A stretch of 64,000 nucleotides of DNA from Oryzomonas sp. (GTDB lineage Bacteria > Desulfobacterota > Desulfuromonadia > Geobacterales > Pseudopelobacteraceae): positions 186,001-250,000 of the forward strand of contig JARLHN010000016.1 in NCBI GenBank assembly GCA_031292255.1, in the 5' to 3' direction. The translations under genes were made by a program, and so were the position numbers. This document shows positions 1 through 64,000 of this stretch, one piece after another. Every line of letters begins with the position of its first letter. Position 1 is the stretch's first letter. The notes below the pieces were generated by a model. It was not told the DNA's origin. It was given only the letters and a program-made list of their open reading frames with translations, and did no database searches.

Positions 1-419
1 CCGCTCAGCCGGTAGAGGCTGTGCCAGACGGTGACGCAACGGCCGCAGGTGTGCCACTGTACCAATTCCCCCTTCGCGGAGGTGATGTGGCCGGGGTTGA
101 TATCCCGCGAGCCGCACTTGGGGCAGCGCTCGCCATGCTGCTTGACGAACACCTCCTGGGGCACGAATTCCGGTTTGATGGTCCCCTGGATCGCCTTGTA
201 GACCGTGGAGGTGGTTGCCACGCCGGAGACGCAGGCATCGGCCTCGGATGCACTGGCATCGGCGATCAACACCTCGGGTGGCGTGCTGTCCCGGTAAACC
301 AGGCTGCATGTGTAGCCCCTTGTGGTGCGTTCGATCTTCAGGCCAAAAGCGGTATCCTTGAGCGGCCCCAGGTTCAGTTCGGTACAGCGGGCCTTGAGTT
401 GCTTTTCAGTGACTTTCAT
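1..419 (-). CDS. Zinc-ribbon protein, 3' end outside window
   Basis: Open frame from an ATG at 417-419 (preceded by AGGAAACG, a good ribosome binding site) running off the left edge, so at least 139 codons. The visible part has a featureless N-terminal domain and, near residues 98-126, two Cys pairs (CPKCG and CGRC) about 24 residues apart, which reads as a zinc ribbon. I do not recognise the family. No membrane segment is visible. It is the last gene seen of the minus-strand series that includes uup, but about 180 bp of repeat-like DNA separates them, so it probably has its own promoter. Confidence 0.75.
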   Translation of the reverse strand, partial: MKVTEKQLKARCTELNLGPLKDTAFGLKIERTTRGYTCSLVYRDSTPPEVLIADASASEADACVSGVATTSTVYKAIQGTIKPEFVPQEVFVKQHGERCPKCGSRDINPGHITSAKGELVQWHTCGRCVTVWHSLYRLS

Positions 420-489
420 CGTTTCCTCGTAATATTTTCTCTTGGTTTGTCGTTCTTCTGCGTGCCGATACTTCATTCCGGTTTCAAAT

Positions 490-597
490 CAAAGATGACA
501 TCAAGGCGGCGAGGATCGAGGCGACGAAGGCCTACAGATAGTACGTTGAGGAGCCGAAGACGAGCCAACGACGATGCCGCTTTGGTTTGGCATTGGA
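490..597. repeat. Extragenic repeat-like element
   Basis: Non-coding stretch between the zinc-ribbon gene and uup with a GC-rich, purine-biased pattern (AAGGCGGCGAGG, GTTGAGGAGCCGAAGACG, CCAACGACGATGCCG). Its layout resembles the interior of the element at 14215-14377, which also has GGCGACGCAGG, AAGGAGCCGCAACGACG and a GCAGCGG block. I read it as a diverged member of the same type of intergenic repeat. This rests on eye alignment only. Confidence 0.4.
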
Positions 598-598
598 A

Positions 599-2485
599 TC
601 AGACGAGCGTCTCCAATTCCTCCCAACGGGCATAGGCAGCCGCCAACTCCTTCTCCAACTCCTCCAGCCGGGCGTTGATCGCCGTCACCTCGGCGCCGGC
701 CGATTTGTAAAAGCCGGGGTCGGCCAGGGTGGCGTGCAATCTTCCCTGTTCCTCCTCAATGCCTGCGATGCGGTCCGGCAGGGCAGCCAACTCCCGCTCC
801 TCCTTGAAGGAGAGCTTGCGGGGCCGTTCCTTCTGGGACCTGGACTTCTCCTGGGTCGGCCTGGATGCAACCGGGGCGGCGGGCGTCTTCGCGGCGGCCT
901 GCCGCAGCCAGTCGTCGTACCCCCCCACGTATTCGCGGACCGTGCCGTCGCCGGAGAGTACCAGCGTGCTCCCCACCACGTTGTTGAGAAACTCCCGGTC
1001 GTGGCTCACCAGGAGCAGGGTCCCGGAATACTCCAGCAGCAGGTCCTCCAACAGGTCCAGGGTCTCGGCGTCCAGGTCGTTGGTCGGCTCGTCCATCACC
1101 AGCACGTTGGAGGGTCTGGTGAACAGCTTGGCCAGGAGCAGCCGGTTGCGCTCGCCGCCGGAGAGAATCGAGACCGGGCTGCGGGCCCGCTCGGGAGAGA
1201 ACAGGAAGTCCTGCAGATAGCCGATGATGTGGCGGCTTTTACCGTTGATCACCAGGGTGTCGTTCCCCTCGCCGACGTTGTCCTGCACACTCCTGTCCGG
1301 GTCGAGCTGTTCCCGCATCTGGTCGAAATAAACGATCTCCAGGCGGCTGCCCTGCTTGACCATGCCCTGGTCCGGCGCCAGCTCTCCCAGCAACAGGCGC
1401 AGAAGGGTGGTCTTGCCCGAACCGTTGGGACCGATGATCCCCACCCGGTCTCCGCGCATGATGGTGGTGGTCAGGTTGGCGATGATCGGGCGGCCGTCGT
1501 AGGCAAAGGAGACGTCCTCCACCTCCGCCACCAGCCGGCCGGAACGCTCCGCCTCCTGCAACTGGATCTTGGCCGTGCCCTGGCGCTCCCGGCGCTGGCG
1601 GTACTCTTCGCGCAGGTTCTTCAAGGCCCGCACCCGACCTTCGTTCCTGGTCCGGCGTGCCTTGATCCCCTGCCTGACCCAGGCCTCTTCCTGGGCCAGT
1701 TTCTTGTCGAACAGCGCCCGACGGGTGACCTCGGCTTCCAGCAGGGCCTCGCGGCGTTCCACGAACTCTTCGTAGCCGCAGGTAAAGGCATAGACCCGCC
1801 CCCGGTCCAACTCCGCCACCCGGTTGGCCAGCCGCCGGGCAAAAGCCCGGTCATGGGTCACGAAGACCAGTGTCTTGACTTGGCGCAGCAGGAAATCCTC
1901 CAGCCAGAGTATGGTGTCGATGTCCAGGTGATTGGTCGGCTCGTCCAGGAGCAGGATATCCGGCGCGGCAATCAGCGCCTTTGCCAGCAGCACCCGGCGC
2001 ATGGTACCACCCGAGAGGGACGAAAAGCGGGCCTCGGCATCCAGGTGCAGCCGGCTCAGCACCCGCTCCACCTCCTGGTGCAGACTCCAGCCCCCTTCCT
2101 CCTCCAGCCTGTGCTGCAACTCCTCCAACTCGGCCAGGAGCGCCGCGCCTCCCTCCAGCGACAGGCAATGGGCGACCCGGTGGTATTCGGCCAACAGTGC
2201 AGCCGCATTGCCCATGCCCGAGGCCACCACGTCGAAGACCGTGCCGTCGATCCCCTTTGGCACATCCTGGGAGACCAGGGCTACCCGCAGCCCCTGTTGG
2301 CGTTGGATCTCGCCCCCCTCCACGGGGAGTTCGCCGCCGACCAGCTTGAGAAGCGTCGATTTGCCGGTGCCGTTGCGCCCCAGCAGGCAGAGCCGGTCGC
2401 CCGGCTCGATCTGGAGATTGATGCTCTCGAAGAGCGGCGGCCCGCCAAAGGCCAAGGTTATGTCGCGAAGGGTGATGAGTGCCAC
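599..2485 (-). CDS. uup: ABC-F ATPase Uup
   Basis: A 628-residue soluble protein with two ABC cassettes and no membrane segments. Cassette 1 has Walker A GRNGTGKST (36-44), signature LSGGT (157-161) and Walker B LLLDEPTNHLD (about 178-188). Cassette 2 has GPNGSGKTT (about 355), SGGERNRLLLAKL (about 440) and VMDEPTNDLD (about 465). The linker contains the Uup-typical stretch KLAQEEAWVRQGIKARRT, and a charged coiled-coil C-terminal domain starts near residue 560. Length and linker match E. coli Uup (635 aa) better than EttA, which lacks this C-terminal domain. ABC-F proteins act on ribosomes, and Uup has also been linked to DNA structure and transposon excision; the precise role here is not shown by sequence. 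Confidence 0.93.
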   Translation of the reverse strand: MALITLRDITLAFGGPPLFESINLQIEPGDRLCLLGRNGTGKSTLLKLVGGELPVEGGEIQRQQGLRVALVSQDVPKGIDGTVFDVVASGMGNAAALLAEYHRVAHCLSLEGGAALLAELEELQHRLEEEGGWSLHQEVERVLSRLHLDAEARFSSLSGGTMRRVLLAKALIAAPDILLLDEPTNHLDIDTILWLEDFLLRQVKTLVFVTHDRAFARRLANRVAELDRGRVYAFTCGYEEFVERREALLEAEVTRRALFDKKLAQEEAWVRQGIKARRTRNEGRVRALKNLREEYRQRRERQGTAKIQLQEAERSGRLVAEVEDVSFAYDGRPIIANLTTTIMRGDRVGIIGPNGSGKTTLLRLLLGELAPDQGMVKQGSRLEIVYFDQMREQLDPDRSVQDNVGEGNDTLVINGKSRHIIGYLQDFLFSPERARSPVSILSGGERNRLLLAKLFTRPSNVLVMDEPTNDLDAETLDLLEDLLLEYSGTLLLVSHDREFLNNVVGSTLVLSGDGTVREYVGGYDDWLRQAAAKTPAAPVASRPTQEKSRSQKERPRKLSFKEERELAALPDRIAGIEEEQGRLHATLADPGFYKSAGAEVTAINARLEELEKELAAAYARWEELETLV

Positions 2486-2556
2486 GGATACCTCATGAGG
2501 TGGTTCAGGTTAACGTTACGAATAAATCTATTGCGCCGGTAAACACCTGAACTGCA

Positions 2557-2578
2557 GGGGCGCGGCAAGCAGCGCCCC
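2557..2578. terminator. GC-rich hairpin
   Basis: Arms GGGGCGC (2557-2563) and GCGCCCC (2572-2578) with an 8-nt loop lie between the methyltransferase gene and uup. There is no clear U-tract on the minus strand, so termination activity is uncertain. Confidence 0.35.
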
Positions 2579-2649
2579 TTCATCAGGATTTTAATGGATT
2601 CTACCCGACAGCCTCCATCAACCCGGCTACAGTACTCACTTGGGGAGGC

Positions 2650-2690
2650 GTTGGGGACATTTGCAAGTTCAACGTTCAAATGTCCCCAAC
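2650..2690. repeat. 14-bp perfect inverted repeat over a stop codon
   Basis: GTTGGGGACATTTG (2650-2663) and its exact complement (2677-2690) are separated by 13 nt. The right arm contains the TGA of the methyltransferase gene (2676-2678), so the last codons are part of the stem. It could be a 3'-end stabilising or terminating hairpin or an extragenic palindromic element. No long U-tract follows. Confidence 0.6.
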
Positions 2691-3629
2691 AAGTGCCCGG
2701 GCCAGACAGTCGATATGGCGGTCGTCGGTACCGCAGCACCCCCCCAGCACCTTCAGGTTCAACTCCCTGCGCAGGGCGGCCACGTCCGCGCCAAAGATCT
2801 CCGGCGCCTCCTCCACCAATTCGGTGCTGTTGTCCAACTCTTCCGGGCTTATGGCGGCGGTGTTGGCAAACAGGCCGATCATTCGCTCCCTGACATGGGG
2901 TGACGAGTTGCGCTCGTGGCTGACGGCGCGGCGGAAGACCGAGGCGTGGGAACAATTGACCAGATAGGCCTGCGGCGGCGGTGAGGCCTGGCTGTCGATG
3001 GCCGCAATGGCGACCTTGAGCGGCGTACCGTCCAGCAAGGTCCCTTCTGGGCGGACCACGAAACTGACCAGGTAGGGCAGGCCGGTAGCCGCCTGGGCCT
3101 GGGCCAGACCGACTGCCTCGCTCAGTGCCGGCAGGGTGGCGGCCAGCAGAAGATCGACCCCCGCGGCTGCCAGCGTCTCGGCCTGCCAGGCGTGGAAGGC
3201 GCGCGCCTCAGGGGTGCCCAAGGCCTCCTCCGGCTTGTAGGCATCCCCCTTGCAGCTCATCAGGCCGCTGATGATCACTTTTTTGCCGAAATCGCCCTGC
3301 TCCCGGCGCAGGGCATCCAGAAAGCGGAAGTTGTCGCCGTTCAGGTCGCGGCCGGCCAGCCCGGCGGCGGCAATGCGCCCGCGGCCGGCCCGCCAGGTGG
3401 GGGTGGAGAGCAGAAGCGGCAGGCCGTAGCTGCGGCCAATGGCCAGGTACTGGCGGCAGATCTCTGTCAGGGCGCTCCGCCCGCGGTCGTCGTAGATCAG
3501 GGCCGAATTGACCACGTTCTCGTCCAGGCGGATGCCGGGCATGCGCCGCAGGCGCTCGATGACCGCCCCCTCGCCCAGGATGACGGGAGATGTTTCCAAA
3601 AGCTTCTGAAAGGCGCCCGTATGATTCAT
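2676..3629 (-). CDS. Homocysteine S-methyltransferase family protein
   Basis: 317 residues from the ATG at 3629, preceded by GGAG five bases upstream; an in-frame start at 3668 is possible but has no such site. The C-terminal GGCCGTDDRHI is the double-cysteine zinc motif of the Pfam S-methyl_trans fold, and VNCSH near residue 220 supplies the third cysteine. This is the BHMT/MmuM/MetH N-domain family, which transfers a methyl group to homocysteine or a related thiol from a donor such as S-methylmethionine. The donor cannot be read from the sequence. It is a stand-alone domain, without the cobalamin modules of MetH. It follows pilT in the same direction with an 80-bp gap. Confidence 0.82.
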   Translation of the reverse strand: MNHTGAFQKLLETSPVILGEGAVIERLRRMPGIRLDENVVNSALIYDDRGRSALTEICRQYLAIGRSYGLPLLLSTPTWRAGRGRIAAAGLAGRDLNGDNFRFLDALRREQGDFGKKVIISGLMSCKGDAYKPEEALGTPEARAFHAWQAETLAAAGVDLLLAATLPALSEAVGLAQAQAATGLPYLVSFVVRPEGTLLDGTPLKVAIAAIDSQASPPPQAYLVNCSHASVFRRAVSHERNSSPHVRERMIGLFANTAAISPEELDNSTELVEEAPEIFGADVAALRRELNLKVLGGCCGTDDRHIDCLARALVGDI

Positions 3630-3711
3630 GCTACTCCAAGCCCTCCATGCGCCGCGAAGCCGAAACAATGCTGCAAATGGATTGCCCTGAAACGAAAGGT
3701 CCCGATGTCCC

Positions 3712-4803
3712 TCAACGCCCCGGCATGGCCGGCCCCCCTCCCTGCTGGGGAGGCAGGTACTGTTCGAACTGTTTTTTGTCGATGGAACAGCGGTAAGCCT
3801 CTTCAGGGTTGATGCGCTTGGTCTTGAGCAGGTCCAGCAGGTGCTGGTCCATGAGCTGCATGCCGTCCTTCTTGGCGGTCTGGATGATGGAAGGAATCTG
3901 GAAGGTCTTGCCCTCCCGGATCAGGTTGGCTATGGCCGGGGTGCCGATCATGATCTCCAGGGCAGCGGTGCGCCCCTTGCCGTCGGCGGTCTTGAGCAAC
4001 TGCTGGCAGACCACCCCCTTGAGGGATTCGGACAACATGGCGCGCACCTGCTCCTGCTGGTCGGTGGGGAAGACGTCGATAATGCGGTCGATGGTCTTGG
4101 CCGCGGTGTTGGTATGCAGGGTGCCGAACACCAGATGGCCGGTCTCGGCGGCGCTCATGGCCAGGGAGATGGTCGTCAGGTCACGCATCTCGCCGACCAG
4201 GATGATGTCCGGGTCTTCGCGCAGGGCCGCGCGCAGGGCCGAGGCGAAACTTTCGGTATGTTCGCCGATCTGGCGCTGGTTCAACAGCGACAGCTTGTTC
4301 TCGTGGATGAACTCCAGGGGGTCCTCAAGGGTCAGGATGTGCTCCTTGCGGGTGGCGTTGATCAGGTCGATCATGGCCGCCAGGGTGGTGGATTTTCCTG
4401 AACCGGTCGGCCCGGTCACCAGCACCAGCCCCTTCTTGAAATTGGTCATACGCAGCACGCCGTCCGGCAGTTGGAGATCTTCCGCCGAGAGGATCTTGCT
4501 GGGAATCATGCGGAACACGCCGGCGATGCCGCGGTGCTGCATGAAGATGTTGCCGCGGAACCGGGCCAGTTCTGGCACGGCGTAGGCAAAGTCCAGGTCT
4601 TTGGTGGCCTCGAAATGTGCGCGCTGTTTTTCGTCAAGTATCTCGAACAGGACCTCCCTGAGTTCTTCATCTGCCAGGCTTTTGAAGTTGAGCCGCACCA
4701 TTTCGCCGTTCAGACGGAAAATAGGCGGATTCCCGGTGGAAAGGTGCAGGTCAGAGGCCCCCTGTTCCCTCATCATCCTGAAAAGCGCGTCGATCTTTGC
4801 CAT
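3712..4803 (-). CDS. pilT: Type IV pilus retraction ATPase PilT
   Basis: 363 residues, normal PilT length. It has the N-terminal PAS-like domain (SDLHLSTGNPPIFRLNGE), Walker A GPTGSGKST near 135-143, Asp box, Walker B with ILVGEMRD near 200, and the His box FGTLHTNTAAKTIDRI near 225-240. The C-terminus is Pro/Gly-rich (PPQQGGGPAMPGR). GGAGG lies upstream of the start. PilT hexamers depolymerise pilin at the inner-membrane base of type IV pili. Geobacter genomes usually carry several pilT paralogs, so this need not be the only one. It lies 32 bp downstream of the GspE-like gene and is probably co-transcribed with it. Confidence 0.95.
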   Translation of the reverse strand: MAKIDALFRMMREQGASDLHLSTGNPPIFRLNGEMVRLNFKSLADEELREVLFEILDEKQRAHFEATKDLDFAYAVPELARFRGNIFMQHRGIAGVFRMIPSKILSAEDLQLPDGVLRMTNFKKGLVLVTGPTGSGKSTTLAAMIDLINATRKEHILTLEDPLEFIHENKLSLLNQRQIGEHTESFASALRAALREDPDIILVGEMRDLTTISLAMSAAETGHLVFGTLHTNTAAKTIDRIIDVFPTDQQEQVRAMLSESLKGVVCQQLLKTADGKGRTAALEIMIGTPAIANLIREGKTFQIPSIIQTAKKDGMQLMDQHLLDLLKTKRINPEEAYRCSIDKKQFEQYLPPQQGGGPAMPGR

Positions 4804-4835
4804 ATTGGGATACCTCCACTGTTCTCACGGTCACA

Positions 4836-6488
4836 TCACAGCACCACCGAGGCGATATACTCCTCCGGCGATACCTCGCCCTCCCTCAAAAGCCGCAGCC
4901 CCTCCTGGTCGCTGCCGTGGTAATCCACCATGCGCAGGTAGTTGTCCAGGGCCGCCACATCCGGCGACTGCTCGAAGATCCGCAGGAATTCGTCGTCGAA
5001 TACCAGCGCGTCCAGCAGGAAACGCCGCTCGCTGAATCCGCTGTGGCCGCACTCTTCGCAGCCGCTGGTGCGGTAGAAGGTGGCCGGCGGCTGCGCCAGG
5101 CGCATGACGGTCTGCTCCTCCCGGAGCGGGATGCAGGCGGTCCGGCACGAGGGGCAGAGTATCTGAATCCCCTTGAAGGATACCAGGCCGTTGACGAAGC
5201 CCGGCAGAAAGTAGTTTTTCTGCTGGTAGAGCAGGAGGTGTCGCAGGGCATTGCGGAGGCCGCGGATCTCCAGGCCCGCCAGAACCAGTTTCCCGCGCAT
5301 GGCAGCGCGACAGGCGGCGGTGAAGGGCATTCCCTCGGTGGCATCCTCGATCACCAGGATATCCGGGTCGTGGTCCAGGGCGTCCATGATCAGCCGGGCG
5401 CGCCCCGCCTCGGAGCCGGGGAGGGGGATACGCGGAAACCGTTTGTTCATCCGGCCCGGCTCCTCCCCCAGGATGATGACGTTCTTCCCCGAGGTGTCGG
5501 CTTCCTCCAGCATGAGATCGATGAAACGGCAGCGTTCTCGGCTGTTGTGCGAAGCGAAAAAGGTAATGCCCTGCTTCGATCCGGCCAGCAGGTTGAAGGC
5601 AGCCTCCTGCGCCACCGGCAGGCGCAGTTCGGTTACCCGGCGCGGGACGACGGCGCTGACATGGGTCCGCAGGGTGATGTAATCGCCACCCTGGCCCTGC
5701 ATGACGGCCACCTGAAAGGTGATCGGACGGGATTTGTAGGTGAAGGGGAACAGGCCGGTAGCGCTCGATTCGGTAAAGTGAGCGATATTGGCGCTCTTAC
5801 GCAGCCGTAGAGCAACGTCGGGATAGTAATTGGGCGCCAGGGTGCCGATGGGGCTGGTGGCGCCTCCCCGCTTGACGGTAATCGCCACCGCGTCGCCGAG
5901 GGGTTGCAGGGAGAGCGATGACAGACGGTTTTGGATGATGAAAACCATCAGGTAGTTGAGCAGCGTGCAGCCGCTGATATCATTGTTTATGGCCTCAAGG
6001 GCCTTGACGGAGAAAACTGTCGAGCTGAAGCCAAGACAGGCATGGCCGGCCGGACCGTACCATACGTCAAGCATCTCGCGGATCTCCCGGATCAGCGCCA
6101 CTGACAGGTTGACCACCAGGCCGGTCTGACGCTCCACCGCCTCGATTGCCGCGCGGTTGAGCGGGTCGGCGATGGCGATGCTCAATTCGCCGCCGGCGCA
6201 GATCAGGGGGATGAGGTTGTAGGCCCGGGCCATCTCGGCCGGCACAAGGGCGGTGGCTTCCGGGTCGATCATTTCCTTTTTCAGGCGGATATAGGGAAGA
6301 TCCAACTGGTTGGAGAGCGCCCAGTCGATATCCTCCTGGGTGACGATCCCCAGGCTGACCAGCGCCTCGCCGAAACGGTTGCCGGAACGCTTCTGCTCCT
6401 CAAGGGCGCTGGCGATATCCGACTCGGTAATGATCTGCGAAGAAGAAAGTATATGGCCCAGGGAGCCTTTTTTCGCCAGCTCTGTCAT
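4836..6488 (-). CDS. GspE/PilB-like protein lacking the Walker A motif
   Basis: About 550 residues. The start is ATG 6488 with GGAGG six bases upstream; a TTG lies four codons earlier. Residues 1-150 are the GspE/MshE N-terminal domain (GSLGHILSSSQIITESDIASALEEQ, then GIVTQEDIDWALSNQLDLPYI). The middle follows the secretion ATPase fold, but FFASHNSRERCRF stands where GPTGSGKTTTL is expected near 315, DPDILVIEDATEG replaces the Walker B/Asp segment, and the His box is unrecognisable. The tetracysteine zinc finger is kept (CPSC near 446, then CEECG). It therefore looks like a catalytically dead or strongly diverged paralog. Position directly before pilT suggests a regulatory or structural role in the pilus motor; that role is inference. 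Confidence 0.8.
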   Translation of the reverse strand: MTELAKKGSLGHILSSSQIITESDIASALEEQKRSGNRFGEALVSLGIVTQEDIDWALSNQLDLPYIRLKKEMIDPEATALVPAEMARAYNLIPLICAGGELSIAIADPLNRAAIEAVERQTGLVVNLSVALIREIREMLDVWYGPAGHACLGFSSTVFSVKALEAINNDISGCTLLNYLMVFIIQNRLSSLSLQPLGDAVAITVKRGGATSPIGTLAPNYYPDVALRLRKSANIAHFTESSATGLFPFTYKSRPITFQVAVMQGQGGDYITLRTHVSAVVPRRVTELRLPVAQEAAFNLLAGSKQGITFFASHNSRERCRFIDLMLEEADTSGKNVIILGEEPGRMNKRFPRIPLPGSEAGRARLIMDALDHDPDILVIEDATEGMPFTAACRAAMRGKLVLAGLEIRGLRNALRHLLLYQQKNYFLPGFVNGLVSFKGIQILCPSCRTACIPLREEQTVMRLAQPPATFYRTSGCEECGHSGFSERRFLLDALVFDDEFLRIFEQSPDVAALDNYLRMVDYHGSDQEGLRLLREGEVSPEEYIASVVL

Positions 6489-6607
6489 ACTGTCCTCCAA
6501 GGGGCGTTGTACCGATTCCCAATCAAGGCGCTATCTTGATTTCATCCCTGATTTGATATCGGTTTTACGCATGTATGCAGCCGCAGCGCGGATGCCGGGA
6601 AGCGGCA

Positions 6608-7978
6608 TCACGCATCGATCCGGTCGCTTTTGTTCTCAAAACGGGTATGCTCGCCGATAAAGACGAGTTCAACCGTGCCGATGGCGCCGTTACGTTGTTT
6701 GCCGATGATGATCTCGGCGTTTTTGTCGTGGTTCTGGGTACAGGAGCCGTCCCGCTTGCGGCAGTGTTCACAGTAGACCGCTTCGCGATAAACGAACATG
6801 ATGACGTCGGCGTCCTGCTCGATGGCGCCCGACTCGCGCAGGTCGCTCATCATGGGGCGCTTGTCGCCGCGGCTCTCCAGGCTGCGGTTGAGCTGGGAGA
6901 GGGCCACCACCGGCACGTTCAACTCCTTGGCCAGGGCCTTGAGCGAACGGGAGATGTCCGAAATCTCCTGCTGGCGCGATTCGACGTTGGCGCTGCCCCG
7001 CATGAGCTGCAGGTAGTCAACGATAATCAGGCCGATGTCGTGTTCGCTCTTCAGCCGCCGCGCCTTGGAACGCAGCTCCAGCACGCTGATGGCCGGGGTG
7101 TCGTCGATGAAGATCTTGGAGTCGTACAGCGTGCTGGCGGCCCGCTGCAACCGGGGCCAATCCGAATCTTGAAAATGGCCGGTGCGCATCTTGCCGAAAT
7201 CAACCCTGGCAATGGAGGCAAAAAAGCGCATCACAAGCTGCTCCTTGCCCATCTCCAGGGAGAAGATCACCGAGGGGACCTTTTTCTTGGCTTCGGCGCT
7301 GGCGTACTGGGCGATGTTGAGCGCCAGGGTGGTCTTGCCCATGGAGGGGCGGGCTGCGATGATGATCAGGTCGCCGGGCTGAAAGCCGGCGGTCATGAGG
7401 TCCAGGTCCGTATAGCCGGTAGGGGTGCCGGTGACGTGCTCCTTACGGTCGTGCAGGGTCTGGAGGATCTTGAAGGTATCCTTGATGATCTCCTGCACCG
7501 GTACGTACTGGGGCCGCAACTTGTTCTCGGATATCTCGTAGATCTCCTTCTGCGCCATGTCCAGCAGTTCATTGACGTCCGACTGTTCGTCGTAGCCGCG
7601 GGTGGCAATCTCGGTAGCCACGGAGATCAGCTTGCGATTGATCGACTTTTCCTTAACGATCTTGCAATAATAGCTGACATTAGCCGCCGTGGGGACGTAG
7701 TCCACCAGGGTCGCCAAATAGGCCGCACCCCCTGCCTCCTCCAGCTCGCCCTCTTTTCTGAGGGTATCGGTCATGGTTATCAGATCGCACGGCTCGCGCA
7801 GGTCGGAGAGGCGCATCATGGCCCGGAATATCTTGCGATGGCTTTCGCGGTAGAAGTCATCCGGCCCAAGGATCTCCAGCGCGCGGTTGATGGCGTCGTT
7901 GTCGATCAGGACCCCTCCCAGGATGGACATCTCCGCCTCCAGGCTCTGGGGGGGAAGTTTGCGAGATTCGTCTGTCAT
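6608..7978 (-). CDS. dnaB: Replicative DNA helicase DnaB
   Basis: 456 residues, standard length. The N-terminal domain begins PPQSLEAEMSILGGVLIDNDA. The RecA-like domain has Walker A ARPSMGKTT near 208-216, IIVDYLQLM, and the DLRESGAIEQDADVIMF motif. Near residues 395-412 the loop after YREAVY is Cys-rich (C-x2-C-x6-C-x3-H), where many DnaB proteins have an acidic YNPE-type linker; this may bind a metal. AAGG precedes the start. It unwinds DNA at the replication fork. It sits 25 bp after cheW, so it is probably transcribed with the chemotaxis pair, an uncommon partner for dnaB. Confidence 0.96.
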   Translation of the reverse strand: MTDESRKLPPQSLEAEMSILGGVLIDNDAINRALEILGPDDFYRESHRKIFRAMMRLSDLREPCDLITMTDTLRKEGELEEAGGAAYLATLVDYVPTAANVSYYCKIVKEKSINRKLISVATEIATRGYDEQSDVNELLDMAQKEIYEISENKLRPQYVPVQEIIKDTFKILQTLHDRKEHVTGTPTGYTDLDLMTAGFQPGDLIIIAARPSMGKTTLALNIAQYASAEAKKKVPSVIFSLEMGKEQLVMRFFASIARVDFGKMRTGHFQDSDWPRLQRAASTLYDSKIFIDDTPAISVLELRSKARRLKSEHDIGLIIVDYLQLMRGSANVESRQQEISDISRSLKALAKELNVPVVALSQLNRSLESRGDKRPMMSDLRESGAIEQDADVIMFVYREAVYCEHCRKRDGSCTQNHDKNAEIIIGKQRNGAIGTVELVFIGEHTRFENKSDRIDA

Positions 7979-8003
7979 ACTCTTACCTTTTTCATGAAGC
8001 AGA

Positions 8004-8429
8004 TTAAGGATTTATGGTTTCCGCAGCCAGCTGTGCAATGGCGGCCACGTCAAGCAGGATGCATTCGCCTTCGGGAAGATGGAGCACGGCGGAAGCACAG
8101 GGAACATCGGGCGCTTCGTCCAGAGTGACCTGATCCGGCGGCGCAATCTTGAGGACCCGCTCCACCAGGAAAGCCAGGGAAGCGATGCGGGGGTCAGCCA
8201 CGATCACCTTTTCCAGGTCGTGGTAACTGGGCAATCCCAGGAAGGCGGCCAGATCCATGACCGCAACAATGGTGTCGTGGAAATTCATTGCCCCGACGTA
8301 ACAGGAAGGGCTGCCGGGGATGGGCCGGGTAAGCGGCGGTTCGTCCACCTCCGCCACCTGCAGCAGGTTGACGGCAAAACGACGCCCCTGCAGGGTGAAC
8401 AGGAGGTATCCCTGCTGTTGCTGGGTCAT
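8004..8429 (-). CDS. cheW: CheW-like chemotaxis coupling protein
   Basis: 141 residues, a single CheW domain. Typical elements are [21 protein letters not shown] at the N-terminus, the [35 protein letters not shown] core and a C-terminal ILLDVAAI strand. It would couple a chemoreceptor to a CheA-type kinase at the inner membrane. Its start overlaps the end of the MCP gene by 4 bp (ATGA), so the two are translationally coupled and it is probably the dedicated adaptor of that receptor. No cheA is in this window. Confidence 0.88.
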
Positions 8430-9706
8430 GCCTGATCCGGCTCGCTGCGCTCCACCGTGAAGCGTTCCACGACCACCAACAACTCTTCCGCCAGTTTTGC
8501 CAGTTCGTTGGTGGCCTGGGCCATATCCTGCATGGCGGCCAACTGCTCTTCGGTGGCAGCCGAAACCTGCTCGGTGGCGGCGGCATTATCGTTGGCCACT
8601 TTGGCGATCTCGTCCACCGCCTTGACCATCTTGCCCGAACCCTCCATCTGCATCTGGGAAAGGTCGGCGATGCTGTTCGCCCTGCGTTCGGTCTCCAGGA
8701 CGGTCTTGAGGATCTCTTGAAAGGCCGTGGCGGTTACATCGATATTTTTCTTTCCCGCCTTGATGGTGCCGGAACTTTCCTGGATGATCTCGTGCACCCG
8801 GTGGCTCTCTTCCCGCAGATTATCAATCATCTCGTTGATATCCGCCGCCGACTGGGCCGACCCGTCGGCAAGCTTGCGCACCTCATCCGCCACCACGGCA
8901 AAGCCCTTGCCGTACTCACCCGCCCGGGCCGCCTCGATCGAGGCGTTCAAGGCCAGCAGGTTGGTCTGACGGGCCACGTCGGCGATGAAATCGGCTATCC
9001 TGCCGACCTTCTGCAATTTCGAGCTGAAGACGTCGAACTGACGGCTGATCTTTTCCTGGCAGTCGAAAAAGTCCTTCATCCTCTCCAGGGAGTCGGTGGC
9101 CAGGCTGCCGCCGTGTTGGGCCGTGAGGCTCGTCTCCCGGGCCACCTTGGCGGTTTCCTTGGCGCGCGCGGCAACCAGCTCAATGGAAACGGCTGTCTCG
9201 CGGATGGTCTTGGAGGTCCTTTCCACCATCTCGGCCTGGGTTTCGGCACCGCGGGAGATCTGCCCGATGGCTTTGGCAACATCTTCGGTTGAGGCGCTGA
9301 TCTCCAGGGCGTTGGAGTTGATCTCGCGCGCTGAATTGGTGAGCTTGCCCGAGGTCTTTTTGATGTGCCCCACCAAGTCGCGCAGGTTCTGGAGCATCAG
9401 GTTGATCAGGTCGGCCAGTTCATGGGTTTCGTCAGGTATATGGGAAGGAGGCATGTCCACCGACCGGGTCAGGTCGCCCCTGCTGATCGACTCTGCCGAG
9501 TCGGTCAAACGACTGATATTGGCCGTAAACCCCTTGGAGAAGAGCCACCCCAGGATAAGCCCCAAGGTCAGCGCCATGGCATAAGCCAGGATACCGGAGA
9601 TCTCCGGCGAATACCCGAGGAGGGCCACCAGCCGGGGGCTGAAAACCACCACTGCCACGACAACAATGAACCCAAGGATAAATTTATAGCCAATGGGAAT
9701 CCTCAT
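8426..9706 (-). CDS. Methyl-accepting chemotaxis protein with minimal sensor
   Basis: 426 residues. Two hydrophobic segments (about 8-28 and 40-58) are separated by only about ten residues, so there is no periplasmic ligand domain. A HAMP-like region follows ([27 protein letters not shown]), then a long coiled-coil signalling domain whose tip is [40 protein letters not shown]. The C-terminus lacks a CheR/CheB-binding pentapeptide. The signal is therefore probably sensed through membrane, HAMP or partner proteins. cheW overlaps downstream and cheR lies upstream on the same strand. Confidence 0.92.
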
Positions 9707-9777
9707 AACGCCCCTCCGTCTGTAATAAATCAGCTCACTATCCCAGAAACATGCATGTCCAACTCAAACACGGAGAC

Positions 9778-9794
9778 AACCATTTCAAATGGTT
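9778..9794. promoter_or_regulatory. Perfect 17-bp palindrome upstream of the MCP gene
   Basis: AACCATTTCAAATGGTT has 8-bp arms around a central C. It lies 72 bp before the MCP start and 109 bp after the cheR stop. It could be an operator for the MCP-cheW transcript. No U-tract follows on the minus strand, so a terminator is less likely. Confidence 0.4.
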
Positions 9795-9902
9795 AGACAA
9801 TTTTTCGGTCTAATTTCTCTTCGCCATTTAAGGATTTGAGAATATTTGAAAAAACTCCGTGATTTACCCTGCGCCTCTGTGGCAAAACTGCCGATTATTG
9901 GA

Positions 9903-10757
9903 TTATATCCGCCTATAGATGCGTTCGAGGCGACAAATCGGCGTGAAACGGTCGCGTGAGTTGCCGACCAGTACCTCGGACTTGCCCAGCACCAGAATAC
10001 CACCCGGCTTAAGAATATCCGCTATCCTGTTGAGAATCTTCTCCTGTTCCGTACGCGTAAAATAGATCAGGGTATTGCGGCAAAACACCAGGTCGCTCGG
10101 CACATACTCTTCCGGATCGCATATGTCCGCCTTCCGGAAGTGCACCATTTCACGGGCTTCGGGGATCAGGCGGAACAATTTTCCGCTCTGGCGAAAGTAG
10201 CGTTCCCGCAGGCCATCCGGCATCTCCTTGAACCGACCTTCGTCGTATTCGGCCGTCCGGGCGGCCTGGAGGGTCGTATCGTCAATGTCGGTACCCAACA
10301 GGGATACACGCGCTTGGCGAATCTCCCTGCTGAAAAATTCCCGCAGCATGATAGCCAGACTGTACGTTTCCTCTCCGCAGGCGCAACCGAGACACCAGAA
10401 TTGAAGCGGTTCGTCCCGGTCATCCGGCCGGGAGGCGAAGAACTCCGGAATGACCTCCTTGCGCAGTTTTTCAAACACTGAATGGTTGCGGAAAAACTGG
10501 CTGACATGGATGGTAAGCGATTTCTGGAGCAGGGCCGGTTCCTGATCGCTGTGGTTCAAGAGGTCGCAATAGACGGCGACATCGCTGATGCGGGTCGAGC
10601 GCATCCTGATGGCCACCCGCCGTTTCATGCAGGCATCCTTATAGACGGCCAGGCTGAATCCGCGCCGCCTGTCCAGGATCGCACCGACTTCCGCGAGTTC
10701 CTCGTCGCTTACCTCCGGCAATGCCGTAAACATACTGACGCCCAAGGGTACCTTCAC
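9903..10757 (-). CDS. cheR: CheR-type chemotaxis methyltransferase
   Basis: About 284 residues from GTG 10757 (AAGG five bases upstream); ATG 10733 is the alternative. A longer frame to 10871 exists, but its extra codons are only the extragenic repeat at 10788-10851. The N-terminal helical CheR_N domain (DEELAEVGAILDRRRGFSLAVYKDACMKRRVAIRMR) precedes an SAM-binding domain with FWCLGCACGEETYSLAIML as motif I and LLGTDIDD as motif II. DLVFCRNTLIYF matches the CheR motif DLIFCRNVLIYF. It methylates receptor glutamates; the neighbouring MCP is a plausible but unproven target. Confidence 0.9.
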   Translation of the reverse strand: MKVPLGVSMFTALPEVSDEELAEVGAILDRRRGFSLAVYKDACMKRRVAIRMRSTRISDVAVYCDLLNHSDQEPALLQKSLTIHVSQFFRNHSVFEKLRKEVIPEFFASRPDDRDEPLQFWCLGCACGEETYSLAIMLREFFSREIRQARVSLLGTDIDDTTLQAARTAEYDEGRFKEMPDGLRERYFRQSGKLFRLIPEAREMVHFRKADICDPEEYVPSDLVFCRNTLIYFTRTEQEKILNRIADILKPGGILVLGKSEVLVGNSRDRFTPICRLERIYRRI

Positions 10758-10787
10758 TCCTGCCTTCCTTGCCGGACCGGTTGCCTG

Positions 10788-10851
10788 GTGTCCCGTGCGG
10801 TTAGTCGTGGAAAGTAATTCCTTTGCTCTTTTGGCTGGTGCCAAGGCGCGG
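10788..10851. repeat. Partial copy of the GTGTCCCGTGCGGTT repeat
   Basis: About 64 bp from GTGTCCCGTGCGGTTAG to GCCAAGGCGCGG nearly match the left part of the element at 14215-14377, then the similarity stops. It lies just upstream of cheR. Confidence 0.7.
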
Positions 10852-10991
10852 GGACATTCCAGCGCGTGCAAACAGGATGCCTTTACTCTGCCGCTTACCG
10901 GAACATATCCCGTTTACATCTGTATCACGAAGCCGCTTCCGACGCAACCGCATCTGCGTGAGCCGGTTTCCGTCCGGAAAAGGTATTCCTC

Positions 10992-11007
10992 TGGCAGGTT
11001 GTTTGCA
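10992..11007 (+). promoter_or_regulatory. Sigma-54-type promoter
   Basis: TGGCAGGTTGTTTGCA fits the -24/-12 consensus TGGCAC-N5-TTGCA with the obligatory GG-N10-GC spacing (GG 10993-10994, GC 11005-11006). Transcription would start near 11018 and read into the frameshifted gene and the NlpC/P60 gene. An enhancer-binding site was not identified. The rest of 10758-11095 holds the partial repeat and nothing else I recognise. Confidence 0.6.
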
Positions 11008-11095
11008 GTATCATAATCCTGTAAAAGAGACCGGGACAGGTCCGCCCCCCCGGGGAGAACCGCTCTCGAACGTCACTCAGGAGATCGCCACTCAG

Positions 11096-11453
11096 ATGAA
11101 CCAGCCTGCAAAAATTGCGGAGATCGATCAAAAAATGTCACATGACCTCCAACGGGTCCTTGCGGCAGACAAGGATGAGTTGTTTCGGGCCGTATCTAAA
11201 GGAAGGGGCGGTTCACCAGTTCATCGTCTCCGCGGCGTCAAACGCCGAGAGCATATCCATGATCGCCCGGAGCAGCCGCTGGAAGGGCAAGCCCAACATC
11301 CGCCTGGCGATCCGCAAGAATCCCCGGACACCGGCCATCTGGTTTACCCTGTTCCTCGGCACGCTGCGGGAATTGCTCTCAGTGCCGCGGCTGACGGGCA
11401 CCCAGAAGGAGTTGGTCCGGCAAGCCCTGAGCAGCAGGGGTGGCAAAGCGTGA
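11096..11453 (+). pseudogene. Conserved-looking small protein broken by a frameshift
   Basis: Reading from ATG 11096 gives a convincing N-terminus (MNQPAKIAEIDQKMSHDLQ and on to ELFRAVSK). At AAAGGAAGGGGCGG (11198-11211) sense continues in the next frame as EGAVHQFIVSAASNAESISM and runs to a TGA at 11451-11453. Removing one G after AAA joins the two parts smoothly into about 118 residues. The stop overlaps the GTG of the next gene by 4 bp, as in a translationally coupled pair. Either the gene is recently inactivated or there is a sequencing error. The family is not recognised. Confidence 0.6.
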
Positions 11454-12337
11454 TACGTCTGGTCCCGATCATCATGGCGGTGCTTCTCGGCTGGAACGCC
11501 CCCTGCGGGGCCGCCTCCTATGGCGTTGCCCGCAGCGCGACGCCGGTGCTGAACAGCCCGGCACTGGGCGATATCTTCGGTGGGGCGGACGGCAGATCCC
11601 TGAAGACCGACCGATGCGGCCAGGTACGGCAACTGGAGTTCATCGCCCTGCCGGGGACCGTCTTCAGGTTGTTGGGAAAGGCCCCTGGTTCCGCGACCAC
11701 CGTCTACCGCGTGGAAACCGACGACTACCTCGCTCCGGACGGCATCTCGCTTTACGCTGACAGCCGCTTCATCGAGCTTCGCGACGAGCGCCCCCCGGCA
11801 CGCACCAGAACGCTGCCCACCCGTGAGCGGATCATTGCCGCGCTGAAGAAAGCCATCGGCAACCCCTATGTTTGGGGGGGCAACGTCCCGGAGGGGGTTA
11901 ACGCCCTGATCGGAACACTCTATCCTGCGGGGGCGGCGATCGACGACAGGGTCAAACAGCGCATCACCCTTGCCGGGGTGGACTGTTCAGGGCTGCTCTA
12001 TCAGGCCACCGGGGGGTGGACGCCCCGCAACACCTCACAATTGGTTTCCTACGGCACCGGGGTGACGGTGGAAGGGAAAGACGCGCGGGAGATCGCTGAA
12101 AGCCTGAAACCGCTCGACCTGATCGCCTGGGGCGGCCACGTGATCATCGTCATGGACCGGAATACGGTCATCGAAAGCCGGCTCAAATGCGGCCGGCCCG
12201 CCAATGGCGGGGTGGTGACCACACCCTTGCGACAGAGGCTGACAGAGATCATGCGGACCCGCCGGCCGGTGGATGCCTGGCCGGCCAAGGGGAAACAGGA
12301 GGGGATCTTTGTGGTCAGAAGATGGTTCGGTCTCTAG
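11450..12337 (+). CDS. NlpC/P60 family cell-wall hydrolase with SH3-like domain
   Basis: 295 residues from GTG 11450. A signal peptide (IRLVPIIMAVLLGWNAPCGAAS) is followed by an SH3-like region (about 30-110) and an NlpC/P60 domain whose catalytic Cys is in GVDCSGLLYQ and His in GGHVIIVMD. These enzymes cleave peptide bonds in peptidoglycan stems in the periplasm. A longer in-frame ORF reaches back to 10823, but that part runs over the repeat and the frameshifted gene in a non-coding way. It is coupled to the upstream broken gene and probably driven by the sigma-54-like promoter at 10992. Confidence 0.85.
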   Translation: MIRLVPIIMAVLLGWNAPCGAASYGVARSATPVLNSPALGDIFGGADGRSLKTDRCGQVRQLEFIALPGTVFRLLGKAPGSATTVYRVETDDYLAPDGISLYADSRFIELRDERPPARTRTLPTRERIIAALKKAIGNPYVWGGNVPEGVNALIGTLYPAGAAIDDRVKQRITLAGVDCSGLLYQATGGWTPRNTSQLVSYGTGVTVEGKDAREIAESLKPLDLIAWGGHVIIVMDRNTVIESRLKCGRPANGGVVTTPLRQRLTEIMRTRRPVDAWPAKGKQEGIFVVRRWFGL

Positions 12338-12340
12338 CCG

Positions 12341-12416
12341 GGTTGTTGAAAATCTACTGCGGGGCCGCTCGCTTGCATCTTGCATAACGGCCGACCCATG
12401 ACGATTTGCAACAACC
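12341..12416. repeat. Extragenic element with 14-bp inverted ends
   Basis: GGTTGTTGAAAATC (12341-12354) and GATTTGCAACAACC (12403-12416) are inverted with one mismatch. The 76-bp unit fills the gap between the convergent NlpC/P60 and uracil-DNA glycosylase genes. It could serve as a bidirectional terminator or be a small palindromic mobile repeat. Confidence 0.6.
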
Positions 12417-12425
12417 TGCTTGCGA

Positions 12426-13196
12426 CTATCTTTTGCGTGTTTTTTCCGGTACCGGCAGTTTCAGGAGCCGCAGCACCTGGGCCATGTCCTCCCAGACCTC
12501 CCAGAAGGGCCCGGAAACCGCCCGGTTGCGCAGGAGGTAGGACGGGTGATAGGTAGGCATGACCGGAACGCCGTGGTAATCGCGGAATTTGCCGCGCAGC
12601 TTTGAGATCGCCTCCTTCGTACCCAGAAGGGTCTGGGCGGCGAATCTGCCCAACGCCACTATGACCTCGGGGTGGACGGCTTGCAGTTGCCGCAGGAGAA
12701 ACGGGGCGCAGGCGGCTATCTCGTCCGCTTCCGGGTCCCGGTTGTCCGGTGGCCGGCACTTGACCACGTTGCAGATGTACACCTCTTCCCGCTTGAGCCC
12801 CATGGCGGTGATGATGCGGTTCAAGACCTGCCCGGCCTCTCCAACGAACGGCTCGCCCTGCTGATCCTCGTCCCTTCCCGGCCCCTCGCCCACGAACACC
12901 AGCCGCGCCTGCGGGTTGCCCGCGCCAAACACCAGGTTCGTCCTCCCTTTCGCCAACTTGCAGCGTTGGCAGTCACCCAGGCTTTTCCTGATTTTTTCCA
13001 GGGATTCATGCTTTTGGTCGTGTGGCGTCGCACCGGCCTCGGCCGCTGCCGCCGGCAGCGCTGCCGGCTGTTGCACCGCAAGGTGCGCCGCTGGAGAAGC
13101 CAAGGACTCAGGCAGGCCGTCCAGACCGCTTTCCTGAAGGGCCAGCAGGTATTCCCGCAGGGACGATGCCGCCACTGCCTTGAATGATTGAGCCAT
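12426..13196 (-). CDS. Type 4 uracil-DNA glycosylase
   Basis: 256 residues from ATG 13196, preceded by AAGGGATAGGG; an alternative ATG at 13226 has no ribosome site. An Ala/Pro-rich N-terminal third is followed by the glycosylase domain. CQRC, then the C in NVVKCRPPDNRDP, then CAPF are the four 4Fe-4S ligands typical of family 4. The active-site motif is GEGPGRDEDQQGEPFVGEAG, and the DNA-contact motif is PTYHPSYLLR. The enzyme removes uracil from DNA. The linker-like N-terminus resembles the SPO1-polymerase-related UDG proteins. Confidence 0.92.
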   Translation of the reverse strand: MAQSFKAVAASSLREYLLALQESGLDGLPESLASPAAHLAVQQPAALPAAAAEAGATPHDQKHESLEKIRKSLGDCQRCKLAKGRTNLVFGAGNPQARLVFVGEGPGRDEDQQGEPFVGEAGQVLNRIITAMGLKREEVYICNVVKCRPPDNRDPEADEIAACAPFLLRQLQAVHPEVIVALGRFAAQTLLGTKEAISKLRGKFRDYHGVPVMPTYHPSYLLRNRAVSGPFWEVWEDMAQVLRLLKLPVPEKTRKR

Positions 13197-13296
13197 CCCT
13201 ATCCCTTTTATTGAATCCTTCCCCATTCTGGGGTAGCATTAGTAGCCTGTTGGACTGTACCAGTTCCTCCAAAGCCATGTCAAAGCGAAAGACACC

Positions 13297-14205
13297 ATGT
13301 TCCCATTAGCGCTGTTCACAATCGTCTGCTGCGTGCTGGTCCCCGATGCGGCCCATGCCTGGGGTGGCGGCATCCATCTCCAGGCAGGCTTGAGCGTGCT
13401 GGCTGCTCTCGATACCCTGCCGCCCGACATCGCGGCGGTCCTGGCGGCATACCCCCGCGATTACCTCTACGGCTGCATCGCAGCCGACATCATCGTTGGG
13501 AAAAAATATACCCATTACCTGCTCAACTGCCATCGCTGGCGCATTGGACAAAAGGTGCTGCAGGCGGCCAAGAGCGACGGCGAAAAGGCCTGCGCCTACG
13601 GCTATCTCTCCCATTTGGCGGCGGACGGCATTGCCCACAACTATTACGTCCCCTACAAGATCATGCGCTCATTTGCCACGGTGACCATGAAGCACACCTA
13701 CTGGGAGATGCGTTTCGAGACCTTTGCGGACAAGGTGGTCTGGGAACGGGCACGGGAGATCTGCCGCTCGGACCAGCGCGCCAATGACGCCATGCTGCGC
13801 GGCGTTCTGACCAACACCCTCTTTTCCTTCGGTACCAACAAGCGCATCTTTAACTCGATCATGCTCCTGTCTCGGCTGGAAAAATGGCAGAAGGTCATGC
13901 AGGCCCTGTCGGACAATTCGCGATACACCCTGGCGGAGAGTGACCGCGACGAATACATGACCCTGACCGAGGAGGCGGTCTTTGATTTTCTGCGTCATCC
14001 CCAAGAATCCGAATGCCTGCTTACGGACCCAACCGGCGAGAAAGCCCTGGCTGTCGCGGATGCCCTGCGGAAGAACCTGCGGCTGTTGTATAAGAATGGG
14101 CGGATATCCAGGGCCGACGGCATGGAGCAGGTGGAACTGCTGAAGGACAAGCTGCGGCAGTCGCTGCGCAAGCCGGAACTATTGAAGGGATTACACAGCG
14201 GGTAA
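13297..14205 (+). CDS. Zinc-dependent phospholipase C-like protein
   Basis: 302 residues with a signal peptide ending near AHA, after which the mature protein would begin with WGGGIHLQAG. An N-terminal Trp as first zinc ligand is the hallmark of the zinc-dependent PLC / S1-P1 nuclease fold. Further ligands are in YLYGCIAADII and YGYLSHLAADGIAHNYYVPY (H-x3-D-x2-A-H). No C2/PLAT domain. It should act in the periplasm or outside the cell; substrate unknown. It is single, divergent from the uracil-DNA glycosylase gene. Confidence 0.78.
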   Translation: MFPLALFTIVCCVLVPDAAHAWGGGIHLQAGLSVLAALDTLPPDIAAVLAAYPRDYLYGCIAADIIVGKKYTHYLLNCHRWRIGQKVLQAAKSDGEKACAYGYLSHLAADGIAHNYYVPYKIMRSFATVTMKHTYWEMRFETFADKVVWERAREICRSDQRANDAMLRGVLTNTLFSFGTNKRIFNSIMLLSRLEKWQKVMQALSDNSRYTLAESDRDEYMTLTEEAVFDFLRHPQESECLLTDPTGEKALAVADALRKNLRLLYKNGRISRADGMEQVELLKDKLRQSLRKPELLKGLHSG

Positions 14206-14214
14206 TCGCCGGGT

Positions 14215-14377
14215 CAGTGTCCCGTGCGGTTGTCGTGGGAAGTAATTCCTTTGCTATTTTGGCTGATGCCAAGACGCGGCGACGCAGGTGTAGCAGGGGC
14301 TACATCAAGGAGCCGCAACGACGGCAGCGGTCAAAAGAGCCGGAATTACGAGTACAAACTAACCGCATGGGACACTG
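14215..14377. mobile_element. 163-bp MITE-like element
   Basis: Terminal inverted repeats CAGTGTCCCGTGCGGTT (14215-14231) and AACCGCATGGGACACTG (14361-14377) match at 16 of 17 positions. The interior has no ORF. A further outward end (TGTCCCGTGCGGTTAG, 14381-14396) follows directly, making a strong hairpin at 14359-14396 with the right terminus. The partial copy at 10788-10851 shows the family is repeated. No target-site duplication was established and no transposase is in the window. Confidence 0.65.
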
Positions 14378-15588
14378 ATTTGTCCCGTGCGGTTAGTCGT
14401 GGGAAGGCGCGAGACGATCTGGTCAAGGATACGGTTGGCCAGCTCATCCTTGGACATCAGGGGGCACTCCTGCCTTGAGCCATCCCTAAAGAGCAACAGC
14501 GCCCGATTGGTGTCTACATTGAAACCGGCATCGCTCATGCTGACGTCGTTGGCCACGATCATATCCAGATTCTTTTCGGCTAGCTTTTGAACGGCATACT
14601 CCTCCAGGCGGGAGGTCTCGGCAGCAAAGCCCACCAGGAACGGACGTTTTTCAAGATGGCCCAGTTCAGCCAGGATGTCCGGGTTTTTGACCAGCACCAG
14701 CGTCATCTCGGCAGCCTGTTTCTTGATCTTGACCGCTTTGCGCTCGGCCGGCCGGTAGTCGGCAACCGCCGCAGCCTTGATGACCACCGTGCATTCCTTG
14801 ACCTGCGCCATCACCTGCGCCTGCATATCGCGGGCACTTTCAACGCATACCCGTTCGACACCTGCCGGGGCGGCAAGTCCGGTAGGGCCGCTGACCAGGA
14901 TCACCCGCGCACCCCGCTGCCTGGCGGCCTGCGCTATGGCATAACCCATCCTGCCCGAGGAATGGTTGCTGATGAAGCGGACCGGATCTATCTCCTCTCG
15001 GGTTGGCCCGGCGGTGACCATAACGGTCTGCCCGGCCAGATCCCTGGGCCTGATCGCCGCCACAACCGCTTTGAAGATTGTTTCCGGCGCAGCCAGTTTT
15101 CCTTCCCCTTCCCAACCGCAGGCAAGGGCACCCTTTTCAGGCGGCACGAAGAGGTACCCGAGTCGGCGCAGTTTTCCCTCGTTTTCGCGGTAGATCGGAT
15201 TGGTGTACATGTTGACGTTCATGGCCGGGGCGATCATCACCGGCGCCTTGGTGGCCATTACGGTTGTAGTGAGCATATCGTCGGCAATGCCGTTGGCGAT
15301 CTTAGCGATCACATTGGCCGTGGCCGGGGCGATGACAAACAGGTCGGCACGGTCGGCCAGGGAGATGTGCCCGATCTCCTGTTCGGCGATCAGGTTAAAC
15401 AGCTCGCTGTGCACCGGATTGGCCGAAAGGGTCTGGAAGGTTAGTGGAGTGACGAACTCCTGGGCTGCGCGGGTCATGACCACATGCACACAGGCGCCGG
15501 CCTTGGTGAGCAGGCGAAGCAGTTCCACCGCCTTATATACGGCGATGCCGCCCGTTACACCCAACACAATCCGCGTATCCTTCAGCAT
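14359..15588 (-). CDS. coaBC: Bifunctional CoaBC (4'-phosphopantothenoylcysteine synthetase/decarboxylase)
   Basis: 409 residues from ATG 15588. The N-terminal flavoprotein decarboxylase domain has VTGGIAVYKA, the active-site His in GHISLADRAD, the PAMNVNMY motif and the substrate Cys in ACGWEGEGK. The C-terminal synthetase domain has AGPTREEIDPVRFISNHSSG and KIKK. It makes 4'-phosphopantetheine for coenzyme A from phosphopantothenate and cysteine. The last 14 or so codons (TTNRTGQISVPCG) and the TAG lie inside the repeat ends at 14359-14400, so the natural C-terminus was replaced or extended by the element. The start lies 14 bp after the MBL-fold gene. Confidence 0.95.
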   Translation of the reverse strand: MLKDTRIVLGVTGGIAVYKAVELLRLLTKAGACVHVVMTRAAQEFVTPLTFQTLSANPVHSELFNLIAEQEIGHISLADRADLFVIAPATANVIAKIANGIADDMLTTTVMATKAPVMIAPAMNVNMYTNPIYRENEGKLRRLGYLFVPPEKGALACGWEGEGKLAAPETIFKAVVAAIRPRDLAGQTVMVTAGPTREEIDPVRFISNHSSGRMGYAIAQAARQRGARVILVSGPTGLAAPAGVERVCVESARDMQAQVMAQVKECTVVIKAAAVADYRPAERKAVKIKKQAAEMTLVLVKNPDILAELGHLEKRPFLVGFAAETSRLEEYAVQKLAEKNLDMIVANDVSMSDAGFNVDTNRALLLFRDGSRQECPLMSKDELANRILDQIVSRLPTTNRTGQISVPCG

Positions 15589-15601
15589 GGCATCATGGTC
15601 C

Positions 15602-16225
15602 TCAGAAGTAGGGGTTGTGGCGCTTTTCATGGCCTATGGAGGTTTCGGGGCCATGGCCCGGATAGGCGGCCACGTCGTCCGGCAGGGTAAAAAGCTTGCT
15701 GCGGATGGATTCCAGGAGTTGGTCATGGGAGCCGCCGGGGAGATCGGTGCGGCCGATGGAGTCGGCAAACAGGGTGTCGCCGGTGATTACCTTGCTCTCT
15801 TGGGCCAGATAGAGACAGCAGCCACCAGGGGTATGGCCCGGCGTGTGCAGCACCTTCATGCGGTACGCTCCAAACTCGATCTCCATCCCGTCAACGAGAA
15901 AATCGTCAGCCGGAGGCGAGTTCTCGCACGGGATGCCGTACATGCGTCCCACGTCGGCAACTCGATCAAGCATCGGGGCATCGGCTTGGTGGATCAACAA
16001 CGGCGCCCCGAACACCGCAACCGCCTGACGGTTGCCGCCAACGTGGTCAAAATGCCCATGGGTGTTGATGACATACCGAATCGCCAGACCATGGCGCCGA
16101 ACCGCCTGGACAATACGCTCCACATCGCCGCCCGGATCAACCACCACGCCTTCGCGGGTTTCGCCGCATCCCAGGATCAGGCAATTGACCGACAGAGGGC
16201 CGACGGCCATCACGTCAAATATCAT
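15602..16225 (-). CDS. MBL-fold hydrolase, glyoxalase II-like
   Basis: 207 residues from ATG 16225, with GGGAG eight bases upstream; two further in-frame starts upstream fit less well. Metal ligands are complete: THGHFDH, HTPGHT, GDTLF and PGHGPE. The compact size and GGCCLYLAQESKVITGDTLFADSIGRTDLPGG sequence match the YcbL / hydroxyacylglutathione hydrolase-like group, which hydrolyses thioesters in the cytosol. True substrate unknown. It is upstream of coaBC and likely co-transcribed with it. Confidence 0.85.
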   Translation of the reverse strand: MIFDVMAVGPLSVNCLILGCGETREGVVVDPGGDVERIVQAVRRHGLAIRYVINTHGHFDHVGGNRQAVAVFGAPLLIHQADAPMLDRVADVGRMYGIPCENSPPADDFLVDGMEIEFGAYRMKVLHTPGHTPGGCCLYLAQESKVITGDTLFADSIGRTDLPGGSHDQLLESIRSKLFTLPDDVAAYPGHGPETSIGHEKRHNPYF

Positions 16226-16302
16226 CGTCATTTCTCCCACTTGATTGACATCCGGCATGAAGCTGCTATAATCTTTCCCCAGGATTTCAGGAAGGGGTCG
16301 CC

Positions 16303-16488
16303 ATGAAACGGCCGGTTGTGGATCAGGAACGTTGCATCAGTTGTGGTCTTTGCATTTCGCTCTGCCCCGGGGCCTTTCGTTTCAACAGTGCCGGCACGTC
16401 GGAATGTTTCGACCCCTCCGGCGCGCCTGAAAAGGATATTCAGCAGGCGATTGACGGCTGTCCCGTCCAGTGTATCAGCTGGGAATAA
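16303..16488 (+). CDS. 4Fe-4S ferredoxin
   Basis: 61 residues with one cluster-binding set: C-I-S-C-G-L-C near residues 11-17 plus the C of LCPGAF or GCPVQC near the end, typical of single-cluster 4Fe-4S ferredoxins. GGAAGGGGTCGCC precedes the ATG. It is followed 24 bp later by rubredoxin, so the pair forms a small redox-carrier operon. Partners are not evident from the window. Confidence 0.9.
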   Translation: MKRPVVDQERCISCGLCISLCPGAFRFNSAGTSECFDPSGAPEKDIQQAIDGCPVQCISWE

Positions 16489-16512
16489 TCTCTCTCACAA
16501 AGGAGCATTACC

Positions 16513-16671
16513 ATGGAACGTTGGATCTGCACCATCTGCCAGTATGTCTATGACCCCGCCACCGGAGATCCTGACCGGGGCATCCCTGCCGGAACGGCCT
16601 TCGAGGCATTGCCGGACGACTGGACATGTCCCCTGTGCGGCGCGGGCAAGGATGTCTTTGAAAAAGAATAA
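16513..16671 (+). CDS. Rubredoxin
   Basis: 52 residues: [14 protein letters not shown], then [20 protein letters not shown] and GAGKDVFEK. The two C-x2-C knuckles and the Y-x-Y-D-P and DDW motifs are diagnostic for a one-iron rubredoxin. AAAGGAGCATTACC precedes the ATG. It sits in one transcript with the ferredoxin and ahead of a strong terminator. It probably passes electrons to oxidative-stress or other soluble oxidoreductases; the acceptor is unknown. Confidence 0.97.
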
Positions 16672-16728
16672 GACACGTCAGGCGTTCACCGGCGCCTCGT
16701 GGGCCACCAAGGCCACGACACGTATTTC

Positions 16729-16760
16729 AAACCCTCCCTCGGGAGGGTTTTTTATTTTTT
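16729..16760 (+). terminator. Intrinsic terminator after rubredoxin
   Basis: AAACCCTCCC and GGGAGGGTTT form a 10-bp stem with a tight loop, followed by TTTATTTTTTC. The tail overlaps the stop codon of the convergent zinc-ribbon gene, so it may work in both directions. Confidence 0.9.
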
Positions 16761-16931
16761 CTTTTCGGCAGGCTTGATGATGTCGATCTTCGTTTCACCT
16801 GCCTCGGTCTTGACCCGCCAGACAAGCCCGCATGCTCCGCACTCCTTGAGTGGCGCTTCGTCGGATGAAAACCCGCCGGAATGCATGTCAAGATTCAACG
16901 ATGTCCTGTTACCGCAATGTGGGCACTTCAT
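16752..16931 (-). CDS. Small zinc-ribbon protein
   Basis: 59 residues from ATG 16931, with AGGAGG eight bases upstream. It starts KCPHCGN and has a second pair ECGACG near residues 34-39, a zinc ribbon; the end is Lys-rich (PAEKKK). No other domain. Cytosolic; function unknown. Confidence 0.8.
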   Translation of the reverse strand: MKCPHCGNRTSLNLDMHSGGFSSDEAPLKECGACGLVWRVKTEAGETKIDIIKPAEKKK

Positions 16932-16987
16932 AGTTTGTTCCTCCTGGTATTCTGCTCGTGCCGACGGGCCGTTGCAACGGGCGGATT

Positions 16988-18061
16988 TCAGGCCAGGTCG
17001 GGCATAATGCTGGTAATGGCGGCAAATAGTTCTTCCAGATCATCACGGGTCATGTCACCCATATGGGCGATGCGGAAAGTCTCGCCTTTAATCTTGCCAT
17101 AGCCGTCGTCAAAGGCAAACCCCTTTTCAGCCAGATTCTTTTTCAACCCGGCCAAATCGATTCCTCGGCTGTTGCGGGCGCAGGTCAGGGTGAGCGAGCA
17201 ATATTCCCGATCGGGGAAAAGCCCGAAGCCGCGATCGATCACCCATTGACGCACATACTCGGCCATGTCGCGGTGGCGTGCCCAACGCGCCTCAAGACCT
17301 TCGGCAAAGATCCGCTCCAGTTGGCGATCCATGGCGAAAATCAGGGAAATACAGGGGGTAGAGGGTGTATTGTGTTTGGCGTCGTTGGCGGCAAATTCCA
17401 TATAGTCAAAGTAGTAACCACGGCCTTCCATGGTTGCTGCCCGCTGAAGCGCCTTTTCGCTGGCGGTGAAGACCGTCAACCCCGGCGGCAGGGCGAAGGC
17501 CTTCTGCACCCCAAAGATGCAACTGTCGATACCGAGTTCATCCACCGGGATCTTCACGGCGCTCATGGAGGAAACCGTATCGACGATAAACATGACATCC
17601 GGGAATTTGCGCATTATTTCGGCGATTTCGGGCAGGGGTGACATCACGCCGGTTGAGGTTTCATTATGGATCATGGTCATGCTGTCGTATAAACCGGTAG
17701 ACAAGGTCCGTTCGACCGCTTCGGGCGTGACCGGTTTGCCCCAGTCGAACCTGATGGCGTCAGCCTGCTTGCCGCAGCGGCGGGTGACATCGTGCCATTT
17801 GTCCGAGAAGGCACCGTTGCAGAAGTTGGCGCACCGCTTTCCCACCAGATTACGAATAGCTCCTTCCATGACGCCAAAGGCGCTGGAGGTGGCTAGAAAG
17901 ACCTTTCCTTCCGTATACAGAATCTTTTGCAGGCCGGATGTCACACGTTCGTGCAACTCGGCATATTCCTTCATGCGGTGCCCGATCAGGGGGGTTGCCA
18001 TGGCGGCGAGAATTTCAGGATGAACCGGCACGGGGCCGGGAATAAATAGCTTTTTGTACAT
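16988..18061 (-). CDS. Class V aminotransferase (serine/alanine-glyoxylate type)
   Basis: 357 residues from ATG 18061; an in-frame extension to 18157 is unlikely. It begins KLFIPGPVPVHPEILAAMATPLIGHR, the usual opening of the AGT/SerC-like fold type I group. VDTVSSMSAVKIPVDELGID contains the PLP ring Asp, and GVQKAFALPPG holds the Schiff-base Lys. These PLP enzymes transaminate serine, alanine or phosphoserine with glyoxylate, pyruvate or 2-oxoglutarate. Without a second serine-pathway gene nearby the substrate cannot be fixed. GGAG lies 11 bases before the ATG. Confidence 0.85.
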   Translation of the reverse strand: MYKKLFIPGPVPVHPEILAAMATPLIGHRMKEYAELHERVTSGLQKILYTEGKVFLATSSAFGVMEGAIRNLVGKRCANFCNGAFSDKWHDVTRRCGKQADAIRFDWGKPVTPEAVERTLSTGLYDSMTMIHNETSTGVMSPLPEIAEIMRKFPDVMFIVDTVSSMSAVKIPVDELGIDSCIFGVQKAFALPPGLTVFTASEKALQRAATMEGRGYYFDYMEFAANDAKHNTPSTPCISLIFAMDRQLERIFAEGLEARWARHRDMAEYVRQWVIDRGFGLFPDREYCSLTLTCARNSRGIDLAGLKKNLAEKGFAFDDGYGKIKGETFRIAHMGDMTRDDLEELFAAITSIMPDLA

Positions 18062-18539
18062 AAATAAGTAACTCCCGAATTGCCGTGAGTGGTGTTTCTT
18101 CTGCAAGCTAACAAAAGCCCTTGGCAAAGTCAAGGGTGCAACGTTTTCAAGAGCCATGAATTCGGGAGGTTAGACCACCCTGCACCAAAGCGACGCGGCA
18201 TGGAAGAAGTTACTGCCTGTTATCAATGCTAACTAGTTTACCCCCAAAACAACCCATTAAGGACCTTATTTATCGTCTTTCTATCCAAACTTCTTTTGAC
18301 TGCATTGATTGTTACGGTGTTTCAATCTCCGAATCGTAGTTGCGAACTGCTGCTCGCCCAATCAGGGCGCATGTAATGTGCTCCCACGGGAATTACTCTA
18401 TGAAATTACCGAAGCAATAATCCGGAAAGTATGTATGCAGTATACTATTTTCGTTGATTTAGAATCTTCTGTTGTGTAGTGTATATCAAATTTATACACC
18501 CCATCTTCATTAAAACCAATGGTATGGAGGAGCACTGTT
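18062..18539. promoter_or_regulatory. Long intergenic region before the CbcL-like gene
   Basis: 478 bp between divergent genes with no convincing ORF. Close to the cytochrome start is a perfect inverted repeat, GTGTATA (18479-18485) and TATACAC (18493-18499), with a 7-bp spacer, 41 bp before the ATG. It could be an operator. The region is AT-rich with several TATACT-like words, but no single sigma-70 promoter stands out. Confidence 0.45.
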
Positions 18540-20393
18540 ATGCAGTTTGTTTTCTGTCGTTTGCTGCCGTTTCTTATGCTGCTAATTGCCTGGGCCAGTC
18601 CGTCGCTGGCCGAGCAGGGAATGGCGATCGACCCGGTCACCTGCTTGGGTTGCCACGGCGACAAGATCTCCGTGCGGGCGTTTGCCGAGTCGGTCCATGG
18701 CAAAAATGCCTGTACCAGTTGCCACGTGGACATCACCGATCTCGCCAAGCACATGAAAGGGGAGATCAAGGTCCAGAAGGTCCAGTGCGAGCGCTGCCAC
18801 AAAAAGCAGAACGCCGAACATTATGCCAGCGTTCACATTGCCAAAGGTGTCATGTGCGCCGACTGCCACACCGATATTCATGTCCATAAATACTGGAAAG
18901 GCGACAAACGCATCGTCGTTGCCAAATGCATCCAGTGCCACGACAAGGAGGCGGTCTACCAGAAGTCGATCCACGGCAAGGCAGTGGCTGCCGGCAACAA
19001 GGACTCGGCTGCCTGTAATGACTGCCATGGCCTGCACGAGATAAAACCTTTGGGGGATCCCAAGAGCCATGCCAACAGGGAGTTTCACACCAAGGTCTGC
19101 CTGAAATGCCATAGCGATGAAGAGATGATGAAGCGCAACAACGTCTTCAACGTTGCCGTCAAGACCTACATGGAAAGCTACCACGGCAAGAATTACCGCC
19201 TCGGTTTCCCTGAAAAGGTCGCAGGCTGCGCCGACTGCCATACGGCCCACTCGGTGCTCCCAAAAGACGATCCCAACTCAAGCGTCAATCCGGCCAACCT
19301 GGTAAACACCTGCGCCAAGTGCCACGCCAAGGCGACCGTGCTCTTTACCAAGTATTACGCCCATGGCGAGCATAGCGACCGGGAGAAGTATCCGATCCTG
19401 TACTACACCTTCCTTGCCATGACCGGTCTGTTGCTCAGCACCTTTACCGTCTTCTGGATTCACACCCTGCTCTGGATGTTCCGCGGCTTCGTGGAAAACA
19501 GGGAAAAAGCGGACAAACTTGCCAGGGGCGATTATTGCCATGTCGTGCCGGAAGCCCACAAACAGTACCGCCGTTTCAACCGCATCCACATCTTCATGCA
19601 CATCCTGGTTATCACCAGCTTCCTGGGGCTTTCCCTGACCGGCCTGCCGCTCAAATTCAGCACCCAGCACTGGGCGATTTCCCTGATGAATCTGTACGGC
19701 GGTTCGGGCAACGCCGGTTTCATTCACCGGATCTGCGCCGGCATCACCTTCGTCTATTTTGCCATGGCGATAGTCATGAGCATCAACTTTCTCTTCATCA
19801 AGAAGGACATCCCGGGGAATCCGATCCAGCGCCTGTTCGGCCCTGATTCCCTCTGTTTCAACCTGCGGGATATCATGGACGTGACCCGCATGGTCAGATG
19901 GTTCTTCTTCCGGGGGCCGAAACCCACCTTCGAGCGGTGGACCTACTGGGAAAAATTCGACTTTGTCGCCGTCTTCTGGGGTATGTTCGCCATCGGCGGC
20001 TCAGGCCTGATGCTCTGGTTCCCGGAATTGTTCGGCTATTTCCTGCCCGGATGGGCGTTCAACGTAGCGACCATCGTCCACTCGGACGAGGCCCTTCTGG
20101 CAACCGGCTTCATCTTCTCGGTCCACTTCTTCAACACCCACGGGCGTCCGGAGAAGTTCCCCATGGACTTCGTCATCTTCAATGGCCAGATCGGCAAGGA
20201 AGAGATGCTTGAAGAACGTGGCGATCAGTGGAAACGCTATGAGGAACTGGGTGTAATCGAGAAGTACGCCTGCAAGAAGACCAGCGGCGTGGCTTATGAC
20301 TTCCTGGTCAAGGGATTCGGTTTTTGCGCCCTTTTCACCGGCATTTCATTGCTGCTGCTCATTATCCTCGCTTTTATAAACGGCGCGGAATAA
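18540..20393 (+). CDS. CbcL-like nine-haem cytochrome c / cytochrome b fusion
   Basis: 617 residues from ATG 18540 (GGAGG nine bases upstream). A signal peptide ends near SLAEQG. The periplasmic part holds nine CxxCH motifs: CLGCH, CTSCH, CERCH, CADCH, CIQCH, CNDCH, CLKCH, CADCH and CAKCH. From about residue 285 it becomes a membrane domain with about six helices of the Ni-hydrogenase/formate dehydrogenase cytochrome b type, with haem-b candidate His in RIHIFMHILVITSFLGLSLTG, GFIHRICAG and NVATIVHSDEALLATGFIFSVHFF. This architecture is that of CbcL, the G. sulfurreducens inner-membrane protein needed for low-potential metal reduction. It should oxidise menaquinol and pass electrons to periplasmic cytochromes. 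A terminator follows. Confidence 0.85.
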   Translation: MQFVFCRLLPFLMLLIAWASPSLAEQGMAIDPVTCLGCHGDKISVRAFAESVHGKNACTSCHVDITDLAKHMKGEIKVQKVQCERCHKKQNAEHYASVHIAKGVMCADCHTDIHVHKYWKGDKRIVVAKCIQCHDKEAVYQKSIHGKAVAAGNKDSAACNDCHGLHEIKPLGDPKSHANREFHTKVCLKCHSDEEMMKRNNVFNVAVKTYMESYHGKNYRLGFPEKVAGCADCHTAHSVLPKDDPNSSVNPANLVNTCAKCHAKATVLFTKYYAHGEHSDREKYPILYYTFLAMTGLLLSTFTVFWIHTLLWMFRGFVENREKADKLARGDYCHVVPEAHKQYRRFNRIHIFMHILVITSFLGLSLTGLPLKFSTQHWAISLMNLYGGSGNAGFIHRICAGITFVYFAMAIVMSINFLFIKKDIPGNPIQRLFGPDSLCFNLRDIMDVTRMVRWFFFRGPKPTFERWTYWEKFDFVAVFWGMFAIGGSGLMLWFPELFGYFLPGWAFNVATIVHSDEALLATGFIFSVHFFNTHGRPEKFPMDFVIFNGQIGKEEMLEERGDQWKRYEELGVIEKYACKKTSGVAYDFLVKGFGFCALFTGISLLLLIILAFINGAE

Positions 20394-20442
20394 CGAGCCG
20401 TCTCTTTCATCGCATGGGGGACGCAGAGTGCCCCCCGTAAAT

Positions 20443-20475
20443 AAAAAACCCGCCGTTACAGGCGGGTTTTTTATT
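20443..20475. terminator. Bidirectional intrinsic terminator
   Basis: AAAAAACCCGCC (20443-20454), loop GTTACA, GGCGGGTTTTTT (20461-20472). It ends the CbcL-like transcript, and the A-tract on the other side lets it also stop the NrfD operon on the minus strand. Between it and 20705 I see no gene, only a short frame without a start that reads like a coiled-coil remnant. Confidence 0.93.
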
Positions 20476-20704
20476 TATCCGTGCAATCTTACGACACCAC
20501 AACCCCCTCATCCTGCCGCTTCTGCAGAGTGACGGTTTGCGCGGGGCAATGCCGGTGCGACACCGGCCTATCGTAATACCGCCGTATGCCCCAAACGAAG
20601 CTCCAACGCCTGTACCCGGGCGGCAAGCTCCTCAAACCGCATCTCCAGGGCCGGATCGGTACGTTACATCCTTGCGCCTCCAGCCGTGCCGTTGCAACCG
20701 AGAC

Positions 20705-21958
20705 TCAGTGCGAATCCTTCACCCCGAAAACCGGCAGGACCCTCGTCACCAGAAAGAAGAGTACAAACGGCGTGGCAATAACGGTCAAAGCTCCGAATAA
20801 ACCCTCTTTGAAGTTTTCCAGGCTGTCGGGCCAGATGGGGAGACGGTACTCCATGAAACCGGCGAACGACGCCGAGAACGCCTGTCCCCCGATGACAACG
20901 TTCCAGCGCATCATGAAAACTCCCAGCAGTACCAGCAAGGAACCGAGCGCGGCCTTGCGGACAGTCAGACGCGGCATGAGGAAGATGATAAAGGGGATCA
21001 GGTTGCCCAGCCCATACTGGAGGATGAAGATCTTGGTGAAGTCCTTTTCGTAGATGACACTCCGCAGGATGTCCCACGACCTGACCGCAGTGTAGCCGCG
21101 AAAGATCAAGTCCAGCAGCTCCAGCGTAATGGCCAGGACCAGGAACATGACCAGATACTTGGCCGTCATGGTGACGACCTGAACCTCGGCGCCTTTAAGC
21201 TCATCCGTAGAGGGGAACCACGGATTGTCCTTCCGTTTCCAGGTCAGGAGCAGCTTACGGATCTCCATGGTGACGATATAGGTGATCATGCACAGGGCTA
21301 TGCCCGACACAACGGCGGAGCAGATGAAGATAACCGGCATGAGGGGCGTCATCCAAAGGGCATTGGCCTTGACCGAGCCGAAGATAAAGCCCGCATATCC
21401 ATGGAGAAAACATGCCACCGGGATGCCGATTGCCGCAAGGAGCCCCACGGCCCGCTCGTCCTTGTGCAGGGCCTCTGCACTGAGATCCATGGCCCCCATG
21501 GCAAGCACGGTATATATGACAAGTCGCAGCGTATCCACGGCGTTTCGTTCCTTTTTCCCGCGCAGGGCAAGAACGCTTTCAACGATGAACCCGCGGTAGA
21601 CGAACCATATTTCGGAAGCCACGATCATGCCGTAGGTGGTGAAAACAATGCCGAAGGCCGCAATTGCCGAGGTGAAGTGGGGCGTCATCAGGACATTGAT
21701 CCCTCTGAACGGTTGCTGCAGATGAAGCAACAGGGGCATCATGGCTACGGGCAGCAGGGACAGGGAAAATACCAGGGAAAAGCGGGCGATCTCCTTCAAC
21801 TGCTTGACCCCGAAAACATGGTACAAGGACGAAAGAACGAAGGCACCCGCCACAAGGCCGGTCATGAAGGGATACATGACGATCTGGATGGACCAGTAGA
21901 TGTACTCGTCGGGATAGACGAAGAACTCTTTTATTGTCCAGGCTTCACCGTGTACCAT
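20705..21958 (-). CDS. NrfD/PsrC-family membrane subunit
   Basis: 417 residues, very hydrophobic, with about nine to ten transmembrane helices, e.g. YWSIQIVMYPFMTGLVAGAF, LVFSLSLLPVAMMPLLLHLQQP and AALGSLLVLLGVFMMRWNVVIGGQ. The PLLLHLQQPFRG and MRWNVVIGGQ segments are typical of the NrfD/HybB/ActC quinone-interacting family, which binds quinone without haem. It begins 2 bp after the iron-sulfur subunit gene, so cytochrome, FeS protein and NrfD form one operon and presumably one menaquinol oxidoreductase like the Cbc3/Cbc4-type complexes of Geobacter. Confidence 0.9.
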   Translation of the reverse strand: MVHGEAWTIKEFFVYPDEYIYWSIQIVMYPFMTGLVAGAFVLSSLYHVFGVKQLKEIARFSLVFSLSLLPVAMMPLLLHLQQPFRGINVLMTPHFTSAIAAFGIVFTTYGMIVASEIWFVYRGFIVESVLALRGKKERNAVDTLRLVIYTVLAMGAMDLSAEALHKDERAVGLLAAIGIPVACFLHGYAGFIFGSVKANALWMTPLMPVIFICSAVVSGIALCMITYIVTMEIRKLLLTWKRKDNPWFPSTDELKGAEVQVVTMTAKYLVMFLVLAITLELLDLIFRGYTAVRSWDILRSVIYEKDFTKIFILQYGLGNLIPFIIFLMPRLTVRKAALGSLLVLLGVFMMRWNVVIGGQAFSASFAGFMEYRLPIWPDSLENFKEGLFGALTVIATPFVLFFLVTRVLPVFGVKDSH

Positions 21959-21960
21959 GG

Positions 21961-22746
21961 CTATTTCACCTCCTTCGAGAATCCAAGGTAGAACACCTGC
22001 GGCTTGGTGCCGTACTCTTCCTTCAGGACGTTTACCCGTTCCGTCATGATAATCTTGGTCACCGGATCATCCGGATCGCGCAGGTTGCCGATCCTGCGCG
22101 CACCGAACGGACAGGCATCCACGCAGGCCGTTTTCATTCCCTGGGAGATGCGGTGGTAACAGAAGTTGCACTTCTCCGCCACGTGGTACACGGGATGAAA
22201 GAACCGGACACTGTACGGGCACCCCATGATGCAGTAGCCGCACCCGATGCACCAGGTGCGGTCTACCAGCACGACCCCGTCCGCTGTCTGGTAGGTTGCG
22301 CCGACAGGGCAGACCTGAACGCAGGGGGGGTTGTCACACTGATTGCAAAGCTTGGGGACAAAAAAAGCCTTCTCTATGTCCGCCGATGATATATCCAGCA
22401 TACCCTCCTTATTTTGGTCTATCTTCATGGTTGTAAAACCGTCCCGCGCCCCCTTGGGAGAATCGATATGCGTCGTGCCGTCCCTGGTTATCACGTAACG
22501 CTCGACCCATGTGCGGGTCACGTTTGCATCATAGGGGATTTCGTTCTCGATCTTGCATGCCTTGACGCAGAATCCGCACCCTACGCATTTTTGGGTATCA
22601 ACGAGGAATGCCCAGCGCACCTTGCCCCTACCCTCTTTCTCAGCCTGCAGCCTCTTGGGGTTGAAGACTTCCAGGGCGGCAAGCGGCAATGCAATGCCGC
22701 CAACCACGATCATCGCCTTTTTGCAGAATTCGCGGCGGTTCATCAT
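21961..22746 (-). CDS. Periplasmic four-cluster ferredoxin subunit (Tat-like leader)
   Basis: 261 residues from ATG 22746, preceded by GGGAGG. NRREFCKKAMIVVGGIALPL looks like a twin-arginine leader, so it is probably exported folded. Four Cys sets follow: CVGCGFCVKACK, CNQCDNPPCVQVCP, CIGCGYCIMGCP, and CNFC with CVDACP. This is the DmsB/NrfC/PsrB arrangement with four [4Fe-4S] clusters. It wires the NrfD quinone site to the tetrahaem cytochrome encoded just upstream, whose stop codon overlaps its start (ATGA). Confidence 0.93.
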   Translation of the reverse strand: MMNRREFCKKAMIVVGGIALPLAALEVFNPKRLQAEKEGRGKVRWAFLVDTQKCVGCGFCVKACKIENEIPYDANVTRTWVERYVITRDGTTHIDSPKGARDGFTTMKIDQNKEGMLDISSADIEKAFFVPKLCNQCDNPPCVQVCPVGATYQTADGVVLVDRTWCIGCGYCIMGCPYSVRFFHPVYHVAEKCNFCYHRISQGMKTACVDACPFGARRIGNLRDPDDPVTKIIMTERVNVLKEEYGTKPQVFYLGFSKEVK

Positions 22747-23240
22747 GACATTGCCTCCCGCTTCTGATTCATCGGCTTCGGGTTGTGGGGAATATGGCAG
22801 AGCACACATGCGGCCTGCGGAAAATGGGTCTCGGGATTGATACCGCGTATGCCGCCCCGGTCGCTTGCCGTATACGGGAGCAAGGAGTGACAACGGATGC
22901 ACAGCGACCGGGTGCGGTCGATGATCAGGCCGACGGGGTCCTTGGGATGGTCGTAATTGGGGCCATGGCAGTTTTCGCAACCGATGGAACGGTGCGCGGA
23001 GTTCCTGATGGCATCGTACTTATCCTTGTGACATCCCCAACAGACCTTGGCCGTCCTATATTTCACGCGGACGGCCTTCCATTCCGCCTCGTTGGATTTG
23101 CGGTGCCAGCCATACATATAGCCGCGCTCATGGGCACCGAAATCACGCGGCACTAACAATGTTCTAGCAAACAGGATACACCCCACAATCGCCAGGGCAA
23201 CGAACAATGGCCGCCAAACGTGATTTTTCAAGTTCTGCAC
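22743..23240 (-). CDS. Membrane-anchored tetrahaem cytochrome c
   Basis: 165 residues. An N-terminal helix (PLFVALAIVGCILFARTLLV) is an uncleaved anchor or signal, followed by four CxxCH motifs: CWGCH, CENCH, CIRCH, CVLCH. It is the first gene of the cytochrome-FeS-NrfD operon and should be the exit point of electrons to the periplasm. The gene content matches the Cbc3/Cbc4 (CbcVWX or CbcSTU) type of Geobacter inner-membrane complexes; I cannot say which. It is divergent from the imcH-like gene with a 267-bp shared upstream region. Confidence 0.88.
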   Translation of the reverse strand: MQNLKNHVWRPLFVALAIVGCILFARTLLVPRDFGAHERGYMYGWHRKSNEAEWKAVRVKYRTAKVCWGCHKDKYDAIRNSAHRSIGCENCHGPNYDHPKDPVGLIIDRTRSLCIRCHSLLPYTASDRGGIRGINPETHFPQAACVLCHIPHNPKPMNQKREAMS

Positions 23241-23420
23241 CCCCGTTGCTGCATTTTTTCAGTCTATTATCACATTAAACCACCATGGGCCCAGGTGTCA
23301 TTTCATACAGTATAACACTGTTCAAATTATTCGCTGCCCCGTTGTTTGTCACCACATGTCTCATAAACGCGGCATGCCGGGAAAATCCACCCGTCATCAC
23401 GACGGCACTTCAGAAAAGTT

Positions 23421-23453
23421 TTGACAAAGCGTATACTATCAATGTAATTTGTC
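23421..23453 (+). promoter_or_regulatory. Sigma-70 promoter with embedded inverted repeat
   Basis: TTGACA (23421-23426), 16-bp spacer, TGTAAT (23443-23448). GACAAA (23423-23428) and TTTGTC (23448-23453) are inverted and flank the spacer, a possible operator over the promoter of the imcH-like gene. The start codon is 60 bp downstream. Confidence 0.6.
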
Positions 23454-23507
23454 TCATTTAAATGCATTTTTACCAATAGACATCAGGAAACAAGGAGTAT
23501 AAAGCCT

Positions 23508-25061
23508 ATGGCCATTCGAAAAACAGCCGGGTACGCCTGGAATATTATCAGCCTGATCGGGATTATCCTGGCAATGACAGCCACGGGCCTCATCATCGCC
23601 TTCAGTGCCTTTGAGGCAATCTCCGGCATCGAACACCCGTATCTCGGCATCATGACCTATTTCCTTTTCCCGGGCATGCTGATCTGCGGCCTGGTCCTCG
23701 TGCCGGTCGGGGCATGGCGCGTCAGGGAGCAGCGCCGCAAGGGGGCTCTCGCAGGGATGACCTCCCTCGAAGAGGAGATTCCCAAATTCCCCCGCATGGA
23801 TCTGAACAATCCGCACAATCGCCGCCTCTTTATCTTTTTCATCGTTGCAACGGCGGTTTTCATCGTGGTCGTGACCCTCGCCGCCATCGAGGGGTATGAA
23901 TTCACCGAATCAACCACCTTCTGTGGCGAACTCTGCCATCCGGTCATGACCCCCGAGTACACCGCCTGGAAGAACTCGCCCCACGCCAAGGTAAGATGCG
24001 TCGAATGCCATGTGGGCCCGGGAGCGGCGTGGTACGTGAAAGCCAAGATATCCGGCATGAAGCAGCTCTATGCCGTACTGTTCCATACCTATCCCGAGAC
24101 CATCGAGACTCCCATTGAGAATCTGCGCCCGGCCCGGGAGACCTGCGAACATTGCCACTGGCCCGCGAAATTCTACGTCGGACGCCAGAAGATCTTCTAT
24201 CACTACGCACCCAACGAGGAGAACACTCCCCGCAAGATTGACATGCTGATCCATATCGGAGGCAACCCCAAAATACCCAACGCCAACGGTATCCACTGGC
24301 ACATCGGCCAGGAGGTTTATTTTGTTGCCCGCGACCAGAAGCGATTCGATATTCCGTACATAGCCGTCAAGGGTAAGGACGGCAAAATAACCGAGTATGT
24401 GAATGTCGAAAATCCGCTTACCAAGGATGAGCTCGCCAAAGGGAAAAAACGCCTGATGGACTGCACCGATTGCCACAACAGGCCAACCCACATCTACCAT
24501 TCGCCAAACGAGGAGATGGACATGGGCTTCGTATCCGGCCACATAGACCGTGGACTGCCCTACATCAAAAAGGTCGCTGTCGAGATCCTGAACAAACCCT
24601 ACAAGACCAAAGAGGATGGCTTCACCGCCATCACCGCCGAGATTCCGGCCTATTACGCCAAAAACTATCCGGCCGTTGCCCGGGAGAAGGCAGCCGCCAT
24701 CAATCAGGCGGTGGAACAGGTAAAAGACATCTATGAGCGCAATTTTTTCCCGGCCATGAAGGTAAAGTGGAACACCTATCCGAACAATATCGGCCATTTC
24801 TATACGCCGGGGTGTTTCAGGTGTCACGACGGCAAACACAAGTCAGCCGAAGGCAGGATCATCCCCAAGGACTGCACGATTTGTCATGACGTTCTCGGTC
24901 AGGTCCAGGAAAATATCCCGGCGGGCAAACCGGTTACCCAGTTCGTCCATCCCGTTGACATCGGTAACGAGCTTTACAAGACAAACTGCAGCGAATGCCA
25001 TTCCGCCGGAGGGCACGACATCCCCGGCGAGGGTCAAGGGGAGCTCAAAGGGCTTCACTGA
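23508..25061 (+). CDS. imcH: ImcH-like NapC/NirT-type seven-haem cytochrome
   Basis: 517 residues, close to G. sulfurreducens ImcH. Three hydrophobic helices (about 10-35, 46-70, 106-128) precede the haem domain. The first haem site is the NapC-type CGELCHP with three residues between the cysteines. Then come CVECH, CEHCH, CTDCH, CFRCH, CTICH and CSECH, seven in all. ImcH is the inner-membrane quinol-oxidising cytochrome needed for reduction of high-potential acceptors, while CbcL serves low-potential ones. It is a single-gene transcript with its own promoter and a strong terminator. Confidence 0.87.
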   Translation: MAIRKTAGYAWNIISLIGIILAMTATGLIIAFSAFEAISGIEHPYLGIMTYFLFPGMLICGLVLVPVGAWRVREQRRKGALAGMTSLEEEIPKFPRMDLNNPHNRRLFIFFIVATAVFIVVVTLAAIEGYEFTESTTFCGELCHPVMTPEYTAWKNSPHAKVRCVECHVGPGAAWYVKAKISGMKQLYAVLFHTYPETIETPIENLRPARETCEHCHWPAKFYVGRQKIFYHYAPNEENTPRKIDMLIHIGGNPKIPNANGIHWHIGQEVYFVARDQKRFDIPYIAVKGKDGKITEYVNVENPLTKDELAKGKKRLMDCTDCHNRPTHIYHSPNEEMDMGFVSGHIDRGLPYIKKVAVEILNKPYKTKEDGFTAITAEIPAYYAKNYPAVAREKAAAINQAVEQVKDIYERNFFPAMKVKWNTYPNNIGHFYTPGCFRCHDGKHKSAEGRIIPKDCTICHDVLGQVQENIPAGKPVTQFVHPVDIGNELYKTNCSECHSAGGHDIPGEGQGELKGLH

Positions 25062-25093
25062 TCCGGTCAGCCACCGCTGCCTTTACCAAACGA

Positions 25094-25132
25094 ATATCCC
25101 CCGGAGATTGCTCTCCGGGGGATATTTTTTTG
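25094..25132 (+). terminator. Intrinsic terminator after imcH
   Basis: AATATCCCCCGGAG (25094-25107) pairs with CTCCGGGGGATATT (25113-25126), followed by a T-run. The A-rich far side means it may also stop the convergent trxB transcript. Confidence 0.93.
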
Positions 25133-25153
25133 CCGTTTCATCGAGAGCATGAA

Positions 25154-27737
<2,584 letters not shown>

Positions 27738-27742
27738 TCGGG

Positions 27743-28126
27743 TTATTGTTCGGTCGGTTTGGTTCGCAGTCCGGTAGCGAGGTTGAAATCGATGTCGATG
27801 ACAACGGAGAGCTTTTCCTTATCAGGAAAAGCCATGACTTCAAAAAGACATTTATCGATAAAGATGCTGAGATTGAGGATGTCCTCCTTCAGCGGCTTGG
27901 GGAGGGGATTCCCCGGATCGGATAACTCGGCTTGAAAGAAACTCCAAATCTTCTGGTTGAATTTGATCGCTTCCAACAGCTTGGAAGCCCGGTCGTGAGC
28001 ATCCCAATTGTCCTGGACCTGTTTCAGCATGACCCCCGCGCGCGCCAACACGGACGCCTCAAGCTCCCTGCCACTCAGTGCGTCCTTCTGCATGTTTACA
28101 TATACGTCAGATGGTTTATGATACAT
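27743..28126 (-). CDS. flaF: Flagellin assembly/regulatory protein FlaF
   Basis: 127 residues, soluble. The N-terminal part (EASVLARAGVMLKQVQDNWDAHDRASKLLEAIKFNQKIWSFFQAEL) and LPKPLKEDILNLSIFIDKCLFEVM match the FlaF family of Caulobacter, which has an N-W-x-LW...FQ pattern and works with FlbT on flagellin synthesis and assembly. It overlaps flbT by 11 bp, so the two are co-translated. An extended C-terminal tail past FPDKEKLS is less conserved-looking. Confidence 0.85.
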   Translation of the reverse strand: MYHKPSDVYVNMQKDALSGRELEASVLARAGVMLKQVQDNWDAHDRASKLLEAIKFNQKIWSFFQAELSDPGNPLPKPLKEDILNLSIFIDKCLFEVMAFPDKEKLSVVIDIDFNLATGLRTKPTEQ

Positions 28127-28505
28127 TGCGCAGCAACTCCTCTTCGTAGGTTATGAGTTTTCTGGCATGCTTCAGCGCCCGATAATATTTTCTTTTTATA
28201 ATATACTCATCCGTCTGCGTAATCAAGTCTTTCATGCTTGGCACGGCTGCGAGCAAATCAGCCACCAGATCACGATAGAGTGGAAGTATGTCGGCATACT
28301 TTTCCCCATCGATATACATAAGTTGAACGGCAAGATAGAGGCGGCGGCAGGGCGTGGTGGCCTCGGCCTCGGTGATGATATCCGTTTGCCTCAGCACGGG
28401 CACCTTGTTTTCGACGGACAAGTGGCAGGTGGTAGCGCCGTTTGCTATGACAGCGCCGCCAACGACGATCTTTTCATGCGGCTTGAGGGTAATCTTGAGT
28501 GACAT
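28116..28505 (-). CDS. flbT: Flagellin synthesis regulator FlbT
   Basis: 129 residues. KITLKPHEKIVVGGAVIANG, VPVLRQTDIITEAEATTPCRRLYLAVQLMYI and a helical C-terminus (DEYIIKRKYYRALKHARKLITYEEELL) match FlbT. In Caulobacter FlbT binds flagellin mRNA and limits its translation until the hook is built. FlbT/FlaF are best known from alphaproteobacteria; here they lie just downstream of the flagellin gene. Confidence 0.9.
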   Translation of the reverse strand: MSLKITLKPHEKIVVGGAVIANGATTCHLSVENKVPVLRQTDIITEAEATTPCRRLYLAVQLMYIDGEKYADILPLYRDLVADLLAAVPSMKDLITQTDEYIIKRKYYRALKHARKLITYEEELLRNVS

Positions 28506-28510
28506 GTGAA

Positions 28511-28657
28511 CTACGGTTTCTTAAGCAGGATCGTCTTACGGGATGGTGTCGCGAACGCCGTAACGGCCTGCCGCGATGCGGCCGCAGCCGGAAACTCGTC
28601 CGGTGTGATGCCGGAGGACGTTTGGTTCACCTCTGTTATCTTCCGGAGCCCCATCAT
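28511..28657 (-). CDS. 48-residue small protein of the flagellin locus
   Basis: Start ATG 28657 with AAGGAG five bases upstream. Basic protein without membrane segment: MMGLRKITEVNQTSSGITP, an Ala-rich middle (AAAASRQAVTAF) and a Lys-rich end (SRKTILLKK). It lies between the flagellin terminator and flbT, 5 bp from flbT, so it probably leads the flbT-flaF transcript. Family not recognised. Confidence 0.65.
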   Translation of the reverse strand: MMGLRKITEVNQTSSGITPDEFPAAAASRQAVTAFATPSRKTILLKKP

Positions 28658-28665
28658 GAATCTCC

Positions 28666-28710
28666 TTTTAAAAAGACGAGGTGGAGGGAATGATAATCCC
28701 CTCCACCTCG
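28666..28710 (-). terminator. Intrinsic terminator after flagellin
   Basis: On the minus strand CGAGGTGGAGGG, a short loop, CCCTCCACCTCG, then TCTTTTTAAAAGG. Stem arms are 28699-28710 and 28677-28688. Some read-through into the small gene and flbT-flaF is likely because no promoter is seen between. Confidence 0.9.
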
Positions 28711-28742
28711 AAACGTGCTTCACCGAATACTTCAGGCCTTGT

Positions 28743-29558
28743 CTAGAACAGTTTGAGCACGGACTGGGCTGCCTGGGAAGAGAGGCTGAGAGCCGTGGTA
28801 CCCAGGGACTGCTTGGTCTGCAGAGCCAGCATGTTGGCGCTCTCTTCGTTCATGTCAGCCAGGGTCAGGTTGTCGGAACCGGTCTGCAGGGTGTTGATCA
28901 GACTGGTGGTGAAGCTCTGACGGGTGGTGATAACACCAAGGTTACTGGCCAGACTGGAGGACTGTGAGCGCAACGTGGTGATTGCGGCATCCATGAATGC
29001 GGAGTCACTCTGAGCATTGCCGGCAGTAGTCCACGATCCAACGGTTGTCACACCCAGACCTGTATTGTCGGCGGCAAAGCCGTTCACTGTCAGACTGGAA
29101 GAACCGGTGGCCTGGCCGAATTGAATGGTGAGGGTACCAGCGGTCAGCAGGTTGGTTCCCTGATACCCGGAATCGCTGGCCATCTGCGTAATCTGGGTCT
29201 GCAGTTGCAGGAATTGGCTGTAATAGGTGGCTTGGCTGGCGGTGTCGCTTGTCGATGCGGCTGAAGATGCCAGACCTTGGGCCGACTGGATCAGCGAGGT
29301 GATGCTGCTGATGCCCGCATTGGCTGCCTGGATGGTCTGGACCGCTTCGCTCATGCCGTCCTGCCGGTTGGACAGGTCGTTGGCGCGCTGCAATTCAGAC
29401 TGGGATGCGAAATACGTTGTGGGGTTATCAAGAGCCGAGTTGACCTTCTTGCCGCTGCTCAGGCGTCCTTGCGTCGTATTGACCTCTGACGAGATCTGCT
29501 GCAGCGAAATGAGGTTGTTACGCATGCCTGAGGTGAGAGATATGCTGTCGATTGACAT
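28743..29558 (-). CDS. fliC: Flagellin
   Basis: 271 residues. The N-terminal D0/D1 segment has MRNNLISLQQISSEVNTTQGRLSSGKKVNSALDNPTTYF and the C-terminal part ends QAAQSVLKLF, both the conserved coiled-coil ends that form the filament core. The variable central domain is short (about residues 140-185) and Ser/Thr-rich. It lacks the N-terminal signal of exported proteins, as expected for the flagellar type III system. AGGAG precedes the ATG and a sigma-28 promoter lies 68 bp upstream. The surrounding sugar-transferase genes suggest that it is glycosylated. Confidence 0.95.
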   Translation of the reverse strand: MSIDSISLTSGMRNNLISLQQISSEVNTTQGRLSSGKKVNSALDNPTTYFASQSELQRANDLSNRQDGMSEAVQTIQAANAGISSITSLIQSAQGLASSAASTSDTASQATYYSQFLQLQTQITQMASDSGYQGTNLLTAGTLTIQFGQATGSSSLTVNGFAADNTGLGVTTVGSWTTAGNAQSDSAFMDAAITTLRSQSSSLASNLGVITTRQSFTTSLINTLQTGSDNLTLADMNEESANMLALQTKQSLGTTALSLSSQAAQSVLKLF

Positions 29559-29625
29559 AGTGATACTCCTTTCTGGGTATTACCGGTAATTCCGCCGGTA
29601 GTGCATTCTGCACTTAGTGTTTATA

Positions 29626-29652
29626 ATATCGTCCGACGCGGGAAACACTTTA
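29626..29652 (-). promoter_or_regulatory. Sigma-28 (FliA) promoter of flagellin
   Basis: On the minus strand TAAAGTGT (29645-29652), 11 bp, GACGATAT (29626-29633), close to TAAAGTTT-N11-GCCGATAA. The leader to the ATG would be about 60 nt. Upstream of it, towards 29698, a weak stem (TTCC...GGAA) with a T-run may end the TPR-glycosyltransferase operon. Confidence 0.85.
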
Positions 29653-29698
29653 GAAAAAAAATGAAATGCCGTGAAAAAAATTTCCGCTCAATGGAATC

Positions 29699-32600
29699 TC
29701 AGAATAGGGAAGCGCACCGTCCCTGCAGCCGGCTGCGCCATTCGGCGACCTTGTGCGGGCGGGGTGCGAGATAGGGCACCGTGCCCGGTATCGTATCCAA
29801 CACGGTATTGAACAAGTAAGGGACCGTGAGCAACAATACCTGAAAATCGCAGACCGGAAGCATTTCCCCGTGCGGCACGACCCGTGAAACGCCCCGCACC
29901 GTACCCATGAGCGTTCCAAGCTCCCTCTGGCAGGTCACGGTGACGTGATACCCCATATCCGACAGCAAAGGGATATAACGCATGAACTGAAGGGTATCGC
30001 CGTATCCCTGTTCACAATGCACAAGCAGCGTGGTTGTGCGCGAAAGCATACCGAAATTGGACCGTGTGAGCAAGGGCCAGGGAGGAAGCGGCGATTCGAG
30101 CATCTTGTGGCGCCATTCGTGATGCTGCCACCCTTCTTGAAAAAACCCAAGGGTCAGCAATGAGAATGCAAGGTTCAGATGCGCCTGGACATGTTCAGGC
30201 GACAGTTCCAACGCCTTTCTGTAGTAGGGAATCGCCTCCCGGTGCCTGCCGGTCAAAGCCAGTTCCGTGCCTGTATTCAGGTACGGGTCGGAAAGAGTGG
30301 GGGCCAGGGCCTGTGAAAGCCGATGCCTGGCGAGTATCTGTTCCAAGGATGTACCTTCCCGGAGAGAGGATTCATTATCCGTACCAACATGCGGATTGGC
30401 AGACTTCGGCACAGAGTCGGGGGCAAAACCGGCCAGGGAGGCTGCGACCGATCTCATTACCCCCCCCCAATCGCCTTGTTCAGACTGGCGAAACAAACGC
30501 ATACTCGGATACCAGGGGCTGTCTTCCCGGCCCGTCATCCAGCGCCAGTCAGCCACCTCGGAGAGAAGCAGCCAAATCGGCGCACCCATTGCCCCAGCCA
30601 GATGGGCAACCGAAGTATCGACGGAAATCACCAGGTCCAAAACGGAAATCAACGCCGCGGTATCCTCGAATTCATGGATATGATTGCCGAGATCCTTGAG
30701 CACCATGCCCGATGGGGGGGCATCTGCCTGTTCCGCGCCGTCGCCCACCTGCAAGCTGTAAAAGGTCGTATGTTCAACAGCCGCCAAGGGAGAAAATGCC
30801 ACCAAGGGACACGATCGATTATAATTGTGTGGATGGGTTCGGCGTCCCGTCCATGCCAGGCCTATCTTAAAACCATCGGCATGCCGGTCCGGTTGCGGCA
30901 CACACACGTCACTGCCGGAAAATGTGCGACCCCCTGCAAGGGCAACAGGATCGGACGGCTCGATAAGGGTGCCGGCTTTCGTTGCAGGGGTTATCCGGCG
31001 ATACCGGCACAGTTCGGATGACAACAATCCGATCACTTCCTGCCATTCTCCGGGTTTTGACTGGCGAAACAGTCGCATATCTGGATACCATAGGCAGTTA
31101 TCGCGCCCCGTCATCCAGCGCCAGTCAGCGGAATGCGGAAGAAGAAGCCAGGTCGGCACGCCCATCGCCCCGGCTAAATGGACGACCGCCGTATCGATGG
31201 TAATTACCAGGTCCAGGTTGGCAATCAAGGCCGCCGTGTCCGCAAAATCATTGATCTGTGCCGTCAAGTCCTCAAGCTTCATACCTGCCGGAGGCGCCGC
31301 TGCCTGCTCCGCCCCCTCGCCTATTTGCAAACTGTAAAAGATCGTATCGGGGATCTCGGCCAATGGCGCAAACAGTTCCAGGCTGCAAGCCCGTTTTCTG
31401 TTAAGCACCAAATTCTGGCGGCCAGACCAGACCAGACCGACCTTCAGTGCAGTGCCTGATGCCACGCGGGCTTTCCACGTCATCAAATCGTCAGGATCGG
31501 CGCGGAGATAGGGGATCTCCGCCGGGATATCGGCGAGCGTTGTGCGAAAGATCCGTGGTAACGACAACAATGGCGCATGAAAATCGAAAAAGGGGAGGGG
31601 CTCCGTGGCGGCAACAACGGAGCAAACCCCTTCGACACCGGCAACCAGGCGTTTGAGGGCACGCGTCTGGCATTCGACAACGACGTTGCCCCCACACCGC
31701 GCCACAAGCGTTGCATAACGGATAAACTGAATGGTATCGCCAAAGCCCTGCTCGCAGTGCAAGAGGATGGTCCTGCCCTCAAGGGGAGACCCGTCCCATA
31801 GAGGCCGGGTGAATTGCCGCTCCGGCACCGGATTTGACTTTTTAAACCGCCACTCGTATTCCTGCCACCCTTCACGATATTCGCCATGCGCCAGAAGCGA
31901 CAGGGCCAGATTCCAATGTCCGTCGGCATAAGAGGGATCGATGGCAATAGCCTGTCTCAGTACCGTAATCGATTCGGAAAATCGCTCTTGGGACTGATAC
32001 AGGGCTCCCAAGTTGTTGAGTACCGACAGCGTGCCCGGTTTCAGGACAAGAGCTTTCCGGTAACACTCCTCGGCAGCCTCGAATCTGCCGACCAGATGAA
32101 AGACCGAGCCGAGCATGTTGAGAGCCTTCATGTGGCCCGGATCAATCGCCAGCGCGCGGGAATAGGCATCAATGGCCTCGGCAAACCGTTCTTCGGATTG
32201 ATAGGTCTCTCCCAGACTGTGGAGCACTTCGGCATTAGCGGGATCATGGACGAGTGCGCGATCCAAACAGTCCCGAGCCTGCGTGGGATTACCTTCGTCT
32301 TTCCATATCTGAGCCAGGCAGAGCTCGGCTTGTACCAATCCGGGTGAAAGCGTCAGGGCCTTTTCATAACAGTGCCGGGCTGCGTCGTTCTTACCCAGGC
32401 TTCTGCAGGTATTGCCCATATTGAAAGATACCTGGATTGAATCCGGTGCGAGTTCAAGCGCTCTCCCATATGCGGCGAGCGCTTCCCCATACTTCCTTTG
32501 ACTGTCAAGGGTGACACCGAGATTGTTATACGTTTCCGCATCGGCAGGATCGAGCGATATCGCCCTGGAAAAGGATTGGGCAGCCTCTTCGGGCATACCT

Positions 32601-33883
32601 GTTTGCAACAACCTGATTCCGCGTTGTTTGTGAAATTCGGCGCTTTCAAGCAGTTGCATCAACTCTTTTCGCACCTGCCCGACGGCTTCCCCCCAGTCTC
32701 CCGGTGATGTCTGGCGAAAAAGACGCATGGCGGGATACCAGGGTGTGTCATTACGCACCAGAAGCCAACGCCAGTCAGGCACGAACGGCAACAATGTCCA
32801 GACCGGCGTGCCGAGGGCGGCAGCCAGGTGAGCCACTGCGGTATCGATACTGATAATCAGGTCAAGATTTGCCAGCAGCGCGGCGGTATCGGCAAAATCA
32901 AATATTCGGCCGGAATGATCGATGATCTCGCACCCTTCGGGAAGTGCGGAAATCTCTTCCGTTCCTTTCCCAACCTGCAGGGAATGAATTTCGACTTGTG
33001 GACAGGACAACAGGGGGAGATATTCACGCAAGGGAATGGAACGGGAAGGATCGGGCCATTCCTGGCCGGCCCAGACCAAGCCGATACGCACCCGTCCACG
33101 AGCAGGCAGCGTTTGCCGCCACTGTGCAACCTTCAAAGCATCCGCCCGCAAGTAGGGCACCTCGTGGGGTATGTTTTCCAGTGTCGTTCCAAAAACTCGG
33201 GGAAGGCTCAGCACGGGAATATGTACATCAAATGCCGGCAGGATCTCTTCGCGATCCACCACAAGGCTGACCCCTTCAATCGTCGCCAAAAGCGATACCA
33301 ACTCCTTAACGGCGCAGACCACGACACGCCCCCCCGAAGCGGCAACCAGCGGCGCATAGCGAATGAACTGAATCATGTCGCCCCGCCCCTGTTCCATATG
33401 AATCAAAAGCGTCTTCCCCGCCAAAGGAGAGCCGTCCCATTGGGGCTGCTTGAAATTCTGTTTTCTGGTGGAAAATCTTTCGACCTCCCAACGCCATTCG
33501 TATTCCCGCCACCCAGCACTGAAATTGCCCGTCAGGAGGAGTAACTGGCCAAGCAGCCAATGGGCCTCGGCATGAAACGGATCAAGGGCCAGCGTCCTTT
33601 TGACGCAAGAAATCGCCTCTCGATATGAACCACATCGCCACAAGGCTGTTGCTAGATTGTAGTGGGCTTTGACAAAACAGGGGTCAAGGGCGATTGCCGC
33701 CTGATATTGCTCAATGGCCTCCGGCAGCTTTTCCTGAAGTTGCAACACGACCCCAAGGCTGTGATGCGGGTCCGGCAAGTCGGGGGCGTAGTCGACGATT
33801 TCCCTGAAACAGCGTTCCGCCCCAATAAGATTGCCCTGTTCCTTCAGCTTTGCCCCGAGTTGATAGCATGATTCAATATTCAT
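29699..33883 (-). CDS. Giant TPR protein with multiple GT9-like domains
   Basis: 1394 residues, soluble. Order: short TPR block (1-110); GT9-like domain 1 with LLIHMEQGRGDMIQFIRYAPL near 164; TPR array about 410-660; GT9-like domain 2 with LLHCEQGFGDTIQFIRY near 707; then only the C-terminal half of a third domain (SVDTSVAHLAGAMGAPIWLL near 1094); one TPR pair; then only the N-terminal half of a fourth (LLVHCEQGYGDTLQFMRY near 1291), ending at a stop. The GT9-like fold is that of heptosyltransferase-type enzymes, and such TPR fusions are common near flagellin glycosylation loci. Substrate unknown. It overlaps the upstream gene by 11 bp. Confidence 0.85.
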   Translation of the reverse strand: MNIESCYQLGAKLKEQGNLIGAERCFREIVDYAPDLPDPHHSLGVVLQLQEKLPEAIEQYQAAIALDPCFVKAHYNLATALWRCGSYREAISCVKRTLALDPFHAEAHWLLGQLLLLTGNFSAGWREYEWRWEVERFSTRKQNFKQPQWDGSPLAGKTLLIHMEQGRGDMIQFIRYAPLVAASGGRVVVCAVKELVSLLATIEGVSLVVDREEILPAFDVHIPVLSLPRVFGTTLENIPHEVPYLRADALKVAQWRQTLPARGRVRIGLVWAGQEWPDPSRSIPLREYLPLLSCPQVEIHSLQVGKGTEEISALPEGCEIIDHSGRIFDFADTAALLANLDLIISIDTAVAHLAAALGTPVWTLLPFVPDWRWLLVRNDTPWYPAMRLFRQTSPGDWGEAVGQVRKELMQLLESAEFHKQRGIRLLQTGMPEEAAQSFSRAISLDPADAETYNNLGVTLDSQRKYGEALAAYGRALELAPDSIQVSFNMGNTCRSLGKNDAARHCYEKALTLSPGLVQAELCLAQIWKDEGNPTQARDCLDRALVHDPANAEVLHSLGETYQSEERFAEAIDAYSRALAIDPGHMKALNMLGSVFHLVGRFEAAEECYRKALVLKPGTLSVLNNLGALYQSQERFSESITVLRQAIAIDPSYADGHWNLALSLLAHGEYREGWQEYEWRFKKSNPVPERQFTRPLWDGSPLEGRTILLHCEQGFGDTIQFIRYATLVARCGGNVVVECQTRALKRLVAGVEGVCSVVAATEPLPFFDFHAPLLSLPRIFRTTLADIPAEIPYLRADPDDLMTWKARVASGTALKVGLVWSGRQNLVLNRKRACSLELFAPLAEIPDTIFYSLQIGEGAEQAAAPPAGMKLEDLTAQINDFADTAALIANLDLVITIDTAVVHLAGAMGVPTWLLLPHSADWRWMTGRDNCLWYPDMRLFRQSKPGEWQEVIGLLSSELCRYRRITPATKAGTLIEPSDPVALAGGRTFSGSDVCVPQPDRHADGFKIGLAWTGRRTHPHNYNRSCPLVAFSPLAAVEHTTFYSLQVGDGAEQADAPPSGMVLKDLGNHIHEFEDTAALISVLDLVISVDTSVAHLAGAMGAPIWLLLSEVADWRWMTGREDSPWYPSMRLFRQSEQGDWGGVMRSVAASLAGFAPDSVPKSANPHVGTDNESSLREGTSLEQILARHRLSQALAPTLSDPYLNTGTELALTGRHREAIPYYRKALELSPEHVQAHLNLAFSLLTLGFFQEGWQHHEWRHKMLESPLPPWPLLTRSNFGMLSRTTTLLVHCEQGYGDTLQFMRYIPLLSDMGYHVTVTCQRELGTLMGTVRGVSRVVPHGEMLPVCDFQVLLLTVPYLFNTVLDTIPGTVPYLAPRPHKVAEWRSRLQGRCASLF

Positions 33884-36470
33884 AAGGCCTCGTTCCGTGT
33901 GCCCTTTCCTTCACCAGCGAATCCAGCGCAATCCTGACCCGTTCGATCACCCCCCCCCAGTCCCCACATCGTTTCTGACGGAATAGACGCATGCTTGGAT
34001 ACCAGGGGGAATCTTCCCGATCGATAAGCCAGCGCCAATCAGGAACAAAAGTCAATAACATCATGACCGGTATGCCAAGGGCACCTGCCAGATGGGTAAC
34101 AGAGGTGTCAACACCGATAACCAGGTCAAGATTCGCCATCAGAGCGGCGGTATCGGAAAAATCTTTCAATTCCGTGGTGAAATCAACGATCTTCATACCA
34201 TGGATTTCTTCAGATGCAGCACCCAACTGGAGGCAGTAAAAGCTTACGCCCCTCACTCCAGCCAGTGGCGATAATGCCGCCATGGGGCAGGAACGCTCCC
34301 GGTCCATAGGATTACGAGGGTTACCGCGCCAGACAATACCAACCCGTAATGCGGCATCTTTTGCCAGCAGATCTCTCCATTTTGTCCGCTTTAACGAATC
34401 AGGGACAAGATAGGGAATGGTATTCGGAAGCATTTCGAGGGTAGTGCGAAAGATATATGGCAAGCTGAGTAACTGGATGTAAACATCCGTCAATGGTGGT
34501 GCTTCCGATTTTGGAACTACCTGCGCCACACCAGAGAGAGAACTCTCCAAAAGCGTAACCAGTGGCGGATCAACTTCAAAAACTATTTTCCCGCTTTGCT
34601 GGGCAACCAGTGGTATATAGCGGCAAAACTGGATAACATCCCCCATCCCCTGCTCTCCGTATATGAGAATACTTCTCCCCTGCAATGGAGAGCCGTCCCA
34701 TCGCGGTTGGCAGTACCTGCGCCGGTCTATGTCCAAAGCTTCCATCCCGATTCTGGCTTCGAGATTTGCGAAGCCTTCCAGGTAATTACCGCTACGCAGA
34801 TGCAGGTAACCCATATTAAAGACAGCTTCCACATTGTCGGGCTGCATGGCGAGAATCTTTCGACAGCAATCAAAGGCATCAGAGATTTTTCCCAGTGGAA
34901 TCAAGGCCGCACCAAGACAAAGCAGAATCTTAACCGAATCCGGCGCATGTACATGCGCTTTGCGTAAACATATTTCAGCCTTCGGGAATTCGTTCTGATT
35001 CAGGTAGAGATCTCCAAGGTTGAACCAAACCGCATGACTGTCGGGTTTCAACTCAATAGCCCGCAAATAGCAGTATTCAGCATCGGCAAGATTTTTGTTG
35101 AGGTGATATGCTCGTCCCAAGTTGAACCAGACCGTCGGATCACTCGATATCATTGCAAGAAGCTTTCGGAACTGAAATATTGCCGCAGCAAATGCTTTTT
35201 GTTCAAGAAGTTCCATTGCTGATTTGAATAAGCTTTCAAGCATTTCGTGACATGCGGTGCCGGCAGACACTTCTCCTGCTATCCGTTCACGAAGAGCTCG
35301 GGCCACATGTCCCACCACACAAGCCCAATCACCTTGCCGCGACTGCCGGAATAGACGCATGGATGGATACCAGGGCGAATCGTCCCGCCCCGCCAGCCAG
35401 CGCCAGTCAGCCCATTTTGGGAGAAGCACCCAGGCGGGCTTACCGAGTGCCCCTGCCAAGTGGGCTACGGCGGTATCGATGGTGATGACGAGATCGAGAT
35501 TGGCGATCAAGGCGGCGGTATCGGCAAAATTTTCGATACCGCCGGTCAGGTCGATCACCTGTTCGGCCAACTCCGGCGGAAGCGGCAACCGGTCCCGTTC
35601 CCCGATTTGCAGCGAGTAGACGCGGGTTCCGTTGACCGCCAAGAGGGGAGCAAGATATTCGGGGGGACAGGAGCGGTTGGGATAGGGGCGCTCCTTGCCG
35701 GCCCAGGCCAGCCCGACGCGCAGGATGCCGGGCTCGGCTCCGATTTGTTTGCGCCAAGCGGCAACAAGCGTCTCGGGAGGGGTAATATAAGGTACGGACG
35801 CGGGGACGCTCTCCAAGGTGGTTCCGAAGATGTGCGGAAGACTGAGGAGCGGGATGTGAAAATCCGCGGAAGGAGGGGTATCCGATTTCGCGACGACCCT
35901 CTCGACCCCCTTGACGGAGGCCAGAAGGGAGAGGAGCGGTCGCTGAACCTCAAGGATAACCTTTGCCCCCTGTTCAGCCAACAGGGGGACATAGCGGCTG
36001 AACTGGAGAGCGTCGCCGAGCCCCTGTTCGCAATACACAAGGATGCTGCGGCCCTGGAGGGAAGAACCGTCCCAGCGGGGTTGGGAGTAGACCCGCTGAT
36101 CAACAGACTTCATGGCGGCAAAACGTGTCTCGTAATCGGCAAAACCGGCTCTGAAATCCCCGGCCCGGAGCAGATGCGCAGCACGATTGTAGCGCGCCTC
36201 CGCACATGCCGGGAATACCGCAAGGATCGACTCATAACAGCGGCACGCCTCCTGCGACCGCCCCTGCTCGCCCAGTACATAACCGAGGTTCAGCATCGAT
36301 TCACGAGATTGAGGCGCCAAGGCAACCGCCCTGCTGAAACATTCTTCGGCAGCGGAGTAATCACCCTCGTCTATATGCGTTATACCACGATTGAACCAGG
36401 CCTCCGGGGTGTCCGGGCATGAAGCCGCTCCCTCCCTCCGTTTCTCAGGATGCCCCATGCGCGTATCCAT
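33873..36470 (-). CDS. TPR protein with two GT9-like domains
   Basis: 865 residues. TPR motifs (about 25-100), GT9-like domain 1 (about 110-400; LVYCEQGLGDALQFSRY near 147, VDTAV-type motif ITIDTAVAHLAGALGKPAWVLLP), TPR array (about 420-555), GT9-like domain 2 (LIYGEQGMGDVIQFCRY near 603, GVDTSVTHLAGALGIPVMML). The end of each domain has the WRW...PWYPSMRLFRQ signature shared by all its relatives in this window. Its ATG follows the stop of the small upstream frame at once (TGAATG) and its end overlaps the 1394-residue gene, so all belong to one transcript. Confidence 0.87.
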   Translation of the reverse strand: MDTRMGHPEKRREGAASCPDTPEAWFNRGITHIDEGDYSAAEECFSRAVALAPQSRESMLNLGYVLGEQGRSQEACRCYESILAVFPACAEARYNRAAHLLRAGDFRAGFADYETRFAAMKSVDQRVYSQPRWDGSSLQGRSILVYCEQGLGDALQFSRYVPLLAEQGAKVILEVQRPLLSLLASVKGVERVVAKSDTPPSADFHIPLLSLPHIFGTTLESVPASVPYITPPETLVAAWRKQIGAEPGILRVGLAWAGKERPYPNRSCPPEYLAPLLAVNGTRVYSLQIGERDRLPLPPELAEQVIDLTGGIENFADTAALIANLDLVITIDTAVAHLAGALGKPAWVLLPKWADWRWLAGRDDSPWYPSMRLFRQSRQGDWACVVGHVARALRERIAGEVSAGTACHEMLESLFKSAMELLEQKAFAAAIFQFRKLLAMISSDPTVWFNLGRAYHLNKNLADAEYCYLRAIELKPDSHAVWFNLGDLYLNQNEFPKAEICLRKAHVHAPDSVKILLCLGAALIPLGKISDAFDCCRKILAMQPDNVEAVFNMGYLHLRSGNYLEGFANLEARIGMEALDIDRRRYCQPRWDGSPLQGRSILIYGEQGMGDVIQFCRYIPLVAQQSGKIVFEVDPPLVTLLESSLSGVAQVVPKSEAPPLTDVYIQLLSLPYIFRTTLEMLPNTIPYLVPDSLKRTKWRDLLAKDAALRVGIVWRGNPRNPMDRERSCPMAALSPLAGVRGVSFYCLQLGAASEEIHGMKIVDFTTELKDFSDTAALMANLDLVIGVDTSVTHLAGALGIPVMMLLTFVPDWRWLIDREDSPWYPSMRLFRQKRCGDWGGVIERVRIALDSLVKERAHGTRPYEY

Positions 36471-36824
36471 TCACTGTAAACCGGCTATCTTGTTTAAACA
36501 CCGCTTGTAATGCTGCGTTGAAACATATTTTGCATGATCTTCCATTTTCATATGTTCTTTCATCATTTCATATACTGAACTTTCAGCATAACTAGAGGTG
36601 CTGATATTTTCAATAAAAAATGCCGCCTCTGGCAAGAAGACGGACCGGACATAGTCGCTATAGATCAGAATTGCAAACCAAATCAAGGAGCGTACGGGCC
36701 ACTCAATGCTGAAATCAACATGGCCGGGATGACACACTCTCTCATGAATAGGATTCGGACAAAGACGGGGTGATTGTCGATACGTTCCCAGTTGAATATG
36801 CCATGAGATTATGATACGAAGCAT
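36471..36824 (-). CDS. Hypothetical protein, possibly a gene remnant
   Basis: 117 residues; no family recognised. The second half (from WPVRSLIWFAILIYSDYVRSVF to HYKRCLNKIAGLQ) looks protein-like, the first half less so. It is immediately followed by the ATG of the 865-residue gene, which has no ribosome site of its own, so translation of this frame probably feeds that gene. It could be the 3' end of a longer decayed gene. Confidence 0.4.
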   Translation of the reverse strand: MLRIIISWHIQLGTYRQSPRLCPNPIHERVCHPGHVDFSIEWPVRSLIWFAILIYSDYVRSVFLPEAAFFIENISTSSYAESSVYEMMKEHMKMEDHAKYVSTQHYKRCLNKIAGLQ

Positions 36825-36869
36825 TGAACCTTATATTGAATGAAATTAAGCGCAAGAGAGAGGGAACAC

Positions 36870-37625
36870 ATGGCAGACCTTCAAACCACAATATATGAAA
36901 TGGTTAACCATCTTCTGCAAAATCATCCTGAGTTGGCCCTGACAATTAAAGAATTGGCAGATACTGCCTACGGCACTAATCGATCTAATCAAAAATATCA
37001 TGGCTTGGGTGGTTTGGATCAAATATTGGAGAAATGGCTTGACTATGACAATGGTTTTTTCGTTGAACTGGGAGCAAACAATGGAATAGACCAGTCAAAT
37101 ACTTTTTACTATGAGCGCCATAGAAATTGGAAGGGCGTTCTTGTAGAACCGACTCCTCACAACTTCTTATCTTGCAAAAAGCATAGATCAAAGGACACGC
37201 ATATTTTTTGTAATGCCTGTGTGTCTTTCGAATACACGGATAAATTCGTGGAGATCATCTATTCAAACTTAATGTCAACACCATTGGGGCTTGAAACGGA
37301 TATCCCTGATGCTATGGAACACGCTAATGAAGGTAAGCAATTTTTAAAACCAACAGATGATAATTTCATTTTCGGAGCTTTGGCTACACCTCTTAATAAA
37401 CTACTGATAGATTCAAACGCTCCCCATTTAATCGATCTCTTATCTTTGGATGTCGAAGGTGCTGAAATTGAGGTTTTAAAAGGTATCGACCATAACCTTT
37501 TCCGGTTTAAGTATTTGTGCATCGAGAATAGAAATTTCGAAAAATTGTCAGCGTATCTTGGTGAAGTTGGTTATACATTTGTCGAGCAGATTAGTCAGAA
37601 TGATGTTCTTTTCGCAAACAAATGA
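36870..37625 (+). CDS. FkbM-family methyltransferase
   Basis: 251 residues from ATG 36870 with AGAGGG seven bases upstream; ATG 36840 is in frame too. SAM-binding motif FFVELGANNGIDQSNTFYYER near 65, then VLVEPTPHNF, and LLSLDVEGAEIEVLKGID, the FkbM signature. This family methylates sugars or other hydroxyls on glycans and antibiotics. The gene is AT-rich compared with coaBC or dnaB and stands alone on the plus strand among minus-strand genes, so it is probably acquired. Confidence 0.85.
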   Translation: MADLQTTIYEMVNHLLQNHPELALTIKELADTAYGTNRSNQKYHGLGGLDQILEKWLDYDNGFFVELGANNGIDQSNTFYYERHRNWKGVLVEPTPHNFLSCKKHRSKDTHIFCNACVSFEYTDKFVEIIYSNLMSTPLGLETDIPDAMEHANEGKQFLKPTDDNFIFGALATPLNKLLIDSNAPHLIDLLSLDVEGAEIEVLKGIDHNLFRFKYLCIENRNFEKLSAYLGEVGYTFVEQISQNDVLFANK

Positions 37626-37792
37626 ATCTTCGGGGCTGTAAAGAATTTTGCGTAAATGATTTTTCAGGTATCAGAAGTTCAGATGCAATGATTAACGTGG
37701 CGCTAACCGGCGCGGCGGTAGTATGTTACATCCGGCTCTAATGCCAAGTCCGGCATAATGTCATTCCTTTTATTGATTGTACAGAGCGGCAA
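37626..37792. other. Intergenic gap with possible IS end
   Basis: 167 bp. GGGGCTGTAAAGAATTTTGC (37633-37652) resembles the terminal repeat of IS256-type elements. No second end or transposase is present here, so it would be a remnant only. Confidence 0.2.
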
Positions 37793-38722
37793 TTAATATA
37801 AGACGTAACAACATTGAGATAAATTCTTCAGCGATTCCGGTCTGGCGAACACTGCGTTGTAATTATAATGTTCAAGTTCCGGTTCAGCGTAATAATTTTG
37901 AGGAACCGATTCTAAATAAACCTTGTTTGTGTTTTTTTCATACGTGGCTATAAATGTTGAATATCCAAGCTCTTGCATCAATAATCGCAAATATTTTTCT
38001 GATGCACCGGACCTGCGAAGACCAGACCTATTAACCTCGGCAAGAATAATTGGTGAAAACCTTTTTATGACTGAAATTGCCCCTTCAATGGTATGAAATT
38101 CCCATCCTTCGGTATCAACTTTTATAATTTTTATATTAGCAATATTTTCTGAATTTAGCAGCGAATCCACCATGTCCATTTGAATTTTTGATGTAACGGT
38201 ATTTTTGTCCCCAATCTGTTGAATAGTCTCAGGTGATATTCCACATAATGAGTGGGCGCCATCATTTAGTGGGTCGAGAAAAAAATCTATCTCCTTTTTA
38301 AGGTTACCGGCTGCACAGTTGATAGCTTTTATATTAGACATTTTATTTATTTCTATGTTTCTGATCAAGAAAAAAAAGTTTTCCTTATCCGGTTCAATGG
38401 AAATCACCCTTCCCGTGCTTGTAACAAGCGATGACGCCAACAAAGAAAAATAACCAAAATTGGCACCGATATCTATGACTGTATCCCCAGGCCGAAGGAC
38501 TTTCAGCATAATACTAGTGTAATCTGGCTCATAGCAGTTGCCATTCTGAACACTGTTTACAAAAAATGATCTGTGCATATATTTTTTTCTATCTAGGTGA
38601 AGCTTCATACGTGTCATTCTCGAATTTGAATCCCATTGTATTGATACATTACAAATGACATCATCGTGCCCCAAATTTTCCAGTATTTCAGCATCTATTT
38701 GCGGCGAGATGCGGTCGGCCAT
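37793..38722 (-). CDS. FkbM-family methyltransferase
   Basis: 309 residues from ATG 38722 with GGAG upstream. Motif I is GDTVIDIGANFGYFSLLASSLV, then VISIEPDKENFFFLIRNIEIN, and IKIIKVDTEGWEFHTIEGA, all typical FkbM. AT-rich codon use. It is convergent with the other FkbM gene and not closely similar to it. Predicted to O-methylate a glycan residue; target unknown. Confidence 0.85.
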   Translation of the reverse strand: MADRISPQIDAEILENLGHDDVICNVSIQWDSNSRMTRMKLHLDRKKYMHRSFFVNSVQNGNCYEPDYTSIMLKVLRPGDTVIDIGANFGYFSLLASSLVTSTGRVISIEPDKENFFFLIRNIEINKMSNIKAINCAAGNLKKEIDFFLDPLNDGAHSLCGISPETIQQIGDKNTVTSKIQMDMVDSLLNSENIANIKIIKVDTEGWEFHTIEGAISVIKRFSPIILAEVNRSGLRRSGASEKYLRLLMQELGYSTFIATYEKNTNKVYLESVPQNYYAEPELEHYNYNAVFARPESLKNLSQCCYVLY

Positions 38723-38806
38723 GTAAATTCTCCATAAACATATTTGGGGTTTTCCGGCTAAATTACATGAAATCGGCTGTTGCCACTGTCCTAACCTCAG
38801 AAACAC

Positions 38807-38838
38807 GGTAGCTGCTCTACCAGCTAAGCCATGTGCCC
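38807..38838 (-). pseudogene. tRNA 5'-half remnant
   Basis: On the minus strand GGGCACATGGCTTAGCTGGT followed by AGAGCAGCTACC has the acceptor 5' strand, D-stem and D-loop of a tRNA. No anticodon stem partner or TTCGA arm follows, so the gene is cut after the 5' half. It could mark an integration junction. Confidence 0.55.
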
Positions 38839-38846
38839 AGCGAATA

Positions 38847-38870
38847 AGCCCTGGACTGGTGTCCAGGGCT
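38847..38870. terminator. 10-bp perfect hairpin
   Basis: AGCCCTGGAC and GTCCAGGGCT with a 4-nt loop lie just after the exostosin-like gene and next to the tRNA remnant. No strong U-tract on the minus strand; on the plus strand GGTATTTT follows. Confidence 0.5.
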
Positions 38871-38889
38871 GGTATTTTGGCGTTCCAAG

Positions 38890-39798
38890 TTACCGCACAC
38901 TGAGTTCATAGAGCTTCTTGGATACCGTGGCGGATATACTTTTCTTATAAATACCCCACCAATCCAGACATCTTTGCTGTTGCCCGACAACGGAAGCAGG
39001 GTCGCTTGCCAGCTTTGCACGATACTCTGCGAGAAGAGCGGGGAGTTGATCCCAACTGTCCAGCAGCGGAAAGGGAGGTGTACCGAGAGCAAGAGGACTT
39101 TGCAGAAAGTCATGCTTTAGGCTGATGGGGATACATCCCATCTCCAAAGCGTCGTAGAGTCGGATAGTTTCAGGAGAGTTCCCGGCTGGGCAGGGACAAA
39201 AAATGGAGTACTCCAGAATAGCGGAGTACATACCGACGTTGAACCCTTTTGCAAAGTATTCGGTTGGTTGCAGCAAAATGTCGTGAGGGGCCTGCATGGC
39301 AGCCTGACGAAAAAGTTCTCGCTCATTGCCGAAGGATCGAGGGTTGTCTAACCAGCCGAGGAAGGAGGAAAGAAAGTGTCGATGATTAGCCGGCCTGAGC
39401 ATCTCGGCACGACGGCCCCCTACCCCTGCCTTGGGGCCATTGGGAATCCAGAGGGTTTTACATCCGACCTCCGGGTCTGTAAAAATATCAGAAAAAAAGT
39501 AGTTCCTAAGAATCAGATCACAACTTTTATAAAGTTCAAGACTATACTTTTCCTTGAACTCGTCGCCTAGCTGACAAATTACAACTTTATTGCCTTGAGC
39601 TTTCAGCTGCTCGATAATTTCTGAACTAAGGCATCCAAGTTCCAGGTAAATAACAACACCGTCATGATAGCTATGCAAATCCCACTCCAGCCCGAATGGT
39701 ATTTGCTGCAAGATTACATTTTGGATGAAACCAATTTCAATGACCTCATTTATCGTTAGCTGATTTGTAATAATTGATATATTTCTACCTTGATTCAT
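38890..39798 (-). CDS. Exostosin-like glycosyltransferase
   Basis: 302 residues. The C-terminal half carries FCPCPAGNSPETIRLYDALEMGCIPI, the nucleotide-sugar motif of exostosin/GT47-type proteins; the N-terminal half has Rossmann-like strands (NKVVICQLGDEF, CKTLWIPNGP). No signal or membrane segment, so it should act in the cytosol on a glycan precursor or on flagellin. The N-terminal part is AT-richer than the C-terminal part. Confidence 0.75.
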   Translation of the reverse strand: MNQGRNISIITNQLTINEVIEIGFIQNVILQQIPFGLEWDLHSYHDGVVIYLELGCLSSEIIEQLKAQGNKVVICQLGDEFKEKYSLELYKSCDLILRNYFFSDIFTDPEVGCKTLWIPNGPKAGVGGRRAEMLRPANHRHFLSSFLGWLDNPRSFGNERELFRQAAMQAPHDILLQPTEYFAKGFNVGMYSAILEYSIFCPCPAGNSPETIRLYDALEMGCIPISLKHDFLQSPLALGTPPFPLLDSWDQLPALLAEYRAKLASDPASVVGQQQRCLDWWGIYKKSISATVSKKLYELSVR

Positions 39799-39902
39799 TT
39801 ACCACCCACCTGTTTATTCAAATGTATCACCAGCAGCCTGTCGGACTCGCCAACGTAATACGGTGTGCTCGCTCACGAATCCAGGTAAAAACCCATATAT
39901 AA

Positions 39903-40985
39903 TCAAAACATATTATCGAGAAGTCCCGGCATCTTATAGATATCTATTTCGTATGTCGTCGGATACCCCCAATGTTCAATGCAAGAGCGGTAGTGCTCGC
40001 AGGCGCTGAAATAGTCCTGACAGTTAAAGTGTCGATGTCCTCCATTTATACAGTCAAACACCAACTTTTGCACAGATCCCCTCTGGCTCATTTGAAAATC
40101 AATTGCACGATGGTAGTACCGGCAGGCGCCGACATAGTCTTCGGCGACAAATAGCTGATTTGCAACGAGACAAGCCTGCCCGGTATTGACCGGCTCAATC
40201 AGTTTAAAATCATCAGCCCATGGTGTCATCATAAGGTATTTACGGTAAAGAGACTGCAGTTCAAAATCGTAGCATTTATGCCAGGGCTTAATGGGGCCGC
40301 CGAAGTGGAGGATACGCTCAGGATATTGCGTAAGCATCCCAATGTCTCCCTGTGACACGGGATTCAGATTCCACTTCAAATCAATCTTCCCCTTACGATG
40401 TTTTAAAACGACATTGATGGCGTCTTGATCAGGAAGTATTGCCTTTGGGGAATTGGCATGGAGCCAATTAAGGCACATATCGCTTATTCCCTCTTCCCGC
40501 CAAAGCGCCAGATTAATTACCAAAACGCCGGAGTTAATGTAAATGTCCGTATCCAGGTCCAATCGACTTGTTTGTGCCGGGTTTTCTTCATCCCACCCGG
40601 CACAGCCCAATCCGTTTAAGTCAGTCCTCCAAAGATCCCACAACTCAGTCTCCACAACAAGATCACAATCCAAATAGATAATTTTATCCAGATCACTCAG
40701 TATCTCGGGTAACAATAGGCGATAATACATAGCGGGCGAAATGTGCAGGTGGGATCGTAAGCCAGCTATTCTTTCTATGGAAACTTCTTCAAGTATTATT
40801 TCGACATTGAATTTTGTACCTATTTGCAACAACAGCTCTTTTTCATTTTGCTCTAAGTTGGAATATAATATAAAAACCCGTAAGGAACTAGGGTTGTTGT
40901 GCATAATAATCGAGACAAGTGTTACACCGAGGTGCTGGACGTAAGCCGTATCGATACAGAATACTAAATTGATTTTTTCATTCAT
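39903..40985 (-). CDS. GT8-family glycosyltransferase
   Basis: 360 residues. LVFCIDTAYVQHLGVTLVSIIMHN opens a GT8 domain, IIYLDCDLVV holds the DxD metal/sugar motif, INSGVLVINLALWR and RILHFGGPIKPWH are also diagnostic (retaining, UDP-sugar-using GT-A fold, e.g. LPS galactosyl-/glucosyltransferases). After residue 270 the protein becomes helical with TPR-like pairs (DYVGACRYYHRAIDF, DYFSACEHYRSCIEH). GGAG precedes the ATG. 279 bp of non-coding DNA without a recognisable feature separate it from the next upstream gene. Confidence 0.88.
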   Translation of the reverse strand: MNEKINLVFCIDTAYVQHLGVTLVSIIMHNNPSSLRVFILYSNLEQNEKELLLQIGTKFNVEIILEEVSIERIAGLRSHLHISPAMYYRLLLPEILSDLDKIIYLDCDLVVETELWDLWRTDLNGLGCAGWDEENPAQTSRLDLDTDIYINSGVLVINLALWREEGISDMCLNWLHANSPKAILPDQDAINVVLKHRKGKIDLKWNLNPVSQGDIGMLTQYPERILHFGGPIKPWHKCYDFELQSLYRKYLMMTPWADDFKLIEPVNTGQACLVANQLFVAEDYVGACRYYHRAIDFQMSQRGSVQKLVFDCINGGHRHFNCQDYFSACEHYRSCIEHWGYPTTYEIDIYKMPGLLDNMF

Positions 40986-41264
40986 GCCAGACTCCGTGAC
41001 AACAACTTCAGTAATATGACTTTTGCCATCTGTAATAGGGGGTTAGAAGAGAATTGTCCCATTGATCGGGAGCCTTGAACGTCTGGATTAATCGGCGCAA
41101 CGGCGTGGTGCATTGGAGCTATTTCCAGTCAATCGAGGCTGCAAAGTTTACTGGAAGCCTGCCGGTTGGAGTTGATCGAATCGTTCCGGCCAAAAACGGC
41201 AACGCCAATCGTCGGGCCGTCAGGAAAGCCGGCGCCAGCGTCCCGTTTTCCGCCAGACGTTTTG

Positions 41265-44200
41265 TCAACTGAGATTGCTTATATGAGTACTCAAGTTGAC
41301 TCGGTGAAGAAACGGATTTTCGCCGCGGATATTCTCTCCCAGGAGAAAGATGTAGCCAGGAAGCCAGTTGCGCATGCTGGCGATGCCAAGGGCTATGTTT
41401 GATTCCTTGTTACCCACAAAGTAATCGCATTTCAAGGCAAGCAGAGTGTCTACCAGAACCTCTTCCCCCAGTGTCAATCCGTCGTGATCACCCATATGAA
41501 CGCCGATATCGGATTCGGTACGCATTGCATGGGTATAGAGCAGTCTGTGGTCGTAACGTCTCTGGAATTCACCGATCACCGGCGAAGAGTCGGTGAGCAG
41601 GAACACGCCGATTGTCGGATTCAATTCGATGATTCGATCAATAAACGCGAAGTAGTCGGCATTTGTTTTGGTCAGATTCGGCGATTCATTGACCTTATCG
41701 CTGCCACGGACATGAACACCTATCCACGGCCGTCCCAGCATGTTCTTGACAAAGAACTCCTCGACCCTTGCAGAAATGGCGGGCACCGGTTTCAGGTATT
41801 TTTGCATGATTTCCGCATAAATCGCATCATCGGTGAGTCCGTAATAGCGAGAGCTGGGGCCTATCCACGGGATGATCGATACAACGGTGGAATAGAAGTC
41901 ACTGACCAAAAGGGTTTCCGGCCGATCGAACAGATATTGCGCTGCCAGGCGCGACCAGTTTCCCTCCCATTTGCAGTTATTCTCCACATACAGATTGTCC
42001 CGTGACCATTTTGCCGGAAAGATGGATACCTCGGCCGGAACATCCTCAAGAGAAGCAGTCGTCACCGGCTCAAAAAAATGGCCAAAGGCATTGACGTCTC
42101 CCTCGCGGCGGAAGAGGGAATTACTGCCCCACAGGATAATCGGAGTGCGTTGCGTAAGCTCGGCTAACAACAATTGTCCCGCAAGATGATGAATCTCGCT
42201 CCAGAAGCCATAACCCCAAGCCTTGATGAACAGGTAACGCTTCTCGGTATTTTTTATCGATGCCTGTTCCGAAAGCTCGAAATCATCGGCCATGCCGTAA
42301 CCCCGACGGAGGTTGACGAGTAGTTGTGAAGCCTCGCTGTTGCCCGGATTATGGGCAAGACTCCAGCGGGCGTTGATCTCGGACAGCGGCAGATTGCCCT
42401 GCAGGAAGAGGTTCTGGGCATTGGCCAGGAAAATATCGTTGATAGTGTCGCCCGAATCCGGTTGATCAACCGTGGCTCCTGCAGCTTCCGGCAGTTGAAG
42501 CATACTTCTGAACGCATTTTCAAGCGATGCGGCAAATGGTTTGCCGAGAACATAATGGGAGGCCGCCAGGCCTTCCCGCAACTCCCTAAGCCGTTCGGGA
42601 GCATGGGCAAGACTGTTGGCAAGCTCGAAATACCCGTCAAAGGATTCGGTAATGAGCTGCTCGTAACCCAAGGTCGTCAGCAGGCTGGCGGCAACGCGGG
42701 ACGGAAAGGAGTCTCCTTTGTAAGTAACAATGGGAAGTCCGGTCAACAAGGCATCTGCCGCCGTGGTGTGGGCGTTGTAGGGCCATGTGTCCAGAAACAG
42801 GTCGGCAACCCGATAGCGCGCCAGGTGGTCTTCGACCTGGGGTACACGCGTCGCAAATACTAAACGGTCGGGATCAATGCCCCGTTCCTGAGCTGCCGTA
42901 CACAAATTCCGCTGGGACGTTTCATTGCGGGACATGAGCCAGAGCACGCTGTCCGGCGTTACTTCCAGAAGACGCATCCAGACGTCGAACATCCGTGGAT
43001 GAATCTTGAAGTCATGGCTGAAGGCGCAAAAGACGAAGCCTTTCTCAGGCAGGCCGTACTCGCTGCGTGACAATGGCTCCGGGACTTCGACACCCGATGC
43101 GACCGGCAGATAACAATGATCCAGATACACCGGTTTCTCTGAATAATACGCATGGTGTTCCTCCGGCAGCACCACACGGTCGGCAACGATGTAATCGTAG
43201 CAGTCAAGGGCCATGGTCCCCGGATAACCGAGGTAGTTAACCTGGATTGGAGCTGGGCGGTACAGGAATATATCGGTGCGGGCATCGGAAGTGTAACCGG
43301 CCAGATCAACGGCAATATCGACTTCCATCTGTCTCATGAGCTCCGCAATCTGGAGGGCCGTCAAGTCTCTGGCGTCGATGAAGCGGTCAAAGGCGGAGAT
43401 CATGCGACTCCGGATGCGACTATTGTCGTCCAGGCCAAGAGAAATGGCAATGGTTTCGAAACGGGACTTATCGTGTGATTCGATAACGCCGGCCATCAGG
43501 TGGCCTACCGGGTGTTCGCGCAGATCAGGAGAGACATAGGCAATCCGGATGCGGCCATGATTATAGCGTTCGCCTCTCCATAGCGGCTCGCGGCGCTTCG
43601 GATGCTGGTGCCGGGCAAAGATCTCAGCGCACCGGTAATGATCAGCAGCCGAATCTGACAGAGCCATGAAACCAAGGGTTTTGCAGGTTTTGCGCCCTTC
43701 GCGGATGCCGTCGGTGATGGAACGGGTCAGTGCATCCAGGTCGGTCCAGTCGCACAGGTGAAGTCGCTCGAAACAGAGGAGGCCACTACAGAACGGATAG
43801 TCCGGATTCTTACGGCACAACCGTTCAAAGGCTTCCACGGCTTGCTGGTTGAGTTTGAACTCGGTGAGCAGGATTCCGTAGTTGCCCAGGGCATTTTCAT
43901 GTTCAGGGTCTATTTCAAGAGCGCGGTGAAAACGTTCCAAGGCTTCATGGTGACGGTTCATGTCCCGGAGCAAGGCCCCGCTGTTGACCAGAACTTCAAC
44001 GAAAGATGGATTAATTGCAAGAGCGCGGTCAAAGCTGGAAAGCGCTTCCTCCCTACGGAACAGGGCCTGAAAAGCCGCACCCTGCACAAACCAGAGGGGA
44101 GCAAAGTCAGGGGTGGCATTGACTCCTACAGTTGCATGATGCAGTGCCTCTTCATGACGTCCTGAATTCAGTTCGAGCACTGCCAATGAGTACAAGACGG

Positions 44201-44360
44201 TAGCATTGTCAGGGGCAACAATCAAAATCTGGCGGAACAAGGACTCCGCTTCAAGATGTTTTCCCTGTTGCAGGAGCTCTAACGCAACCTGCAATGGATT
44301 ATTGCTATCATTCCGGGCCACCTCCCGAGATTGTGCCATCTTGTTTTTTTTACGCTTCAT
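41265..44360 (-). CDS. TPR-OGT (GT41) fused to an alpha-1,6-fucosyltransferase-like domain
   Basis: 1031 residues. TPR array (about 20-190); an O-GlcNAc-transferase/SPINDLY-like GT41 catalytic region (about 270-640) with RIAYVSPDLREHPVGHLM, QVNYLGYPGTMALDCYDYI and LDTWPYNAHTTAADALLTGLPIVT; then from about 690 a second catalytic domain with WIGVHVRGSDKVNE, the GDP-fucose-binding motif of NodZ/FUT8 (GT23; HVRRTDK there), and VFLLTDSS. TPR-GT41 enzymes modify Ser/Thr of proteins. The fusion suggests stepwise addition of a first sugar and a fucose-like sugar to one acceptor. It lies directly downstream of the Thr-rich giant repeat gene. Confidence 0.87.
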   Translation of the reverse strand: MKRKKNKMAQSREVARNDSNNPLQVALELLQQGKHLEAESLFRQILIVAPDNATVLYSLAVLELNSGRHEEALHHATVGVNATPDFAPLWFVQGAAFQALFRREEALSSFDRALAINPSFVEVLVNSGALLRDMNRHHEALERFHRALEIDPEHENALGNYGILLTEFKLNQQAVEAFERLCRKNPDYPFCSGLLCFERLHLCDWTDLDALTRSITDGIREGRKTCKTLGFMALSDSAADHYRCAEIFARHQHPKRREPLWRGERYNHGRIRIAYVSPDLREHPVGHLMAGVIESHDKSRFETIAISLGLDDNSRIRSRMISAFDRFIDARDLTALQIAELMRQMEVDIAVDLAGYTSDARTDIFLYRPAPIQVNYLGYPGTMALDCYDYIVADRVVLPEEHHAYYSEKPVYLDHCYLPVASGVEVPEPLSRSEYGLPEKGFVFCAFSHDFKIHPRMFDVWMRLLEVTPDSVLWLMSRNETSQRNLCTAAQERGIDPDRLVFATRVPQVEDHLARYRVADLFLDTWPYNAHTTAADALLTGLPIVTYKGDSFPSRVAASLLTTLGYEQLITESFDGYFELANSLAHAPERLRELREGLAASHYVLGKPFAASLENAFRSMLQLPEAAGATVDQPDSGDTINDIFLANAQNLFLQGNLPLSEINARWSLAHNPGNSEASQLLVNLRRGYGMADDFELSEQASIKNTEKRYLFIKAWGYGFWSEIHHLAGQLLLAELTQRTPIILWGSNSLFRREGDVNAFGHFFEPVTTASLEDVPAEVSIFPAKWSRDNLYVENNCKWEGNWSRLAAQYLFDRPETLLVSDFYSTVVSIIPWIGPSSRYYGLTDDAIYAEIMQKYLKPVPAISARVEEFFVKNMLGRPWIGVHVRGSDKVNESPNLTKTNADYFAFIDRIIELNPTIGVFLLTDSSPVIGEFQRRYDHRLLYTHAMRTESDIGVHMGDHDGLTLGEEVLVDTLLALKCDYFVGNKESNIALGIASMRNWLPGYIFLLGENIRGENPFLHRVNLSTHISNLS

Positions 44361-44444
44361 GTTCCCTCGCAGGTTCTAGTATCTCAAGTGCAATCAAAAA
44401 ACAAAATCAACTATCTATGGCCAATCTTCGTTATCCATTGGAGC

Positions 44445-44593
44445 CTCTGGCAAAAGTCACAAAAGTCCCCCCCCTTGCGGGGGAGGACTGGAGGTGAGGC
44501 TACCATGAAATCAGCCGGTTGCAGCTTTAACCACACCCTGACCCCTCCCGCTAAGGGAGGGGGAAACAGACATTCTTACTACTTTTGCAAGAG
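44445..44593. mobile_element. 149-bp MITE-like extragenic element
   Basis: Ends CTCTGGCAAAAGT (44445-44457) and ACTTTTGCAAGAG (44581-44593) are inverted with one mismatch. Inside are two GC-rich hairpins (CCCCCCTTGCGGGGG and CCCTCCCGCTAAGGGAGGG). No ORF. It fills the gap between the giant repeat gene and the OGT gene and may terminate the former. Confidence 0.65.
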
Positions 44594-44596
44594 CCT

Positions 44597-47500
44597 CTAT
44601 AATGTTTGCAGAGATCCAATCTGAGTAGTCGTCAGAGCTTGCACCTGCGTGGCTGACAACGACCCAACCTGCGTAGTCGTCAGTGCCGCCACTTGTGCGG
44701 TGGTCAGATTGGCAATTTGCGTAGTCGTCAGCGCCGCAATGTCCGCGGTGGACAAAGTGGCTATCTGGCTGGTTGCAATCACCACGAGGTCAGCTGTTGT
44801 CACATTCGCAATCTGAGCAGTCGTCAGCGCAGCAACCTGCGCGGTGGTCAGATTCGTTATTTGCGCCGTCGTCAGCGCCGCAATGCCCGCAGTGGACAGA
44901 TTCGCTATCTGGCCGGTCCCGATCGCCGCGAGGTCAGATGTTGTCAGAGTCGCGATCTGAGCAGTCGTCAGCGCAGCAACCTGCGCGGTGGTCAGATTGG
45001 CTGACTGGTCCGTTGTTACATTCGCAATTTGCGTGGTTGTCAGCGCCGCAATGCCTGCGGTGGACAAGTTGGCTATCTGACTGGTCCCAATCGCCGCGAG
45101 GTCAGATGTTGTCAGAGTCGCAATCTGAGCCGTCGTCAGCGCCGCAATCTGTGCGTTGAGCAGATTGGCCGACTGAGCCGTTGTCAGAGTGGCAATTTGC
45201 GCCGTCGTCAGCGCCGCAATGCCCGCGGTGGACACATTGGCTATCTGGCTGGTGCCGATCGCTGCGAGGGCAGCTGTTGTCACATTCGCAATCTGTGCCG
45301 TCGTCAACGACGCCACTTGTGCGTTGGTCAAATTGGCCGACTGGGCCGTTGTCAGATTCGCAATTTGCGCCGTTGTCAGCGCCGCAATGCCTGCGGTGGA
45401 CAAATTGGCTATCTGGCCGGTCCCGATCGCCGCGAGGTCAGATGTTGTCACACTCGTAATCTGCGCCGTCGTCAGCGCTGCCACTTGTGCGTTGGTCAGA
45501 TTGGCCGACTGGGCCGTTGTCAGATTCGCAATTTGCGCCGTCGTCAGCGCTGCAATGCCCGCAGTGGACAAATTGGCTATCTGGCTGGTGCCGATCGCCG
45601 CGAGGTCAGATGTTGTCAGATTCGTAATCTGTGCCGTCGTCAGCGCAGCAACCTGCGCGGTGGTCAGATTGGCCGACTGGGCCGTTGTCACATTCGCAAT
45701 CTGAGTAGTCGTCAGCGCCGCAACGTTCGCGGTGGTCAAAGCGGCTATCTGGCTGGTGCCGATCGCCGCAAGGTCAGCTGTTGACAGATACGCAAGCTGC
45801 GTAGTCGTCAGTGCCGCCACCTGCGCGGTGGTCAGACTGGCTGACTGGGCCGTCGTCAGATCCGCAATTGCCGGCGGGGGTGTTGTCAGATTTGCAATTT
45901 GCGTAGACGTAAACGCCGTCACCTGGAGATATCCAATCTGTGTAGTCGTAAGAGCTTGCACCTGTGTGGACGACAACGACTCCACCTGCGAAGTCGTCAG
46001 CGCCAACACCTGCGCGGTGGCCAGATTATTGATTTGTGTAGTCGTCAGCGCCGCCACCTGCGCGGTGGACAAATTGGCTATCTGGCTGGTTACAATCACC
46101 GCGAGGTCAGATGTTGTCACATTTGCAATTTGCGCCGTCGTCAGCGCCGCCACCTGCGCGGTGCTCAGAGTGGCAATTTGCGCTGTCGTCAGCGCCGCAA
46201 TGCCCGCGGTGGATATATTAGCTATCTGGCTGGTGCCGATCGCCGCAAGGTCAGATGTTGTCACACTCGCAATCTGCGAAGTCGTCAACACCGCCACCTG
46301 CGTGGTGTTCAAATTGGCTGACTGGGCCGTTGTCAGATTCGCAACTTGCGAAGTCGTCAGCGCCGCCACCTGCGCGGTGGACAGATTGGCTATCTGGCTG
46401 GTGCCGATCGCCGCAAGGTCAGATGTTGTCAGAGTCGCTATCTGCGAAGTTGTCAGCGCCGCCACCTGCGCGGTGGTCAAGTTGGCCGACTGGGCCGTTG
46501 TTACATTCGTAATTTGCGTTGTCGTCAACGCCGCCACCTGCGCGGTGGACACATTGGCTATCTGGCTGGTGCTCATCACCGTAAGGTTCGCTGTTGTCAC
46601 ATTCGCGATCTGCGAAGTCGTCAGCGCCGCCACCTGCGCGGTGGTCAAATTGGCCGACTGGGCCGTTGTCAAATTAGCAATCTGCGTAGTCGTCAGCGCC
46701 GCAAAGTCCGCGGTGGACAAATTGGCTATCTGGCTGGTTACAATCGCCGCAAGGTCGGCTGTTGCCAGATTCGCAATCTGCGAAGTCGTCAGCGCCGACA
46801 CCTGCGTCGTTGTCAGATTAGCTGACTGGTCCGTTGTCAGATTCGCAATCTGCGAAGTCGTCAGCGCCGCCACCTGCGCGGTGGACAAATTGACTATCTG
46901 GCTTGTCCCAATCACCGCAAGACTAGCCGTTGCCACATTCGCAATCTGCGAAGTCGTCAGCGCCGACACCTGCGCAGTGGACAGATTGGCTGACTGGGCC
47001 GTTGTCAGATTGGCTATTTGCGCTGTCGTCAGCGCCGCCACCTGCGCGGTGGACAAATTGGCTATCTGGCTGGTGCCCATCACCGCAAGGTCAGCTGTTG
47101 CCACATTCGCAATCTGCGAAGTCGTCAGCGCCGCCACCTGCGCGGTGGACAGATTCGCTGACTGGGCCGTTGTCAGGTTCGCAATCTGCGAAGCCGTCAG
47201 CGCCGCCACCTGCGCGGTGGACAAATTGGCTATCTGGCTGGTACCCATCACCGCAAGGTCAGCTGTTGTCACATTCGCAATCTGCGAAGTCGTCAGCGCC
47301 GCCACCTGCGCGGTAGTCAGATTGGCTGACTGGGCCGTTGTCAGATTCGCAATCTGCGAAGTTGTCAGCGCCGCAATGCCCGCGGTGGACAAATTGGCTA
47401 TCTGGCTGGTGCCGATCGCCGCAAGATCAGATGTTGTCAGAGCCCCAATCTGCGAAGTCGTCAGCGCCGCCGCCTGCGCGGTGGTCAGATTCGTAATTTG

Positions 47501-50500
47501 CGAAGTCGTCAGCGCCGCAATACCCGCTGTGGTCACATTGGCTATCTGGCTGGTCCCAATCGCCGCGAGGTCAGATGTTGTCAGAGTCCCAATCTGCGAA
47601 GTCGTCAGCGCTGCAACCTGCGCGGTGGTCAGTTTGGCCGCATGGGCCGTTTTTACATTCGTAATTTGCGCTGTCGTCAGCGCCGCAATGCCCGCAGTGG
47701 ACAAATTGGCAATTTGGCTGGTCCCGATCGCCGCGAGGTCAGATGTTGTCAGATTCGTAATCTGTGCCGTCGTCAGCGCAGCAACCTGCGCGGTGGACAG
47801 ATTGGCCGACTGGGCCGTTGTCAGATTCGCAATCTGCGTAGTCGTCAGCGCTGCAATGCCCGCGGTGGATACATTGGCTATCTGGCTGGTCCCAATCGCC
47901 GCAAGGTCAGATGTTGTCACATTCGTAATCTGCGCCGTCGTCAGCGCCGCCGTCTGCGTGGTGGTCAGATTGGCCGACTGGGCCGTCGTCAGACTGGCAA
48001 CTTGCGAGGTCGTCAGCGCCGCAATGTTTGCTGTGGACAAATTGGCTATCTGGCTGGTCCCAATCGCCGCAAGGTCAGATGTTGTCACATTCGTAATCTG
48101 CGCCGTCGTCAGCGCCGCAACCTGCACATTGGTCAGATTGGCCGACTGGGCCGTTGTCAGATGAGCAACTTGCGTAGTCGTCAGCGCCGCAATGTTCGCG
48201 GTGGACAAATTGGCTATTTGGCTGGTCCCAATCACCGCAAGGTCAGCATTTGTCACATTCGTAATTTGCGCCGTCGTCAGCGCCGCAACCTGCACATTGG
48301 TCAGATTGGCCGACTGGGCCGTTGTCAGACTGGCAACTTGCGAGGTCGTCAGCGCCGCAATGTTTGCTGTGGACAAATTGGCTATCTGGCTGGTCCCAAT
48401 CGCCGCGAGGTCAGATGTTGTCAAATTCGTAATCTGCGCCGTCGTCAGCGCCGCTACCTGCGCGGCGGTCAAATTGGCCGACTGGGCCGTTGTCAGAATA
48501 GCAACTTGCGAGGTCGTCAGCGCCGCAATGCCCGCGGTGGACAAATTGGCTATCAGGCTGGTTCCCATCACCGCGAGGTCAGCTGTTGTCAGGTTCGCAA
48601 CCTGCGCAGTCGTCAACGCCGCAACCTGCGTGGTAGTCAGATTGGCGGACTGGGCCGTTGTCAGATCCGCAATTGTTGTCTGGGATGCCACATTCGAAAT
48701 CTGCGCAGTCGTCAGCGCCGCTACCTGCGCGGTGGACATCTTGGCAATCTGGCTGGTGGTCATCGCCGAGAGGTCAGCTGTTGTCACATTCGAAATCTGC
48801 GCGGTCGTCAACGCCACCACCTGCGCGGTGGTCAGATTGGCAATTTGCGCTGTCGTCAGAGCCGCAATGTCCGCGGTGGACAACTTGGCAATCTGACTGC
48901 TGCCCATCGCCGCAAGAGCAGATGTCGACAGATTGGCAATTTGCGCTGTCGTCAGCGCCGCCGCCTGCACGGTGGACACATTGGCTGACTGGGCCGTTGT
49001 CAGATTCGCAATTTGCGCTGTCGTCAAAGCCGCAATGTCCGCAGTTGACAACTTGGCAATCTGGCTGGTGCCCATCGCCGCGAGGTCAGCTGTTGTCACA
49101 TTTGCGATCTGCCCAGTCGTCAGCGCCGCAACCTGCGTGGTTGACAGATGGGCGGACTGGGCCGTTGTCAGATTGGCAATTTGCGTAGTCGTCAGCGCCG
49201 CAACCTGCGCGGTGGACAAAGTGGCTATCTGGCTGGTGCCGATCGCCGCGAGGTTAGCTGTTGTCACATTCGAAATCTGCGCCGTCGTCAGCGCCGCCAA
49301 CTGCGCGGTGGTCAGATTGGCCAACTGGGCCGTTGTTACGTTCGCAATCTGCGTGGTCGTCAGCGCCGCAATGTCCGCGGTGGACAACTTGGCTATCTGG
49401 CTGGTACCAATCACCACGAGGGCAGCTGTAGTCAGATTAGCAATCTGCCCAGTCGTCAGCGCCGCCACCTGCGCGGTGGTCAGATTGGCCGACTGGGCAG
49501 TTGTCAGATTGGCAACTTGCGTAGTCGTCAGCGCCGCAACGCCCGCTGTGGACAACTTGGCTATCTGGCTGCTGCCGATCGCCGCGAGGGCAGCTATTGT
49601 CACATTCGAAATCTGCGTAGTTGTCAGTGCCGCCACTTGTGCGGTGGTCAGACTGGCTGACTGGGCCGTTGTCACATTCGCAACTTGCGTGGTTGTCAGC
49701 GCCGCAATGCCCGCGGTGGTCAGATTGGCTATCTGGCTGGTGCCGATCGCCGCGACATCAGCCGTTGTCACATTCGAAATCTGCGTAGTCGTCAGCGCCG
49801 CCATCTGCGCGGTGCTCAGATTGGCAACTTGCGCAGTCGTCAGCGCCGCAATGCCCGCGGTGGACAACTTGGCTATCTGGCCGGTGCCAATCGCCGCGAG
49901 GGCAGCTGTTGTCACATTCGAAATCTGCGCCGTCGTCAGCGCCGCAACCTGCGCGGTGGTCAGATTGGCTGACTGGGCCGTTGTCACATTAGCAACTTGC
50001 GTGGTCGTCAACGCCGCAATGCCTGCGGTGGACAACTTAGCTATCTGGCTGGTGCCGATCGCCGCGAGGGCAGCCGTTGATAGATTCGCAATCTGTCCAG
50101 TCGTCAGCGCCGCAACTTGCGCGGTAGTCAGATTGGCTGTCTGGGCCGTTGTCACATTTGCAATCTGCGTAGTCGTCAGCGCCGCCACCTGCGCGGTGGA
50201 CAACTTGGCAATCTGGCTGGTGCCAATCACCGCAAGGTCAGCCGTTGTCACATTCGTAATCTGTGCCGTCGTCAGCGCCGCCACCTGCGCGGTAGTCAAA
50301 TTGGCCGATTGGGCCGTTGTCAGATTAGTAATTTGCGTAGTCGTCAGCGCCGCAATGCCCGCGGTTGACAAACTGGCTATCTGGCTGGTGCCAATCGCCG
50401 CAAGGTCAGCCGTTGTCACATTCGAAATCTGTGCAGACGTCAGCGCCGCCGCCTGCGCGGTGGTCAGATTGGCAACTTGCGCAGTCGTCAGCGCCGCAAT

Positions 50501-51613
50501 GTCCGCGGTGGACAACTTGGCAATCTGGCTGGTGCCAATCGCCGCAAGGTCAGCAGTTGTCAGATTCGAAATCTGCGAAGTCGTCAGCGCCGCAACCTGC
50601 GCCGTGGTCAGATTGGCGGACTGGGCCGTTGTCAGATTGGCAATTTGTGCAGTCGTCAGCGCCGCCACCTGCGCGGTGGACAACTTGGCAATCTGGCTGG
50701 TGCCGATCGCCGCAAGGTCAGCCGTTGCCACATTCGCAATCTGCGAAGTCGTCAGCGCCGCAACCTGCGCGGTAGTCAGATTGGCGGACTGGGCCGTTGT
50801 CAGATTCGCAATCTGCGAAGTCGTCAGTGCCGCTACCTGCGCGGTGGACAACTTGGCAATCTGGCTGGTGCCCATCACCGCAAGGTCAGCAGTTGTCACA
50901 TTCGCAATCTGCGAAGTCGTCAACGCCGCCACCTGCGCGGTGGTCAGATTCATAATTTGCGTAGTCGTCAGCGCCGCAATGCCCGCGGTGGAGAACTTGG
51001 CAATCTGGCTGGTGCCGAGCGCCGCAAAGTCAGCCGTTGTCAGATTTGCAATCTGCGAAGTCGTCAGCGCCGCTACCTGCGTGGTGGTCAGACTGGCTGA
51101 CTGGGCCGTTGTCACATTCGCAATCTGCACAGTCGTCAACGCCGTCACCTGTGCGGTGGTCAGATTGGCTGACTCGGCCGTTGTCAGATTGGCAACTTGC
51201 GAGGTCGTCAGCGCCGCAATGCTCGCGGTGGACAAATTGGCAAACTGGCCGGTGTTCATCGCAGCAAGGTTTGCCGTTGACAGACTCGCCATCTGCAAGT
51301 AAGTCAACGCCGCCACCTGGGCGGTGGACAGATGGTTGACTTGGGCTGTCGCCAGCGCGAGGAGCTGCGATGCCTGTAGTATCGAAATATCTGTAGTCGA
51401 TAATCCTTGCAGTTGACTGGTGCTCATGATTGCAATGGCAGAAGAGCTGATACTGACAATATCTGAATTTGAGAAGGCCGAAAGCTGGGTAGAGCTTAAA
51501 GCGGCAAACTGAGCAGTACTCAATGCCTGAACGTCCGACGTACCAATGCCCTGTATCTGACTTGTCGTCAAATTTGCGATTTGTGTAGGGCTTAGCGATG
51601 AGATGATAGACAT
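44597..51613 (-). CDS. Giant Thr/Ser-rich octapeptide-repeat protein
   Basis: 2338 residues in one unbroken frame; AGGAGG lies ten bases before ATG 51613. Nearly the whole chain is the octad [ST]-T-x-[QD]-[IVLS]-A-x-[LVIM], about 285 copies. In the core, seven octads make a 56-residue super-repeat (168 bp), one of them always GTSQIA(N/K)L. I see no Cys or Trp, very few charged residues and no signal peptide, membrane segment or RTX motif. Small interruptions lie near residues 978 (ASQTTIADL) and 1911 (TPPPAIADL). The T-x-x-Q start looks like a helix-capping box, so each octad may be a short helix turn. Function unknown. A sigma-28-like promoter lies upstream, and the next gene downstream is a Ser/Thr glycosyltransferase. 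Confidence 0.88.
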   Translation of the reverse strand: MSIISSLSPTQIANLTTSQIQGIGTSDVQALSTAQFAALSSTQLSAFSNSDIVSISSSAIAIMSTSQLQGLSTTDISILQASQLLALATAQVNHLSTAQVAALTYLQMASLSTANLAAMNTGQFANLSTASIAALTTSQVANLTTAESANLTTAQVTALTTVQIANVTTAQSASLTTTQVAALTTSQIANLTTADFAALGTSQIAKFSTAGIAALTTTQIMNLTTAQVAALTTSQIANVTTADLAVMGTSQIAKLSTAQVAALTTSQIANLTTAQSANLTTAQVAALTTSQIANVATADLAAIGTSQIAKLSTAQVAALTTAQIANLTTAQSANLTTAQVAALTTSQISNLTTADLAAIGTSQIAKLSTADIAALTTAQVANLTTAQAAALTSAQISNVTTADLAAIGTSQIASLSTAGIAALTTTQITNLTTAQSANLTTAQVAALTTAQITNVTTADLAVIGTSQIAKLSTAQVAALTTTQIANVTTAQTANLTTAQVAALTTGQIANLSTAALAAIGTSQIAKLSTAGIAALTTTQVANVTTAQSANLTTAQVAALTTAQISNVTTAALAAIGTGQIAKLSTAGIAALTTAQVANLSTAQMAALTTTQISNVTTADVAAIGTSQIANLTTAGIAALTTTQVANVTTAQSASLTTAQVAALTTTQISNVTIAALAAIGSSQIAKLSTAGVAALTTTQVANLTTAQSANLTTAQVAALTTGQIANLTTAALVVIGTSQIAKLSTADIAALTTTQIANVTTAQLANLTTAQLAALTTAQISNVTTANLAAIGTSQIATLSTAQVAALTTTQIANLTTAQSAHLSTTQVAALTTGQIANVTTADLAAMGTSQIAKLSTADIAALTTAQIANLTTAQSANVSTVQAAALTTAQIANLSTSALAAMGSSQIAKLSTADIAALTTAQIANLTTAQVVALTTAQISNVTTADLSAMTTSQIAKMSTAQVAALTTAQISNVASQTTIADLTTAQSANLTTTQVAALTTAQVANLTTADLAVMGTSLIANLSTAGIAALTTSQVAILTTAQSANLTAAQVAALTTAQITNLTTSDLAAIGTSQIANLSTANIAALTTSQVASLTTAQSANLTNVQVAALTTAQITNVTNADLAVIGTSQIANLSTANIAALTTTQVAHLTTAQSANLTNVQVAALTTAQITNVTTSDLAAIGTSQIANLSTANIAALTTSQVASLTTAQSANLTTTQTAALTTAQITNVTTSDLAAIGTSQIANVSTAGIAALTTTQIANLTTAQSANLSTAQVAALTTAQITNLTTSDLAAIGTSQIANLSTAGIAALTTAQITNVKTAHAAKLTTAQVAALTTSQIGTLTTSDLAAIGTSQIANVTTAGIAALTTSQITNLTTAQAAALTTSQIGALTTSDLAAIGTSQIANLSTAGIAALTTSQIANLTTAQSANLTTAQVAALTTSQIANVTTADLAVMGTSQIANLSTAQVAALTASQIANLTTAQSANLSTAQVAALTTSQIANVATADLAVMGTSQIANLSTAQVAALTTAQIANLTTAQSANLSTAQVSALTTSQIANVATASLAVIGTSQIVNLSTAQVAALTTSQIANLTTDQSANLTTTQVSALTTSQIANLATADLAAIVTSQIANLSTADFAALTTTQIANLTTAQSANLTTAQVAALTTSQIANVTTANLTVMSTSQIANVSTAQVAALTTTQITNVTTAQSANLTTAQVAALTTSQIATLTTSDLAAIGTSQIANLSTAQVAALTTSQVANLTTAQSANLNTTQVAVLTTSQIASVTTSDLAAIGTSQIANISTAGIAALTTAQIATLSTAQVAALTTAQIANVTTSDLAVIVTSQIANLSTAQVAALTTTQINNLATAQVLALTTSQVESLSSTQVQALTTTQIGYLQVTAFTSTQIANLTTPPPAIADLTTAQSASLTTAQVAALTTTQLAYLSTADLAAIGTSQIAALTTANVAALTTTQIANVTTAQSANLTTAQVAALTTAQITNLTTSDLAAIGTSQIANLSTAGIAALTTAQIANLTTAQSANLTNAQVAALTTAQITSVTTSDLAAIGTGQIANLSTAGIAALTTAQIANLTTAQSANLTNAQVASLTTAQIANVTTAALAAIGTSQIANVSTAGIAALTTAQIATLTTAQSANLLNAQIAALTTAQIATLTTSDLAAIGTSQIANLSTAGIAALTTTQIANVTTDQSANLTTAQVAALTTAQIATLTTSDLAAIGTGQIANLSTAGIAALTTAQITNLTTAQVAALTTAQIANVTTADLVVIATSQIATLSTADIAALTTTQIANLTTAQVAALTTTQVGSLSATQVQALTTTQIGSLQTL
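44640..51480. repeat. Tandem 24-bp/168-bp DNA repeats
   Basis: Coding repeats of the giant gene. The word CTATCTGGCTGGTGCCGATC recurs with small changes at 168-bp spacing, for example near 45243, 45411, 45579 and 45747. Because 24 and 168 are multiples of three, other frames stay open for long stretches; these are not genes. Confidence 0.92.
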
Positions 51614-52079
51614 ATAATGTTACCCTCCTAATCTAAATAATTATGTAATGTCAAAAATTGCTTAATTTCCTATTAAGGTAACCCTGCGGCTCTGCCAGGG
51701 GCTTCAAATGTTCCCACAGTTCCGGAATGATACAGTTCGCTAAGGTTTCGGTTTTTGATTTTTCGATTGCGATATGCGCCCTTTGAGGGCGCCGGCAAGC
51801 GTAAATCCTCTACCCCTAAAACCGCACATTTACTTTATCGGCATGTGATTACGAATCTGTAATTTTTTTTTGGGGTGAACATTGTACCCCGCCCTGGGCG
51901 GGGCTTTGTCTGCGAGAACAGTACTGTTTCCTTATAGATCGGCTATTTTTGCTCAGGTAGCCGGGATGAGGAGGACGCTTAAATATTGGTGCCCTGTGCC
52001 GTCGATTGTCATGGTCCGGGAGCCGGCAATTTTGTTATTGGGGAAGCTACATTAAAATAAATATTTTTTTCAGAGCTTT
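51614..52079. other. Intergenic region before the giant repeat gene
   Basis: 466 bp without an ORF. It holds the sigma-28-like promoter (51835-51861), a long leader of about 215 nt containing a perfect 7-bp hairpin (GCGCCCT-TTG-AGGGCGC, around 51779), and a hairpin CCCCGCCCTGGGCGGGG near 51888 that may terminate the upstream GT2-TPR-methyltransferase gene. Confidence 0.6.
51835..51861 (-). promoter_or_regulatory. Sigma-28 (FliA) promoter of the giant repeat gene
   Basis: On the minus strand TACA (51858-51861), exactly 15 bp, then GCCGATAA (51835-51842), a perfect FliA -10 element with 3 of 4 matches to the TAAA -35 element. It points at the giant gene. Confidence 0.72.
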
Positions 52080-54224
52080 TCAATTCGTAACAAATGAGTT
52101 TATGTCGTTGATTGTCCCAACATTGCATATGATGCGCCGCTCGGCAAAACTCTCCGGCAAATGCAGAGAACGATAATAAGCAACAATATCGTCAAAATTA
52201 TCAGCAAGGGTTTGGGATGCGGGATTCAGGTTCGTTACAACTGCAAGCCCGGACGGTTTGGCGGGGATAGTCTTGATTGTCAAATCAGGCCTGAAGGCCT
52301 TTAGGCAAGGAATAATCCGCCACACATCACCGGTCCAAAAACCGGTGCAGCGCTCCCGCTCAGCTACAACGGGCGCTATCGGCAGGCAGTCGTGAATCAA
52401 TATCACCGACTTCTCGCCAGCATAACGCTCAAGGTTGATAAAATCTTTCAACGCTTGTTCAAAGAGGTGGAGGCCGTCGATAAATGCCAAATCAAATGTA
52501 TCTTTGCCAATAACCTCACGCAGGTCGTGTTGAGCAAAAAAATCGTCGCTGGTCAACGGGAAGAGCGTAGCGGGGCCATGGGGACAGACATAGTTCAATC
52601 GATCCCAGAAACCTTGGTAGGGGTCGATCCCAACCGCCTTTGTCTCCGGGCCGGCCAGGGCTAGTGATCGACCGTGACCCAGGCCGATCTCCACGTAACT
52701 GGCCGGTCGAAGCTGCTCGTGGAAACGTTGCAACCAAGAATAGTAATCTTCCCCCGGCATCTCCTGCTCGACGGCCAATACAAAAAGCACCTCTCGGGCG
52801 GCATTGGACTGCGGAAACAGCTGTTGAATATTCTCGCAGGCTGCCAGCGCGCCGGAAAGGTCCCCGAGAGATATCCTCACCTTTGCTCGCATCACCTGCA
52901 GAAGCAGCAGGCCGGGCACCAGCAGAAGAGCTGCATCAATCGCATCTGCAGCCGATGAATAATGCCTGCGATGATAAAGCATCAGTCCATGGAAATAGAG
53001 AGTCATCTCCGGTGAAGATTGCGATTCCAGCACCAAGCGCTGTATCTCTCCAACTTCCTGTACGTAGCCGATTTCCTCGTAAAATCGGAGCACCTCAAAA
53101 ACAAGCTCGTATTCGCCAAGTGCAGCGTCAAGCTTTCCTTCTTTCTGAAGGATTACTGACTGACGCACCTGCGCCTTAAGCCTTTCCAAAATGTTACTTG
53201 ATATGAAACGTGTGTTGTTGTCGTATTGTTGGCTCAAGTCCCCAGATGGCGTTTCTTGTAATGCTTTATCAAGTCGGGATGATACTAATGACCCCTTTTG
53301 CGATGTCGGTAAAATGTTCGCCGTAACTGGAGAGCAAGACTCCGCTTGCAAAGTGGGAGTTACCGAGCCAGGCGATACAGCCGATTCAGTTACACCATAT
53401 AATTTTGAGAAATATGGACTGACCATTATAACAATCGGACGATCTAAGTTATCTTTGTACTCTTTGATAATCATATCTTCGGTAACATGATGGTACTGGA
53501 AAGTTAGACCGGCGGTAAGATTAAATTTAGATTGCCGTTGTTTGCGATCAATAATTCGTCGTTTGATCGTAGCATCCAAGTCAACTAATTTCCAATGTGC
53601 GCCATATAATATTTCATTTTCATCTACTGAAATATTCTTTGCTTTCATATTTTCAACGTCGCGGTTATGCCATTTAATTAATGATTTTTCGTAAAGAAGT
53701 TCATGATTGCCGAGTCCCCAACAAATATCTTTGCCGGCTTTAACTATTGCAGGTTTAACGTATAAAATATTAGTTGGATCGTCCATATCCGGATCGCCAT
53801 GCCTGCGCTGGAGAGGCACGGGGAGCTTAGGATCTAACGGGGCATCATCCTTATGCTTATATATTTGCCAAAGATTTGCGAAGTAAATGTCTTTTTGTGT
53901 CTCCTCAATATGTGACCGGACTGATTTTTCCAATGGGTTGCAAAATATGAATTCATCTGAATCAACTAAAATAACATAATCTGCATTTGTAATTGTTCTA
54001 TATTTTTTGTTAAATTCGTTTGCTTTGATAACATCGTCCATCATGTCAGTAAATTGAAAATATTCAATTACAACATTTGGATATTGTCTCGCTATAAACT
54101 CAGTATTATCATTAGTATCACTATCAAGTATTATATGTATCTTGTCGACCCAAGAATAATGACTTAAGAAAAAAGGGGCCATAAATTCTTCATTATACCA
54201 CATCGTAATCAATTCAATGATCAT
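52080..54224 (-). CDS. GT2-like glycosyltransferase / TPR / methyltransferase fusion
   Basis: 714 residues. Residues 1-270 are a GT2-like domain (ELITMWYNEEFMAPFFLSHY, then ADYVILVDSDEFIF with the DxD). A Ser-rich linker (about 280-330) leads to TPR-like helices (about 345-480). Residues 500-690 are a class I methyltransferase of the Methyltransf_24 kind (SYVEIGLGHGRSLALAG, FDLAFIDGLHLFEQALKDF, SVILIHDCLP). The first part is clearly AT-richer than the last, so the gene may have been joined from two sources. Probably adds and methylates a sugar; acceptor unknown. Confidence 0.82.
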   Translation of the reverse strand: MIIELITMWYNEEFMAPFFLSHYSWVDKIHIILDSDTNDNTEFIARQYPNVVIEYFQFTDMMDDVIKANEFNKKYRTITNADYVILVDSDEFIFCNPLEKSVRSHIEETQKDIYFANLWQIYKHKDDAPLDPKLPVPLQRRHGDPDMDDPTNILYVKPAIVKAGKDICWGLGNHELLYEKSLIKWHNRDVENMKAKNISVDENEILYGAHWKLVDLDATIKRRIIDRKQRQSKFNLTAGLTFQYHHVTEDMIIKEYKDNLDRPIVIMVSPYFSKLYGVTESAVSPGSVTPTLQAESCSPVTANILPTSQKGSLVSSRLDKALQETPSGDLSQQYDNNTRFISSNILERLKAQVRQSVILQKEGKLDAALGEYELVFEVLRFYEEIGYVQEVGEIQRLVLESQSSPEMTLYFHGLMLYHRRHYSSAADAIDAALLLVPGLLLLQVMRAKVRISLGDLSGALAACENIQQLFPQSNAAREVLFVLAVEQEMPGEDYYSWLQRFHEQLRPASYVEIGLGHGRSLALAGPETKAVGIDPYQGFWDRLNYVCPHGPATLFPLTSDDFFAQHDLREVIGKDTFDLAFIDGLHLFEQALKDFINLERYAGEKSVILIHDCLPIAPVVAERERCTGFWTGDVWRIIPCLKAFRPDLTIKTIPAKPSGLAVVTNLNPASQTLADNFDDIVAYYRSLHLPESFAERRIICNVGTINDINSFVTN

Positions 54225-54259
54225 GTTATTAATTACCTCTTTTTATATTTGCGTAACTA

Positions 54260-55147
54260 TTATTCAATGTCTTTTGTAAACCCTTTTCCTTCCGGTGCAT
54301 TTTCATCTTTCTTTAAGTCTCCCCGATAATTACCCGGTGTCCATGTTTCGATGTTTTTAAGAATATCTTCCTTTGTAAATTGATAGGGAAACAACTCAAC
54401 ATCGTTGTCTGATATTTTCATACAATTTTTTTCTTCAAACATTTTGAGTACTGATGGTGAAAATTTTTCCGTCTTTTTCAGTATCAACTCGCGTTCCATA
54501 GGGATAGCCATGCCACAGTTGTCGCAGAATTTATTAACTTGATCTTGAAACTGTGCCGGGACTTTATTCCACCATCCCGCATCAACTGGCCATGCATTAC
54601 GCCCTTCATTGAGAAGGACATCTTGAGCCGCCGCTACCTCACAGAAATACGCACCAAAGTGATTAATTGTAGCGCACCAGGTACGTTGTACCCAACAGTC
54701 ATCTATCAATGATTTTCTCAAGTCGTCATCTTTAACCACATCTTTAATAGCAATTGTTAATGGTTGATGTTTACATGTTTTAAGTTGAGTTTCGTTGTGC
54801 TCATTGTAAGCAAGCTGGCCAAAAGTTTTTTGAATCAGAGGTAAATATTTTTGAAAATTCTTACCTCCCGAAGTCCACAGTCCCATTTTTGATGGTGGGA
54901 ACTTACATCTAATAAGCTCACAAATTTGAGGAAATTCTGGATGTAGCAATGGCTCTCCGCCAATAATCCCAATCTTGCTCGGCCATGTTTTCAGGGAATC
55001 CAAGGCTGTAACTATTTGTTGCAGGGTCATATGCTTTCGTTGATCTCTACGTAGATGACGATTGTATCGTGAACAGTAGAGACAAGAGTGATAGCAATAA
55101 TTAGTGATATCTATTTGTACGCACCATGCGTCATAAATTGGTAGCAT
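54260..55147 (-). CDS. Radical SAM protein
   Basis: 295 residues. ITNYCYHSCLYCSR carries the C-x3-C-x2-C cluster motif, and IIGGEPLLHPEF is the GGE motif that binds SAM. Further cysteines (CWVQRTWC, YFCEVAAAQD, KFCDNCGMAI) suggest a SPASM-like second cluster. The TNYCYHSC...GGEPLLHPEF pattern occurs in radical SAM enzymes of glycan and cofactor loci. AGAGGACC precedes the ATG. AT-rich. Which substrate it modifies in this glycosylation locus is not visible. Confidence 0.85.
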   Translation of the reverse strand: MLPIYDAWCVQIDITNYCYHSCLYCSRYNRHLRRDQRKHMTLQQIVTALDSLKTWPSKIGIIGGEPLLHPEFPQICELIRCKFPPSKMGLWTSGGKNFQKYLPLIQKTFGQLAYNEHNETQLKTCKHQPLTIAIKDVVKDDDLRKSLIDDCWVQRTWCATINHFGAYFCEVAAAQDVLLNEGRNAWPVDAGWWNKVPAQFQDQVNKFCDNCGMAIPMERELILKKTEKFSPSVLKMFEEKNCMKISDNDVELFPYQFTKEDILKNIETWTPGNYRGDLKKDENAPEGKGFTKDIE

Positions 55148-55217
55148 TTGGTCCTCTTTTCGATTTTGTCATTTAGAGCACAACTGCCTAACCTGTCTAA
55201 ATTAACAGTTAGTTAAT

Positions 55218-57164
55218 CTATTGGATTTCATGGTACTCCAATTTATTACGTTGGAACTCCAAAAAACGTCGGAATGCACTGATTTCCAGGTCATCTGGAC
55301 ATTGATTTAAACATATACAGGCTGCATCATAATTCTTATTGTCCATGTATTCTTTAGCACAGTTTATAACATACCACTTGAAACCACTTACTAGTAATTC
55401 TTGATTGTTATCAGTATCAGCAATGCCCCGCCACTTGTTGAGAAACAGCAACCGGTTGCGGAGAAGAATTTCCCCGGCCGTTTCAGTCCGCTCATAAAAT
55501 GGAATTTCCCTCAGCGCCCGAATAGTGCCGCTCCAGTGATGGTCGTAGGTGGTTGTTGGAACGATGTAGCTCTTGAGGCCCGCCCGTTTGATCTGCAAAC
55601 CCAAGTCCCACTCCTCGAAATAGCAGGGAGTGAATCCATTTTCAAACCGGATCAGTTTTGCGTTGAAGTGCTCCAGCTTTACGGCAAAGAAGAACCCTGA
55701 AACGGCATCCACCGCCAGGGGTTGGTTGAAACTCCCCTTGTCGAAGTAGATGTTATCTCTTGTCAAGGAAAAATCAAAGAAACTCCCCTGGGGACCCACG
55801 CAGGCCGCTCCCGGCAGCGAGTTAAGCGTTTGTTCGAGTGAGATTATGGCTGCCCGTTCCACATGAAGATCGGCATTCATAATGAAGACGGTTGGGGTTG
55901 CGGCTATCTCAAGCCCCAGGTTCCAGGCCCGGGCAACCCCGATGTTCTGTTTCATGATGGCGTAGCGGTTGATGCGGGGATGTCCTTTAAGCTGCTCCGC
56001 CACTTCCTGGCCGTTGAAGATCACAATCACATCGCCATCCACCTCTTCCAGATCATGCAGTAAGGTGCCGACGTTGTATTCACTCGCCGGCGACATGTCA
56101 AGCACAGGAATGACAAAGCTGCGCCGGGCGCTGCTGATGCAGACGGCGTCGTGGGTTGCGGCGTCAATGGCGGACACATCCACAAGGGAACGCTCCCGCA
56201 ATTCCTCCGCGGAGAAGGTATCCGGCTTGCCGCCCAGGGCGACCGCCAACAGGTCCTCCACCCGGTGGGCATAAGTGTGGGCATTGTGGACCAACCGCCG
56301 GCCACGGGCGGCAATCTGTTCACGGAGGGCATCATTTTCCAGATAAAAACGCGCAACCTCAGCCAGCTCTTCGTCACGCCGGTAAAGAGCATAATCCTCG
56401 CCGTTATTGAAAAGTATATCCTGGCCGCTGTTCCGGGCCATATCGGTGAGCAACAGCGAACCGGTTGACAGCGCCTCGAAGACCCGCATGTTCAGGTCGT
56501 TGCTCACCGCCTCATTTAATACGATCTTGGATTGAGAGAAAACTCGGGCCATATCGTCCCAAAAGCACCGTTCATAATAGAGCGGGATCTGGCTCCCCAG
56601 TTGGACAAAGAGTCTTTCGCGGCGCGACCCGGCCGGCACGCCTCCCACAAAACTAACAGGATAAAGCTTCGGCAAGTCGATTTTGCAGTGAATTTCCTGG
56701 TCACAGGCAAGAGGAAGCCAGTATGCATTGCACCCCTGCGCCCTGAAATCCGGGAGATATTCTCTCTGGGCGATAAATACCCGGTCAAAATTTTTTGCCC
56801 ACTGAATTTGCGCAGCAAGAAAGATATGGTTGTCGATGAGGTAACAAACCTTGGGACAGGAAAGTGCTTCCAAGTTATGGGGAAAGTGCCCATCCACCGA
56901 ATGTACCCAGATATAGAGGTCAGGATGCTGCTCAGGTGGTGTGGTGGTGAGAATTTCGGCCATATCGGGAGTGGGCGAGGTTTCTATGTCATGAGGCAGC
57001 ACAGGCAGTTTCATATTCTGGAACTTCCCGACTTCGAGCAGATGCTCAGTCACATGGGGACCAATAGTTGTCAATCGGCATATCCGGCGCAGTACCCGCT
57101 CCAAATAGACGGCAGTTGTTATCGGATGGGCCACGTAGGCCAGCCAGACGTTCAGTTCATTCAT
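55218..57164 (-). CDS. Two-domain glycosyltransferase (CgeB-like plus GT2)
   Basis: 648 residues from ATG 57164, with GGGAG nine bases upstream; an ATG at 57209 overlapping the preceding stop is the alternative. Residues 1-330 form a GT-B-like domain with SFVGGVPAGSRRERLFVQL and LNEAVSNDLNMRVFEALSTGSLLLTD, as in CgeB/spore-maturation glycosyltransferases. Residues 355-600 are a GT2 domain (SFVIPVLDMSPASEYNVGTL, QNIGVARAWNLGLEIA, FIMNADLHVE as DxD equivalent, FEEWDLGLQIKRAGLKSYIVP). A helical tail follows. It probably adds two sugars in succession. Confidence 0.85.
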   Translation of the reverse strand: MNELNVWLAYVAHPITTAVYLERVLRRICRLTTIGPHVTEHLLEVGKFQNMKLPVLPHDIETSPTPDMAEILTTTPPEQHPDLYIWVHSVDGHFPHNLEALSCPKVCYLIDNHIFLAAQIQWAKNFDRVFIAQREYLPDFRAQGCNAYWLPLACDQEIHCKIDLPKLYPVSFVGGVPAGSRRERLFVQLGSQIPLYYERCFWDDMARVFSQSKIVLNEAVSNDLNMRVFEALSTGSLLLTDMARNSGQDILFNNGEDYALYRRDEELAEVARFYLENDALREQIAARGRRLVHNAHTYAHRVEDLLAVALGGKPDTFSAEELRERSLVDVSAIDAATHDAVCISSARRSFVIPVLDMSPASEYNVGTLLHDLEEVDGDVIVIFNGQEVAEQLKGHPRINRYAIMKQNIGVARAWNLGLEIAATPTVFIMNADLHVERAAIISLEQTLNSLPGAACVGPQGSFFDFSLTRDNIYFDKGSFNQPLAVDAVSGFFFAVKLEHFNAKLIRFENGFTPCYFEEWDLGLQIKRAGLKSYIVPTTTYDHHWSGTIRALREIPFYERTETAGEILLRNRLLFLNKWRGIADTDNNQELLVSGFKWYVINCAKEYMDNKNYDAACICLNQCPDDLEISAFRRFLEFQRNKLEYHEIQ

Positions 57165-57205
57165 TATGCAGGCTCCCTGGCCACTTTGTCCATTGTTCGT
57201 CCGGG

Positions 57206-57568
57206 TCATGCCTTTATACAGATGGAACCCCTGTATTCATCGGGTCCCATGCCAGTGGTAAATGAAAATTTGATGCCTTCGACAACGATAAAACCGGAGC
57301 GGCCAAGGAGCGATGTCCATGTGCCGCAGCCGAAGACGCTGTAGTGATTGGGGTTTGTTTCGTGATGGATATCCAATGCAGGCCCCTGGCCACAGCCGAT
57401 GTCAAGAATTCGTTTATCCGTGCTGATCAGATACTTGGGCAGGAGTGCGTTGAGTACTTCGCTTGTAATATTCGAGTGAAGGGGGGACGGTGTCTCCGGA
57501 TAGATTTCACTCTCTATTTTATCTACAAAGGAGACAAGGCGGGAAATCCCTTTGAATGAAACATCCAT
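57206..57568 (-). pseudogene. Internally deleted SAM methyltransferase
   Basis: 120 residues from ATG 57568 (AGGA six bases upstream). It starts like a methyltransferase, with RILDIGCGQGPALDI near 54-68, then jumps directly to a C-terminal segment (YSVFGCGTWTSLLGRSGFIVVEGIKFSFTTGMGPDEY). The roughly 80-100 residues usually lying between motif I and such an ending are missing, yet the frame stays open. It is likely inactive. The stop overlaps a possible start of the next gene. Confidence 0.6.
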
Positions 57569-57577
57569 CAAAATTCC

Positions 57578-58636
57578 TCATGTTCTTGAATTGTTGAATG
57601 TGGCCGCATTACTGAGCTTGGTGGCGATACATTGAAATTGTTGCGCCGCCTTGTCCCAACTCAGTCGCTTCATGTCCTCAGCCGCAACCGCGGACTTTTT
57701 TGCTATCACCTCTCTGTAGAGGTAAGCAAATTCCAACTGCTCGATCAGTTCCGCCACCGACGCTTCATGCCAGATTGCGGAGGGCTGCCCCTGGGTGTCA
57801 TTGACCACTGTTGGCGTGTAGCTGGTCAACGGGAATGCGTTTCGCTCGGTGATGACGTCGGCATGGCCTGTGGCATCGCTGGCAATGACGGTCCGCCCAC
57901 TGGCCATGTATTCGCACATGACCATGTTGTTGCCCCCCTCGCAGCGGTTGGGAAAGATGCCGATATCGGACTGCTGATACACCTGCCGCATCTGGGCATT
58001 ATCCATGAGGGGGAGGAGGCAGACCCGTCCGGTAGGGATTCCGTTTTCATGGAGAGTTCGCCACAGAATCGCCAGGCAATCGTCATCCGTGGGCGTAAAT
58101 GAGATATAGGTGGAGTTTGCCATGGTAGCCAGCGAAAAAGGCCACTGATTTACCCAGGAGCAAACCAGATACGCGTCGGCATGGCGTTGCATGAATACCC
58201 GCATGGCGGCGATCACCAGATCCTGCCCTTTGCGGAGTTCGAATTTGCCGCCGGAAAAGACAATGAAGCGGCCATCATCCGGACGCTGTGGTGTAGCATA
58301 AAAATTGGCGGGGTCAATCCCCTGCAGGATAGTGGCGGTCTGGCGGACGCCACCGATCCGAAGCTGGTACTCGCACCACGATGAGCCGGCAACGATGAAA
58401 TCCCATTCATGGGCGGCACGGCGGGTATGGCGGAGGGCCTCCACGTCGTTCTCGAAAAAACAGTAACCGATGTTGAGCCGGTCCCAATCGGCGGAATTCA
58501 TGGGACGGAAATCGTGACCGCCGATGCAGTGAAGGGTCACCCCGTCCAGGGGAGGAAGTTTGGCAATTTCCTTTGTAAGATATCCACCGGCAATTCCCCA
58601 ACCATGGGCTCGGCCGCTGGGCATGGAAACTCTCAT
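57578..58636 (-). CDS. GT4-family glycosyltransferase
   Basis: 352 residues. N-terminal HGWGIAGGYLTKEIAKL is the acceptor-side glycine loop. FIVFSGGKFELRKGQDLVIAAMRVF and SDIGIFPNRCEGGNNMVMCEYMASGRTVIASDATGHADVI are the donor-binding motifs of group 1 (GT-B, retaining) enzymes; E-G-G-N-N is the E-x7-E region. Its ATG overlaps the end of the TPR gene upstream by 4 bp. Cytosolic; sugar unknown. Confidence 0.88.
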   Translation of the reverse strand: MRVSMPSGRAHGWGIAGGYLTKEIAKLPPLDGVTLHCIGGHDFRPMNSADWDRLNIGYCFFENDVEALRHTRRAAHEWDFIVAGSSWCEYQLRIGGVRQTATILQGIDPANFYATPQRPDDGRFIVFSGGKFELRKGQDLVIAAMRVFMQRHADAYLVCSWVNQWPFSLATMANSTYISFTPTDDDCLAILWRTLHENGIPTGRVCLLPLMDNAQMRQVYQQSDIGIFPNRCEGGNNMVMCEYMASGRTVIASDATGHADVITERNAFPLTSYTPTVVNDTQGQPSAIWHEASVAELIEQLEFAYLYREVIAKKSAVAAEDMKRLSWDKAAQQFQCIATKLSNAATFNNSRT

Positions 58637-59730
58637 CTCAACTCTTTGCGTGTATTATCTGATTCCAACTGCGTCAAGGCCTCCTGCGCTTCATGATCCC
58701 ACGGCTGCAAGGCAAGTACGCGTTCCAGGAAAAATCTTGCTTTATCAGGCATTTCTACCCGCCAGCAAACATAGGCAATCGCCTTGAGTATTCCAATATC
58801 CTGTGGCGCCTTGGCCTGAAGACTCACATAGATTCGAAGGGCTTCTTCAAACTTACCAAACCCCACACAAAGCAGATCGGCCAGATTTTTTTGGAAAACA
58901 GCGCTGGAAGGTTTAAGACGCACGGCTTCTTCATGGTTGCGGAGGGAACGCTGGAGATCGTTACATTTCTGGTAAAGTACGCCAAGATCGTTATGGGCCA
59001 AGGCGTTGCCGGGGTCTTGGGCTACCAGCGTTTCCAACAACTGAAGGGCCTCATCGGGCCTGTCGGTATCAACAAGGTTGATGGCCTCATTGTAGAGCTC
59101 GTCAGGTGATCGTGCCGGCTCGGGCCGGGTCTCGGGCAAAGAAGCCGCTATTGGCTGGGAAGCGGGTACGGGCACAACCGCCGGTACCCCTTGGCACGCC
59201 GGCGGAGCCTCTCCGGAAATCCGACGGGTATCAGGCTGGGCCGCCTGGGAAGCGCCCATCTGATCCAGGGCTTGCCGTGCCTCCTTGTTGTTGTCGTCGA
59301 GTTGCAGGGTGCGGGTGAAGTATTGCCGCGCCTGCTCCTTGCGCCCGATCCGCAGGCTAATGGTGCCCAAGGTATTGAGGGCCTCGACATCGAAGGGATT
59401 GTTCTTGAGGATATCCAGGTAGATTTGGATGGCATCGCCGGCCCACTCCAGCTCCGTGAAATAGAAGTCCGCCAGATTCTTCCGATAGACGATGTTCCCT
59501 GGGTCCAGTTTGTGGGCCTTTTCATGGTGCGCCAAGGCTCTGAGCGGGTTCCCGTCGCGATAGTAGAGCACTGCGATATCATTGTGGGCTTGGCTGAACT
59601 CGGGATAGATTTTCAGGAAATCCTGAATGTGATGAATTGCTTCGTCTATCTCAACATCGCGGACAACCGACAGGATCCGCTCGTAGGTAGCGGTCCCCTC
59701 GATGGCGATCAGGTTTTGATTTGCAGGCAT
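58633..59730 (-). CDS. TPR protein
   Basis: 365 residues made of two TPR blocks: about 30-165 (QAHNDIAVLYYRDGNPLRALAHHEKAHKLDP and on) and about 215-360 (ALAHNDLGVLYQKCNDLQRSLRNHEEAVRLKP and on), joined by an Ala/Pro-rich linker. No catalytic domain, signal or membrane helix. The two blocks resemble each other, so an internal duplication is likely. It is translationally coupled to the GT4 gene and may present the acceptor protein to it. Confidence 0.82.
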   Translation of the reverse strand: MPANQNLIAIEGTATYERILSVVRDVEIDEAIHHIQDFLKIYPEFSQAHNDIAVLYYRDGNPLRALAHHEKAHKLDPGNIVYRKNLADFYFTELEWAGDAIQIYLDILKNNPFDVEALNTLGTISLRIGRKEQARQYFTRTLQLDDNNKEARQALDQMGASQAAQPDTRRISGEAPPACQGVPAVVPVPASQPIAASLPETRPEPARSPDELYNEAINLVDTDRPDEALQLLETLVAQDPGNALAHNDLGVLYQKCNDLQRSLRNHEEAVRLKPSSAVFQKNLADLLCVGFGKFEEALRIYVSLQAKAPQDIGILKAIAYVCWRVEMPDKARFFLERVLALQPWDHEAQEALTQLESDNTRKELR

Positions 59731-59808
59731 TGGTATGCGCCCCTCTCGGACTCGTGTGATAGTTAAATAAATGTTAGGGGAAAATCATCTCAAGTTCAAT
59801 AAAAAACC

Positions 59809-61068
59809 TCAGAATGGGGCCGCGTTCGCTCCATCGACCGAGTTTGCTGCCTGGTCCATGGTTCGGCCTTGCGCATCCTTGCCATTGAACGTGAAGACGA
59901 TATGGGAGGGGTCGATCACGGCACTGCCGTCGGCGTTCTGACTGAGTTGAAAGTTGACGGTTGCTTCGTTCGTAAGGGTATTGTAGGTGACCGAAAGCGG
60001 TGTGGGGGGGATTGCGGCATCTTTGCTGGATTGCGGCATCATGTCGTTGTAATAGCCGGCTTCCGGGCTGTTGGCACGCGAGAGCGTCCAATTTGCGGGG
60101 TTTGTGATCGAACTGACATCCATGGCATTGTTAAAGGCGATGGTCATGGAAAAGGTCTCGGAGCTGTTGGGGGTGGACAATGACGTATCCAGATACCAGA
60201 GAGGGGTTGCCGGCCCAAGGATGTCGTCAAATTTATTATTCTGGGTAGCCATTGAATCCACTGTCACCATCTGGGGATTGCTGAGTACATTCTGCAACTG
60301 CGAAGCCAGGGAAGTATTCGAACCTTTCAGGATCGTCAACTGTTTTTGGGCATCTGCGGTCTGACCGAGCCCGTTGTAAGCCACACCGAGTTGATAGTTG
60401 GCAGAAGGGAAATTGGATTTCAGGTATAATGATTTTGTCAGGCTCGCCACCGCGTCCTTATAGTCCCCCATCTTGTTGCAGACCTCTCCCAGGGCATAGT
60501 AAACGTTGCCGTCATTCGGGGAAATCTTCTGAGCTTTTTCAAATTGCGTCAAGGCCCCGGAGAGGTTGCCTTGCGTGAGGTATTGCTGCCCGAGGGTGTA
60601 GGGAGCAACCGGATCACGGGGGTTCAACTGTTCCGCTTTCTTGAACGCCTTTTCCGAGTCGCTATACTGCTTGTTCTGCAGGTAGGCGTTTCCCAGGCTG
60701 ACGTAGGCGGTCTGCAGCGTGGGCGTGGCAGAGGTGGTCGAGGATGAGGATGTGGCAGCGGTTGTGTAGGAACTGGCGGAAGCGCTCATTACGCTCACGA
60801 GCTTTTTGAACGTGTTGATGGCGTCGTTGTTATCCCCCTGCGCCAGGTATAACTGGCCTAAATAACTATAGGCCGTCGTATTCTGCGGATCCATGCCCAA
60901 AGCCTGCTTGAACAAAGTGATTGCCTTGGCATTCTTATTCTGCCCCATAAGATTTGCAGCCTGCGCAATGGTGTACTGAGCCATCTGCTTTTGCTGACTC
61001 TGGGCACTCTGATAGATCGATGTCAGGTCAACGTATCCGCTCATGGAATCAAAAACTGAAGCGCTCAT
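59809..61068 (-). CDS. TPR protein with C-terminal Ig-like domain, sigma-28 controlled
   Basis: 419 residues. The N-terminus (SASVFDSMSGYVDLTSIYQSAQSQQKQMAQYTIAQA) has no classical signal peptide and resembles ends of proteins exported by the flagellar apparatus in its Ser/Gln richness. TPR units cover about 30-255 with a Ser/Thr-rich insert (about 97-115, SSYTTAATSSSSTTSATPT). Residues 290-410 look like a beta-sandwich (SETFSMTIAFNNAMDVSSITNPANWTL, IDPSHIVFTFNGKDAQG), similar to Big-type surface domains. AAAGGAG precedes the ATG. The promoter at 61102-61128 is FliA-like. Function unknown. Confidence 0.8.
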   Translation of the reverse strand: MSASVFDSMSGYVDLTSIYQSAQSQQKQMAQYTIAQAANLMGQNKNAKAITLFKQALGMDPQNTTAYSYLGQLYLAQGDNNDAINTFKKLVSVMSASASSYTTAATSSSSTTSATPTLQTAYVSLGNAYLQNKQYSDSEKAFKKAEQLNPRDPVAPYTLGQQYLTQGNLSGALTQFEKAQKISPNDGNVYYALGEVCNKMGDYKDAVASLTKSLYLKSNFPSANYQLGVAYNGLGQTADAQKQLTILKGSNTSLASQLQNVLSNPQMVTVDSMATQNNKFDDILGPATPLWYLDTSLSTPNSSETFSMTIAFNNAMDVSSITNPANWTLSRANSPEAGYYNDMMPQSSKDAAIPPTPLSVTYNTLTNEATVNFQLSQNADGSAVIDPSHIVFTFNGKDAQGRTMDQAANSVDGANAAPF

Positions 61069-61101
61069 TGTCCACTCCTTTTATTACCACTTATACTTCA
61101 T

Positions 61102-61128
61102 CTATCGGAAAAATGCGGCCATTATTTA
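61102..61128 (-). promoter_or_regulatory. Sigma-28 (FliA) promoter of the TPR/Ig-like gene
   Basis: On the minus strand TAAA (61125-61128), 15 bp, TCCGATAG (61102-61109); consensus TAAA-N15-GCCGATAA. The leader to the ATG at 61068 is about 25 nt. Confidence 0.75.
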
Positions 61129-61135
61129 ATGGATT

Positions 61136-62533
61136 TTATCTGGAAGATGCCACTTTGTCCCGAAGCGTTGACTTCACCCGTTGAATGACATCCTGCCACG
61201 AACCGCGGCATGACTGCCGAAAGAGGCGTAGCGACGGATACCATGGGGAATCGTCGCGGTTCAGCAGCCAACGCCAGTCGGGCGAGTATGGCAGCAAAAC
61301 CCACGTCGGCTTGCCCATGGCGCCGGCCAAATGCGCCACGGCGGTATCCACAGTGATTACAAGGTCGAGTTGGGCAATAAGGGCGGCACTATCGGCAAAA
61401 TCGCGAATAAGGTTCGTGTGGTCGATCATTGCAAACGGCAAAGCGCCTTCCCGGCCAAGCTGCAGGGAATAGAACACAACACCGTCCATAGCCGCCAGTG
61501 GCGCCAACTGATCAGCCGGACAGCTTCGACCCGGATCGGGATAGGATTTCCCAGACCAGCAGAGTCCCACCCTGAGGTAATTCTCATTGCCTGTCAGGGC
61601 ACGCCAGAAAGGAAGACGATCGGGAGGAGGCGCCAAATAGGGGGCATTATTGGGGATGTTCTCCAGCGATGTACCAAAAATTCCCGGAAGGCTGAGCAGC
61701 GGTACATGCAGATCATACCGGCCTGGAATTCCGCCCGTGGGGATCACCCCCGCAACTCCCGCTACCCTTGCCATCAACGAGACAAGCGGGGCATGACACT
61801 CCAGAACAACCCGTGCCCCACGGGCCGAGAGCAGTGGAATGTAGCGGCAAAACTGAAGGGTATCGCCGAAACCCTGCTCGGCATGCACCAGAACAATCCT
61901 TCCAGTTATATCTTCGCCTTGCCAGCACGGTTGATTAAAAGATCGGGACGGCGAGGTAAAATCCCGTTTTTTCCAACGCCACTCGTATTCTTGCCATCCT
62001 TCCCGATATTCACCGTTCAGCAGCAACAAAAGTGACCTGTTCCAGTGGGCCTCGGCGTGTTCCGGAGCGGCCCCAAGCACTTCATTGCATGCCGACATCG
62101 CCTCATTTACCAACCCAAGGGCCTGAAAACAGGTTGCCAGGGCAATACGAGCGTCATGCAGGTCGGGTTCGAGCTGCAATGCCCGGGAATAGCTCTCCGC
62201 CGCTTCTTCATAATGATGCAGTTTTAAAAGCGTATTGCCGCGGTTGTTCCATGCCGCCACATGAAGAGGAGAAACTGCCAGCGTCTGATTATACGCCGAT
62301 AGCGCATCATCGTATCTGCCACTAAGATGTAAACAATACCCCAGATAAAAAAGTGCCTCCTCAAGCTGAGGAGCTATACTTAATGCCTTCCTGAATTGGA
62401 TGCTGGCCGCATGAATCCTGCCCGTGTGAAGCATGCTCGTACCCAGGGAGCAGATTTCCCTGGCAATTTCCAATTCGTCGATATTGTTATGATTTATGAC
62501 ATTCACTCTCTGATTTGAATTCTCCGGCCACAT
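61136..62533 (-). CDS. TPR protein with one GT9-like domain
   Basis: 465 residues from ATG 62533 (GTG 62506 is an alternative; a TTG lies at 62539). TPR array about 20-150, then a single GT9-like domain: LVHAEQGFGDTLQFCRYIPLL near 215, LRVGLCWSGKSYPDPGRS, ITVDTAVAHLAGAMGKPTWVLLPYSPDWRWLL and PWYPSLRLFRQ. This is the simplest complete version of the architecture repeated in the larger genes at 29699-36470 and can serve as reference for them. It overlaps the end of the upstream relative. Confidence 0.87.
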   Translation of the reverse strand: MWPENSNQRVNVINHNNIDELEIAREICSLGTSMLHTGRIHAASIQFRKALSIAPQLEEALFYLGYCLHLSGRYDDALSAYNQTLAVSPLHVAAWNNRGNTLLKLHHYEEAAESYSRALQLEPDLHDARIALATCFQALGLVNEAMSACNEVLGAAPEHAEAHWNRSLLLLLNGEYREGWQEYEWRWKKRDFTSPSRSFNQPCWQGEDITGRIVLVHAEQGFGDTLQFCRYIPLLSARGARVVLECHAPLVSLMARVAGVAGVIPTGGIPGRYDLHVPLLSLPGIFGTSLENIPNNAPYLAPPPDRLPFWRALTGNENYLRVGLCWSGKSYPDPGRSCPADQLAPLAAMDGVVFYSLQLGREGALPFAMIDHTNLIRDFADSAALIAQLDLVITVDTAVAHLAGAMGKPTWVLLPYSPDWRWLLNRDDSPWYPSLRLFRQSCRGSWQDVIQRVKSTLRDKVASSR

Positions 62534-64000
62534 CGGCAAAGACCCCCTCCCAGTCGCCTTGCTCTTTTTGCCTGAAAAGCTTCATCGTGGGGTACCAAGG
62601 CGAATTCCGGCGACCAATCATCCAACGCCAGTCGGGAACAAAAGGCAACAGGCACCAGACCGGCCTCCCCAAGGCGCCGGCCATATGAACCGTGGAGTTA
62701 TCAATGGAAATCACGAGATCGAGCGCATAAATCTGCGCGGCAAAATCGTCAAGATCGCGAAGCGGGTCAGCGTCATCCCAGGAATGGATAGACACTCCCA
62801 ATTCTTTGCGGGCATCCTGAAGCTCCTTCGAACAGTCGCCGTATTGAAGGTTGATGAAATGGCTGAATTCCTGTGTTAAAACATCTACCCACTGGTAAAG
62901 GGCTGTTGACCGCGTTCGCCTCTGTTCCGGCTTCAACCCGCCACGCCAGGAGATACCAACCTTCAGCCCCTCACCGAGGGCTTCGTACCTGCTCCTCCAT
63001 TTACAGACCGCGTCCCGTGAGGGGATCAGCCATGAGGCCGCCCCAATGAAATCTCGTTCGGAATTTCTAAAATACCTCGGAAGCGAATTGAGCGAAAGCT
63101 TAAAATCCATCCGGGGGAAGCTCTGTAGTAATGCCGTATCGTCAAGCTCCGTGGAAGGGAGAACAACAAGAGATGGGAAAGACCTCGAAAATAGCGGCAC
63201 GAGCCTGGCTTCACACTCCAATATGCAAAATTTCGCATCGGAGATCACGCGGTGAAGGCACGAAGAAAACATAATTTCTTCTCCGATGGCCTGTTCCGAA
63301 TAAAGGAAAATGGTTTTTCCCTTCATGCAGGAACCGTCATAACGAGGAAGCTGTAATTCCCGACGCGGATCCTCTCTGGCTACCAGCCTCCATTCATAAC
63401 CTTCCCAGCCTGACTCAAAATCTCCTTTAAGCAGGTTGAGCAATGACAGATTGAAATTGGCATCCGCATGCTCCGGGTTAATTGCGAGCACCTGCAGAAA
63501 GGCCTCTGTTGCCTTTGCAAACAGCCCGAGTTGCATTGCGATAACTCCGAGGTTGTTACACGCATTTATATGATTCGGATTAATGGCCAATGCCTTGGTG
63601 CAGGCGTCTTTTGCTTCCAGCAGTCTCCCAATTTCTTTCAACGTGCTGGCAAGATTGCTGTACGCTTCGGCATCATCAGGTCGCAGGGAAATTGCACGGC
63701 GGATGGACGATTCAGATTCTTCGTGCCTGGAAAGTTCGCGGAGCACCATGCCGAGGTTGTTATGCGCCATTGCCAAATCAGGCTGTAACTCCAATGCCCG
63801 ACGATAGGCCTGTTCAGCCTCATCCAATCGTCCAAGCCTATGGAGCACGGTGCCAAGGTTGCTGAATGCCATGGCAAAGTCAGGTTTCAGCGCCAAGGCC
63901 CGCCGACTTGCCTGTTCGGCTTCTTCCAGCCGGTCCAGATGCTGCAGCAAATTACTGAGAGTGTTATATGCCACAGCGAGTTCCGGATGGAACATCAGTG
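62487..64000 (-). CDS. TPR protein with GT9-like domain, 5' end outside window
   Basis: At least 502 residues; TPR repeats already run at the window edge (HPELAVAYNTLSNLLQHLDRLEEAEQASRRAL), so the start is probably further right although an ATG occurs at 63995. At least five TPR units (to about 180), then a GT9-like domain that diverges from the others: IFLYSEQAIGEEIMFSSCLHR instead of EQGxGDxIQFxRY, but ISIDNSTVHMAGALGRPVWCLLPFVPDWRWM and PWYPTMKLFRQ remain. Confidence 0.85.
   Translation of the reverse strand, partial: LMFHPELAVAYNTLSNLLQHLDRLEEAEQASRRALALKPDFAMAFSNLGTVLHRLGRLDEAEQAYRRALELQPDLAMAHNNLGMVLRELSRHEESESSIRRAISLRPDDAEAYSNLASTLKEIGRLLEAKDACTKALAINPNHINACNNLGVIAMQLGLFAKATEAFLQVLAINPEHADANFNLSLLNLLKGDFESGWEGYEWRLVAREDPRRELQLPRYDGSCMKGKTIFLYSEQAIGEEIMFSSCLHRVISDAKFCILECEARLVPLFSRSFPSLVVLPSTELDDTALLQSFPRMDFKLSLNSLPRYFRNSERDFIGAASWLIPSRDAVCKWRSRYEALGEGLKVGISWRGGLKPEQRRTRSTALYQWVDVLTQEFSHFINLQYGDCSKELQDARKELGVSIHSWDDADPLRDLDDFAAQIYALDLVISIDNSTVHMAGALGRPVWCLLPFVPDWRWMIGRRNSPWYPTMKLFRQKEQGDWEGVFADVAGEFKSESECHKS

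Follow-up and report, generated by a model that had tools for sequence, protein, structure and literature searches.

The flagellin locus of an Oryzomonas sp. contains a gene for a giant repeat protein (the ALTTAQ protein, P0001). Swimming cells probably make this protein and display it, coated with sugars, at their surface. This reading rests on the location at the flagellin locus, a flagellar-type promoter, the pairing of the repeat gene with a glycosyltransferase gene in relatives and the exporters encoded beside some of them. The window, i.e., the whole stretch of 64,000 nucleotides that was analysed, also carries genes for a flagellin glycosylation island (Table 1). The mechanism favoured here, to which a probability of about 0.55 is assigned, is that P0001 would be a glycoprotein co-expressed with flagellin under FliA, modified in the cytoplasm by a GT41 enzyme and sent to the surface; in relatives, export would run through a type I system and not through the flagellum.

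In this scheme, a giant acidic, Ser/Thr-rich repeat rod would be produced alongside flagellin, its gene being read from a separate FliA promoter, a step for which the sequence evidence is strong. Judging from gene order and domains, the neighbouring TPR-GT41 enzyme would read the repeats in the cytoplasm and add sugars to many Thr and Ser residues, as FlmG does on flagellin, and its fused NodZ-like domain, with the GT8, GT47 and FkbM neighbours, may extend or cap the glycan. The glycoprotein would go to the cell surface, for which relatives most likely use the type I exporter encoded next to the gene (ABC and HlyD, with TolC in some), and would probably act as a surface coat or adhesin of motile cells in the manner of FrhA, with an unrelated repeat. 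The export, glycosylation and function of P0001 itself we infer from its relatives. A repeat family with an uninformative name thereby gains a testable role, that of a giant substrate accompanied by a GT41 writer of its own, frequently by an exporter and in several lineages by flagellar genes. If the scheme is true, the timing of flagellar gene expression would be linked to a large glycoprotein coat, and hundreds of potential acceptor residues on one natural substrate would become available for the study of bacterial GT41 enzymes.

The octad-repeat protein and its promoter

The sequence-only reading had described a single frame of 2338 residues built of Thr/Ser-rich octads, and the frame is indeed open for 2338 codons. 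The repeat family is Pfam PF20080 (E=0, 1427 bits against a curated cut-off of 26.4, 69 stretches); a search of NCBIfam profiles gave no match. The octads take the form L-T/S-T-x-Q-I/V-A-x, the hydrophobic pattern has a period of 8 (autocorrelation 0.83 at lag 8), and higher-order DNA repeats of 168 and 336 nt are found within the gene. The protein (229 kDa, pI 4.05) consists of 23% Ala, 22% Thr and 9% Ser (Ser and Thr together 31%), and both Cys and Trp are absent. The pN/pS ratio is 0.58 among the repeat units and 0.55 for the N-terminus compared with a paralog on contig C34 of the same assembly; as synonymous sites diverge more strongly among the repeat units than replacement sites do, weak to moderate constraint is suggested. 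Pfam matches to LRR_EndoS and SAM_TNK, and likewise the LRR chains among the PDB matches, were put down to the coincidental spacing of a low-complexity repeat and rejected.

The octad pattern of P0001 recurs in PDB entry 9zem, named 'HeliScrew4' (phmmer E=3.9e-14 over 108 residues). The match is direction-specific, since reversing the query leaves a match to the reversed chain only, and seven of the eight octad permutations score at most 25 bits or nothing, while one keeps 50.7 bits. The name suggests a helical screw; the entry, compared by name and sequence only, differs in being a 120-aa chain whose octads contain Pro, Glu and Lys. A literature search on the HeliScrew name found no paper.

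An earlier statement that no described flagellar component has this sequence stands in part: literature searches on ALTTAQ and PF20080 found no paper on the repeat, and none looking related was among the matches listed for octapeptide-repeat and giant proteins, but the repeat had already been named in Pfam. That name (ALTTAQ_rpt) brings no function, and PF20080 proteins in plasmid records, the best of which are 46-47% identical to P0001 across the whole query, are annotated as 'heme utilization protein', 'ICE nucleation protein' or 'hypothetical protein'. In contrast to these records, the gene context described here ties the repeat to flagellin, FliA, GT41 and type I secretion systems (T1SS).

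The gene is preceded by a FliA (sigma-28)-type site. A TACA-N15-GCCGATAA element had been reported about 215 nt before the start and is confirmed at 51861-51835; the last base of the full site, TACAGATTCGTAATCACATGCCGATAA, lies 221 nt ahead of the ATG. On its own, the plain E. coli-type consensus would not support the site, because across the genome it outnumbers its reversed control only slightly (26 versus 22 sites with at most one mismatch), and it has no site in the 80 kb carrying fliA, flhA, flgI and flgK. It was rejected as genome-scale evidence, being at chance level, and a lineage matrix was used instead. Among 30 flagellin loci of relatives, TAAAG opens the best match in 24, and the distance from the start of the match to the ATG is 79-165 nt in 28. 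The matrix was trained on 23 flagellin promoters of relatives, with the genome's own flagellin excluded, and leans to the consensus because the training sites were chosen as best consensus matches. Over both strands of 184 kb, its highest score falls on the genome's own fliC (21.5), the next on the ALTTAQ site (17.1) and the third on a site at 14.6. Of 2000 first-order Markov sequences modelled on the 467-nt upstream region, 5 reach 17.1. The pattern TANAG-N16-CGANA occurs 51 times genome-wide versus 106 times for its reversed control, and the ALTTAQ site is sixth by score; the other five of the top six comprise fliC and four sites inside ORFs, one of them ~50 nt ahead of the next ORF. The ALTTAQ site is weakest at its third base, which is C instead of A. 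A sigma-70 scan upstream of the gene returned one site against 1.0 expected. FliA itself is encoded in the genome (TIGR02479, 244.7 bits, over the cut-off). With the second-best matrix score, the Markov result and a fliA gene, the FliA-type control proposed earlier is probably right. Production together with the filament, which had been proposed as well, and hence co-expression with it, is likely given the promoter sequence, the fliA gene and the position at the flagellin locus.

Table 1. Features of the window discussed in the text, with the basis of each assignment.
Feature	Position	Strand	Basis and remarks
FlaF	27743..28126	minus	Pfam
FlbT	28116..28505	minus	Pfam
Flagellin, 271 aa	28743..29558	minus	Pfam Flagellin_N/C; sole flagellin found in assembly
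FliA-type promoter of flagellin gene	29626..29652	minus	TAAAGTGT-N11-GACGATAT; top matrix score of 184 kb, outside training set
TPR-GT9 protein, conserved island	29699..33883	minus	Pfam; 50-65% identity at relatives' flagellin loci
TPR-GT9 protein, conserved island	33873..36470	minus	Pfam; 42-63% identity at relatives' flagellin loci
FkbM-type methyltransferase	36840..37625	plus	Pfam
FkbM-type methyltransferase	37793..38806	minus	Pfam
GT47/RXYLT1-like glycosyltransferase	38890..39798	minus	Pfam
GT8 glycosyltransferase	39903..40985	minus	Pfam
TPR + GT41 + NodZ/fucosyltransferase-like protein, 1031 aa	41265..44360	minus	Next gene downstream of ALTTAQ; Pfam
Dispersed palindromic repeat copy	44436..44600		13 further partial genome matches, 71-93% identical
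ALTTAQ octad-repeat protein P0001	44597..51613	minus	2338 aa; PF20080 match and composition
FliA (sigma-28)-type promoter of repeat gene	51835..51861	minus	TACAGATT-N11-GCCGATAA; matrix score and Markov test
GT2 + methyltransferase protein, conserved island, edge of inserted block	52080..54224	minus	Pfam; C-terminal half 61-70% identical in relatives
Glycosyltransferase, conserved island	55218..57209	minus	Pfam; 65-70% identity in relatives
TPR protein of relatives' flagellin loci	59809..61068	minus	48-61% identity in G001, G005, G017, G031, G048, G054

The flagellin glycosylation island and its GT41 gene

The only other Flagellin_N match in the assembly lies beside flgK on contig C36; Flagellin_C finds no match in it, and we interpret it as FlgL. 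The flagellin island is also present in two genomes of the same genus, G001 and G005, both without ALTTAQ. In these, the GT2/methyltransferase gene and the TPR-GT9 gene are separated by 0.4 kb (G001) and 1.2 kb (G005, with one 380-codon ORF inside), while in the window the same junction (36471-52079) spans 15.6 kb and contains the ALTTAQ, GT41, GT8, GT47 and FkbM genes. Other genes are found at this junction in G028 (about 16 kb) and G012 (about 19 kb). The junction is a variable spot within the flagellin glycosylation island. Homologues of the TPR protein at 59809..61068 lie beside T1SS genes in some relatives. Multihaem cytochromes and an NrfD-like protein are encoded near the flagellin locus, at 18519-25061; the assembly contains no SSU rRNA gene, and the cytochromes may point to a Geobacter-like bacterium.

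The protein encoded downstream of ALTTAQ matches GT41 (PF13844, 1.8e-76); its NodZ-like domain stays under the cut-off of 28.3 (PF05830, 3.6e-6, 26.5 bits). A GT41 protein is encoded directly downstream of ALTTAQ in seven of the eight chromosomal relatives with the 3' side covered (G017, G031, G043, G046, G048, G050, G054 and G060), the exception being G017. In six of these seven, GT41 is followed by another domain (GT2 in four, GT1 in one, a TylF methyltransferase in one), which suggests a writer of the core sugar joined to a second modifier that varies. On plasmids, GT41 is found near ALTTAQ at 12 of 16 loci versus one of seven 50-kb control stretches (350 kb together) taken from those plasmids; the loci without a nearby GT41 are those of Shinella, Rhizobium BG6, Pararhizobium and Sinorhizobium RAC02.

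The window enzyme has the TPR-glycosyltransferase fusion (TPR and GT41) that characterises FlmG-type enzymes. In the excerpted account of the Caulobacter system, FlmG combines TPRs with a GT-B glycosyltransferase domain and modifies flagellin in the cytoplasm before export, and the host also uses FlaF and FlbT (PMC7591256). As far as that account goes, both systems share the union of TPR and glycosyltransferase domains and the presence of FlaF and FlbT. However, the window enzyme contains an extra NodZ-like domain and adjoins a giant repeat gene, whose product would be its substrate.

Export and the C-terminal end

P0001 has no signal peptide apparent by eye. Pfam and NCBIfam recognise neither RTX repeats nor a C-terminal secretion region, the C-terminal end consisting of octads, and find no flagellin- or hook-type terminal domains. 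At the chromosomal loci with the 5' side covered, T1SS genes lie 5' of ALTTAQ in six of nine; the nine comprise the two loci of the window genome (the window and C34) and those of relatives, and the window, C34 and G060 are without T1SS. The system is of the PrtD type in G017, G031, G048 and G054. In G017, ABC and HlyD pass the cut-offs of TIGR01842 and TIGR01843, respectively, and the TolC homologue falls below its own. G046 and G050 have a C39-type ABC at the 5' side, with HlyD checked in G046. In the Rubrivivax MAG (L003), no T1SS is found in the 8 kb ahead of the ALTTAQ gene. Near five of the 16 plasmid loci (Cereibacter x2, Pseudomonas x2, Niveispirillum) there are genes for ABC and HlyD, and HlyD is found in none of the seven control stretches; on one plasmid of a Cereibacter sphaeroides 2.4.1-derived strain, the octad gene stands side by side with those for GT41, the ABC transporter and HlyD. 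In the window genome, whose assembly is 88% complete, no partner T1SS was found, and the best match to the G017 ABC shows 33% identity over 268 residues.

These neighbours bear on two other fates of the protein. P0001 could be a cytoplasmic acceptor or scaffold for the island glycosyltransferases that is never exported, as would fit its pairing with TPR-GT41 and the lack of a recognised export signal; the T1SS genes at both chromosomal and plasmid loci of the family argue against this, and we regard it as very improbable. Alternatively, it could leave the cell as a late substrate of flagellar type III export and bind to the filament. Passage through the flagellum had been put forward in the sequence-only reading, and it would agree with the FliA-type promoter, the flagellin locus, the absence of a T1SS found for P0001 and the fact that the plasmid copies in Pseudorhizobium, Rhizobium sp. 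11515TR and Rhodovastum have flagellin, FlgE or FlhA/FlhB/FliI nearby. However, P0001 is without flagellin- or hook-type domains, and the neighbouring exporter in relatives is a T1SS even where flagellin lies 10-27 kb off. Export by the flagellum was therefore not upheld; it is the weaker part of that reading, and this route appears improbable.

A surface protein made with the flagellum is known from Vibrio cholerae. In the excerpted account, FrhA is a large repetitive surface protein and a flagellar-regulated hemagglutinin, namely an RTX adhesin with a sugar-binding domain, and such RTX adhesins pass through a type I system (PMC10865825). Within the scope of that account, the ALTTAQ protein is similarly large and repetitive and has a flagellar-type promoter, but P0001 matches the ALTTAQ repeat only and its 88%-complete assembly yielded no T1SS. 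By analogy, the nearest known way of working is that of FrhA combined with an FlmG-like TPR glycosyltransferase, the repeat being unrelated.

The stop codon of P0001 is formed at the edge of a palindromic repeat (DNA fold z -3.3) that is dispersed in the genome, has ends of the GAGCCTC/GCAAAAGT type and carries hairpin arms rich in GC. The protein has no counterpart of the non-repeat tail present in all eight chromosomal relatives with a 3' end. Yet octads stand at or near the end of a Cereibacter, a Rhodovastum and one Rhizobium protein, and the tail-less Rhodovastum protein is the best plasmid match to P0001 (47%). The gene may therefore be cut short here or be of a tail-less type, and tail loss through the repeat element, as a certainty, is weakened by the octad-ending proteins. 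P0001 might thus be a decaying copy, in which a block acquired into the variable hotspot would have lost exporter and tail upon insertion of the palindromic repeat, leaving a useless or cytosolic protein. The site of the stop codon, the tails of the relatives, the missing partner T1SS and an N-terminus whose 126 residues find no match in five genomes of the same genus are all consistent with decay. However, 2338 codons are still open, both pN/pS values are below 1, the promoter looks intact and other members of the family likewise end in or near octads. We consider decay unlikely and retain the surface glycoprotein as the preferred reading.

Recurrence in relatives and on plasmids

ALTTAQ matches are found in nine genomes (the window genome, G017, G031, G043, G046, G048, G050, G054 and G060) and, among 14 control genomes, in Caulobacter vibrioides only. 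The second copy in the window assembly lies at the end of contig C34, is open for 609 codons and has an N-terminus 78% identical to that of P0001. The stretch before it (L013:8614-8790) reads by eye as what we take to be a tRNA and a REP-type transposase fragment.

Ten chromosomal ALTTAQ genes were scored with the FliA matrix (window, C34, G017, G031, G046, G048, G050, G054, G060 and L003), for which the 99% point of random 500-nt stretches is 12.6. Three of them reach at least 17, namely the window gene, G031 (18.3) and G054 (23.0), all with sites about 190-255 nt ahead of the start; Markov sequences as good number 2 of 2000 for G031 and 0 of 2000 for G054. The other seven, including the C34 copy, have no site of at least 17. 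L003, the nearest of them with a site of 14.9 at 112 nt before its GTG start, is over the random 99% point and was counted as a miss because its score is below 17. None of 11 plasmid genes reaches 17, the best being two Pseudomonas genes at 12.0. Given these counts, FliA control is likely here and recurrent, and not a property of the whole family.

Flagellin lies 15 kb from ALTTAQ in the window, 10 kb in G017, 19 kb in G048 and 27 kb in G031. The stretch fetched for G054 contains the flagellin-flanking genes, flagellin itself being outside, and those fetched for G043, G046, G050 and G060 contain no flagellin-island genes. FlgO-domain genes stand beside the T1SS genes in G017, G031, G048 and G054; in G017 (L061:8578-9760), two FlgO-domain proteins are encoded between the T1SS genes and flagellin. 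A broader and doubtful proposal is that the ALTTAQ giants form a new class of flagellum-associated surface glycoproteins: helical-screw rods co-expressed with flagellin through FliA and glycosylated in the cytoplasm by a dedicated TPR-GT41 'writer' carrying exchangeable second domains. The rods would be assembled at the flagellum or flagellated pole, either on it or around it, to form a coat or tether, the whole being a recurrent module moved between bacterial lineages and plasmids.

Flagellar genes adjoin three of the 16 plasmid ALTTAQ loci versus none of the seven controls, numbers too small for a firm rate. The Rhodovastum plasmid has ALTTAQ near FlhA, FlhB, FliR and FliI, and that of Rhizobium sp. 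11515TR near an FlgE with four Pfam domains of the FlgE/F/G type. On the plasmid of Pseudorhizobium flavum (L149:3784-17614), a DUF1217 protein, FlgE, two flagellins, the ALTTAQ gene and GT41 are found in one cluster.
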